IMG/VR virus record: IMGVR_UViG_3300024348_000133
Coordinates: 1 to 35,500 of that record
Reading direction: 5' to 3' (one strand)
Source of the DNA: a virus
DNA: 35,500 nucleotides
Positions 1 to 35,500 of the stretch are shown one piece after another; position 1 is the stretch's first letter; every line of letters starts with the position of its first letter. The notes below the pieces were generated by a model. The model had not been told where the DNA came from. It worked only from the letters and a program-made list of their open reading frames with translations, and did not search any database. Made by a program: the position numbers and the translations under genes.

Positions 1-3000
1 TAGCAAAATTTTCTTTTATGCTTCCTTCAACTTTTCCTTTAATAAATTTTTGAACCTCCATAATTTGAGCAGAATTCCATCCAAATCTAGGAAATATTCT
101 ATCCTCAATCTCTGTTAAGGTTTGACCTTTATTAATACCATCATTGATAATTTTTTCAACCTTAAGTTCTGCAGCCTCTGCCTCTTTTCCTGTTAAAGTT
201 TCAACCTCTTCACTTGCTGATTTAGGTCTTGTTCTAATTGGAATATAAGTTCTTCCTTTAGATTCAGTAGCAACATTGCTAGGCTTCCCGGGAGTTAATA
301 AACTCATGTAATTCTTAACAGGATGCTCATTAGTTGCTTGAAATAAAGGCTTACCTGAAACACCATTAGTAGTCACAACTCTATTCTCCAATAAATACTT
401 CTTGTATTCAGGATTAGAGTTTAATAGATTGATAGAGATCTGTCTCTTCTTTACATTCTGTAAGAAGTAAGAAAGCTCATTAGTTTTAGCCAATTTATTT
501 TCAGCTGTAACTTTTACAGATTCTAATTTGCCAGCTTCATTTCTCTTTGCAAAAAACAAACTACCTTTATCAGCATACAGTTCAGAAGTTAATCCTTTAG
601 TTCCGTCACTGAAGTGAATGAATATATCAACTAGCTCTTTAAGCGTAGCTTCATTTCCTAGTAGTTCTAGCTCAGGCCCAAATGCTTCTTTAATAGAAGT
701 TTGATCAAGTTCATCTAAGTTCTCAATATATGAATTCTCTAAACCAATAGGTTTAACCCATTCACCATTTTCATTTATTGAACCTACAGATGCTTCAGTT
801 AATATTCTTGCTAATGCAAAAGCTTGTGCCTCTGTATTTCCAGCTAGCTCAACACGCAATGGAAAAGCAGTTCCATCAGCCTTTCTAACCTTAACGAATA
901 CACCACCTTTATAAGCCTGTATATTCTTTTCTCCTGATCCCACAGTTACAGTCTTTGCAGCAAAGTCATCAACTACATTTTTATCCGTGTCAATAATCTT
1001 ACCCTTATCATCCGTGAATAAAAACTCAACTTTATCTGGGTCACCATTAATTTGTTGTAAATCTAATACAGAATTCTGCTCATCAGTAGTAACTAATCCA
1101 CCACCTGATGTATATTTAACCTCAACAGTTGTATCCTGTCCAGCCTTGATTCTATCAATTATAATCTTTCTTTGAGATGCATAATTAGATTCATAAAAAT
1201 CAACATCTTGTTGAGTGAATTTTCTATTTTTTTTAGAATTAGCTTCTCCTATAACAGGCCTCATTGGTAAATCACTGTATATGGCAGCATTTCTAGGGCC
1301 CTTTTCAGAGCCCTCCATTACAGCCTCTATAAATAGATCATCATAAGCAGCTCTAGGAATATCATTTGGATGAGCCTCTTCAAGCATTTTCATTAACATC
1401 TTCTGATTCTCTCTTCTCTTACCTCCTGAAAGTACATGGTTAAAATGTTTAATACCATACTTAAATTTAGTGCCTATCTTAGAAACTGTATTCTGTGACC
1501 ACAATTCATAGTTCTTAGTACCCATAGATTTGTCTAGTAGGGGTATAGAAGTAGTAGAAGCTTCATGGAACTCTCTAGATCTCTTATCTTCTTTTTCAAA
1601 CTGCTCAGAAGTATCAACTTCTTCACCGTAAGATGCATCTTCAAATCCATCAGTTACAGTTCCCTCCTCTGCAGTACCAACTTGTTGAGGCTTCTGATTA
1701 TCAACAGTCTCAGGATTATTATTCTTTTCAGCCTCCTGTGCTTGTCTCTCAGCCTCATCTCTAGCAATCATTTCTAAAGCCTTATTAGTAGCGGCAATAT
1801 TTTCTAACTCAGTCTTTCTAGCTTCTAATTTTTCTATGTAATCTTTCTTTTCACCATCAGGATAAATTTCTTTAGTCTTTGTGATACTCTCATTAATGTT
1901 ACCTATATCAGTCTCCTCATTAATCTTAGCACTTTCAACTACACCTTCCCAAGCTTTCTGACCCTTCTCAGAAGCAGTGTATTCAGCATCAAGATTATTG
2001 TAGTGCTCCATATCTTTCATGGTAGCCTCATTAAACTTAGCATCAATTATCTCAGCCTTCTTTTTATTGTACTCTCTTTCTAAAGCCTTTATAGCTTTAT
2101 CTTGAGTTTTAGCTTCTTCTTTCTCTTCAGGAGTTCTCTTTATCTCTTTATCAGCAGCTTTACTTTTATTCAACTTTTCAAGCTCAGCTAATCTGATGTC
2201 TAATACTTCCTGGAAGAACTCAGCTTTCTTATTTCCTTTGTTGCTGGCAATATTTTTCTTAAGTTCAGCTATTCTAGCTTTAGTTACATCAATATTTTCT
2301 TGAAGCTCTAGTGCTCTAGATTTATATTCAGGTAGTGCACTGAGTGATTCAGCAACTTTATCTTTAGATTCTTTAGCCTCCTTCTTATATTCAGCTCTCT
2401 TCTTGGCCAACATGTCATTAAGTATATCAATCTTGGCAATCTTAACTGCAGCAGGTGTAGACTTAACTGTATTTCTAATCTTAAGGTAAGCCTTCTTCAT
2501 AGCTTTAGCCTTCTCTTTTATTCCAGGAATATAAGTATCAGCCAGTTCAGAGTTAAACTCTTGTCCAGTTCTTTCTTTAAATACAGCCTTTTCCTCCTCA
2601 GACATCTTAGATATTCCATCTAGATTCTCCATGAAAGAGTCAAATTTATCGTTATTAATAGAGTCAGCTATCATTTCAACCATGTGATTGTCCATGATAT
2701 ACTGTCTATCTTCAGCAGTTGCATCATCCTTGATGTCACTCTTAGATATTTCTTGTTGCATTGCAGCTAAAGATGTAGCCCTATTCTTTAATTCTTTATT
2801 ATACGAATCTAACAGGGCTTTCTGATATTCATCTTTACTGTTTGCTGAGGTAAGTTTACTTACACCCTTACCAGCAGCTTGAAATACATTACCTCCAAGA
2901 CCTCCAAAGAATGCAGAAGTTTTCATCTCATCAGAACCATATGCTTCAGACATCTTCTTGTCATATTGTTCTTGATTGATTAACCCTGATCTTAAGTCTG

Positions 3001-4126
3001 ATCTTAATTTAGCTCTTTCAGCTACAATGTATTGATATGATTCTTCAAATCCTTCTGACCCAAATGTGTATAATCCACTAGCAGCAGCCTGTTGCCTCTT
3101 ACTAAGTTTCATACCTTTTTGAACAGCCTCAGATAAACCACCTTCAAGTTTGGCAGTAACAGGATTAAACACTCTACCTAATGCTAGGTATTGTGGAATA
3201 TCCTGAAGTAACATTGCCCAACCATCTCTATAGTTTTCAGCTGCAGCATCAGATGCTTCTTTCCTAGCTTCCTCTTCTGTATAAGTTTCTCCAGTTGCAG
3301 GGTTTTCTTGATTAAGTCTTGTGTTATACACATCTTCATAAGTACCATGGCCCTCCATAAAGTTCTCTATATTTCTAGAAACAACAGCTTGAGACAACCC
3401 TTCAGTCATCCACTTAGCTCTTTCAGACATCTTCATTCCGTCCATGACCTTTTCCATACCTTTAATAGTACGAAGTCCTTTTGACATTCCTTTACCCAAT
3501 AGGCTCATTCCTTTCGTAGCAGCCATTGATGGAATCATCATTGATAAAGTAGATGCTACAGATACAGAGTTTTGTGCCCACCATCCTGAATCAGTCATGC
3601 TAGTTAGCATTCCCTGACCCTGCTTGCTAGGATCTTGATGTATTTGAGTATTTTCAGCAACACCCTCTCTAATACCTTGACCCAATTCAGTCATCCAGTT
3701 GCCCCAGTCAGCCTCTTGTCCTTGAATAATATTTGAAACAGAATCTAATTCAAATAGATACCCTAATCCTTCAATAGTACCACCAACAATTTCTCCTACA
3801 ACAGCTTGTGCTAAGAAGTTTCCAAATTGGTCAAGTCCACTTTGCTGATCAGCTCTATTTTGCTCAATACCTTCTAGATTGTCAAATGCAATCTCCCTAT
3901 CAGCCTCGTCAGAACCAAGTCCAAACTCACCAACATTTATAGTCCTAGTTCTTATTGGACCATCTAAGCTTTCAGCTGCAAAGAAGTCATAATCATCTTC
4001 CTGATATTCATCAGAATCTATTGGATCTTTAGGATCATTAATAAGGTCTGCACCTGAAATTACTCCTTCTTCCTCATTAAATCCACCGTCAAAATCATAA
4101 TCATCTGAATTAGTTAGATCTGCCAT
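1..4126 (-). CDS. Very large internal virion (cargo/ejection) protein, 3' end outside window
   Basis: One frame stays open from the ATG at 4126 to the left edge, at least 1375 codons, with no stop, so the C-terminus is missing. The N-terminus is acidic (MADLTNSDDYDFDG). A Met/Gly-rich hydrophobic stretch lies near residues 190-220, and a GFEESYQYIV segment near residue 362 precedes a Gly-rich stretch. About residues 540-790 are Lys/Glu/Ala-rich and look like long coiled coil. There is no signal peptide and no enzyme motif. It is the last of three large genes after the muzzle and lysozyme genes, four bases from its neighbour, with leader AATAATAAT. In crAss-like phages this position holds giant cargo proteins, comparable in role to T7 gp15/gp16. 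The role is inferred from position and composition, not from a recognised domain. Confidence 0.8.
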   Translation of the reverse strand, partial: MADLTNSDDYDFDGGFNEEEGVISGADLINDPKDPIDSDEYQEDDYDFFAAESLDGPIRTRTINVGEFGLGSDEADREIAFDNLEGIEQNRADQQSGLDQFGNFLAQAVVGEIVGGTIEGLGYLFELDSVSNIIQGQEADWGNWMTELGQGIREGVAENTQIHQDPSKQGQGMLTSMTDSGWWAQNSVSVASTLSMMIPSMAATKGMSLLGKGMSKGLRTIKGMEKVMDGMKMSERAKWMTEGLSQAVVSRNIENFMEGHGTYEDVYNTRLNQENPATGETYTEEEARKEASDAAAENYRDGWAMLLQDIPQYLALGRVFNPVTAKLEGGLSEAVQKGMKLSKRQQAAASGLYTFGSEGFEESYQYIVAERAKLRSDLRSGLINQEQYDKKMSEAYGSDEMKTSAFFGGLGGNVFQAAGKGVSKLTSANSKDEYQKALLDSYNKELKNRATSLAAMQQEISKSDIKDDATAEDRQYIMDNHMVEMIADSINNDKFDSFMENLDGISKMSEEEKAVFKERTGQEFNSELADTYIPGIKEKAKAMKKAYLKIRNTVKSTPAAVKIAKIDILNDMLAKKRAEYKKEAKESKDKVAESLSALPEYKSRALELQENIDVTKARIAELKKNIASNKGNKKAEFFQEVLDIRLAELEKLNKSKAADKEIKRTPEEKEEAKTQDKAIKALEREYNKKKAEIIDAKFNEATMKDMEHYNNLDAEYTASEKGQKAWEGVVESAKINEETDIGNINESITKTKEIYPDGEKKDYIEKLEARKTELENIAATNKALEMIARDEAERQAQEAEKNNNPETVDNQKPQQVGTAEEGTVTDGFEDASYGEEVDTSEQFEKEDKRSREFHEASTTSIPLLDKSMGTKNYELWSQNTVSKIGTKFKYGIKHFNHVLSGGKRRENQKMLMKMLEEAHPNDIPRAAYDDLFIEAVMEGSEKGPRNAAIYSDLPMRPVIGEANSKKNRKFTQQDVDFYESNYASQRKIIIDRIKAGQDTTVEVKYTSGGGLVTTDEQNSVLDLQQINGDPDKVEFLFTDDKGKIIDTDKNVVDDFAAKTVTVGSGEKNIQAYKGGVFVKVRKADGTAFPLRVELAGNTEAQAFALARILTEASVGSINENGEWVKPIGLENSYIENLDELDQTSIKEAFGPELELLGNEATLKELVDIFIHFSDGTKGLTSELYADKGSLFFAKRNEAGKLESVKVTAENKLAKTNELSYFLQNVKKRQISINLLNSNPEYKKYLLENRVVTTNGVSGKPLFQATNEHPVKNYMSLLTPGKPSNVATESKGRTYIPIRTRPKSASEEVETLTGKEAEAAELKVEKIINDGINKGQTLTEIEDRIFPRFGWNSAQIMEVQKFIKGKVEGSIKENFA

Positions 4127-4130
4127 ATTA

Positions 4131-6074
4131 TTATTCTTTATTTTTTCCTTGTTTTGTAGTAGCCCACTTTCTAGCTATTTTATTCATACTGTCATCAATC
4201 TGCTCATCATAAGTCATGACTAATGTGTTAGGTAAATATTTACCATCTAATGTAGCTCTACCTGTGCTTGAATCCCATTCAACTCTTCTTGCTTCATCTT
4301 CAGTAAGATCTGTTCTACTTCTAATAATCAAAGGAGTATAATCTACATAGCCTTGGCTATTGTTAAGCCCTTCAATATTTTGAGCTTTATTGATATAGTA
4401 TTCATTGTGAGTCTCAGATTTTTTAGTAGTTCTATTGTATCCTACAGTTTTCTTAGCTTGAAATCCAATTCCTGCAGCTAGATTTTTCATCATTGTTGAT
4501 GCTTGGCCAAGCCTATCTGAAACTTCTCTCTCAGGACTAACCACAATCCTGTGACTAATACCTTCACCATCTTTCATGTGAACCACAATTCCCATTGGAA
4601 TATCTGGATCATTCACCATACCTTCAACAACAGCTTTACCTTGGTCATTAACTCCATTCATTAATGCCGAGTTGAATTCTTTAATGTTATTAAAACCTAA
4701 ATCTCCTGCAGCCTGAGTTGGAGTTTTTAATCCAGCAGTACCCATAATTTTAAGAGATCTAGAACCACTAGTTATATCACCAACTCTTCCTTTAGTTCCT
4801 AATATCTTGTCAGTATAGTGCTCATAAAATGAGTTCTCATTATTCCTAGGTCTAACTATTGTAGCATAAGATGCAGCAGCTTTTTTAGCTCCTTCTACAT
4901 ATGAATTTAATACATATTCATCATCCTTACCCATGAATCCTTGAGGATCATCTTTTCTTAATTGAGCTATAGCTTCAGTCATTCTTGTTGTAAGTTCATT
5001 TTTATCTTCCCAATCTCTAAGTTGTCTTGACTTCTTTTGAGACTTTCCAATATTTCCTGATGCAGAATAATATGCACGCCCAGATGTAGGGCCTACAAAT
5101 TCTGGAATATAAAGTTTACCATCTTTAAACTGTAACTTACCTAAGCCTTCAGCAGTAACTCCAAGAGTCCCATTATATGCATCAGCTACATTGCTAATAA
5201 GCGAACTGTTCCAGTTAGAATACAAATCTAAAGCACCATCACCTTCAAGAACTTTATCAGCACCATTAGGATTTGCAACAACTCTAGTCTGATCCTTAAT
5301 TGAAGAAAATTGATATACATCCCCTGCACTAATTGCAGCTTCTCTCATCATCTCTTCAGCATTACCTGCTCCAAGACCTTCTATATCTTTCAAATAATTC
5401 TGAACAGCTTGGTCACCTTGAAGTGCACCATATACAACTTGCTTAATATGATTAGGAGTTAATTTCTTATAAGATTTAGTCCCATCTCTATATGTCTTTG
5501 TTTGCGGGTCATAGTAAATTCCTAATGCAGCAGCTCTTTCTTCAGGTTTCATTTCAGCAGCAATTGATCTGCCTTTTTTCATTACATCAATAAATGACGC
5601 TCCAATATAATCTTCATAGACTCCTGCATTTTCAACACCTTGATAGCCCTCAAGTGCTTTAGCAACTCCCAATCTTTTCTGCTCCTCAGTTAAATCTTTT
5701 CTTTTAAGAATAGCATCTTTGTTTGCTTGATACTGATTAAATGCAGCAGCAGCTTGACCAGTTTTACCTGATATAGAAAACTCTTCATTTTTTCTTCTTC
5801 TTAATCCACGAACTTTATTAACTAAACTCCTGTCAACACCCTGGTCAAGTATCCTTGTAGAGATGTCATCAGATTCTTTTCTGAATGCAGATATCTGCCC
5901 ACTAACATAATCTTGATCTTGAGCCAATGCATTTGATTGCATGGCATCCAATTCGTCAAGTGCTAATATAGCTTCATCCTCTTGCTTTTGTTTAGCCAGA
6001 GGAACCATCATTATCTCATCTAAAGATAATGGTTTAAAACTTGATGTACTAATATCTGGTGTAATTCCTGCCAT
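4131..6074 (-). CDS. Large internal virion protein (647 aa)
   Basis: The 647-residue soluble protein starts MAGITPDIS. Its N-terminal half (about residues 25-190) is charged and helical, with Gln/Glu/Lys-rich segments and a basic GLRRRK patch near residue 90. The C-terminal half is more mixed alpha/beta, with many charged turns. I see no membrane segment, signal peptide or catalytic motif. It sits between two other large virion-type proteins, with gaps of 4 and 5 bases, so all three are almost certainly co-transcribed and made in fixed ratio. By gene order it belongs to the crAss-like set of large proteins stored in the tail barrel or ejected with the DNA. No family is recognised with certainty; virion location is an inference. 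Confidence 0.75.
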   Translation of the reverse strand: MAGITPDISTSSFKPLSLDEIMMVPLAKQKQEDEAILALDELDAMQSNALAQDQDYVSGQISAFRKESDDISTRILDQGVDRSLVNKVRGLRRRKNEEFSISGKTGQAAAAFNQYQANKDAILKRKDLTEEQKRLGVAKALEGYQGVENAGVYEDYIGASFIDVMKKGRSIAAEMKPEERAAALGIYYDPQTKTYRDGTKSYKKLTPNHIKQVVYGALQGDQAVQNYLKDIEGLGAGNAEEMMREAAISAGDVYQFSSIKDQTRVVANPNGADKVLEGDGALDLYSNWNSSLISNVADAYNGTLGVTAEGLGKLQFKDGKLYIPEFVGPTSGRAYYSASGNIGKSQKKSRQLRDWEDKNELTTRMTEAIAQLRKDDPQGFMGKDDEYVLNSYVEGAKKAAASYATIVRPRNNENSFYEHYTDKILGTKGRVGDITSGSRSLKIMGTAGLKTPTQAAGDLGFNNIKEFNSALMNGVNDQGKAVVEGMVNDPDIPMGIVVHMKDGEGISHRIVVSPEREVSDRLGQASTMMKNLAAGIGFQAKKTVGYNRTTKKSETHNEYYINKAQNIEGLNNSQGYVDYTPLIIRSRTDLTEDEARRVEWDSSTGRATLDGKYLPNTLVMTYDEQIDDSMNKIARKWATTKQGKNKE

Positions 6075-6079
6075 GATTC

Positions 6080-7600
6080 TTATTTTTTTATTTTTCTACC
6101 TTTACTGTCATAACCTAGTCCAGCCAATTCAGGATACTTCTTGAATAATTCTTCCTGACCAATGCCTCCTAAATCTTGACCTATCTGAGATAGTAATTTA
6201 CTTTTGTTAGTTTGATATGCAGCATCTCTTTGCAAGTTAGTCAATTTAGCTTTATCAGCCTGACCAATATTGAACTTTTCTGTAGCTTGATCAAATGCTT
6301 GAGCAGATCTAGCTTCTCCTCTATTCTCTGCACCAGCTTGCTGATATGCTTGAGATAGAGCTTTAGTTCCTTGAAGTTGAGATCCTAGTAAAGCAGCTCT
6401 TGCCTTAGAACTTGAACCTCCTGCACTAGATAATAATGCATCTCTGTTAGAAGCAGTTGCCTGTCTAACTGTATTTTGTAATCCTTGCTCATCAACTAAT
6501 TGTTGCTCATACTTTCTATTGCTTCTTCCGAATGCAATATCTTTAGGTTGCTCTAAATTTGAAAGTTGAGATATATTCATTGCAGCAGGTGCATACCTTA
6601 AGTTTTCAGGACTTAATATTTTGCTTGCTCCAAATCTAGCTTTATCTTTAAAAGATGGAGTTGGTGCATTTGATCCAAATGATCCTGCACCTAATTGTTG
6701 GTGCTCATCAAGAGGATTGTATGTTCCTGCAGCATCTATTCCAGACATATCCATTGCACTAGCAGGACTTCTCTCTCCTAGAGGATTAACCCCTGCAGTC
6801 ATTCCTGATAAATCCATTGCTTTAGCTACTGGATTAGCAAAAGGTTTTCCAAAATTCTGATCCATCATATCAGCATCATTCATGGCCATAAAGTCTACAT
6901 CTTTTGAAGGAAGTTGATCCAAATAGTTCTTTAAATCTAATCCAAACTTAGCCACATTACTTCCTTCCATTCCTGTATCCTTCATTGAAGCGTATAGATT
7001 GTTAGCCTTAGCTTTAGATACATCTTTATCACTTGGGCCTGAGAATCCACCTATTAGTCCACCACCAATAGCACCAATTGCATGTCCAAGCCCAGGAACA
7101 ATAGCTCCACCAACTTTGGCACCTGACATAGCTCCTTGTGCAGCATTGCCAGCTCTATCAGTATATTCTACTGAAGTCCTTCCGGATGTGTCAACCTTAT
7201 TGTTTCCTACCATTTTTGCCAAGTTTAATGCTCCAGTTGCAGCACCCATTATAGCTCCTACTCCAGGACCTTCTGCAGCTCCTTCAGCTCCTTTAGCACC
7301 ACCAAGAAAACCTTCAGTTGCTGAACTACCAAATAAACCACCTTCAGCAGATAGTGCACCCCCCATAAACATCTTGTTGTCACCAGTTGAATTAGCATCC
7401 ACTTTAGGCTTAGACAATTCTTCCTGCTTAGCTTTAACAAACTCTTGAGCTTGCTTTAGTCTACCTTGCATTTCATTCATTGTAGCAACTGATTCAGCAT
7501 CAGTTCTGTCCTTGAATTTATCATCAAGTATCTTACTTGCTTCTGCGAATGTCTTACCTTTTAAATACTTAGGCAAGTTAAATTGTGACATTATATCCAT
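6080..7600 (-). CDS. Gly/Ala-rich putative DNA-ejection (internal virion) protein, 506 aa
   Basis: The N-terminus (residues 1-70) is helical and charged. It is followed by a Gly/Ala-rich region (about 75-205) holding two hydrophobic, membrane-compatible stretches, near GVGAIMGAATGALNLAKMVG and GLGHAIGAIGGGLIGGFSG. The C-terminal 170 residues are Gln/Ala-rich and probably coiled coil, ending in a basic tail (GRKIKK). Soluble helical ends around Gly-zipper-like segments resemble podovirus ejection proteins such as T7 gp14, which insert in the envelope during DNA entry. Gaps to the flanking genes are 5 and 11 bases. The start at 7600 follows AAAAAAGAATAAT; an in-frame ATG three codons later is also possible. 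Function is inferred from composition and context. Confidence 0.75.
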   Translation of the reverse strand: MDIMSQFNLPKYLKGKTFAEASKILDDKFKDRTDAESVATMNEMQGRLKQAQEFVKAKQEELSKPKVDANSTGDNKMFMGGALSAEGGLFGSSATEGFLGGAKGAEGAAEGPGVGAIMGAATGALNLAKMVGNNKVDTSGRTSVEYTDRAGNAAQGAMSGAKVGGAIVPGLGHAIGAIGGGLIGGFSGPSDKDVSKAKANNLYASMKDTGMEGSNVAKFGLDLKNYLDQLPSKDVDFMAMNDADMMDQNFGKPFANPVAKAMDLSGMTAGVNPLGERSPASAMDMSGIDAAGTYNPLDEHQQLGAGSFGSNAPTPSFKDKARFGASKILSPENLRYAPAAMNISQLSNLEQPKDIAFGRSNRKYEQQLVDEQGLQNTVRQATASNRDALLSSAGGSSSKARAALLGSQLQGTKALSQAYQQAGAENRGEARSAQAFDQATEKFNIGQADKAKLTNLQRDAAYQTNKSKLLSQIGQDLGGIGQEELFKKYPELAGLGYDSKGRKIKK

Positions 7601-7611
7601 ATTATTCTTTT

Positions 7612-9411
7612 TTATGATAACCTGTAATTATCAAAATTGTTTTTATTATCTTCTTGGTAAGCTACAGTGTTTAGAGCTTCAATTATTTTGTCATTGTCAT
7701 AGGCTCTGTAGAAGTTATCCATTCCAAGACCCTTTTCTTTAACAAGCTTTCTTAATTTGTCAATATCAATTTGCTCACCAGGCTTCAACCCTAGTGAACC
7801 CCTGAACTCAGCAAAATTTCCATATGCCTCGTGAGGTCTATTTAAATACTCAAGTGTCCCGGGAGAATTCTTCTTCAAGAAAGTTTTATCTTTCTGATGG
7901 AATGCATTACCTAAAATACTAGTAAGCTTATCACTCATCACAGCATCTATACCTGAGGCATGAACTCTTTCATGAGTCTCAACAGGAACATTATCTTTAA
8001 AGCCCTCACCCATACGAATTACATCATTCACATAAGATGCTTTAGATCCTCTAGTGTTACCACCAACTTCTTTAGCAGTAGTCAGACCTTTTAATATCAT
8101 GTTGTCAATCTGCTCAGGCGTAACATTACCTTGCTCCATCATCCTCTGTCTAGTAATAGGATCATTGTATCTAGCCAAGAATGCCTCAGCAGGAGCATCT
8201 CTAACTGCAGAAATAAAGTCTACTTGCTCAGGGTTCTCTAATCCGAATACATTCTGAATATAACCTTGTCTTACATCAGGAACATGCATTGTCTCTCTAG
8301 GAACATGTTTAGCTTTGGACAAGTGTCCATATTTTGTTACATCAAGTGAATTGTCTGTTGGGATCTCTTCAGCTTTAGGACCTATTGAAGGTGCCTCTGT
8401 AGCTTCATATTCTTTCCCCTCTCCAGGGCCTGTTAATTTACCACCTTCTTTAAACACATTCATAGACTTACCGTCACTTCTAGTAAAAGTACCGTCAAGA
8501 CCAATGGAATTAGAAAAGATATAGTCATTCCATTTTGTCTCACCTTCCTCTACTAAGTTGGGCTTACCATTTGCTCCTATTCCCTGAGGTATTCCACCTA
8601 ATGGATTCTCTTCATGGGTACCACCATTTTCAAACCTATCTAATTCACCGCCATTAACATACATGTCATCATCTGACTTACCACCATACTTAAAATTATT
8701 AGGAGTCTGCAAACCTTGAGGTGGACTAAAGCCAGCTCTAGGATCTGATTGATCATTAGGCATATTGTTTGGAGTAACCAGTCCTTGAGGAGAATTGAAG
8801 TTACCATTAACTCTAGTATTATCTACTTGTTTTTTTGAGGCTTCGAAAGCAAGATTTCGAATAAACTCAGGACTATCACCCCTAACGCCCACATACTCAT
8901 CGCTAGGTATATTACTAGGATTAGTGTTCTGTTTCGAATAGTCTTCCATATACCCACTAAACTTCTTTGCATAATCTTCTGCTGTTAAATTAGTTTTACC
9001 TGGAACATTATATCCTTTATTTTTTAAATAAGAATCAACGCCACTCTTTCCTAAGAAATGTGTAAGTGCTGCTATAGATTCTTGAGGCAAGTCACTATTG
9101 TATCTAGCTTTAAGTGCTCTTGAATAAGTTGAATAATTAGGGAATCCTGCAAGCTTTCCATTAATGGCATTGTCCATTACCTTCTCCTGAAGTTCAGGAT
9201 TAGCTATAAATTCTCTTTGAGATTTGCCCTTTAGTAATGGGTCATTCTTAATATATCTCCATAGAAAATGATACTTCCCAGAAGCAGATGAGTTTGGGTT
9301 AGTCAAGTGTTTTCCTCCAGAAGATTCAAGCATGCCTATAGCATACTTGAAAGCTTCAGAGTTAAACTTCTTTTTATCATTATTTTTATTAGGCTTAGGA
9401 TCCTTTGACAT
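7612..9411 (-). CDS. Bifunctional virion protein: lysozyme/transglycosylase-like domain plus HExxH metallopeptidase-like domain
   Basis: The 599-residue protein appears to have three parts. Residues 15-160 look like a lysozyme-superfamily lytic transglycosylase: catalytic-type Glu29 in MLESSGG, then SASGKYHFLW (42-51) and an NPELQEKVMD helix. Residues 200-330 are a low-complexity linker with two SPQGL/PPQGL-TPNN copies, GG turns and a VEEGETKWNDYIFSN segment that I associate with crAss-like phage proteins. Residues 370-599 contain THERVHASG, with HExxH at 480-484. A downstream Glu (E528 in RPHEAYGNFAEF, or E535) could be the third zinc ligand. There is no signal peptide, so the protein is probably carried in the virion and used to open the cell wall at entry rather than for lysis. 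It has its own promoter immediately upstream. Both enzyme calls rest on motifs. Confidence 0.75.
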   Translation of the reverse strand: MSKDPKPNKNNDKKKFNSEAFKYAIGMLESSGGKHLTNPNSSASGKYHFLWRYIKNDPLLKGKSQREFIANPELQEKVMDNAINGKLAGFPNYSTYSRALKARYNSDLPQESIAALTHFLGKSGVDSYLKNKGYNVPGKTNLTAEDYAKKFSGYMEDYSKQNTNPSNIPSDEYVGVRGDSPEFIRNLAFEASKKQVDNTRVNGNFNSPQGLVTPNNMPNDQSDPRAGFSPPQGLQTPNNFKYGGKSDDDMYVNGGELDRFENGGTHEENPLGGIPQGIGANGKPNLVEEGETKWNDYIFSNSIGLDGTFTRSDGKSMNVFKEGGKLTGPGEGKEYEATEAPSIGPKAEEIPTDNSLDVTKYGHLSKAKHVPRETMHVPDVRQGYIQNVFGLENPEQVDFISAVRDAPAEAFLARYNDPITRQRMMEQGNVTPEQIDNMILKGLTTAKEVGGNTRGSKASYVNDVIRMGEGFKDNVPVETHERVHASGIDAVMSDKLTSILGNAFHQKDKTFLKKNSPGTLEYLNRPHEAYGNFAEFRGSLGLKPGEQIDIDKLRKLVKEKGLGMDNFYRAYDNDKIIEALNTVAYQEDNKNNFDNYRLS

Positions 9412-9416
9412 AATTG

Positions 9417-9447
9417 CAAATATAAGTTAATTAACATTTCTTGTCAA
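9417..9447 (-). promoter_or_regulatory. Bacteroidota-type promoter for the lysozyme/HExxH gene
   Basis: On the minus strand TTGACA (TTG at 9447-9445) is followed, 20 bases after its TTG, by TATATTTG (9424-9417), a perfect match to the TAnnTTTG -7 box. The box ends five bases before the ATG at 9411, so the transcript should begin at or within a few bases of the start codon. It lies in the 58-base gap after the muzzle gene, which is where a fresh promoter for the entry-protein genes would be useful. Confidence 0.65.
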
Positions 9448-9469
9448 TATTTGGTATAACAAGATTTTG

Positions 9470-12400
9470 TTACTCAGTATAGAATATTGTGATGTCATGC
9501 AAGATTAATTTCTTACCATCATCATTGTCAAATATAAATTCTGCATACCCCCAAGAACCTCTTACTCTTTCTCTAGATCCACTTACTCTAGGGAATTTAA
9601 TATTCCAATCTCTTATTCTTCTGAATGCATTCTTTCTAATAACTAAGTCAGCTTCATCAGACTCTTGATACTTATTCCACACCTTAACTGCAGTAAGTCC
9701 CTCATTATTAAGTATGTTGCCATCAGAATCCTCCATCTCAAGTCTATAACTTGCACCATTCATTACTAACTCTTTATTTTGAGCAACTAAGTGAAGTGTA
9801 ATAGAGCTTCTAAATGTTTCACCATAAAAGCTATTCTTATTACCTTTAAAGTGCTGCCACAATTGAGTGTTGTCTGAATTTGTAGATAGCATTGCAGTAC
9901 CTTTGTTAATATACCATGCAGGAATATAGTCATAATAACTTACAAATGCTCCAACTTTTTCATTGTAACATAAAGTAAAACTGTCATCTGATTGGGTGAA
10001 GGAGAAAAATACATCTCCAGTGCTTGCATTGTAGGCGAGGCTTACTCCGTATCCAGTAACTGGATTGTCCTCTTTTAGTTCAGAATAATTCATTCTATTT
10101 ATAAGTTCAGAATGGAATCCTTCTTTGTCAGAAAGATTTACAACACCCTGGCCATTAGAAAATAGTATTGTACTGTTCAAGATGTCCACAAAATAGAATC
10201 CCATTGGAGTTGAAATAACACCATTTCTATTCAATGAACCGCTAGTTGTAGTCAAGTAGCTGTACTGATAAAGTAAATCACCAGTCCCCATCTCTACAGC
10301 TAATCCATCTGATGCGCTAACTTGCACTCTAGGGTTAATCTGAATCAATGCTACGGCATTATCTTGTATTGCATAGATATTATCTCTGTAGTTTATCACA
10401 GCATTTACAGGTCCATACTTTCCATCAAGATCCATTTCTTCATTCTCTAAAAAATCTGTCCATGAATCTACGAATTCACCTGGGGTTTTAACGCCTGTAG
10501 CTAATATTCTTGTGTCAAACTCTTGAACCTTCTTAAGCTTATAGCTTTCAGAACCACTCTTTACAAGTGTAGGTTGTTGAGAATAAACTGTATTGTAATC
10601 TTGATAGTCATCATAAGAAGGCTTCCAGCTATTATCCCATTCAGATATAGATAAATCACTTCTATTTTTTAAGTCTATAGTAGTCTCAGTCTTGATGCTT
10701 ACTATCTCAGTGACTAAATTGTAATCAGTTGTTGAGATGTGCTCATCATCTGTAGCCATTTTTGTGAAAGTAAAAACAGATACAAATGTATCACCTGGAG
10801 ATTCTATAGTGACTTCAGTAGTATATATCTCTGTGTACTCACCTATATCAATATAAGTAGAATTAGACTTAGCTTCATATGTGTTGCCTCCATAGATTCC
10901 TCCTGAATAGAATACATAATCTTCTCTCTTGAACTCAGCAACTAATACACCATTCTCTTCAGATACTCCTGATAAGCTGTGTAAAGTTTCAATACTTTTT
11001 CTGTATGCTGCACTGTAGTCAGGATCATCTGGACCTTCTGCAAAAGTTATACATCTAGCTCCATTAGTATTACATCCTTTAATCTGAACAGCTGCATTAC
11101 TATTAACTCTGCCTGACTCTTCAAAACCATCCATGAGCATGGTCTTAAGATTGTTGCAGTATTTTAAATCACCATCATTATTGTAATTTGTATAATCTGC
11201 ACCAGCTTCAGTTACCTCAGGAGTTCCAAATAAGTCAAATTCTGTAGTTCCTGTAGCCTCGTGAAAGTCTCCTTGAAATGATTGATATATTTGGTGAATA
11301 GCCATAGAGTCTGTGCCATTGGTAGGTCCAAAGAATCCAACATCACTTATCCAAGATGCCTGACCCTCAATAACTAAAGGCTCAACACCATCAGTACCTT
11401 GATTGAATCCATTGATAAACTTAGTCTCAGCTGTATTAATTTCTGTAACTGGATTAGCTTCTGCTGCCCAGTTTGAAATTTCATCATACTCATAAAGACC
11501 TCTAATATTTAATTTGTATCCAGAGTCTATTTGTACATTCAGGAATGATATCTCTGGACTAAACATTTGCATTAGTCTATTGTGTTGGAAATTCTGTGCT
11601 CTCCAATCTCTAGATGAAGCAGCTTTAAATCCTTCAGAATAGTAATTCCATTCCATGTCAGATTCTGCATCATCATCAATACTAGTATATGCTAAATCAT
11701 GATAATCTTTACATCCTATTACAGGAGTAAGTCCTGAGAACATTCTAGTCAATGAAGGCATCTTTCTAGACTCAGTTGAATCAACAAGTTCCTTAACAGC
11801 AGATATTGAAACAGTTTTATCAGTGTGCCAATAAGAAGCAAGCATTGGATTAATCATTCCTTGAGCAAGAATAGTTCTATCAGAAAGCTGTCTGTCAGCT
11901 CTTATTATCCTGTACCCAATAGGCTTATCATCTTCAGTATCAAAATTGTCTTCATCCTCTAGCCATGTAGTGAACTCATCAGTCAATGTAACTTTCAATT
12001 GATTATAATTCCCATTCAGGTTTCCCTCAGGTGCTCTCAGATCCATTATCCAAGCAGCATTAGTATATTGACCTCTTCTATTAAAGAACTTGATTCCTAG
12101 CCTATAGAATTCATTGTCTTTAAAGAATTGTAAGTCCTCTGCCTCATCGTCAGTTAATGATGTTTGAAGAAATTCAACTTCAACATATTTTCCACTAGCA
12201 CCTAAAGTAGTAAAGTCTGATTGATATTTGTAAAGGTCATAATCTCTATTAATAGAATCATGCTTATCCGGAACTGAAAAATCTGCAGGAACAGTAAGTG
12301 TAGTTGAAGATAAGTTTCCATTTTCATCATAAGACACATTCTCCATTATAACGGCTGATCCAAACTCACTATAAGAGTAAGCTCTAGTATCTAGGTCCAC

Positions 12401-13534
12401 TTCAAATAATTGTTCCTTTACATTGATTGCAAATAGTGTATTATCTTTTGTAGATATATTCTTTGGAATTATTGGAGATGCGCCTAAAAATACAAACTCC
12501 TCTAATGATAATGTAGTTCCGTCAGATCCAGTATCAGTAAATGATAGAGTTCCTGAGGAATCAATTTCTTGATCAGCAATCAACTGAATCTCTGGAATTT
12601 CATTGTATGATGTGTATTTTATTGAATAAAGTTTTATATGTGTAAAGTTGGAGTCTATGTTTGGAACACTAACAGTAATAGATTTACCAAGATTTTCATT
12701 CAGTTCACCACCACCTAAATCTTGACCCTTATCAATTGGCGTAAGTTTAGACAATGGAGATGTAACTGTTTGAGCACCATTTAATATGTATAAGCTGTAT
12801 GCATACTGAATCATTCCTGTAGTGTGAGATCCTCCACTGAATATGCTGTCAATAGATACTTGAGATAATTTAAATGTACCAACTACATCAATTGAAGTAG
12901 GTGGCAAGTCTATTAAATTTAATGAATCACCATTCTCAACACTTTGTCTTATATTGATGTATCTAATTTGATGAGCTCCATCAACTAAGTATACTTTTTG
13001 AATAACAGAATTTTCATAATTAAATAATATATCCATTAAGTTATTAGAAGATAATCCAAGGTTATTCATATAAAGTAATTCCAGATCAAAGTCTTCATCA
13101 TTCAATCCAGTCAATTCCCATATACAATCCCAACCATTATCATCAGTAGTGATTATTAATGCTGAGTCTCTAAGTTCTTTCACTCCAATTATCTTCTGAG
13201 TACCAGATGTATTATTTGTGTAAGTTGAACCATTAACTGTAACATATTCTTCTTCTAATTGACATCTAGGAACTGTAGCTTCAGTTGCTGAATACTCCAA
13301 AGTTTTTGATTCAGATCCTGCATTATAAATTATTTTAGTATTCTCGTAGTCAAACTCGGGTGTAGGAATGGTAATAACAAGTTCATTTCCGAATTCATTG
13401 GTCAGTGCAAAAGTGCTCTCTTGATCTGTCGCAATTATCCGAATGTTTTGAGCATCATAATATCTCTTAGAATCTTTATTCTTAGCAATATCTTTTGTCA
13501 TTCCACTAAATTCGAAACTTCTTTTTTTAATCAT
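9470..13534 (-). CDS. Muzzle / tail stabilization protein (1354 aa)
   Basis: This 1354-residue soluble, beta-rich protein is very acidic in the middle and has no signal peptide. Its first residues (IKKRSFEFSGM, then YYDAQNIRIIATD and ALTNEFGNEL) and its end (RERVRGSWGYAEFIFDND and LILHDITIFYTE) match the pattern I recall for crAss-like stabilization/muzzle proteins. Those form the distal part of the short tail barrel through which DNA and cargo leave. The length also fits that class. Its ATG overlaps the TAA of the upstream adaptor gene by one base (TAATG), which suggests translational coupling. The downstream gene begins after a separate promoter. Family membership is recalled, not computed. 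Confidence 0.8.
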   Translation of the reverse strand: MIKKRSFEFSGMTKDIAKNKDSKRYYDAQNIRIIATDQESTFALTNEFGNELVITIPTPEFDYENTKIIYNAGSESKTLEYSATEATVPRCQLEEEYVTVNGSTYTNNTSGTQKIIGVKELRDSALIITTDDNGWDCIWELTGLNDEDFDLELLYMNNLGLSSNNLMDILFNYENSVIQKVYLVDGAHQIRYINIRQSVENGDSLNLIDLPPTSIDVVGTFKLSQVSIDSIFSGGSHTTGMIQYAYSLYILNGAQTVTSPLSKLTPIDKGQDLGGGELNENLGKSITVSVPNIDSNFTHIKLYSIKYTSYNEIPEIQLIADQEIDSSGTLSFTDTGSDGTTLSLEEFVFLGASPIIPKNISTKDNTLFAINVKEQLFEVDLDTRAYSYSEFGSAVIMENVSYDENGNLSSTTLTVPADFSVPDKHDSINRDYDLYKYQSDFTTLGASGKYVEVEFLQTSLTDDEAEDLQFFKDNEFYRLGIKFFNRRGQYTNAAWIMDLRAPEGNLNGNYNQLKVTLTDEFTTWLEDEDNFDTEDDKPIGYRIIRADRQLSDRTILAQGMINPMLASYWHTDKTVSISAVKELVDSTESRKMPSLTRMFSGLTPVIGCKDYHDLAYTSIDDDAESDMEWNYYSEGFKAASSRDWRAQNFQHNRLMQMFSPEISFLNVQIDSGYKLNIRGLYEYDEISNWAAEANPVTEINTAETKFINGFNQGTDGVEPLVIEGQASWISDVGFFGPTNGTDSMAIHQIYQSFQGDFHEATGTTEFDLFGTPEVTEAGADYTNYNNDGDLKYCNNLKTMLMDGFEESGRVNSNAAVQIKGCNTNGARCITFAEGPDDPDYSAAYRKSIETLHSLSGVSEENGVLVAEFKREDYVFYSGGIYGGNTYEAKSNSTYIDIGEYTEIYTTEVTIESPGDTFVSVFTFTKMATDDEHISTTDYNLVTEIVSIKTETTIDLKNRSDLSISEWDNSWKPSYDDYQDYNTVYSQQPTLVKSGSESYKLKKVQEFDTRILATGVKTPGEFVDSWTDFLENEEMDLDGKYGPVNAVINYRDNIYAIQDNAVALIQINPRVQVSASDGLAVEMGTGDLLYQYSYLTTTSGSLNRNGVISTPMGFYFVDILNSTILFSNGQGVVNLSDKEGFHSELINRMNYSELKEDNPVTGYGVSLAYNASTGDVFFSFTQSDDSFTLCYNEKVGAFVSYYDYIPAWYINKGTAMLSTNSDNTQLWQHFKGNKNSFYGETFRSSITLHLVAQNKELVMNGASYRLEMEDSDGNILNNEGLTAVKVWNKYQESDEADLVIRKNAFRRIRDWNIKFPRVSGSRERVRGSWGYAEFIFDNDDGKKLILHDITIFYTE

Positions 13535-14241
13535 TATTGTATTCTTAAATATTCTTGTTCACCTAAAAATTCAAATCTTTTCTGGAACTCAGTCCTGCTA
13601 GGAATCATTTGAGTAATCATATTTGTGAGAGATTCCATCTCATCAATACTTGGCATAATCATATCTGCATGAGCTTGTCCAACATTAAACATGTAATCTT
13701 GCTCAGCTTTGTTAAGCTTCTGGCCAGACACAATATCCATGTCATTAAGGATGTCGAACCATTTCCATTTTACATAAGACTCAATACATCTTAAAAGGAT
13801 AGGGTTGTCAATAATAAGTGGATAACACTCTTCATCTGTCATTATGTATTTGTAGATTACTTCAATTTCACCGCCTTCAAAGTTTGTATTAATATACTTA
13901 CTGTTAAGACTGTATGTCATGCTAGATCTTAATACATTATAGTCACCTGACTCTAAAAAGTCCTGGCTAACAAAGTCTGTACTAGTCATTGTCTCTATGG
14001 CACCCCTGTCAGTTCTGGCAATACTTTCAACTCTCATCATATTGGCAGGTTTGGAAGCTCTGTAGTTTACCACTTTAATCTTCTCCCTCTTATTACCATA
14101 CAAAGCAGGAGCATCAATTATTCTCATTACTTCTAATGCATTGTCTATAATGAATTCATAGGTAACCTCTTTCATAACTGGGTTCCTATATAATCTGTCA
14201 GCTATTAATTTAATGCTAACTGTATCTGCTGTGTTTGCCAT
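13534..14241 (-). CDS. Ring / tail-stabilization adaptor protein (235 aa)
   Basis: The protein begins ANTADTVSIKLIADRLYRNPV and has a helical N-terminal third, a central beta segment (about residues 95-135) and a helical C-terminus (about 140-235) with a YVKWKWFDILND patch. It lies directly upstream of the muzzle gene, sharing one base with it (TAATG), and downstream of two other small tail genes. In short-tailed Bacteroidota phages this place encodes P22 gp4-like ring proteins that join portal or barrel to the muzzle. I assign that role from gene order, size and general resemblance. Which specific ring it forms cannot be decided here. The leader AAAATAATAATA before the ATG is typical for this window. 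Confidence 0.7.
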   Translation of the reverse strand: MANTADTVSIKLIADRLYRNPVMKEVTYEFIIDNALEVMRIIDAPALYGNKREKIKVVNYRASKPANMMRVESIARTDRGAIETMTSTDFVSQDFLESGDYNVLRSSMTYSLNSKYINTNFEGGEIEVIYKYIMTDEECYPLIIDNPILLRCIESYVKWKWFDILNDMDIVSGQKLNKAEQDYMFNVGQAHADMIMPSIDEMESLTNMITQMIPSRTEFQKRFEFLGEQEYLRIQ

Positions 14242-14246
14242 TATTA

Positions 14247-14750
14247 TTATTTTAAAAATGCATCAATCTTTCCTTGAAATATAGACCTAGATAAAGTCCT
14301 TTTCATGTCTCTATTGAACTGCATTTGATACATACTCTTGTTCTTGTAACTAGCTTTAGATCTTAAGTAGAATATTTTAAATGTGTAGCCATCAGTGTGC
14401 TCATTTGTATATCTTATCTTAATACCTCTTTCTTTAGCAGTGGGATTTTCTTCCCACAGCTTATTAGTTTCTTTCCAGTTGACTGGAAGTTTGTTTACTA
14501 TATTCCCGTCCTCATCAATTTTAACCTCAGTTTTAATTTTCCTGAGCTCCATCTTTCCTAGTCTGAATGGAAATACATATTCAGTTCCTTTTATAGCCAT
14601 CTTCTTGCGAACATGTCCATTAAAATCTTTAATGATTTTACTGTATAATTCTTTACTCACAGGATTATTACTCTTAGATTTATAGCTCCTGTAGTAATCA
14701 TTCATACCATAGTCACTCTTAATCTTATGATTTCTTTTATCCTCTTTCAT
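14247..14750 (-). CDS. Conserved small basic tail/head-joining protein of crAss-like type (167 aa)
   Basis: The protein is Lys/Arg-rich with Tyr/Ser/Lys-rich ends. Recognisable segments in order are NNPVSKELYSKIIKDFN (about residues 28-44), FRLGKMELRKIK (about 62-73), TNEHTDGYTFKIFYLR (about 113-128) and a basic C-terminal helix (MKRTLSRSIFQGK). I recall this pattern from many Bacteroides and crAss-like phages, where it sits between ring genes. It has variously been suspected to be a small head-tail joining or DNA-binding (IHF-like) protein, and I do not assign a precise function. Its start lies inside the preceding gene (14-base overlap) and it ends five bases before the next one, so it is tightly co-translated with its tail neighbours. 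Confidence 0.65.
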   Translation of the reverse strand: MKEDKRNHKIKSDYGMNDYYRSYKSKSNNPVSKELYSKIIKDFNGHVRKKMAIKGTEYVFPFRLGKMELRKIKTEVKIDEDGNIVNKLPVNWKETNKLWEENPTAKERGIKIRYTNEHTDGYTFKIFYLRSKASYKNKSMYQMQFNRDMKRTLSRSIFQGKIDAFLK

Positions 14751-15417
14751 CTAGTGAATCATTTGTTTTATCCTCAGGTAATCTTACAGTATTGTAAAGA
14801 TCCTTAACAATCATTTCTACAATCTCATCAATCATAGATACTTCAATAGGATATTCCATATCCCAAGGTTCTATATCACCATAATCATTGTTGTCTCTGC
14901 ACTCTAGTTCATAAGCATGTTCAGGTGCCTCAAAAACATTTGTTACTTTTATCTCCTGGATAAACTTAATCTTGTCTGATGTTGAGGTTAGAATTAATCT
15001 ACCATCATAATCAATACATGCATAAGTAAGCATAGCTGTGAACTTATTATTACCAATGTAGGGTAATCTTTCAATTGGCACTATATTAATTGGGATACTG
15101 GATCCATCTTGCCTGCGCACCATTAAAGGACCATCCTTCCCTCGAATCTTGATAGACCTTGGAATGCTGGATGAAGTTCTGATAGTTTTACCAGCTAATG
15201 AGAACCCATTAATTGTATCCACTCTCTCAATATCCATACAGATCTCTTGCTTAATCTCAATAGGTATGTTCCAAGCATTTCTAGAGAATCTAGATTTAAG
15301 TAACATTGCCCTCTTTGTATCTATCATAGAAGAGATTAACTCTGGAGTTATTTTACTATCTCCAGAGTGTATCTTTAATTTTTCAAGAACAGTATATATT
15401 ATGGTTCTTTTATCCAT
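14737..15417 (-). CDS. Ring / head-tail connector protein (226 aa)
   Basis: The N-terminal part is helical (DKRTIIYTVLEKLKIHSGD, ITPELISSMIDTKRAMLLKS), followed by a beta-rich middle with a GNNKFTAMLTYACIDYDGRL segment and a helical end (MIDEIVEMIVKDLYNTV). Two helices, then an RxxLLKSR-type segment and an ICMDIE strand, match the crAss-like ring proteins I recall, which relate to podoviral tail adaptors such as P22 gp4. The gene starts 11 bases after the metallophosphoesterase gene and overlaps the next one by 14 bases. A ring or adaptor role at the head-tail junction is likely; the exact ring number is not determinable from sequence alone. Confidence 0.7.
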   Translation of the reverse strand: MDKRTIIYTVLEKLKIHSGDSKITPELISSMIDTKRAMLLKSRFSRNAWNIPIEIKQEICMDIERVDTINGFSLAGKTIRTSSSIPRSIKIRGKDGPLMVRRQDGSSIPINIVPIERLPYIGNNKFTAMLTYACIDYDGRLILTSTSDKIKFIQEIKVTNVFEAPEHAYELECRDNNDYGDIEPWDMEYPIEVSMIDEIVEMIVKDLYNTVRLPEDKTNDSLDERG

Positions 15418-15428
15418 TGTGTTTGTTA

Positions 15429-16538
15429 TTAATAATATTTTCCACCAAACCAGAATCTTCCGGATTCATCAGGAACTATTTGTGTTATATGACAATTGCC
15501 ATAATCATCTATCATGTTTATTGCAAATCCATTTGACCAACTCTCCTTCATAGCTCTTGTTGCGTATCCAAATACTTTAGATTTAAGATTAGCGCAAGTA
15601 CCTATATTGTAAGCAGCGTTAGGTCCTTCTCTATACATTTGAACTCTGTGAGTGTGTACATAAGCACAACTCTTTCCGAATGTATCTAAATGTTTCTTAG
15701 CGTTATGGATATTAAAATATATCCCGTGAAAGATCTGGAAGTCATTTCCTAATGTGATATAGTCTTGGCTCCATTTATCTTTTACATTATACCCTCTACG
15801 CCAAAGCTTAAGTGCATCTTCTGGAGAATCTAATGGAGTTTTTGCATTATCCATTACTGACATCCACCTGTTGTACCTGTCTTCATGATTACCATACAGA
15901 AAAGTTTTCCAACATCCTCTAGGAAGATGTCTATCAAAGTCATCTAATAGTTCATTTCCTACAGCATACTCATCATCAAGTGTTAGTCCTGGAACAGCTG
16001 TAAATCTACCTCTATCATGAGATGATAATGGATTCAAGTCTAAGAAGTCACCCATTAAGTGAAATCCTTTTATTAGTTCAGGATAGTCTTTTATTAATTC
16101 AATGATACTTCTGTGCAATTGAACATTATGAAATGGTACGTGATTACACCCAAGCATAATATGCATTCCAACTTGATCAGATATTTCTGGAACATGAAAT
16201 GCTTTCAAAGCTTTCTTTCTTTTTAATATAGATGCACCGGCAGTAACGTCAACACTTTTATCAATTAGTTTAAGACCTAGTTTCCCAGCAATCTTTGAGA
16301 GTTCAGCAATAGCTTCTGCATTTTCTGATGCTACGCCCACTTTTTCTGGTTGTGAACCAACTCTCATGTGATTCTTAAATTCCTTTTTTAATTCCTTCTT
16401 GACTTTTTTAATGTCTTCCAGATTAAATATGCGTCCATTAAATTTTTTACTTAATGCTCCTTGAATTCCCTTATTACCCCAATTCAAATAACTACTCTTC
16501 TTCCTCAAAAAGCTTTTAATAATTTCAGTACTATCCAT
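15429..16538 (-). CDS. Calcineurin-like metallophosphoesterase with helical N-terminal extension (369 aa)
   Basis: The start is placed at the ATG at 16538, which follows AATAAAACAAAAT. The longer frame begins with TTG inside the promoter and adds eight residues. Numbering is from this ATG. Residues 1-115 are Lys-rich and helical, possibly nucleic-acid binding. The phosphoesterase core follows: LGCNHVPFHN (129-138), MGDFLDL with Asp164 and Asp167, YGNHEDR (215-221), IFHGIYF, and VHTHR near residue 287. These match motifs I-V of the dinuclear metallophosphoesterase fold. The exception is motif I (D-x-H), where Cys131 replaces the metal-binding Asp. The gene lies among ring genes and has its own promoter, so the product may be a virion component or assembly factor acting on a phosphoester or nucleotide. 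The substrate is unknown. Confidence 0.85.
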   Translation of the reverse strand: MDSTEIIKSFLRKKSSYLNWGNKGIQGALSKKFNGRIFNLEDIKKVKKELKKEFKNHMRVGSQPEKVGVASENAEAIAELSKIAGKLGLKLIDKSVDVTAGASILKRKKALKAFHVPEISDQVGMHIMLGCNHVPFHNVQLHRSIIELIKDYPELIKGFHLMGDFLDLNPLSSHDRGRFTAVPGLTLDDEYAVGNELLDDFDRHLPRGCWKTFLYGNHEDRYNRWMSVMDNAKTPLDSPEDALKLWRRGYNVKDKWSQDYITLGNDFQIFHGIYFNIHNAKKHLDTFGKSCAYVHTHRVQMYREGPNAAYNIGTCANLKSKVFGYATRAMKESWSNGFAINMIDDYGNCHITQIVPDESGRFWFGGKYY

Positions 16539-16559
16539 ATTTTGTTTTATTAATTTTCT

Positions 16560-16590
16560 CAAAAATAAGAAAAAAATTCTTATATGTCAA
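16560..16590 (-). promoter_or_regulatory. Bacteroidota-type promoter for the metallophosphoesterase/tail operon
   Basis: On the minus strand TTGACA (TTG at 16590-16588) is followed, 20 bases after its TTG, by TATTTTTG (16567-16560), matching TAnnTTTG exactly. The ATG at 16538 is 21 bases beyond the -7 box, leaving a short A-rich leader. A 7-bp dyad (ATAAGAA/TTCTTAT) lies between the two boxes and could be an operator. Two TATAGC cores lie farther upstream (about 16594-16621), but not at the spacing seen in the other promoter class of this window. Confidence 0.65.
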
Positions 16591-16626
16591 TAATAGCTAT
16601 AACATAAAATATATGCTATAGATTAA

Positions 16627-17016
16627 TTATAGTGTTATTTCTTTACAATCACTTCCATTGTAGCTCAATCTACTCACATACATAGTGTCTAGTAATGCAC
16701 CTCCATCAGTATCATATACATTCAATGTTGCTGTAGTCTCATATGTGTTTCCAATACCACTGTTGACAGCAGATTGGTAAGTACTTATAACAATATTGAA
16801 TGATGTCTCTTCATCTATATCAGTCTCTGTATTAGGATATATAACTGCTTCATCACTATTACTAGTTAGAAATTCTACATAGACACTAGAGTAAGCCCCA
16901 AGTCCAATTGATAATGTATATTTTTCACCACAACTAGTATCTGTAGTATTATCTACAGATATGTAATCAACAGGATCAATAGTCTGTGATCCATAATAAA
17001 GTGTCATTGTAGCCAT
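16627..17016 (-). CDS. Small beta-sandwich (Ig-like) virion protein (129 aa)
   Basis: The 129-residue protein is almost entirely predicted beta strand and is Thr/Ser/Asp-rich. It has two cysteines (in DTSCGEKY and SDCKEI), no signal peptide and no catalytic motif. It reads as a single Ig-like or decoration-type domain: strand MTLYYGSQTIDP at the start and YVSRLSYNG near the end. The ATG overlaps the TAA of the upstream repeat protein by one base (TAATG), and the gene is the last of a run of small beta proteins. Together these suggest surface or decoration subunits. No named family is recognised. Confidence 0.65.
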   Translation of the reverse strand: MATMTLYYGSQTIDPVDYISVDNTTDTSCGEKYTLSIGLGAYSSVYVEFLTSNSDEAVIYPNTETDIDEETSFNIVISTYQSAVNSGIGNTYETTATLNVYDTDGGALLDTMYVSRLSYNGSDCKEITL

Positions 17017-17741
17017 TACTCAGTAAACTCTTTAGAGCCTTCATCTGATATAGAGAAGTCAAATGAATAATCAACTGCAGTAGTAACTGATGTGTCAGGA
17101 ACATATGTAAAATAGTTTGATCCTATTTCAGTAAATAATATTTCCTGATTAACGTTAACTGCAACACCATCTAACTGTAATTCACCTGATGTAGGCAAGC
17201 TTAATACTTTTATTGAATAAGCTGCATCACCCTCAGGGTCAGCATATCCTACCTGGAAGTTGGCTGAAGTAAATATAACAGTGTCACCATATGAAAGTCC
17301 AAGTGAATTATCATCAATACTACTTGGTGGTTCATTCTCTTCTTCTGCAATCACAATAGTCATAATCCCATCATCCAATCCACTTACAGTTGAGGATCCT
17401 TGATCAGCAATGTCAAAAGTAAATGAAACTGTAGTCTCATCGGTAACACTTGTATCAGATACATATGTGAAATTACCAGTTGAGATATCGCCTGAAGCTA
17501 TTTCACTACCAATTGATACTGCAACTCCACCAACTTGCAACTCTCCAATACTAGGAAGAGTTGCTATATACACAAATGATAAATCATCATCTTCTAGATC
17601 AGAGTATGCTGGTGTAGTTTCAGTTGTAAAGTTATCTAATGTGAAGGTATGGTCATTTCCGTAATCTACAGAAATAGTATTTGAACCTATTGCACTTGGT
17701 CTTGAATTAACCAAAGCACTTGTTGTTATAGATATAATCAT
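17016..17741 (-). CDS. Two-repeat cadherin/Ig-like virion protein (241 aa)
   Basis: I place the start at the ATG at 17741 (MIISITTSALVNSRPS) because it follows AATAAAAAAAATAATAAAA, the leader style of this window. The longer frame adds 13 residues and would overlap the previous gene. Two tandem repeats of about 105 residues follow. Each has a strand like HTFTLDNF, a TTETTPAYSDLEDDDL or YADPEGDAA segment, a LPSIGELQVGGVAV or LPTSGELQLDGVAV turn, and a FTYVSDTSV or FTYVPDTSV strand. This is the pattern of bacterial cadherin-like / Big_9-type domains, whose Asp-rich loops commonly bind calcium. Such domains mediate adhesion or decorate phage surfaces. The partner is unknown. Homologous repeats occur at 17765-18721 and 30028-31107. 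Confidence 0.75.
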   Translation of the reverse strand: MIISITTSALVNSRPSAIGSNTISVDYGNDHTFTLDNFTTETTPAYSDLEDDDLSFVYIATLPSIGELQVGGVAVSIGSEIASGDISTGNFTYVSDTSVTDETTVSFTFDIADQGSSTVSGLDDGIMTIVIAEEENEPPSSIDDNSLGLSYGDTVIFTSANFQVGYADPEGDAAYSIKVLSLPTSGELQLDGVAVNVNQEILFTEIGSNYFTYVPDTSVTTAVDYSFDFSISDEGSKEFTE

Positions 17742-17764
17742 TTTTATTATTTTTTTTATTAATC

Positions 17765-18721
17765 TTACGAAGAAACCCATTCTAAATTTACTGTATCCCT
17801 AATTGAAACCTCTATTACATCCGTTTGGATTGAATTCAGATCTGCAGCTGAATATGTGAATGCTCCTGCCACAATGTCATCATAAGTAATGATTGCACCA
17901 ACTTCAATTTCAGATTCATAGTAGTAATAAGCACCTGCATTAGATGATCCAATTACATCAATTCTAATAGCATCTAATTGATTACCTTCTGGATCAGAAT
18001 ATTCTGGACTAGCATTGTATAGAATGTCATTTATAGTGATAGTCACTGTAGCTCTGTTATCTGCATATAATGTTAAGTCACCAATTGTAGGAGCTTCATT
18101 TTCTACAGAAACTTCTTCAACTGTTAATGATACTGTAGCAGTATTAGAAACTAGTGGTAACTGAGTGTCTGTGTCGTATACTGAATAAGTAAAAGATGTT
18201 GAATATGCATTATTGGAATTTCTCTCATATTCTATTTCAAGATTTGCATCATAAGCTATAGTGTCTCCTGCAGAAATTGCAGTTCCATCAAGATATAATG
18301 TCCCATTTGCAGGAATAGTACTAATGATTATAGCTCCAGGATCAGTTCCTTCAGCATCATAGTATCCACCATACATATCACTGTAAGTGATAACTAGATT
18401 ATTTCCAGTGTCATCTGCAGTCAGTGAAACATTACTAAGTGTAGGTGCTGTATTTACTTCAGATATATCTACAGTGTTGTATTCATAACTGTATCCTTTT
18501 GTATATGTAAATTCCATACATATCCTTCTGTCACTTCTTTGCAAGTAGTTGACCATTTTGTCAACAGCTTGCAAGCATTTGTAATCAGTAAAGTATTTTG
18601 CATACTTATAAATAAGTTTTAGTAAGTTTATATTGTTAATATTTGAAGTCCCATAATATTGTAGCTCTTTCGAGATATTTTTCATGGAGATTACAAATAT
18701 CTTTGCATCTTTATCCTTCAT
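17765..18721 (-). CDS. Helical N-terminal module fused to two cadherin/Ig-like repeats (318 aa)
   Basis: Residues 1-85 are basic and helical (YKYAKYFTDYKCLQAVDKM, then LQRSDRRICME) and unlike the rest. They are likely the module that attaches the protein to the virion. From about residue 90 there are two beta-rich repeats. The first begins APTLSNVSL and has YYDAEGTDPG and IPANGTLYLDGTA. The second begins APTIGDLTL and has YSDPEGNQLD and a FTYSAADLN strand. The DPEG and NGTLYLDG turns are those of bacterial cadherin-like domains. The gene starts two bases after the Cys-pair gene. A decoration or adhesion role is inferred. Confidence 0.7.
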   Translation of the reverse strand: MKDKDAKIFVISMKNISKELQYYGTSNINNINLLKLIYKYAKYFTDYKCLQAVDKMVNYLQRSDRRICMEFTYTKGYSYEYNTVDISEVNTAPTLSNVSLTADDTGNNLVITYSDMYGGYYDAEGTDPGAIIISTIPANGTLYLDGTAISAGDTIAYDANLEIEYERNSNNAYSTSFTYSVYDTDTQLPLVSNTATVSLTVEEVSVENEAPTIGDLTLYADNRATVTITINDILYNASPEYSDPEGNQLDAIRIDVIGSSNAGAYYYYESEIEVGAIITYDDIVAGAFTYSAADLNSIQTDVIEVSIRDTVNLEWVSS

Positions 18722-18723
18722 AA

Positions 18724-19308
18724 TTAATCATTATCTGTTATTTGACAATCAATAATACCAACAGAAACAATATTGGTAGAAGTTGATACCGATATGTCAA
18801 TGTCAAGGCAGTCCTCACATTCAGTGTAGCCTTCTTTAACTATTTTTATTTTTGATAAATGTTCAATAGCATCCTGGTATCTTCCAAGAAGTAATGAGTT
18901 TATTGTAGCTTGTAAATACAAGTCTAATAGTAAAGAATTTTGGAAATCATCATTGCAACTTAAACACGATAGGTCTAGTTTTGAAAGTAACTGAGCAGCC
19001 ACTTTATAGTACTGAGTGAAGTCTGAGGCTCCAGCCATTACTGCATTTCCATTAGTACTTTGTATTTCTATAATATAGATTCCATCAAATGTAGAAACAC
19101 CCGCATCATCTGCAGATATAGTAACATTTTCTGTATTACTTGTGCCATCTAGCACACTTAATAAATTAATAGATTCTTCTGAGTTTTTATATGTGTCTTC
19201 AGTCCACATCAACAAACTACTTGTAGTGTCTCCTGAATCCAATTCGAATTCTAGTGTTATCTCACTCAAGTCAGTTGAAATACTGTATGTTTGGATAGTA
19301 ATAGCCAT
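18724..19308 (-). CDS. Virion-cluster protein with two CxxC pairs (194 aa)
   Basis: Residues 1-100 form a beta-rich domain (ITIQTYSISTDLSEITLEF, then FDGIYIIEIQST). Residues 100-165 are helical. Two cysteine pairs, C115/C118 (CLSC) and C164/C167 (CEDC), bracket this helical part (YLQATINSLLLGRYQDAIEH); C188 is near the end. Such paired cysteines could bind zinc or form disulfides. I recall comparable proteins next to Ig-like genes in other Bacteroidota phages, but the family has no function known to me. The gene is the first after the strong terminator at 19332-19365, so its expression probably depends on read-through. Confidence 0.65.
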   Translation of the reverse strand: MAITIQTYSISTDLSEITLEFELDSGDTTSSLLMWTEDTYKNSEESINLLSVLDGTSNTENVTISADDAGVSTFDGIYIIEIQSTNGNAVMAGASDFTQYYKVAAQLLSKLDLSCLSCNDDFQNSLLLDLYLQATINSLLLGRYQDAIEHLSKIKIVKEGYTECEDCLDIDISVSTSTNIVSVGIIDCQITDND

Positions 19309-19331
19309 CTTTAATTTTATTTATTAATTAA

Positions 19332-19365
19332 AAAAGGGACTGGGAAATTAATTCCAGTCCCTTTT
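19332..19365 (-). terminator. Strong intrinsic terminator after the 324-aa virion protein gene
   Basis: A perfect 12-bp inverted repeat, AAAAGGGACTGG (19332-19343) with CCAGTCCCTTTT (19354-19365), has a 10-base loop. On the minus strand the stem is followed by a T tract (TTTTTTAATTAAT). It lies 35 bases after the stop of the gene at 19400-20374. GC-rich stem bases stand out in AT-rich DNA. Because genes in the same direction follow without a recognisable promoter, it probably lowers rather than stops transcription. Confidence 0.85.
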
Positions 19366-19399
19366 CATTTACTTTTATTCTAGGTACTTTTTCGTACTA

Positions 19400-20374
19400 C
19401 TATGCTACGTCAAGGTCAGCTAAAGTTACGCCTAAAGCTGTAACTAAAGGTGCAATAACAGATGTGTTAACATCAGCATTAGATCCATCAGCAGTGTCGT
19501 CATCTAAGAATGCTAAAGTTATAGCTTGCTTAGATTTCTTAGCCTCATCTCTACCTTCATTCCAGTAAGAAATCTCTACAACATTGTACTCACCATCAAC
19601 AGTAGAAACTAATTTAGGTCCAGTAATATTGTGAGGGTACCCACCTTCTCTGTAAGAGTCTCCTCTTGCACCAAGTAAATAAAATTCCATTTCTTGAATC
19701 TGGTATCCTGTACCTTTACCTGCACTTTGAGCTTGAGAAACACCTACTGTAGGATAAGTTGTAGCAACAAAATCAACAGTAAATTTTAATTGATGTCTAG
19801 TCTTTTTGTTTGGGTCATAATTAACTAACCAGTCATTTTTTTCTGTAATAGTCAACTTTGCAGAACCTGCAGTTCCTGAAACTACAAATGAAAAGTAAGG
19901 GTTTGCAGAAGCGTTAGCTCCAACTTCTTTAGAGAAGTTTGCATTTAAATTTGCAGCTAATCCTTGTAAAACTAATAAATCAGTATCACCTGATTTTGCT
20001 TGGTAAAAACCTTTCTTAACGTACTCATCTTCTGAAGATAAAGATCCGTGCTCACTAATTGTAATGTTGACAGAATAAAGACTGTTAACATCAACTGTTA
20101 ATCCTGAAATTTCGTAAGCTTTTAAAGTCTTAGCTTCAAAAGGAATTACTCTTACATCAATGATTTGATCATTTTTAATTGCTCCTGAAGAAGTTACATT
20201 TCCTAAAGAGTCTTTTACAAATACTGCAATATCGTCACCAGCAGAAGCTTCACTTCCGTCAGCAGCTAATACAACAATATCATTTGCGTTTGCTAAATCA
20301 GCAATTTCTGTAGCAGCATCAGTCGCTTGACCTACGTACATTTGTCTACTCTGGTTTATTCCAGCTAATCCCAT
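19400..20374 (-). CDS. Probable abundant virion structural protein (324 aa)
   Basis: The 324-residue, Ala/Ser/Val-rich, beta-type protein begins GLAGINQSRQMYVGQATDAA and has no signal peptide or enzyme motif. It is soluble, with a ProGly-rich segment (REGGYPHNITGPKL) and an acidic end (DDDTADGSNADV). It has an 85-base non-coding leader and ends at the strongest terminator in the window, so it is transcriptionally set apart from its neighbours, as expected for a protein made in many copies. Position after the capsid and first ring genes fits a crAss-like auxiliary capsid or tail structural protein. Neither can be chosen on sequence alone, and I recognise no named domain. Confidence 0.65.
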   Translation of the reverse strand: MGLAGINQSRQMYVGQATDAATEIADLANANDIVVLAADGSEASAGDDIAVFVKDSLGNVTSSGAIKNDQIIDVRVIPFEAKTLKAYEISGLTVDVNSLYSVNITISEHGSLSSEDEYVKKGFYQAKSGDTDLLVLQGLAANLNANFSKEVGANASANPYFSFVVSGTAGSAKLTITEKNDWLVNYDPNKKTRHQLKFTVDFVATTYPTVGVSQAQSAGKGTGYQIQEMEFYLLGARGDSYREGGYPHNITGPKLVSTVDGEYNVVEISYWNEGRDEAKKSKQAITLAFLDDDTADGSNADVNTSVIAPLVTALGVTLADLDVA

Positions 20375-20423
20375 AATAAAATTATTTTATAATTAATAAA
20401 TTGTTTTGATACTATTTTGTAAA

Positions 20424-20452
20424 GTTAGTTATTATGTATCAATAATACTAAC
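20424..20452 (-). terminator. Hairpin after the 246-aa ring gene (attenuator or processing site)
   Basis: Arms GTTAGT(T)ATTAT (20424-20435) and ATAATACTAAC (20442-20452) pair over 11 bp with a one-base bulge and a six-base loop. The hairpin is seven bases after the stop codon at 20460. On the minus strand it lacks a clean T tract (TTTACAAAATAG follows). On the plus strand it is followed by A and then eight T. It may terminate opposing transcription or protect an mRNA end. Confidence 0.45.
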
Positions 20453-20459
20453 ATTTTTT

Positions 20460-21200
20460 TTATACTCTTTTATCCAGCCCAACTCTTGCTTGAAGAGTCT
20501 CAGGTTTATTGTAATCTAATATAGCCAATTCAACAGCTCTATTGATAACTTCTTGATGCACCATTGGGTTAAGAAGACATGTAGCTTGCGCAGTGTTTCC
20601 TTCAATAGTTAATCCGAGCCCTGAAAAGTCCTCATCAGAATTTAAATCTGTGAGAATAATTGGATCCGGATTTGCAACATACCTTACATTATATGATGTC
20701 AAGTCTTCAATAGACACAGCTTCAAATGTTGTTTTGGCAGATTCTTTGGAGATATCTAATCTCCAGACTTTATTTTTATTAGGCTTCCTAAATGGATTGT
20801 AATAATCAGTCATAAAATTGTCATGGGTGATTGGAATTACTTCAACAACCTTCCCGTCATAGAGACTATTTGAACTACTTAATACTGCAGTTTCAAATAC
20901 TATAAACATTGGCTCTACAGACATCTCATAAAACTTTGACTCAGATACTATTCCTCTGTCTGAATCAGTCTCACTTGTTATAGACTCAGTATTTACTAGT
21001 TCATTTAGAACCCTTCTAGCTCTTTCTTTTAATTCAAAAGAGCTATTTGGATCCTTATCTCTATCATAATATTCTTTGACAATTTCTATCTGAGCTATAG
21101 TTAAATATAAGCTCATCTCGTAGAGATCAATTTCAGGTGCTCCTTCTAAAGCATTATTGTATCTAAGGTTGAACCCTTCTATAATCTCGTTAACTGTCAT
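20460..21200 (-). CDS. Ring / head-tail adaptor protein (246 aa)
   Basis: The N-terminus is helical (TVNEIIEGFNLRYNNALEG, then IDLYEMSLYLTIAQIEIVK and a YYDRDKDPNSSFELKERAR helix). I recall this pattern from adaptor or ring proteins of many Bacteroidota and crAss-like phages. The middle is beta-rich (VEVIPITHDNFMTDYYNPF, then KVWRLDIS), and the C-terminus returns to a helix (MVHQEVINRAVELAILDYN), as in head-completion adaptors that sit under the portal. It starts two bases after the 288-residue head gene and is followed by a hairpin. The assignment to the ring/adaptor group is fairly firm; the exact ring is open. Confidence 0.7.
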   Translation of the reverse strand: MTVNEIIEGFNLRYNNALEGAPEIDLYEMSLYLTIAQIEIVKEYYDRDKDPNSSFELKERARRVLNELVNTESITSETDSDRGIVSESKFYEMSVEPMFIVFETAVLSSSNSLYDGKVVEVIPITHDNFMTDYYNPFRKPNKNKVWRLDISKESAKTTFEAVSIEDLTSYNVRYVANPDPIILTDLNSDEDFSGLGLTIEGNTAQATCLLNPMVHQEVINRAVELAILDYNKPETLQARVGLDKRV

Positions 21201-21202
21201 TA

Positions 21203-22069
21203 TTATTTTCTACTTAATTTCAATTTAGCCTCTAGGCCTAATCTCATATCCTGTCCCAAATTACTTGCTAAGAACTCTGCAGCATTTTGTAAAGTAGGAA
21301 TTCCTCCATCACAAATTGGCTCATCATCTAGAGTGTAATAAGATTTGTCTCTTCTTGCTACAGCTCCATATTCAAAACAAGTTTCTAATAAAACTTTAGT
21401 TTTAATAAAGCTATCACCTAGTATTGACACCACTAAACTAGGATTCTTTTCTAGCTCCTTATGGAATTCACTTTGTAAGAAATCAATCTTATGGTTTTTG
21501 CTTGTGTTTCTTCCAAGATTTCTTAAAGAATACCTCAACACATCTGCATCATTTTCATACTTTACAAACAATTTGTAAGCATTAATCTTGTATCCAGCTT
21601 TATCAAGTTCTTTTTGAAGTTTCTCAGATTCTGAAGTTAAAACAAACCTGTAAGTTGCTTTTCTACCAATATCATTTAAGCTATTTGCAACAATTGGGGA
21701 TGCCTGTAATACTTTGACTTTAATAAAGTCATAAGGGTCAGACATGTTATATCTTTTCTCTTCTTTGGTAAGTTGAATAGGTAATATTCCTAATTCATAT
21801 GCTTTACCACCTTCTTTCCAGAACTTTCCATAGATTGATAAATCCAATCCTAATATGTGTTCTAAACCCTTCTTCTCATCATTAGTAAGAATATTCTTCA
21901 TCTTCTTATTATCTAATGTTGGTGCTGGGATTGAAATGTTGGCTCCATTTAATAAACCTCCGTAAGCTACATGCTTAGGATCTTGGATACCATTATTCTC
22001 TTTTGTAATGTATTTAACTGATACAATCTTATCTTCTAAGAAATCAGTTCTCACTGTTGCTTCTGACAT
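21203..22069 (-). CDS. Conserved uncharacterised head protein downstream of capsid (288 aa)
   Basis: The soluble, Lys-rich, mostly helical protein begins SEATVRTDFLEDKIVSVKYI. Notable segments are LNGANISIPAPTLDNKKM (about residues 40-57), FWKEGGKAYELGILPIQLT (about 83-101) and YDFIKVKVLQASPIVANSL (about 112-130). No catalytic motif is evident. It is the first gene after the major capsid gene in transcription order, separated by 128 bases that hold a hairpin and a dyad. It is followed two bases later by the ring gene. In crAss-like genomes a conserved protein of unknown function occupies this place. A structural or assembly role is likely. Confidence 0.65.
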   Translation of the reverse strand: MSEATVRTDFLEDKIVSVKYITKENNGIQDPKHVAYGGLLNGANISIPAPTLDNKKMKNILTNDEKKGLEHILGLDLSIYGKFWKEGGKAYELGILPIQLTKEEKRYNMSDPYDFIKVKVLQASPIVANSLNDIGRKATYRFVLTSESEKLQKELDKAGYKINAYKLFVKYENDADVLRYSLRNLGRNTSKNHKIDFLQSEFHKELEKNPSLVVSILGDSFIKTKVLLETCFEYGAVARRDKSYYTLDDEPICDGGIPTLQNAAEFLASNLGQDMRLGLEAKLKLSRK

Positions 22070-22105
22070 TTTTATTCTTATTTAAAATTCTTCTCTCTCT
22101 ATTTG

Positions 22106-22129
22106 TGAAGGTTATTATAGATACCTTCA
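22106..22129 (-). promoter_or_regulatory. Dyad upstream of the 288-aa head gene
   Basis: TGAAGGT (22106-22112) and ACCTTCA (22123-22129) form a perfect 7-bp inverted repeat around ten AT-rich bases, 37 bases before the ATG at 22069. Within it the minus strand reads TATCTATAATA, loosely like the 13-base element of the late promoters. It could be an operator or a short leader hairpin. No perfect -7 box accompanies it. Confidence 0.3.
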
Positions 22130-22146
22130 AACTATATTACTTAAGA

Positions 22147-22186
22147 GTAACAACTACCCTCGTTGAACACACGAGGGTAAAGTTAC
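22147..22186 (-). terminator. Hairpin directly after the major capsid gene
   Basis: TACCCTCGT (22155-22163) pairs with ACGAGGGTA (22171-22179) over a seven-base loop. An outer GTAAC/GTTAC pair (22147-22151 and 22182-22186) extends the structure past a small internal loop. It begins 11 bases after the capsid stop codon. No T tract follows, so partial termination or mRNA 3'-end protection is as likely as full termination. Confidence 0.65.
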
Positions 22187-22197
22187 AATTTTATCAA

Positions 22198-23697
22198 TTA
22201 CGCTAACACGTAAGGTATGATACTTGCAGTTCTACTAGGGTCGTAACATACAACTCCTAATTGAGAAAACTTAGTGATAGTTCCACTATCTTCTAAAGTA
22301 CCCATGTTTCCATTATTTACAGCTCCTGTAAATGGATTTCTAAAGCCCCATTGGTAACCTCTGATTTCTTCCATTCCTTTAACAGCAACTTTTTGAATGT
22401 TTGGACTTTCTGTAGTACCCATGTAAAAGATGTCATATCTGTAAGATTCAGCAACACCTGATTTACCTGGAATAGTAATAGTGTTTCTTACTTTGTCATC
22501 ATAAAAGTCATCAACTTCTAATTTAACGCAAACACCGTTTGGAGCTAAATACTCTACAAACTGGAATCCAGCAGATAATGAATTACTATGTAATGGAGAT
22601 CCAACACTTTTGACTGTAGCTGGATTAGTTCCAGGAGTACTCATATTTGCTGACCAACCAGAAGTTGTTTTTAATACAGCTTTATGAAATTCAGCAGCAC
22701 CTCTTTCACCAGTTCTTAACATAAACATTCTTTGATCCATACCTAATTTACCTTCAGATAATCCAAAAAGGATTTCTTCTAACAACTCGATAGAGAAGTC
22801 GTTGTAATAGAATGTATTAGATTGCTCCATTTGCTCACGTACACCTGAACCAATTCTAATCTTACGACCAGATACGTCAGTGTTATGGTATTGACCATCA
22901 GAAGTTCTGTTAGTCTTTCCATACATTAAGAACTTGTTCTTGTATTCAGAAAATTCTTGCTCAACCAACCAGTCTTCGTATAATGCTAAAGCACCAAATA
23001 CTTTTTTATTACCAGACTTATCAACAACAGGAATACCCATTACAACTTGCTTGTTAGCAGCATCACCAGGTAATTTGTGGTCAATTCTAATAGTAGTTAA
23101 TTCACCTCTCATAGAAACTGGAGTAACTCTGCGAATACCACCTACTTCTCTAGAAAGACCTTTTCCTACTGGAGCAAACTCTTGCTTGAATTTCTTACCA
23201 GAAACTAACTCTTCACCAGGAATACCTGATCTGTCAGATCCAGCGATTTCACAAGTATACACATACTGAGAACCTGATGCATAACCATCATTCAATACTC
23301 TAATTGGGTATACTTCATTTTTATCACCTACGATGATTTCACCCTTGAAGAATGCATTCTCATCGAATGTTAATTCAAACTCTTGTCCACCTTCACCAAC
23401 ATTGCTGTCAGAATCAGATACGGTTGAGCCTTGAAAAGCTGCTTCTACTAAAGTGTAATTTCTTCTAGAACTACCAATAAGTTCCCAATAGAACTCGTTG
23501 TCATTTTCTACTTGTTTTGTATCAAACTTGCCTAGCAAACTCTCTAAGGATTTACCCCTATTGATTGCTAACAATTTGATCATGGCATCATTAATCTTTG
23601 TTGGAGCAGTCTTCCAAATAGCACCTAAGGTGTTTTCTGGATTGATCATCCCGTTAAAAGATTTTGCGTCAGTTACTTGGAACCTTCCTAATTGCAT
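22198..23697 (-). CDS. Major capsid protein, HK97-fold crAss-like type (499 aa)
   Basis: The 499-residue soluble protein begins QLGRFQVTDAKSFNGMIN. It carries the segments I associate with crAss-like capsid proteins: KSLESLLGKFDTK (about residues 50-62), EFYWELIGSSRRNYTLVEA (about 68-86), a Gly/Glu-rich loop, then GMPVVD/KVFGALALYEDWLVEQEF-type middle segments and a C-terminal YDPSRTASIIPYVLA. Length matches the roughly 490-500 residues usual for that group. It follows a scaffold-like gene (28-base gap) and is followed by a hairpin, the arrangement expected for the most abundant virion protein. The fold is inferred from family resemblance, not modelled. Confidence 0.85.
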   Translation of the reverse strand: MQLGRFQVTDAKSFNGMINPENTLGAIWKTAPTKINDAMIKLLAINRGKSLESLLGKFDTKQVENDNEFYWELIGSSRRNYTLVEAAFQGSTVSDSDSNVGEGGQEFELTFDENAFFKGEIIVGDKNEVYPIRVLNDGYASGSQYVYTCEIAGSDRSGIPGEELVSGKKFKQEFAPVGKGLSREVGGIRRVTPVSMRGELTTIRIDHKLPGDAANKQVVMGIPVVDKSGNKKVFGALALYEDWLVEQEFSEYKNKFLMYGKTNRTSDGQYHNTDVSGRKIRIGSGVREQMEQSNTFYYNDFSIELLEEILFGLSEGKLGMDQRMFMLRTGERGAAEFHKAVLKTTSGWSANMSTPGTNPATVKSVGSPLHSNSLSAGFQFVEYLAPNGVCVKLEVDDFYDDKVRNTITIPGKSGVAESYRYDIFYMGTTESPNIQKVAVKGMEEIRGYQWGFRNPFTGAVNNGNMGTLEDSGTITKFSQLGVVCYDPSRTASIIPYVLA

Positions 23698-23725
23698 AAT
23701 TTTTTAATTTGTTAAAAAGTTGTTA

Positions 23726-24862
23726 TTATTCTATCTCTAAATCCTTAAGGTCTGATAACTTGAAAGTTGAATTTGCATCAGGAACATCAGTGTTGATTGC
23801 TCCAGTCTCTGTAAAGTTAGCACCTCTTAATAAATTTTCTATATTATTGGATATCTTGGTTTCAGCTTTGTTTGTAAACACACTAAAATCTTTCAATCCT
23901 TTTGTTAGGTAAAAAAATGCTTCTAATTTTATCCTAGATCCAACTGGGTCAGATTTCTGATAAGACACAAATGCATTGTCCTTATTACCTACATCAGTAG
24001 TAATCCCCTTATACAATTCATCTTTCTGTAAATCTGTTAATTGTATTCCAGGCAATACTTCTGGTGTCTTGTTGATGTAGTCTTTAATATCATTTAAGCT
24101 TTTAGCCTCTTTAGCTTTAGCTGTCTCTATGATATTATCTAAAGACTTCTTCTCATGAGCAATGATATTCTTTACTGCAAATTCTGCATCTTCAATATCA
24201 GTTCCAGCATCTACACTTCTTTGTGCAAGAGTCTGGGCTCTTTCAGGATTATAGCCTTTATCTATAAAGTCTTGTGCAATTGCTTGCATCCTGAAGTTTA
24301 AATTCTTTTCATCACTTAGAAACTCTGGAGTTACACTCTCTAGTTTACTAATTGTGCTGAGCTTCTCAGAAACTTCTGTAGGTTCTGCGCCCACCTTGAC
24401 AGCTTCTTTAATTCTCTTTTGCTCGTCATCAAATCTTGATTCTACTTCTTTTCGAATTGCTTCATTTAGAGCAGTCAAATCTTTAATGTCCTCAATATTT
24501 TCAAGTCCAGGCAAAACCCCTTTGGATTTAAATTGGGCAGCTAAGTTAGAATAAAGCTGTTCAGTCTCATTCAGTTTTGGAGAGGAAGAATTACTACCCT
24601 TATCCTTTTCTGAAGTTTTACCTGTCTGAACTTGATTATCTTCTTTCTTATTAGCTACGCTCTCTTGACCAGATTTATCATCTTGATCATCACCAATAGT
24701 GTTATTTTTATCACCTTCTGCTCCTGTACCCTGATCATCATCACCAGTTCCAGCATTAGCAGTGTCATCATTGACTCCCTCTTTTACAGCCTCTGCAGCT
24801 CCATCCTCATTGAATAGTTGCACAGACTCAAAGTTCAAGTCTTCTAAATTTAATTCTTCCAT
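23726..24862 (-). CDS. Putative capsid scaffolding protein (378 aa)
   Basis: Residues 1-100 are extremely acidic and low-complexity (GDDDQGTGAEGD, then DDQDDKSGQ). The rest is helical and coiled-coil-prone (ALNEAIRKEVESRFDDEQK, IAHEKKSLDNIIETAKAKE), with short helices and a hydrophobic-acidic end (FKLSDLKDLEIE). It immediately precedes the capsid gene. Acidic N-terminus, coiled-coil middle and this position are the usual signature of phage scaffolds, which guide procapsid assembly. No protease motif is seen. It has the best promoter in the window (24889-24937), so scaffold and capsid probably form one highly expressed unit. Confidence 0.75.
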   Translation of the reverse strand: MEELNLEDLNFESVQLFNEDGAAEAVKEGVNDDTANAGTGDDDQGTGAEGDKNNTIGDDQDDKSGQESVANKKEDNQVQTGKTSEKDKGSNSSSPKLNETEQLYSNLAAQFKSKGVLPGLENIEDIKDLTALNEAIRKEVESRFDDEQKRIKEAVKVGAEPTEVSEKLSTISKLESVTPEFLSDEKNLNFRMQAIAQDFIDKGYNPERAQTLAQRSVDAGTDIEDAEFAVKNIIAHEKKSLDNIIETAKAKEAKSLNDIKDYINKTPEVLPGIQLTDLQKDELYKGITTDVGNKDNAFVSYQKSDPVGSRIKLEAFFYLTKGLKDFSVFTNKAETKISNNIENLLRGANFTETGAINTDVPDANSTFKLSDLKDLEIE

Positions 24863-24888
24863 CTTTAATATTTAAAATTCTCCTTGTA

Positions 24889-24937
24889 CAAATCTAATAC
24901 AAAAAGGTAATTTTGTCCAATGCCTTTTATAGCTAAA
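24889..24937 (-). promoter_or_regulatory. Late promoter for scaffold/capsid with 13-base upstream element
   Basis: Reading the minus strand, the element TTTAGCTATAAAA (24937-24925) is followed by TTG (24920-24918), then 21 bases, then the -7 box TAGATTTG (24896-24889). There are exactly 28 bases between the element and the -7 box. The element is an inverted repeat (TTTTA/TAAAA around GCTA) and would lie near -41 to -53. The leader to the ATG at 24862 is about 20 bases. Confidence 0.7.
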
Positions 24938-24945
24938 AGATGTAA

Positions 24946-25455
24946 CTACTGACCCACACTAGGTTTTTCAACAGCTTTAAATATTTTCTTTACTTTTTCT
25001 GGAAGCAATCCTATTAGTTTTTTTAATAGATTATTTCCACTAACAGCCTCCATGTTTTCAAATATACTATATACTTCAATTACACACGCTACAGCAATTA
25101 CTAATTCAACAATATTCCTCTTTTGATTAATAACTTCAAAATCTCCTATGTGTAAAACATAGTGATCAAGTATTGCAAAAATTATTACACCAATACCATA
25201 TTCATATGTTTTTCTCCAGGTAGCCCTAAGTCCTGATGATTTAAGATTCTTCCAAAATTCTTTTTTAAATGGGTTTGCTGATATCTTTTTAATATAAAAG
25301 CTCTTCCTTATACCAGTTACCATGTCAAAAAAAATAATAACAAAAAGAGCAAGAAGAATTGATTTCATATCCATGATCAAGGTTAAAAGGGGTGAAGAAG
25401 CAAGCAAAGTCAACTTAACTCCAGACATCTTCTTGAAAAAAAGTAATGCATTCAT
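24946..25455 (-). CDS. Phage holin (169 aa)
   Basis: I choose the ATG at 25455 (MNALLFFKKMSG); the longer frame would begin with TTG three codons earlier, within the promoter. Three hydrophobic segments are visible at about residues 32-47 (ILLALFVIIFFDMVTG), 86-100 and 114-130 (LVIAVACVIEVYSIFE). DMVTGIRKS after the first segment and EVYSIFENME after the third are typical of the holin_4 / toxin-secretion holin family (PF05105-like). The C-terminus is basic and cytoplasmic in character. The product should form inner-membrane lesions at lysis. It lies apart from the spanin and DUF5675 genes, next to another small membrane protein, and carries its own late-type promoter. Confidence 0.8.
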   Translation of the reverse strand: MNALLFFKKMSGVKLTLLASSPLLTLIMDMKSILLALFVIIFFDMVTGIRKSFYIKKISANPFKKEFWKNLKSSGLRATWRKTYEYGIGVIIFAILDHYVLHIGDFEVINQKRNIVELVIAVACVIEVYSIFENMEAVSGNNLLKKLIGLLPEKVKKIFKAVEKPSVGQ

Positions 25456-25460
25456 AGTGT

Positions 25461-25509
25461 ACAATATAATATATAACGTGTGATTTTAATGACTTCTTTT
25501 ATAGCTAAA
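25461..25509 (-). promoter_or_regulatory. Late promoter for holin with the same 13-base element
   Basis: TTTAGCTATAAAA (25509-25497) lies exactly 28 bases before TATATTGT (25468-25461), a degenerate TAnnTTTG box with one T missing. The TAG inside the element is the stop codon of the upstream membrane-protein gene. The box ends five bases before the ATG at 25455, so the transcript would be almost leaderless. Element and spacing are conserved even though the -7 box is weaker. Confidence 0.55.
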
Positions 25510-25792
25510 TTATATACCCGAACATTACAGCAATAATTGGAATAGCACTTGCTATGAAATCCCACCATTCTGGATTTCCTTTACCTTGCCAGTAATCTAA
25601 TATAATTTCTTTCCCACCTACTATGGCCAATCCTAAGAAGCCTCCTGCAAGAAAAAAGAAGTGTATGCCAAACGCTGCATCTAGTATTAAACCCAAAAGA
25701 ATTAATGGGTATCCTATTATCATTCCAAATAAGACATGATCCTTTTTATCATCCGGTATATCATTTATTATTTCTTTTATTGTTTCTATCAT
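25505..25792 (-). CDS. Small three-segment membrane protein next to holin (95 aa)
   Basis: Three hydrophobic segments (about residues 20-38, 43-60 and 80-95) follow a charged N-terminus. The arrangement DKKDH (15-19), GGKEIILD (59-66) and an NPEWWD segment (73-78) resembles small membrane proteins or lipoproteins of the DUF2279/YfiM-like kind found in bacteria and phages. This likeness is weak and function is unknown. Its stop codon lies inside the promoter element of the holin gene, so the two genes are physically linked. An accessory lysis role is a guess from position. Confidence 0.6.
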   Translation of the reverse strand: MIETIKEIINDIPDDKKDHVLFGMIIGYPLILLGLILDAAFGIHFFFLAGGFLGLAIVGGKEIILDYWQGKGNPEWWDFIASAIPIIAVMFGYII

Positions 25793-25816
25793 TTTATTTA
25801 GTTTTTAAAATTATTA

Positions 25817-28800
25817 TTATTGACCTCCAGAAATTATCCAAGTGTCAGTTGAAACTTTTACTAATGTTATCATTGTGCGATCACCACTATAAATGTTAAC
25901 ACCTGATTGACTATTCAGAAGAGTAACTCCACTTCCTGCCACAACTGCTACATCATAAGTGTCACTAACACTTGTAATTCTAACAACAGAAGCATGATCT
26001 GAATCACTATCTATTTCAATCGTAATATTAGATGATGTTGGGTCAGCAATAACTAGATTTTCACCTGCAATAATTGTGTAGTTTGTTGTTGCACGATAAC
26101 TATCATCACCATTTGGATCTGCAATGTTATTTTGTTTAGAAACTATATATTCATCAGCTATAATGGCACCATTAGCAGTAATATTTTGATCAGTATTAAT
26201 TCCGGTAGACTTAATTGATGTAGTTGAACTTATGGTTGTATGATCAGATTTGCCTACACTGTAAAAGTTTACTCCTGTTTCAGTATATGTTGCAATAATG
26301 TTATAAGAGTCTGAACCACCATTACCACCAATATTTAATACAGCTGCACCAGGTGAATTTGGAACTATCTCATTTAATACTGAAGCATTACTAGCGTTAT
26401 CAAATACTATATCTGATCCTGACCCCGTAGAGATAATAGTTAGGTCATCAAAAAGACCAGACTCTCCCTGTATTTCCCCAGCGGCAAAAATATCTGTACT
26501 ACCAAATATTCTACCAGTAGCAAATATTGAATAATCTGATGAATCATCTACTCCAACATTTAACCTATAGCCATTGTAGGTTGTCCCTAATGATGTAGAT
26601 CCATTTATAATTACATCTGATGTACTAGTTATTGAATCGTCTGAAGCACTAAAAGCTAACATCTGAGTATTAGTTCCAGCTCCTAAGTACATGGTTGATG
26701 TTGTTTGACCATCAAATAAAAAAGAACTAGTTCCAGTCTTTATTAAGTTTAAAGATAATGCTCCAGCCTCTCCAGTATCCTTGTCTGAAATAATCATAGA
26801 CCCTATGCCCCCTGTATCTCCTACAATTTGTAACTTTGCCGTAGGACTGGACGTCCCAATACCTACTTTGCCTGATGAGTCAATACGCATTCTTTCAGTA
26901 GTAGTGTTAGATGTAGCTGTGTGAAAACTTAGATTAGTCCTGTCACCATAACCACCTTCTCTATTAGAAGCTATCATTGACTCTGCACTAAATACCGGAT
27001 TTAATTTAATTGAAACCCCTTCATCACCGCCAGAACCTGTGTTCTCTAAATAAATTAAGTTAGCTGTAGATGCTGCTGATGAATCTGATATATGTAATTT
27101 AGCACTAGGATTAGTTGTTCCAATCCCTACGTTACCATTGTAGTTTACACGCATTCTTTCAGAAGCGTTAGTAGTAATAGTTATATAACCAGCCGAGCCA
27201 CTTGAGTCTAATATGAAATTCTGACTACCTGCTGTTTTTAAAGAGGTAAAGTTTCCAGCTGATTGAATGTTAAAGTATTTGCCAGACGTATCACTGTTCA
27301 TTCTAAACTCAGTTTCTGCGACTGCGTTTGTACCAATCTCCAGTTCTTTGGTTGGACTACTATTTCCTATACCTACGTTACCTCCGTTTAAGTATGAGTT
27401 TCCAGAACTATCTAAATTAACATTTAATGTTCCTGCTGCATTGAATATTCTTGCTCTACCATCACCGCCACCATCTTCTAATATAGAAAAAATTGCATCA
27501 GTATCTGAAGAATTTGTAACTTGAAAAGGCGTTGAATTGTTTGATGAAGATTTAATATCCAGTTTAGCACTAGGACTAGTCGTCCCAATCCCTACATTTT
27601 TAGCGTTGCTTCCAACTCTCATAACTTCTTGTCCCCCCTCTGATAAAATTATCCAGTCGTTGTTGCCTACGGTAAGATTACCATCACCCGGGAACTGTAT
27701 ATTACTGCCATTTTCCCCAACTAAAATACCGTTAAATTTTGACCTTGCTCCACTTACCTCTAATTTCTCACTAGGAGTAGTTGTTCCAATTCCAACGTTT
27801 AGGTTACTAATAATACGAATAGCCTCTCCGTTATCAGCCTCAAAAATAATTTCATCTAAAGACGTATCCCCTATTATTAGGTTATCTGTTGAACTTTCTA
27901 CTTTTAGTATATCACTATTAAAACCATCCCCTCTTTTCATTCTAAGAATTGGGTCTGTTCCAGATATAAGAATTTCTGATTCAACGTCTAATTTAGCTTC
28001 GGGAGTAGCAGTTCCTATACCTACGTTTCCTGAAGAAGTGATACGCATAGCGTCTGTAGTAGTAGTGCCATCGCTTAGCCTAAACTGTATAACTCCATTA
28101 GCTGTATTGTTGTTAGATAAAAATTGTAGGTTTCCAGCTTGCTGTCTTATATACCCAAAAGTACCTGTATTATCGGAGTCTTCTAAAACTATTTTTGGGT
28201 TAGAATTTACTATATTCAATATAGAACTAGGACTAGTTGTTCCAATACCAACGTTACCGTTTAAATCAACAGCTAGTTTATCACTACCTTCATTCGCTAA
28301 CAGCATTAAGTAATCTGTAGATGTATTAGAAAGAGTGTTTATATACAATGCAGATTCTGGAATATGAGCGTATGATGCGTCGTCGTTTAATGATAAAGCC
28401 CCATATCTATGAAGTTGTAACACACCGCCTCCATTTACTGTTTGCAGTGAAGTTTTTAAATGCCCTTTTATATCGAAACCACCCGTTCCATCAATTTGCG
28501 TAATACTAGCCGTATTCGCAGATATTATTTGTATTTTTTTAGTAGCAGATTTATAATTAGTTAAATCGTAGTAAGTATCTCCGTTAGATTCAATTCTAGC
28601 ATCAAGAACAGGTTGTAGTGATCCAGAAGCACTTGTAGTAACTTTAAACAAGGACCCGTTTGGTATTGACTCTTCTATGTGCAGCTTTGAACTAGGACTA
28701 GTAGTACCAATACCAACGTTACCTGTACTTTCTTGTACATATAAGTTGGTTGTGGTGCCATCTCTATCTTTAACTATTAAATTTCCACTAACAACTACAA

Positions 28801-30016
28801 CCGGGACTACTAAGTCCATGCTAACACTTAATGGAGTCTTGTCATTTTCGTCTTTTATTATAAAACTTCCACCACCATCTACTCCATTTTTTTCTACAAT
28901 TAAATTACCTTGATTTGTAATACTGTAATCTTGTGTAAATCCTGCGGTATTTTTAAGTGTTATACTTGGAAAATTTGCTTCTATATATACATTACCTCTT
29001 ACATCTAACTTCTCACTAGGATTAGTTGTTCCAATACCTAGGTTACCACCATTTAGGTATGAATTTCCATCAGCTCTAAGCCACGCTTTTATAACACCTG
29101 CTTGCTGCATGTACAAATCACTAGGTCTTAACCTGCTTTTATTAGCTCCATCGTTTACTATTAAGTTACCTCCGTAAACCTCTAGTTTATCACTAGGACT
29201 AGTAGTCCCGACACCTAATGTGTCTGAAACATAAATATCTCCAGATAATATTAATTCACCGTTTTGACTTAATGTTAATATATCAACATCATCAAATGTT
29301 ACATTGATTATATCTTCAGGACTAACTTTATAGAAGTCTACACTTAATACTTCTGATGAAAAATTCTCAGTTACTGTTGCATGATCATCTAGAGTTACTT
29401 CTAAAATTTTTCTAACCTCACCACCAACCTGCACAAGATCACCTGCTTCCAATTCAGTTGTGAATGAGGTTCCGCTTATACCATATAATCCTTCATCATT
29501 TGCATATGTATCTACAGTTCCAGTTAATTGAGTCAACTGAGATGCATCTACTGAATTATCTAAATCTAATGAATTAAATGTTACGTCATCAGTGATGTTT
29601 AAGTCTTGGTCAAAAGGATTACCATAAACATCCATTGGATTGAACTCTAATGTATCTGTTGCAGAAGCTGTACCTATATATCTTGTTATTATGTCACTAT
29701 CATCTGGCTCAGTTGTAGTAATTTCACCATCAGTAGTTGAGACATAATATCTCGCGCCAACAGTTAATCCAGATGATTCTATTGTTCCTTGTACATAGAA
29801 TAATCCTTCTTCATCAGCTACAAGAGCCTCCTTGGCTATTCTTAATTCTGTACCCGAAGTATCTATTGATGAAGAATTAGCCTTCCAGTATTTACCATCA
29901 GTATTAAGATAGCACAAATCACCTGCAATCAAGTCTTCACCTGCAATTGCACTGTTGACTATACTATAGTATGAATTATCTTCTGAGTCGTAAACATTTA
30001 TTCTAAATACTGCCAT
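25817..30016 (-). CDS. Long fibre protein with ten GIGTTSP-type repeats (1399 aa)
   Basis: Residues 1-135 form a beta domain (AGDLCYLNTDGKYWKANSS, then GLTVGARYYVSTTDG and IGTASATDTLEF) like phage decoration or fibre base modules. Around residues 165-265 is a QLTGTV module shared with the 616- and 337-codon fibres. From about 265 to 1060 come ten copies of a GNVGIGTTSPSxKLxI motif, each starting a 60-155 residue beta segment, typical of trimeric fibres. The last 90 residues form a tip module (SNITIEIDSDSD, GSGVTLL, TWIISGG) also found in the smaller fibres. There is no SDxRLKxNI chaperone end (peptidase S74), which often follows such repeats. Position before the capsid genes suggests a head fibre, as in crAss001, though a tail fibre is possible. 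Confidence 0.8.
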   Translation of the reverse strand: MAVFRINVYDSEDNSYYSIVNSAIAGEDLIAGDLCYLNTDGKYWKANSSSIDTSGTELRIAKEALVADEEGLFYVQGTIESSGLTVGARYYVSTTDGEITTTEPDDSDIITRYIGTASATDTLEFNPMDVYGNPFDQDLNITDDVTFNSLDLDNSVDASQLTQLTGTVDTYANDEGLYGISGTSFTTELEAGDLVQVGGEVRKILEVTLDDHATVTENFSSEVLSVDFYKVSPEDIINVTFDDVDILTLSQNGELILSGDIYVSDTLGVGTTSPSDKLEVYGGNLIVNDGANKSRLRPSDLYMQQAGVIKAWLRADGNSYLNGGNLGIGTTNPSEKLDVRGNVYIEANFPSITLKNTAGFTQDYSITNQGNLIVEKNGVDGGGSFIIKDENDKTPLSVSMDLVVPVVVVSGNLIVKDRDGTTTNLYVQESTGNVGIGTTSPSSKLHIEESIPNGSLFKVTTSASGSLQPVLDARIESNGDTYYDLTNYKSATKKIQIISANTASITQIDGTGGFDIKGHLKTSLQTVNGGGVLQLHRYGALSLNDDASYAHIPESALYINTLSNTSTDYLMLLANEGSDKLAVDLNGNVGIGTTSPSSILNIVNSNPKIVLEDSDNTGTFGYIRQQAGNLQFLSNNNTANGVIQFRLSDGTTTTDAMRITSSGNVGIGTATPEAKLDVESEILISGTDPILRMKRGDGFNSDILKVESSTDNLIIGDTSLDEIIFEADNGEAIRIISNLNVGIGTTTPSEKLEVSGARSKFNGILVGENGSNIQFPGDGNLTVGNNDWIILSEGGQEVMRVGSNAKNVGIGTTSPSAKLDIKSSSNNSTPFQVTNSSDTDAIFSILEDGGGDGRARIFNAAGTLNVNLDSSGNSYLNGGNVGIGNSSPTKELEIGTNAVAETEFRMNSDTSGKYFNIQSAGNFTSLKTAGSQNFILDSSGSAGYITITTNASERMRVNYNGNVGIGTTNPSAKLHISDSSAASTANLIYLENTGSGGDEGVSIKLNPVFSAESMIASNREGGYGDRTNLSFHTATSNTTTERMRIDSSGKVGIGTSSPTAKLQIVGDTGGIGSMIISDKDTGEAGALSLNLIKTGTSSFLFDGQTTSTMYLGAGTNTQMLAFSASDDSITSTSDVIINGSTSLGTTYNGYRLNVGVDDSSDYSIFATGRIFGSTDIFAAGEIQGESGLFDDLTIISTGSGSDIVFDNASNASVLNEIVPNSPGAAVLNIGGNGGSDSYNIIATYTETGVNFYSVGKSDHTTISSTTSIKSTGINTDQNITANGAIIADEYIVSKQNNIADPNGDDSYRATTNYTIIAGENLVIADPTSSNITIEIDSDSDHASVVRITSVSDTYDVAVVAGSGVTLLNSQSGVNIYSGDRTMITLVKVSTDTWIISGGQ
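26840..29220 (-). repeat. Ten degenerate coding repeats (GIGTTSP motif)
   Basis: The DNA coding GIGTTxPSxKL recurs near 29210, 29030, 28705, 28240, 28015, 27795, 27590, 27370, 27125 and 26865. Spacing is irregular, 180-470 bases. Copies share cores such as CCTAGTGCTAA and GGAACAACTAG but differ elsewhere, so these are old protein repeats, not a CRISPR array or fresh tandem repeat. Confidence 0.8.
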
Positions 30017-30027
30017 TTTTTAATTTT

Positions 30028-31107
30028 TTAATCTGACCATTCTCCACTAGCATCTTTAACTTGGTAGTTCATTTCAAACTCACCTAAAGCATCATCTACA
30101 GTGTAGTATATTAATAATCCGCTGTCAACATCTTCAAGAGTTATCTCTTGACTAAATGATACAGTTTCTCCATCTAATTGTATCTCTCCCTGAGATGGCA
30201 ATGATGTAAATCTTATTGACTCAGCTGAATCTCCGTCTAAATCATAATATCCTGCAGCTGTAATTAAGTCATATCTTGTAAAGACATAGTCTTCATTCAG
30301 CACTACATATATGTCTGTCTCATCATTTATTATTGGAGCAGATCCAACATATGCCTCAACAGCCAGTGTAAGAACCCCTCCGGAAGTGAACTCGTAACTA
30401 CCCTGGTCAGATACTGAAAATGTAATATCCTCTGAGGTTGCATCATCTTGTTCCTCATCTGTAACATACGTTAGTAATCCATTATTTATATCTTTAATAG
30501 TAACTGATTCATTTAATCCTAGGCCATCTCCATCATAAAGAAATGATCCATAAAAAGGAACTGATGTTATTTTAACTGCAAATGCATCGTCATCCTCGGG
30601 GTCAGAATAAACAGGAGTAGTTTCAGTCGTAAAGTTTTCTGGAGTAAATGTGTATGTCTCAGGGTTACTCAAGTTAATTGTTATAACTCCAACTGAATCT
30701 GGTGGCTCATTCTCATTACTTGCAGCAGTAAATATTAAATCATTTGCTGTGTTATTGTATGATAAAGAATTTTCATCTGCAACCAGGAATGTGCAGTTTG
30801 AATCTGTATATCCAGCAGTATCACTTTCAGCAACATAAATAAATAATCCTAATGCTATATCAGTTGCTAGTATCTCATCTCCTGCAGATATATTAACAGA
30901 ACTTAGTTGAAGAGTCCCTTTGGAAGGAAGCGTTACTATCTTTGTAGAGTAAAAAGTATTACCTACATACTCAGGATTGGTGTCAGTAGTAAGGTCTGCT
31001 ACTGTAAAAGTGTGAGTACCCTCGAAGTCTACTTTAAAAGCATTCCATCCACTTTGAGTTGGAGCAGAGCTAGATTGAGCAGAATAAGATAAAGTAAGTA
31101 TGGCCAT
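30028..31107 (-). CDS. Three-repeat cadherin/Ig-like virion protein (359 aa)
   Basis: Three beta-rich repeats span about residues 30-130, 135-250 and 258-359. Conserved points are a THTFTVADL, TYTFTPENF or DYVFTRYDL strand; a TDTNPEY, TETTPVYSDPEDDD or YYDLDGDSAE loop; a LPSKGTLQL, VPFYGSFLY or LPSQGEIQLDG turn; and a GLFIYVAES, GLLTYVTDE or GLLIYYTVD strand. These are hallmarks of bacterial cadherin-like/Big_9-type domains with Asp-rich, probably calcium-binding loops. The second repeat is close to those of the 241-residue protein at 17016-17741. With the long fibre that follows 11 bases later it is likely a surface adhesion or fibre-attachment component. There is no signal peptide. Confidence 0.75.
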   Translation of the reverse strand: MAILTLSYSAQSSSAPTQSGWNAFKVDFEGTHTFTVADLTTDTNPEYVGNTFYSTKIVTLPSKGTLQLSSVNISAGDEILATDIALGLFIYVAESDTAGYTDSNCTFLVADENSLSYNNTANDLIFTAASNENEPPDSVGVITINLSNPETYTFTPENFTTETTPVYSDPEDDDAFAVKITSVPFYGSFLYDGDGLGLNESVTIKDINNGLLTYVTDEEQDDATSEDITFSVSDQGSYEFTSGGVLTLAVEAYVGSAPIINDETDIYVVLNEDYVFTRYDLITAAGYYDLDGDSAESIRFTSLPSQGEIQLDGETVSFSQEITLEDVDSGLLIYYTVDDALGEFEMNYQVKDASGEWSD

Positions 31108-31111
31108 GTAT

Positions 31112-31160
31112 CAAAAATATAAATAAAACACCTAAAAATGGGTTCTTTTTTATAGCTAAA
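31112..31160 (-). promoter_or_regulatory. Late promoter for cadherin-like and long-fibre genes
   Basis: TTTAGCTATAAAA (31160-31148) is exactly 28 bases before TATTTTTG (31119-31112), a perfect TAnnTTTG box. No TTG lies at the usual -33 distance. The TAG inside the element ends the spanin gene. The box ends four bases before the ATG at 31107, predicting a leaderless or nearly leaderless mRNA. Confidence 0.6.
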
Positions 31161-31626
31161 AAGGTAGTATTGATTTAATCTTGTCTTTAAGTAAGAACAA
31201 ATTCAATGCCAATGATATTATTAACGCTAACCAGACCCTCCAATTAGATCTGTATCTTATAATTTCTTTCTCAATTGTTTGTACATCTTTATCTCTCCTT
31301 ATATCTTTTACTACAATATCACTTACAACAATTGAGTCTTGCTCGTAATCAACAACAATTCTTCCTTCCTCAGATTTTAATTTAATTGTAGTCTTTGGGG
31401 TTTTTAATACTTGATTAAAGTTAGCCAGGTTTCCTAGACTATCACATGGTTCCTCTATAATAAGGGTATCTCTTATTGACTTAATTACTTCAACATTCTT
31501 TTTGACAATGACCGTATCTGTAACAACCCTATCTCTATATTCGACAGTAGATTTTTTACTGACACAAGCAGTAAAAAAAAATACCATTAAGAATATATAT
31601 GATTTATTTCCTAGTGCGAATTTCAT
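31156..31626 (-). CDS. Predicted unimolecular spanin (lipoprotein plus C-terminal membrane anchor, 156 aa)
   Basis: The N-terminus (MKFALGNKSYIFLMVFFFTAC) is a short lipoprotein signal with lipobox F-T-A-C at Cys21. Residues 22-128 are a charged periplasmic-type region rich in Val/Ile/Asp/Lys. A membrane segment (about 131-145, VWLALIISLALNLFLL) and a short basic tail end the protein. Outer-membrane lipid anchor plus inner-membrane helix in one chain is the topology of u-spanins (such as T1 gp11), which fuse the two membranes in the last step of lysis. The start overlaps the stop of the DUF5675 gene by one base (TAATG), forming a small lysis pair. The function is inferred from topology. Confidence 0.7.
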   Translation of the reverse strand: MKFALGNKSYIFLMVFFFTACVSKKSTVEYRDRVVTDTVIVKKNVEVIKSIRDTLIIEEPCDSLGNLANFNQVLKTPKTTIKLKSEEGRIVVDYEQDSIVVSDIVVKDIRRDKDVQTIEKEIIRYRSNWRVWLALIISLALNLFLLKDKIKSILPF

Positions 31627-32048
31627 TATTTCATTATCTTTAAAGTTACTGTATTAAATTGACTTAGAATTTTTTCAAATGCATTCAGAGTCTTCTTACT
31701 TGATGTGACATCAATATATCCATCATTATTTATATCTCTAGGAAATACGCCTAAAGCTATACATCCATTTAACTGGTGCCAGTAATTTGCTGAATGAAAT
31801 TTACATTCAGTCCTGCAAGGAACATCTTTTATTTCCCATAAGTTCTCACCAAATCTATCAGAGTACTCATAGACTAACTCGTACTCTCCTGTAGGTATGC
31901 AACTCACATCAACATAATTATCTCTCCAACCCCTCTCTAAACTTATAGCTGAAAATATTGGCTCTTTATTTTCATTAAGTATTAAGCATCCTCCAGTAGT
32001 TTGATTCTTATCTTGATGAAATCTATATATCCTTACTTCTCCGTGCAT
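31626..32048 (-). CDS. DUF5675-type protein, probable lysis or cell-wall enzyme (140 aa)
   Basis: The short beta-rich protein contains CIPTGEYELVYEYSDRFG (about residues 50-67), a LWEIKDVPCRTECKFH segment and NYWHQLNGCIALG. His85, His91 and Cys96 look like conserved polar residues. This pattern matches the DUF5675 family as I recall it, common in Bacteroidota phages near lysis genes. The H...GC arrangement recalls L,D-transpeptidase sites, but that link is speculative. DINNDGYID (105-113) looks like a calcium-binding loop of the EF-hand/dockerin kind. There is no signal peptide, so holin release would be needed for access to the wall. It overlaps the spanin gene by one base. Confidence 0.65.
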   Translation of the reverse strand: MHGEVRIYRFHQDKNQTTGGCLILNENKEPIFSAISLERGWRDNYVDVSCIPTGEYELVYEYSDRFGENLWEIKDVPCRTECKFHSANYWHQLNGCIALGVFPRDINNDGYIDVTSSKKTLNAFEKILSQFNTVTLKIMK

Positions 32049-32070
32049 TACATTATTTTTTTAATTATTA

Positions 32071-32538
32071 CTACGGGGTGTATGGGGTTGCTCCATCTAT
32101 AAGCCATTCTCCATTTCCAAGATTGTACAATTTAGCAGTTCTAAATTCTTCATTTGTAGAAGGTAGTGATATATAGCTATACTCAGGTGTTAATGCAACT
32201 CCATCGCCAGCCTCAAATAGCACCCAACTAGAACTTCCGCTACCTAACATTACTTCTACAATAGGCGTGTCAATATCTGATCCAATTGTAAGATAGAAAG
32301 GCTCTGTAAGTGAATTTGCATAAACTATATTTGCTCCATCTTCAAGGTCAGCAGCTGCTACATCTCCAATTAATTGAAGTGTATTTGATGAGTCAGAACT
32401 ACCACTCACTTTGTCACCACCCTTACTGTCATATGCGAATACTTTACCCGTATCAGATGATATGTAAACTCCACCACCAGTCATTAAGCCTGGAGCATTT
32501 TCTTCTTTTCCTGAATATATATTATTTATTAATTTCAT
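32071..32538 (-). CDS. Minimal fibre protein: anchor plus tip (155 aa)
   Basis: The start is the ATG at 32538, where the protein begins MKLINNIYSG like its two paralogues. The longer frame adds 37 residues read from the previous gene. Residues 1-45 are the shared anchor (GGGVYISSDTGKVFAYDS). Residues 60-155 are the shared tip (FYLTIGSD, then FEAGDGVALTP and GEWLIDGA). No middle shaft is present, unlike the 337- and 616-residue copies. It is probably a short head or tail fibre or a cap subunit. The first 40 bases around its start are identical to those of the neighbouring gene. Confidence 0.75.
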   Translation of the reverse strand: MKLINNIYSGKEENAPGLMTGGGVYISSDTGKVFAYDSKGGDKVSGSSDSSNTLQLIGDVAAADLEDGANIVYANSLTEPFYLTIGSDIDTPIVEVMLGSGSSSWVLFEAGDGVALTPEYSYISLPSTNEEFRTAKLYNLGNGEWLIDGATPYTP

Positions 32539-32552
32539 TTTTTTTATTATTT
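32513..32552 (-). repeat. Fibre-gene start repeat, copy 1
   Basis: A 40-base stretch covering an A-rich leader, the ATG and the first eight codons is identical to 33562-33601, and similar to 35453-35497. It marks the common 5' end of the tandem fibre genes and gives a site for homologous exchange. Confidence 0.85.
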
Positions 32553-32573
32553 TTATTTTTTTTAAATTGCTAA

Positions 32574-33587
32574 TTATACTCCAGTATAAAGGTCTGTAAT
32601 CCACCAAGCCTGAAAGGTTGTTGGGTCTTTTATTAATGTACATGACCAAAGTTCTTTGTCAGCTGTACCTTTTTTTGGTAATTTTCCACTACCTCCATAT
32701 TTAATAGTGACTCCATCTCCAGCCTCAAAAGTAACATCCCCAGTCTCTGACCTATTAATAACTTTGATTTCACTTACATTTGTAGTTGTTTCAATTGTTA
32801 AAACAGCATCAGATGCTCCTTGATAAATGATATAATCAACATCTGCAACAATAGAGTCATTGGAATTAAGACCTTGTGCTCTAGTAGCACCTTCTTTATT
32901 TGCAACAATCTCATTTGTTACATATTCCGTTGTTGCTACCTTCGTAGAATTATCTCCAGCGGTTTGAGTTGTCGCAGATATACCTGGACTTAAACTTCCA
33001 ACATGTTCTCCAGCAAGATAATTAGCATTTACTCTACCTGCAGAAACTCTATCAGAACTTACGTTTCCGGTTAAAACTACATCTCCTCTAGGTGAGATTC
33101 TAAATAAAGGTTCAGCTTCATTTGACCCGTATTTTAATTCTAATAAAGAACCATTTTCTAATGGATTTAATAATTTTCCAAAAGTAACACCACTAAATCC
33201 CGTTTCTTGACCACTTGCAACAAATAACATAGTATCCATCGGTATTGATAAAACTTGATAAGCAGTTCCTTCTACTACAATATAGTCATTAAAAGCTAGT
33301 TCTGTTTTAAATTTAGTTCCAACACCAATTATTTGCTGAGTTGTTGCACTTACAGTCCCAGTCAATTGTCCTATCTCAAATTCATGATATATTGTCAATG
33401 GTGCTTTAGATAAACTTAATTTACCAAAAGTTGCGCTATTTTTATCTATATAAGTAGCAGCTTTACCAGTTCCACTGTCATAAGAAAAAACTTTACCTGT
33501 GTCTGAAGATAAGTATAAACCTCCGCTAAAAAGTGTTTTTGGAGCATCTTTTTCTAATCCAGAATATATATTATTTATTAATTTCAT
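32574..33587 (-). CDS. Medium fibre protein, modular (337 aa)
   Basis: Residues 1-45 are the shared anchor (MKLINNIYSGLEKDAP, SSDTGKVFSYDS). About residues 70-130 form the QLTGTV module (IGVGTKFKTELAFNDYIVVEG), which is also in the 616- and 1399-residue fibres. About residues 195-225 contain ATTQTAGDNSTKVATTEYV, a segment frequent in phage fibres. The last 90 residues are the tip (TIETTTNVSEIKVIN, then FEAGDGVTIKYGG) with a unique end. The gene lies between its longer and shorter paralogues with gaps of 40 and 35 bases. It is likely trimeric; whether it sits on head or tail is not settled. Confidence 0.75.
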   Translation of the reverse strand: MKLINNIYSGLEKDAPKTLFSGGLYLSSDTGKVFSYDSGTGKAATYIDKNSATFGKLSLSKAPLTIYHEFEIGQLTGTVSATTQQIIGVGTKFKTELAFNDYIVVEGTAYQVLSIPMDTMLFVASGQETGFSGVTFGKLLNPLENGSLLELKYGSNEAEPLFRISPRGDVVLTGNVSSDRVSAGRVNANYLAGEHVGSLSPGISATTQTAGDNSTKVATTEYVTNEIVANKEGATRAQGLNSNDSIVADVDYIIYQGASDAVLTIETTTNVSEIKVINRSETGDVTFEAGDGVTIKYGGSGKLPKKGTADKELWSCTLIKDPTTFQAWWITDLYTGV

Positions 33588-33601
33588 TTTTTTTATTATT
33601 T
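33562..33601 (-). repeat. Fibre-gene start repeat, copy 2
   Basis: Identical over 40 bases to 32513-32552, covering leader, ATG (33587) and the first codons of the medium fibre gene. Confidence 0.85.
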
Positions 33602-33627
33602 AAAATTGATTATGTTAGTATTATTTG

Positions 33628-35478
33628 TTAACTAAAATTTTTAAAAGTCCAGCTATTATCTGAAATCTTTATTAGGTGACCTCCTCTATTTGTAGATATA
33701 GAAGAAAACCCTAAAGGTTGAAAAGTAACGCCAGTTCCTCCTACCAGTGTAACATTACCACCACCATTATTAAGAATCATAATATTAGCTACATCTGTAG
33801 TTGTTTCAATAGTTAGCGTTATTGGAGATGTGCTTTGATTATATACCACATTAACATCAGCAGATATAGAAGCTGCACTTGTTGAACCAGTAATTGTTTG
33901 TACGGAATTAGACTTAGCTAATCCAAGATCACTTGTTAAAGCTACTGTTCCTGATGCATCTGGAAACACTATATTTCTATCATCAGTTAATGTAGCTGCT
34001 GGAGATATAGTTGCTGAATAACTATTATTTGTAAAAATTATTGATTCAGTTGAATATTGAGCTATTATTATTCCACCACTTGTGAAACAAGCACCCTCTT
34101 CTGCATTAAGATTATAACCCCAATCATCAGCTTCACTTTCATATGTTATCGCACCATTTCCATCTTCTGTATTAAAACTAAATGTCTGAGGAAAATGATA
34201 AATCCAATAGCTGTTAACGTCTCCTACAAGATCAGTATCTAAAGTTAACTGAGTATCACTATCTACAGAAACAACAGTTGCTGTTGGATATCCTGTTAAA
34301 TTTGCTTTAACTAAATCACCAACGGTAACTGTAGACAAGAAGGTTTGGTCACTATCTATTAATAAATCTGTACCTTCACCATCTGTTGTACCAGTTGCAA
34401 CTTGGTCATAGTAATTCCATTCAGCATCAGTATCAAAAACAGTTTGTAAAGTTATTTGACCATCTACATAACCCTTATCTGTTAACCATCTGTCAGTAAG
34501 GGAAATCTTACCTGAGTAATCAGCAGTATACTGAGCACCCACACCAGTTGAATCATCAGTAATAGAAACTCCACTTTGACTTATAGTCATGACCACATCA
34601 GCATCTCCATTTCTAGATTTAATAATATGCCCATCAGATCTTAGTTGATAATAAGCATCCCTATCATCATCATCAACTAGATTTTCCTTATATGCATAAA
34701 AAGTTAGATCATAATTATTCTCCATATAATACGTCCTATCTTGGCTACTTGATATAAGTCCACCTGTATCAAAAAATGTAAATGTATTACCAGTTTGATT
34801 ATCTACATAAGCAGTTGTTGCAATTTTTGTAGAATTATCATTAGCTGATTGAGTTGTTGCTGTTACGCCAGAAGCTACAGATCCAGAAGAATGAGCTCCG
34901 TAAATATTTGTAAAATTTGCAGTAGTTCCTGCAGCTGTTCCATTTACATATAAATAAGTATCACTAAAATAAGAGTTATCAAATCTTATATCTCCACTTA
35001 GAGTTATATCACCAGCTTGATCTATATTGAAAACATCAGAGTCATCAACATTAATTGTGAAAGCATCTCCGACTTCAGCTTTATAAATATCTACATCTGT
35101 AGCAGCAGTTTCAAATGCAACTGTCACATATATATATTGTATGAATGAAGAATTAACTATTCTAGTCTGGCCATTAATTTCTATCGTGTCTCCTGATGAA
35201 ACTTCACTACTATTAGTTGATGTAGATCTTATTACCTGAGTACTACCTGAGGTTGTTGTTACTGTTCCAGTCAACTGAGTTAATTTTTTTTCACTAGATA
35301 GCTCTAGGGTTGAGAATTCTAGTTCTGATGAATCTGTAGTATAATTTACACCTTCATTTCCATTGCTGTCATAAACAAACACAACTCCAGTATCATGAGA
35401 AAGATAAACTCCACCTCCTGTTAAGTAGTTTGGGGCATTTTTTTCTAGACCAGAATATACATTGTTAATTAATTTCAT
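33628..35478 (-). CDS. Long modular fibre protein (616 aa)
   Basis: The shared anchor (MKLINNVYSGLEKNAP, GGGVYLSHDTGVVFVYDS) comes first, then a QLTGTV module (about residues 62-135), then ATTQSANDNSTKIATTAYV (about 206-225). A unique beta-rich shaft (about 230-520) follows, with a second ligand-like loop module and a DDRNIVFPDASGTVALTSDL segment before the tip. DASGTVALTSD is common at fibre module borders. The last 90 residues match the tips of the other fibres (ITLTIETTTDVANIMILNN, GGTGVTFQP). It is the first gene of the fibre set in the window and follows a 20-base A tract. It is presumed to be a trimeric receptor-binding or head fibre. Confidence 0.75.
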   Translation of the reverse strand: MKLINNVYSGLEKNAPNYLTGGGVYLSHDTGVVFVYDSNGNEGVNYTTDSSELEFSTLELSSEKKLTQLTGTVTTTSGSTQVIRSTSTNSSEVSSGDTIEINGQTRIVNSSFIQYIYVTVAFETAATDVDIYKAEVGDAFTINVDDSDVFNIDQAGDITLSGDIRFDNSYFSDTYLYVNGTAAGTTANFTNIYGAHSSGSVASGVTATTQSANDNSTKIATTAYVDNQTGNTFTFFDTGGLISSSQDRTYYMENNYDLTFYAYKENLVDDDDRDAYYQLRSDGHIIKSRNGDADVVMTISQSGVSITDDSTGVGAQYTADYSGKISLTDRWLTDKGYVDGQITLQTVFDTDAEWNYYDQVATGTTDGEGTDLLIDSDQTFLSTVTVGDLVKANLTGYPTATVVSVDSDTQLTLDTDLVGDVNSYWIYHFPQTFSFNTEDGNGAITYESEADDWGYNLNAEEGACFTSGGIIIAQYSTESIIFTNNSYSATISPAATLTDDRNIVFPDASGTVALTSDLGLAKSNSVQTITGSTSAASISADVNVVYNQSTSPITLTIETTTDVANIMILNNGGGNVTLVGGTGVTFQPLGFSSISTNRGGHLIKISDNSWTFKNFS

Positions 35479-35497
35479 TTTTTTTTTTTTTTTTTTT
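35453..35497 (-). repeat. Fibre-gene start repeat, diverged copy 3, with 20-base A tract
   Basis: This matches the other two start repeats with a few substitutions, but the leader is replaced by an uninterrupted run of 20 A on the minus strand (35497-35478) that ends in the A of the ATG. Long homopolymers are prone to slippage. Nothing further can be said about the last three bases of the window. Confidence 0.7.
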
Positions 35498-35500
35498 ATT

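What the first reader, a model, noticed from the sequence alone, without database searches (positions are those of the whole stretch)
7612..9411. Lysozyme-like domain fused to an HExxH metallopeptidase-like domain in one virion protein
Residues 15-160 carry Glu29 in MLESSGG and SASGKYHF, as in lytic transglycosylases. Residues 480-484 are HERVH, and a downstream Glu (528 or 535) could complete a zinc site. The two are joined by a repetitive Gly/Pro/Asn linker. One chain that cuts both glycan and peptide or protein would suit wall penetration during DNA entry. The promoter just upstream and the location among ejection-type proteins support an entry role.
Basis: partly seen in the sequence, partly recalled or inferred. 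Interest (0 to 1): 0.65.

Follow-up and report, generated by a model that had tools for sequence, protein, structure and literature searches.

The report
Two-enzyme ejection protein of crass-like phage
A crass-like phage of aquatic bacteria carries, inside its particle, one protein that joins a cell-wall-cutting enzyme domain to a predicted zinc protease around a portal-docking segment, probably to open the host cell wall as the DNA goes in; both enzyme activities are predicted, not measured.

Summary
The 599-aa gene is on the minus strand (9411-7612). It encodes cargo protein 1, an ejection protein, of a Crassvirales phage: it has the crAss_CARG1 domain (PF25725, E=1.6e-19) and lies directly after the muzzle and ring genes. 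Residues 15-163 are predicted to fold as a lytic transglycosylase, with E29 at the catalytic Glu and invariant in 12/12 relatives. Residues about 381-599 are a gluzincin-like metallopeptidase domain: H480, E481, H484 and E528 are invariant in 18 sequences, and E528, not E535, is the third ligand. The 'linker' contains half of the portal-docking CARG1 domain. The other half starts the next gene, a split found in 19 of 86 loci. Ten distinct aquatic phages share the lysozyme-anchor-zincin chain. The same zincin family is fused to an unrelated lysozyme (Phage_lysozyme2) twice more: Cellulophaga phi17:2/phi4:1, and gut phage cr108_1 in reverse order. Repeated pairing supports a joint role in crossing the wall. 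The peptidase substrate is unknown. No paper describing this combination was found in the held library. Verdict: new variant of a known kind (phage ejection/polyvalent proteins).

The parts
7612..9411 (-). cargo protein 1 gene, 599 aa (P0001)
   Evidence: translation; PF25725 E=1.6e-19; phmmer hit to gp45 cargo protein 1 of phicrAss001, 7qog, E=4.7e-8
8923..9369 (-). lytic-transglycosylase-like domain, residues 15-163
   Evidence: AlphaFold2 model pLDDT 79; VIA Z 9.5, rmsd 2.9-3.2, 118-120 aa to SLT Cj0843; 12 homologues
9325..9327 (-). E29, predicted catalytic acid
   Evidence: invariant 12/12; end-to-end offset of VIA rows puts it on MltE residue 64 (4hjy is titled MltE-E64Q)
8644..8904 (-). 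low-complexity linker, residues 170-256
8479..8643 (-). N-half of the crAss_CARG1 portal-docking domain, residues 257-311 (profile 18-72 of 133)
   Evidence: docking of this domain to the portal in phicrAss001 from PMC10172136
7615..8271 (-). gluzincin-like metallopeptidase domain, residues 381-599
   Evidence: A6/A7 alignments; model pLDDT 82; VIA list made up almost entirely of zincins; BFVD E=3.1e-7 to phi14:2 structural protein
7960..7974 (-). HERVH, residues 480-484
   Evidence: H480, E481, H484 invariant in 18 sequences
7828..7830 (-). E528, predicted third zinc ligand
   Evidence: invariant in 18 sequences; E535 is Asn in cr114_1 and cr125_1
9417..9447 (-). promoter TTGACA-N17-TATATTTG, 5 nt before the ATG
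   Evidence: 11/12 match; same motif upstream of L118, L033, L036, L037, L125
6080..7600 (-). next gene, 506 aa: C-half of CARG1 at its start, Gly-zipper/hydrophobic helix near 163-183, and the C-terminal region of gp45
   Evidence: PF25725 positions 75-125, E=0.019, below the gathering score; own C-half profile E=3.9e-6; BLASTP E=3e-5 to gp45; hydropathy
7412..7594 (-). C-half of CARG1, residues 3-63 of the 506-aa protein
9470..13534 (-). muzzle protein gene
   Evidence: PF25731 E=1.4e-202
13534..14241 (-). tail ring protein 1 gene
   Evidence: PF24228 E=8.7e-48

Best explanation
P0001 is a co-packaged ejection protein (crassvirus cargo protein 1) with two enzyme ends and a docking segment between them. 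Shown here: an N-terminal lytic-transglycosylase-like domain with E29; a middle segment that is the first half of the portal-docking CARG1 domain, whose second half starts the next gene; and a C-terminal gluzincin-like peptidase domain with H480, E481, H484 and E528. Inferred by homology with phicrAss001 gp45: the N-terminal end lies in the tail barrel and leaves first, while the CARG1 segment docks on the portal inside the capsid. Inferred: on infection the transglycosylase domain opens the glycan strands, and the zincin, drawn out behind it, cuts peptide or protein in the envelope along the entry route. The next gene product, which carries the membrane helix and the other half of the anchor, would form the channel.
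For: Family and synteny. Storage and N-to-C ejection of gp45: PMC10172136. Transglycosylase fold and E29. Zincin motif, conservation and fold; out-of-sample profile hits of 3e-20, 6e-17 and 3e-13. Ten distinct three-part proteins. Relatives are in virions: phi14:2 gp081 and phi4:1 gp041 are structural by MS/MS as annotated in the records. Repeated lysozyme+zincin fusion: phi17:2 (PF18013 E=9.1e-32 plus two HExxH domains) and cr108_1 (N-terminal zincin, C-terminal PF18013 E=4.5e-20). Other cargo-1 proteins carry known wall hydrolases: Phage_lysozyme2, Glucosaminidase, Phage_lysozyme, Glyco_hydro_19. Split anchor.
Against: No enzyme assay exists for either domain. Neither domain scores against any Pfam peptidase or lysozyme model, and the Foldseek PDB matches are not significant. 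VIA Z for the zincin is only about 5. Known HExxH-plus-Glu gluzincins cut proteins, and I know of no clear peptidoglycan endopeptidase among them (own knowledge). The zincin also occurs as a gene of its own near terminase and portal genes, where an assembly role is possible. L036 keeps the lysozyme and anchor but only about the last 24 residues of the zincin, so the peptidase is not essential in every lineage.
Confidence: 0.6

Rival explanations
1. The zincin is a processing protease: it cuts P0001 itself or neighbouring cargo (for example freeing the lysozyme or the anchor half) during packaging or at ejection, as proposed for the zincin domains of polyvalent proteins such as P1 DdrB.
For: Iyer et al. 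2017 name autoprocessing as a likely role of phage zincins (PMC5512222). Stand-alone zincin genes sit near portal, terminase and GroEL genes. phi14:2 and phi17:2 carry two copies in one chain.
Against: phicrAss001 and most crassviruses with the same cargo lack the domain, and L036 appears to have lost it while keeping the rest, so it is not a general need of the assembly pathway.
Confidence: 0.25
2. The zincin is an injected effector that cleaves a host cytoplasmic protein (for example in defence or transcription) after entry; the lysozyme is only its delivery partner.
For: Some zincin domains in polyvalent and toxin proteins are thought to act as effectors (PMC5512222). The C-terminal side of the anchor lies inside the capsid and would leave late (PMC10172136). 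The zincin is a mobile module found in several cargo genes.
Against: Repeated direct fusion to wall hydrolases of two different families and in both orders points to a wall- or envelope-linked target.
Confidence: 0.13
3. The C-terminal domain is a zincin fold with a structural or binding role and no proteolysis.
For: No activity is known, and the Foldseek PDB matches are weak.
Against: All four expected active-site residues are invariant across 18 sequences with identities down to 23-26%.
Confidence: 0.05

Closest known systems
phicrAss001 gp45, cargo protein 1 (7qog, PF25725)
   Same: Locus directly after the muzzle gene; CARG1 portal-docking domain; presumed ejection protein
   Different: gp45 has neither the transglycosylase nor the zincin and keeps the whole CARG1 domain and a membrane helix in one chain; here CARG1 is split over two genes and the membrane helix is in the second
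Cellulophaga phage phi14:2 gp081 (Crassvirales, virion protein by MS/MS as annotated)
   Same: CARG1 N-half plus the same zincin family; split anchor
   Different: Two zincin domains and no lysozyme domain
Cellulophaga phages phi17:2 gp042 and phi4:1 gp041 (Lightbulbvirus)
   Same: Virion protein joining a lysozyme to the same zincin family
   Different: Lysozyme is of the Phage_lysozyme2 family; two zincins; no CARG1 match
T7 gp16 (ejection protein with an N-terminal transglycosylase, catalytic E37; PMC8954989)
   Same: N-terminal transglycosylase on an ejection protein, used for wall passage
   Different: No peptidase domain; different core and membrane regions
phi29 gp13 (own knowledge, not tested)
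   Same: One virion chain with a lysozyme and a metallopeptidase for wall entry
   Different: Its peptidase is an M23 (LytM) endopeptidase, not an HExxH zincin; Gram-positive host; tail-tip protein
Polyvalent proteins with MPTase and lysozyme domains (Iyer et al. 2017, PMC5512222)
   Same: Zincin and lysozyme in one phage-delivered chain; same core order of elements
   Different: Those are large multi-effector proteins; membership of this zincin in one of their 12 clades was not tested

Membership tests
Crassvirales cargo protein 1 | crAss_CARG1 domain above the gathering score | tested here: met
   70.8 bits against a cut-off of 27
Crassvirales cargo protein 1 | Gene directly after the muzzle, in the ring-muzzle-cargo order | tested here: met
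   PF24228, PF25731; same order in L003-L015
Crassvirales cargo protein 1 | Packaged in the virion and ejected | not testable with these tools
   Only relatives: gp45 by cryo-EM and MS, phi14:2 gp081 annotated from MS/MS
Lytic transglycosylase / lysozyme-like fold | Fold of the superfamily | tested here: met
   Best 20 VIA rows are lytic transglycosylases, g-type lysozymes and one related chitinase, Z 9.5 to 6.4; Foldseek alone was not significant
Lytic transglycosylase / lysozyme-like fold | Catalytic Glu in the first helix | tested here: met
   E29 invariant 12/12; aligned offset matches MltE E64
Pfam SLT (PF01464) | Profile score above the cut-off | tested here: not met
   No match for P0001 or any of 12 relatives, so it is not filed in this Pfam family
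Gluzincin metallopeptidases | HExxH plus a downstream Glu | tested here: met
   H480, E481, H484, E528 invariant in 18 sequences; spacing H484-E528 is 44
Gluzincin metallopeptidases | Zincin core fold | tested here: inconclusive
   Order of elements fits the core described in PMC5512222; VIA rows nearly all zincins but Z only 3-5.4; Foldseek PDB not significant
Gluzincin metallopeptidases | Zinc binding and proteolysis | not testable with these tools
   needs a purified domain
Known Pfam peptidase family | Profile score above the cut-off | tested here: not met
   None for 18 members
Polyvalent proteins (Iyer 2017) | Several unrelated catalytic domains in one phage-delivered chain | tested here: met
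   Two predicted enzyme domains on one cargo chain; delivery itself is inferred
Polyvalent proteins (Iyer 2017) | MPTase belongs to one of the 12 polyvalent clades | not tested
   Clade alignments not at hand

The most novel reading that the evidence does not exclude
The C-terminal domain is a peptidoglycan stem-peptide or cross-link endopeptidase of the gluzincin (HExxH...E) class, so that one ejected chain cuts both bonds of the wall, and the portal anchor assembled from two chains acts as the hand-over point between the wall-cutting chain and the channel-forming chain.
Probability: 0.2. Interest if true: 0.7.

Novelty: new variant of a known kind. Interest (0 to 1): 0.52.

Why it matters
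How crassviruses, the most abundant phages of the human gut, cross the cell wall is not known; the structure paper on phicrAss001 names no wall enzyme among the cargo. This locus shows that cargo protein 1 is a carrier on which wall enzymes are exchanged, identifies an unnamed zincin family tied to lysozymes in three arrangements, and shows that the portal-docking domain can be split between two proteins. Each point can be tested in a cultured phage, Cellulophaga phi14:2 or phi4:1.

Tried and rejected
E535 as third zinc ligand: rejected, it is Asn in cr114_1 and cr125_1 and not conserved in the second domains of phi14:2 and phi17:2. Single-protein scans with P0001 found only its near-identical contig, and an alignment that was too diverse gave no search pattern. 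Foldseek alone gave no significant PDB match for either domain, and haemoglobins rank among the hits of the transglycosylase model, so the fold claims rest on the second look by VIA and on conservation. A scan of bacterial and archaeal genomes found no zincin relative, which does not show that none exists. L033 and L037 carry a further module that looked GH19-like to me; a comparison with phi14:2 gp088 gave no support, so it is left unnamed. Paper searches found no description of a lysozyme-zincin cargo protein in crassviruses, but only open-licence papers were searched.

Full report
What was claimed and what is there. The gene is on the minus strand, 9411 to 7612, 599 residues. HExxH would be expected 0.014 times by chance in a protein of this length and composition.

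What protein it is. P0001 scores 70.8 bits against crAss_CARG1 (cut-off 27), the portal-docking domain of crassvirus cargo protein 1, and matches gp45 of phicrAss001 in the PDB at E=4.7e-8. Upstream lie the muzzle (E=1.4e-202), ring 1, ring 2, ring 3/4 and the crassvirus capsid protein (E=7e-156). The same order surrounds cargo protein 1 in reference crassviruses. The capsid protein is at most 50% identical to described phages, and no described phage matches the region at DNA level beyond short stretches of about 64-76% identity. A 68-kb record is nearly identical where it was compared (99.95% over 11.8 kb). In phicrAss001, residues 425-552 of gp45 dock on the portal inside the capsid, residues 214-245 lie in the tail barrel, and the protein is proposed to leave first, N-terminus ahead (PMC10172136).

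N-terminal domain. Twelve relatives share residues 15-163; E29, G32, G33, S41, S42, A43, G45, Y47 and F49 are invariant. The model (pLDDT 79) has as its best structural relatives the lytic transglycosylases Cj0843 (Z 9.5, rmsd 2.9-3.2, 118-120 residues), Slt, MltC, MltE and phiKZ gp144, and g-type lysozymes. The first aligned residues put model position 29 on MltE residue 64, which entry 4hjy names as its E64Q mutant. By the same offset it falls on residue 390 of Cj0843, 503 of P. aeruginosa Slt, 217 of MltC and 115 of gp144, which I recall as their catalytic glutamates. This offset assumes no gap within the first helix. Foldseek alone was not significant. Weak sequence hits go the same way: phiKZ gp144 and a PHROG transglycosylase for two members at best E=9.8e-5.

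C-terminal domain. In 18 sequences from marine and gut phages, with identities down to 23-26% to P0001, the invariant residues are H480, E481, H484, Y522, E528, R537, N581 and A584. E535 is not invariant. The model (pLDDT 82) has helix, three strands, the HExxH helix and a further helix that carries E528 near its start; this is the zincin core as described for polyvalent proteins (PMC5512222). VIA rows are nearly all zincins (PepO Z 5.4, MtfA-type hydrolase 5.1, lethal factor 4.7, PPEP-1 4.6, thermolysin-type about 4), though the scores are modest and Foldseek gave nothing significant in the PDB. Against predicted viral structures it matches the phi14:2 and phi4:1 structural proteins (E=3.1e-7, 1.2e-6). 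Proteins not used in the profile were then found by it: cr109_1 (3e-20), cr108_1 (6e-17) and the gene after cargo 1 in L075 (3e-13).

How the pieces travel. Ten distinct proteins from aquatic phages have lysozyme, CARG1 N-half and zincin in this order: P0001, L022, L026, L027, L030, L038, L039, L042, L043, L118. L033, L036, L037 and L125 have the lysozyme and anchor but no zincin. L036 keeps a piece that matches the last 24-28 residues of the zincin (E about 0.001 in a two-sequence comparison), which suggests loss. phi14:2 has the anchor and two zincins. phi17:2 joins Phage_lysozyme2 (E=9e-32) to two zincins. cr108_1 has the reverse order, zincin then Phage_lysozyme2 (E=4.5e-20), in a separate gene. 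cr114_1, cr125_1 and cr109_1, read with TAG as Gln, have a zincin gene shortly after the portal. Of 52 diverse cargo-1 proteins without this lysozyme, all match CARG1 and a few carry other known wall hydrolases. Pairing of one peptidase family with two lysozyme families, in both orders, is the best evidence that the two act on the same barrier.

The split anchor. The Pfam match in P0001 covers profile positions 18-72. The next gene matches 75-125 at its very start, with E=0.019, below the gathering score. A profile built from the second half in unsplit relatives finds it there at E=3.9e-6. In 19 of 86 distinct cargo-1 ORFs the second half is in a following ORF; in all but phi14:2 it begins within about ten residues of that ORF's first Met, and 58 ORFs are unsplit. 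In L033-L035 another gene lies between. The next gene also holds the C-terminal region of gp45 (E=3e-5) and a hydrophobic Gly-zipper stretch like the membrane helix of gp45, which P0001 lacks. So in this lineage the single gp45 chain corresponds to two: one with the enzymes, one with the membrane part.

Mechanism. Shown by sequence or model: the domains, their conserved residues, the anchor and its split. Inferred: storage in the tail and capsid and N-first ejection (from gp45), wall cutting by E29 (from fold and conservation), and peptide or protein cutting by the zincin. I put about 0.6 on the whole account. The weakest step is the substrate of the zincin; processing of phage cargo (0.25) and a cytoplasmic host target (0.13) remain open.

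Novelty. Virion lysozymes, T7 gp16, and zincin-lysozyme fusions in polyvalent proteins are known (PMC8954989, PMC5512222). New here, as far as the libraries show, are the crassvirus cargo-1 form, a zincin family without a Pfam model, its repeated pairing with lysozymes, and the split portal anchor.

Noticed in passing
window 7412-7600 (-) and 8479-8643 (-): The portal-docking CARG1 domain is split between two consecutive genes; the same split occurs in 19 of 86 distinct cargo-1 loci.
   Followed up: yes
window 9417-9447 (-): A TTGACA-N17-TATATTTG promoter 5 nt before the start codon is conserved before cargo protein 1 in five relatives; such a short distance suggests a leaderless or nearly leaderless transcript.
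   Followed up: partly
L006 13624-13740 (phi14:2): The second half of CARG1 follows in the same frame directly after the stop codon of gp081, upstream of the annotated start of gp080: the start is probably misannotated, or the stop is read through.
   Followed up: no
L033 6501-9374: A 958-aa repeat-rich, surface-protein-like gene is inserted between the two genes that hold the halves of the CARG1 domain.
   Followed up: no
L076, L104, L105 (start of cargo 1): A different lysozyme-like domain (HES...GGGPGRGxxQFE) occupies the N-terminal slot before the split anchor; no Pfam match in L076 or L105.
   Followed up: partly
L129 6086-6439 (cr109_1): A small protein annotated as putative zincin superfamily protease lies directly before the HExxH zincin gene, after the portal.
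   Followed up: no
window 15429-16562 (-): A metallophosphoesterase-like gene (phrog_221, E=3.9e-16) lies within the tail gene block; phi14:2 has one in the same region.
   Followed up: no

Follow-up and report, generated by a model that had tools for sequence, protein, structure and literature searches.

The 35,500-nt stretch analysed here (the window) belongs to a crAss-like phage (Crassvirales), as indicated by its major capsid protein and the gene order of its virion module. The capsid protein is approximately 50% identical to that of crAss001 (tblastn). Of the 27 proteins in the window, 17 have a match among 51 selected phi14:2 proteins, and 16 of the 17 keep the phi14:2 order. A 68.5-kb record (G001) represents the same phage, with 9 mismatches over 27,396 compared bases, and supplies the RNA polymerase gene region and the early and middle genes missing from the window. 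In a 90.6-kb relative (G005), the genes assigned as late from their content occupy one strand (88-68340), and those assigned as early or middle lie nearly all on the other.

The genes considered here are all on the minus strand. The major capsid gene (22198..23697; PHROG 11589, E 4.5e-103) lies downstream in the scaffold unit, and the 378-aa scaffold-like gene (23726..24862) is located immediately 5' of it. The name scaffold is positional: the protein matched no Pfam or PHROG family, and it shares 25% identity with phi14:2 g092, which is annotated as 'putative structural protein'. A holin gene of 169 aa follows at 24946..25455 (PF05105 Phage_holin_4_1, E 8.8e-8). The third unit contains a 359-aa virion structural protein with a cadherin-like domain (30028..31107; PF16184, E 9.1e-12; PHROG 22884) as the first gene after its promoter, and a 1399-aa long tail fibre (25817..30016; PHROG 9942 and 18345) as the second. 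Judged by gene content, the three units would be expressed late.

The 13-base element TTTAGCTATAAAA occurs three times in the window, always on the minus strand, and has no further exact copy in the 35,500 nt. At the predicted scaffold/capsid promoter, the element occupies 24925..24937 and the -7 box TAGATTTG occupies 24889..24896. The holin copy (25497..25509) is followed by the box TATATTGT at 25461..25468, and the predicted transcription start falls on or adjoins the holin ATG. The tail/fibre copy (31148..31160) has its box, TATTTTTG, at 31112..31119. The TAG of the holin copy is the stop codon of the preceding ORF (25505-25792), as is the TAG of the tail/fibre copy for ORF 31156-31626. Every element is separated from its box by exactly 28 bases. 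The first-pass annotation had described these three identical 13-mers at this distance, and we reproduce both coordinates and spacing. TAnnTTTG, the -7 box of the Bacteroidota sigma-A promoter, is exact at two of the three sites, and the holin box is one T short. The near relative L006 keeps this odd box at the 28-base distance, despite a different spacer.

The minus strand was shuffled 200 times with dinucleotides preserved, and 9 of the 200 shuffles contained a 13-mer three times. In none of the 200 did all copies of such a 13-mer have TAnnTT behind them at a constant spacing (15-44). With up to three mismatches allowed, the element is not enriched in the window (44 observed, 43.3 expected), so that only the near-exact word, together with the spacing, carries signal. 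The window also has ordinary promoters, TTG-N20-TATTTTTG before 16562 and TTG-N20-TATATTTG before 9411, which suggests that both promoter classes are used in the virion module of this phage.

A search with the capsid protein gave 46 loci, of which 45, near-identical records included, were examined at the place before the scaffold gene. AGCTAT is present at the orthologous place in 38 of the 45, with a spacing of 28 in 36 loci, 29 in one and 30 in one. Two further loci carry AGCAATAA at spacing 29, three lack the element before the scaffold gene (L041, L044 and L047), and two could not be judged. An AGCAAT match in L044 was not counted, as it is not positioned before the real L044 box. The consensus across relatives is TTTAGCTATAATA. 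In relatives, TTTAGCTATAATA-N28-TAnnTTTG is found again in front of the late genes, namely scaffold, holin, portal and a tail/fibre structural gene; the first-pass annotation had proposed a scan of this kind for the genome and related phages.

Aligning 24 hand-chosen sites revealed that AGCTATA is invariant and the spacers are variable; this set omits variants such as TATAGCAATAATA before the G015 holin gene and those of G016. The box positions T, A, T and T are likewise invariant in the 24 sites, and A/T-rich positions are present near -18 and -28 of the aligned spacers. On the other hand, the TTTTA/TAAAA inverted repeat proposed earlier is not conserved. The base before the 13-mer varies, and at position 12 T is present in 18 of the 24 sites and A in 4. 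The reading of the element as the site of an activator dimer loses its support together with the repeat. A weaker form that had been noted before the gene at 22069, TATCTATAATA, also finds no support as a promoter element. The region from the capsid gene to the following gene is predicted to form two stem-loops, and TATCTATAATA sits in the loop of one of them (z -4.4). It was not found before the orthologous gene in the seven other records with a usable upstream stretch (G005, G014, G015, G016, G018, G020 and G023), a comparison that left out G009, whose gene had been trimmed at an internal start.

The spacing of 28 stands out when all distances are counted. In 14 relatives and the window (G001 being the window's phage), elements with up to two mismatches followed by an exact TAnnTTTG give 16 pairs at spacing 28, and no other distance between 10 and 49 gives more than 2. 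When one mismatch is allowed in the box, the contrast is weak, with 14 pairs at 28 versus 11 at 38 and 10 at 48. AGCTATAW and TAnnTTTG form 19 pairs at spacing 28, 1 at 29 and 8 over all other spacings of 10-59 in 17 clade A records, several of which are near-duplicates. The opposite orientation shows no peak in the same 17 records, with at most 2 pairs at any spacing.

Copies of the element without promoter spacing had been named beforehand as the finding that would speak against the class. The exact 13-mer occurs 23 times in 25 records. An exact box follows at 28 in 15 cases, and in 4 more the box at 28 deviates at one or two positions; one copy has a near box at 29, and one, in clade B, has an exact box at 43. 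The remaining two, both in G020, which stands outside both clades, have none. The expectation holds for 21 of the 23 copies and fails for these two. A matrix scan (score at least 19, spacing 28-30) of six long records, three of them partial, gave 16 matches, many of which are sites that had themselves contributed to the matrix. Fifteen are located before the start of a late-strand gene and one inside the portal gene. The part of the early/middle region covered in these six records contains no match.

Scanning the IMG/VR contigs for TTTAGCTATAAWA-N28-TAnnTTTG yielded 53 sites in 46 stretches, which reduce to 33 distinct 49-mers in 13 clusters. All 46 stretches contain crAss-like ORFs when compared with 8 crAss-like reference records. 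The sites lie 4-54 bases before an ORF in 52 of 53 cases, and the remaining one is near a contig end. The ORFs behind them encode portal, a structural protein related to phi14:2 g080, holin, scaffold and, once, a 198-aa protein. With the spacing set to 23 as a control, the scan gave 26 stretches as well; these comprise 17 distinct sequences, of which 14 are variants of a single recurring stretch. The bare count of stretches thus proves little, and it is the variety of spacers and genes that counts. In the genomes of 84,980 prokaryote species, the N28 composite was found in 35 scattered stretches, 5 of which have an ORF start within 80 bases. Only one of the 35 (L257) lies before a homologous late gene; it is a contig placed in a Mollicutes MAG, and 6 of its 8 ORFs are crAss-like.

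We further compared the element with the -33 box. A TTG 19-21 bases before the -7 box is present in only 6 of the 33 distinct element promoters. The same TTG is present in all 10 late promoters chosen from phi14:2 (4) and crAss001 (6), and none of these has AGCNATA within 60 bases upstream; the ten were taken from a promoter list after excluding rows outside the virion module. In the window, the -33 TTG is missing at the holin and tail/fibre sites, and the scaffold site has TTG-N21. Most members of the class lack the -33 TTTG or TTG that marks the Bacteroidota sigma-A promoter about 20 bases before the -7 box, and the element seems to take its place. The confinement of the IMG/VR matches to crAss-like phages, their placement before late genes and the loss of the -33 box together argue that this is a real, lineage-specific class of late promoters built on the host -7 box. 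The first-pass annotation had called it phage-specific, and we find it restricted to particular phage lineages.

A second geometry appears in four records, G025-G028 (clade B), whose capsid proteins are approximately 52% identical to that of the window. Here the element reads AGC[T/A/G]ATA[A/T] and is located before portal, scaffold and other late genes. Its spacing is 42-45 in 11 of 12 listed sites before ORFs (spacings 24-48 inspected), and 13 element-box pairs fall at 42-45 versus 6 over all other spacings of 10-59. The G026 scaffold promoter has a longer distance, about 56 when counted by eye. G016 and G018 keep 28-30, and G020 and G023 show no spacing peak between 10 and 59. A spacing of 28 can no longer be regarded as universal, being 28-30 in clade A and 42-45 in clade B. 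Searching for the clade B arrangement (spacing 42-45) returned at least 120 stretches. Among the 80 examined, 13 sites have an ORF start within 60 bases and 4 lie in stretches with crAss-like ORFs; two crAss-like sites are located before an ORF, in G028 and G025, both already known.

In a quick capsid tree, with promoter labels assigned by the analyst, clade A and its variants form one group (support 96) and clade B another (support 100); clade B joins the group containing crAss001 with a support of only 86. This distribution of promoter types would fit either an old element that was lost in some lines or an element that was gained or moved more than once.

The promoters of F. johnsoniae, as described in passages of PMC6847099, have T-12, A-11, T-8, T-7, T-6 and G-5, together with A/T-rich stretches at -18 and -28, and their -33 box can hardly be seen. 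By this numbering, the clade A element spans -53 to -41, in agreement with the position first proposed for it, with the middle of the AGCT core near -48.5, and the clade B element is located between -70 and -55. The 14-17 bases by which clades A and B differ do not add up to complete helical turns, and a simple model has to account for this. The clade A position resembles that of activators that touch sigma and polymerase directly, and the clade B position resembles that of a distant class with looser distances.

Based on these observations, we consider it quite probable that a trans-acting activator, most likely encoded by the phage, binds TTTAGCTATAA(T/A)A at the predicted late promoters. 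Such an activator would recruit or activate the Bacteroidota host RNA polymerase. Late transcription by the host enzyme has been regarded as likely for crAss001 in a passage of PMC8375218 and for the order in a passage of PMC10136315. The core of the promoter would be the ordinary -7 box TAnnTTTG, with the -33 box mostly missing and the element substituting for it, and the activator would sit just upstream of where sigma would read -33. Its synthesis would fall in the early or middle phase, so that the portal, tail/fibre, holin and scaffold/capsid units would start together late.

Other readings of the element have to be weighed against a phage activator. A host transcription factor might bind the element and be exploited by the phage, which would make the class host-given rather than phage-specific. 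The failure to detect a gene exclusive to element-bearing phages would fit this, as would the slight variation of the element between lineages, which different hosts could give. We nevertheless consider it unlikely, since the N28 scan of 84,980 species gave only the crAss-like contig L257 before a homologous late gene, and since a host factor should also serve other phages, yet the exact IMG/VR composite is found only in crAss-like stretches. A host-wide promoter class is unsupported by the same prokaryote scan. A phage repressor that silences the late genes early, leaving the -7 box alone to drive later transcription, would be consistent with the closeness of the element to the core promoter and with the symmetry of its innermost TAGCTA. 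A repressor site typically overlaps the core promoter and does not depend on a constant distance. The strict spacing and the loss of the -33 TTG suit activation better, and repression appears decidedly unlikely.

The position of -53 to -41 and the A/T richness also bring to mind a UP-like contact of the RNA polymerase alpha subunit that needs no extra protein. Such a contact hardly accounts for a specific word with a retained inner GC, AGCTAT being present in 38 of 45 scaffold promoters. Moreover, F. johnsoniae shows A/T-rich -18 and -28 stretches, and passages of PMC6847099 mention no such word within the 50 bases examined. We regard the UP-like reading as very improbable. Chance or a by-product of coding deserves almost no weight. 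The TAG of the element is the stop of a preceding ORF at two of the three window sites, and 4 of the 33 distinct IMG/VR sites overlap the stop of an open frame of at least 60 codons, but the other 29 do not, and the spacing peak and the placement before late genes contradict this explanation.

Returning to a phage-encoded activator, we searched for candidate proteins. The best candidate in this phage is a DnaA-domain-IV-like protein in G001 (62926-63435), which matches PF08299 with E 1e-6 and a score of 29.1 bits that falls slightly short of the curated cut-off (31.5). It is the only DNA-binding family with E<0.001 among 25 of the 49 early/middle ORFs of G001. A PF08299-like protein is present in 7 of 46 records, 3 of them over the cut-off, and all 7 bear the element. 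The link to the element is weak, because the match was not detected in three long element-bearing records (G016, G027 and G028) and several partial ones, and because the genes sit in different genome places. When used to search for relatives, this protein returned 3 loci, each 100% identical to it. Read as its reverse complement, the element is TTATAGCTAAA, which starts with the TTAT of the DnaA box. A specific scenario can be drawn from this candidate, in which a domesticated DnaA domain IV, a stand-alone helix-turn-helix protein expressed during the early or middle phase, would activate the late genes, its operator having shifted in the second clade from roughly -48 to roughly -63 to -66. 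We hold this combination to be rather unlikely; if true, the geometry of activation changed between the clades and the operator stayed.

A 128-aa protein is the second candidate. In crAss001, as in one viral model, it goes by the name of VpsT-like regulator, and its structure is modelled confidently (pLDDT 86.8). Comparison with the PDB gave no match with E<0.001 (best 1.4), and comparison with viral models gave three, the best being 'VpsT-like putative transcriptional regulator' (1.6e-8). Most crAss-like records contain this protein whether they bear the element or not, so that it leaves the restriction of the element unexplained. Iterated HMM searches starting from the G005 ORFs outside the virion module identified no family exclusive to element-bearing genomes. 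The same holds for ORFs of up to 420 aa from G028, G025, G018 and G015, where the families considered were those shared by 3 or more of 5 clade A records and 1 or more of 3 clade B records. A phage sigma factor of the T4 gp55 or phiEco32 type was rejected, as PF08281 matched 0 of 14 records and PF04545 matched 1 of 14 (crAss001), below the cut-off. Sigma region 4 was not found in the element-bearing phages with these two families in the 14 records, although strongly diverged sigma-like proteins could escape such models.

The titles and abstract beginnings surveyed on crAss-like phages and their promoters describe no such element; the phi14:2 transcription study of Drobysheva et al., cited in PMC10136315, lies outside this scope. 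A term search did not find the word 'promoter' in PMC10136315 or PMC7886860, and in PMC8375218 the promoter passages among 12 of 22 places concern host capsule loci. For late genes, crAss-like phages would hand over from the virion RNA polymerase to the host enzyme, and an operator with fixed geometry gives a handle on this step. A defined late operator could also serve as the basis for a reporter, as bait for the activator and for the prediction of late units in uncultured relatives. The two clade spacings, and the trade between -33 box and element among related phages, amount to a natural experiment that bears on the contact between activators and the divergent RNA polymerase of Bacteroidota.

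The T4 late sigma is gp55, and to our knowledge the late promoters of phage N4 have no upstream word of such a kind. N4 packages in its virion an RNA polymerase that transcribes the early genes until other polymerases take over (passages of PMC4496689), and the crAss-like phages likewise use a virion RNA polymerase for early genes. In T4, as here, the late class is set by a phage-specific signal, but there the sigma is replaced and the sliding clamp activates, according to passages of PMC2988020, whereas here the host -7 box is retained and sigma region 4 was not found. With the housekeeping promoter of Flavobacterium and other Bacteroidota (-33 TTTG / -7 TAnnTTTG; passages of PMC6847099), the element promoters have the -7 box in common; they differ in mostly lacking the -33 box (present in 6 of 33) and in carrying a specific upstream word.

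The closest likeness is to phage Mu. At Pm, the site of the phage activator Mor is located just upstream of a promoter read by the host RNA polymerase with its main sigma, as proposed here, and is centred at -43.5 (passages of PMC4390567). The Mor site is a 16-bp sequence with two 5-bp inverted repeats that serves one middle promoter (same source), unlike the asymmetric 13-base word found here, which stands before up to five late promoters per genome and a Bacteroidota -7 box. As with the Mor and C sites, the operator is found at a constant upstream distance, constant within each clade and different between A and B. The Mu lys, I, P and mom promoters, activated by protein C, show several late units governed by one phage activator and the host RNA polymerase (passages of PMC4461284), which is the arrangement we propose, although sequence and host phylum differ here. 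Systems with an activator site in front of a host-sigma promoter are thus known from Mu, and the lineage, the sequence, the type of host promoter, the -33 trade and the change of spacing appear to be new.

Two -33/-7 promoters in the window are of the ordinary type and lack the 13-base element. On the minus strand, TTG-N20-TATTTTTG (16560–16590) precedes the phosphoesterase gene at 15429–16562, and TTG-N20-TATATTTG (9417–9447) precedes the gene at 7612–9411. Judged by eye, TTGAC-type promoters occur at the counterparts of these two genes in several relatives.

The interval between the capsid gene and the next gene (22105–22180, minus strand) contains two predicted stem-loops with a z of -4.4. 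By eye, some relatives seem to retain hairpins at this place, their sequences differing. At the promoter of the g080-like gene, a structural gene related to phi14:2 g080, we notice by eye that the 28-base spacer of records L193, L194, L198, L204 and L225 contains a terminator-like hairpin, for example CCCTTTTT-gaaa-AAAAAGGG, so that the end of one unit overlaps the start of the next. In G028, a record of clade B, one element (C1:9110; 6091 in L122) is followed by two successive boxes, 24 and 52 bases downstream, the latter distance being counted by eye; both spacings fall outside the usual 42–45.

Three genes of the window have AAAAAAAATGAAATTAAT in common at their start regions (32540–32545, 33589–33594 and 35480–35485, minus strand). 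For the gene at 32071–32649, the start codon may be the in-frame ATG at 32538 instead of the TTG at 32649. Within the gene of the 1399-aa tail fibre, the 13-mer ATTGGAACAACTA appears in four copies (27112–29035), which points to internal repeats.

G001, the 68.5-kb record of the same phage, encodes a stand-alone DnaA-domain-IV-like protein within its early region, at 62926–63435 (L053:3226–3735, minus strand), and PF08299 matches were found in six records besides G001. In contig L257 (CAJYBF010000016.1), which is assigned to a Mollicutes MAG, 6 of 8 ORFs resemble crAss-like phages; its placement there most likely reflects misbinning.

Within the scaffold leader lies AAGGAGAATT (24876–24885, minus strand), which is kept in many relatives. 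It sits at the predicted mRNA 5' end, approximately 17 bases from the ATG, a distance too great for a usual Shine-Dalgarno sequence. An AGGAG-like word lies within 45 bases downstream of the box in 15 of the 33 distinct element promoters. If transcription starts 4–5 bases past the -7 box, the predicted mRNA 5' ends of the cadherin-domain gene (31107, minus strand) and the holin gene (25455, minus strand) would coincide with the ATG, making both mRNAs leaderless. For F. johnsoniae, the account of predicted transcripts in PMC6847099 gives leaders longer than 10 nt in 87% of them.
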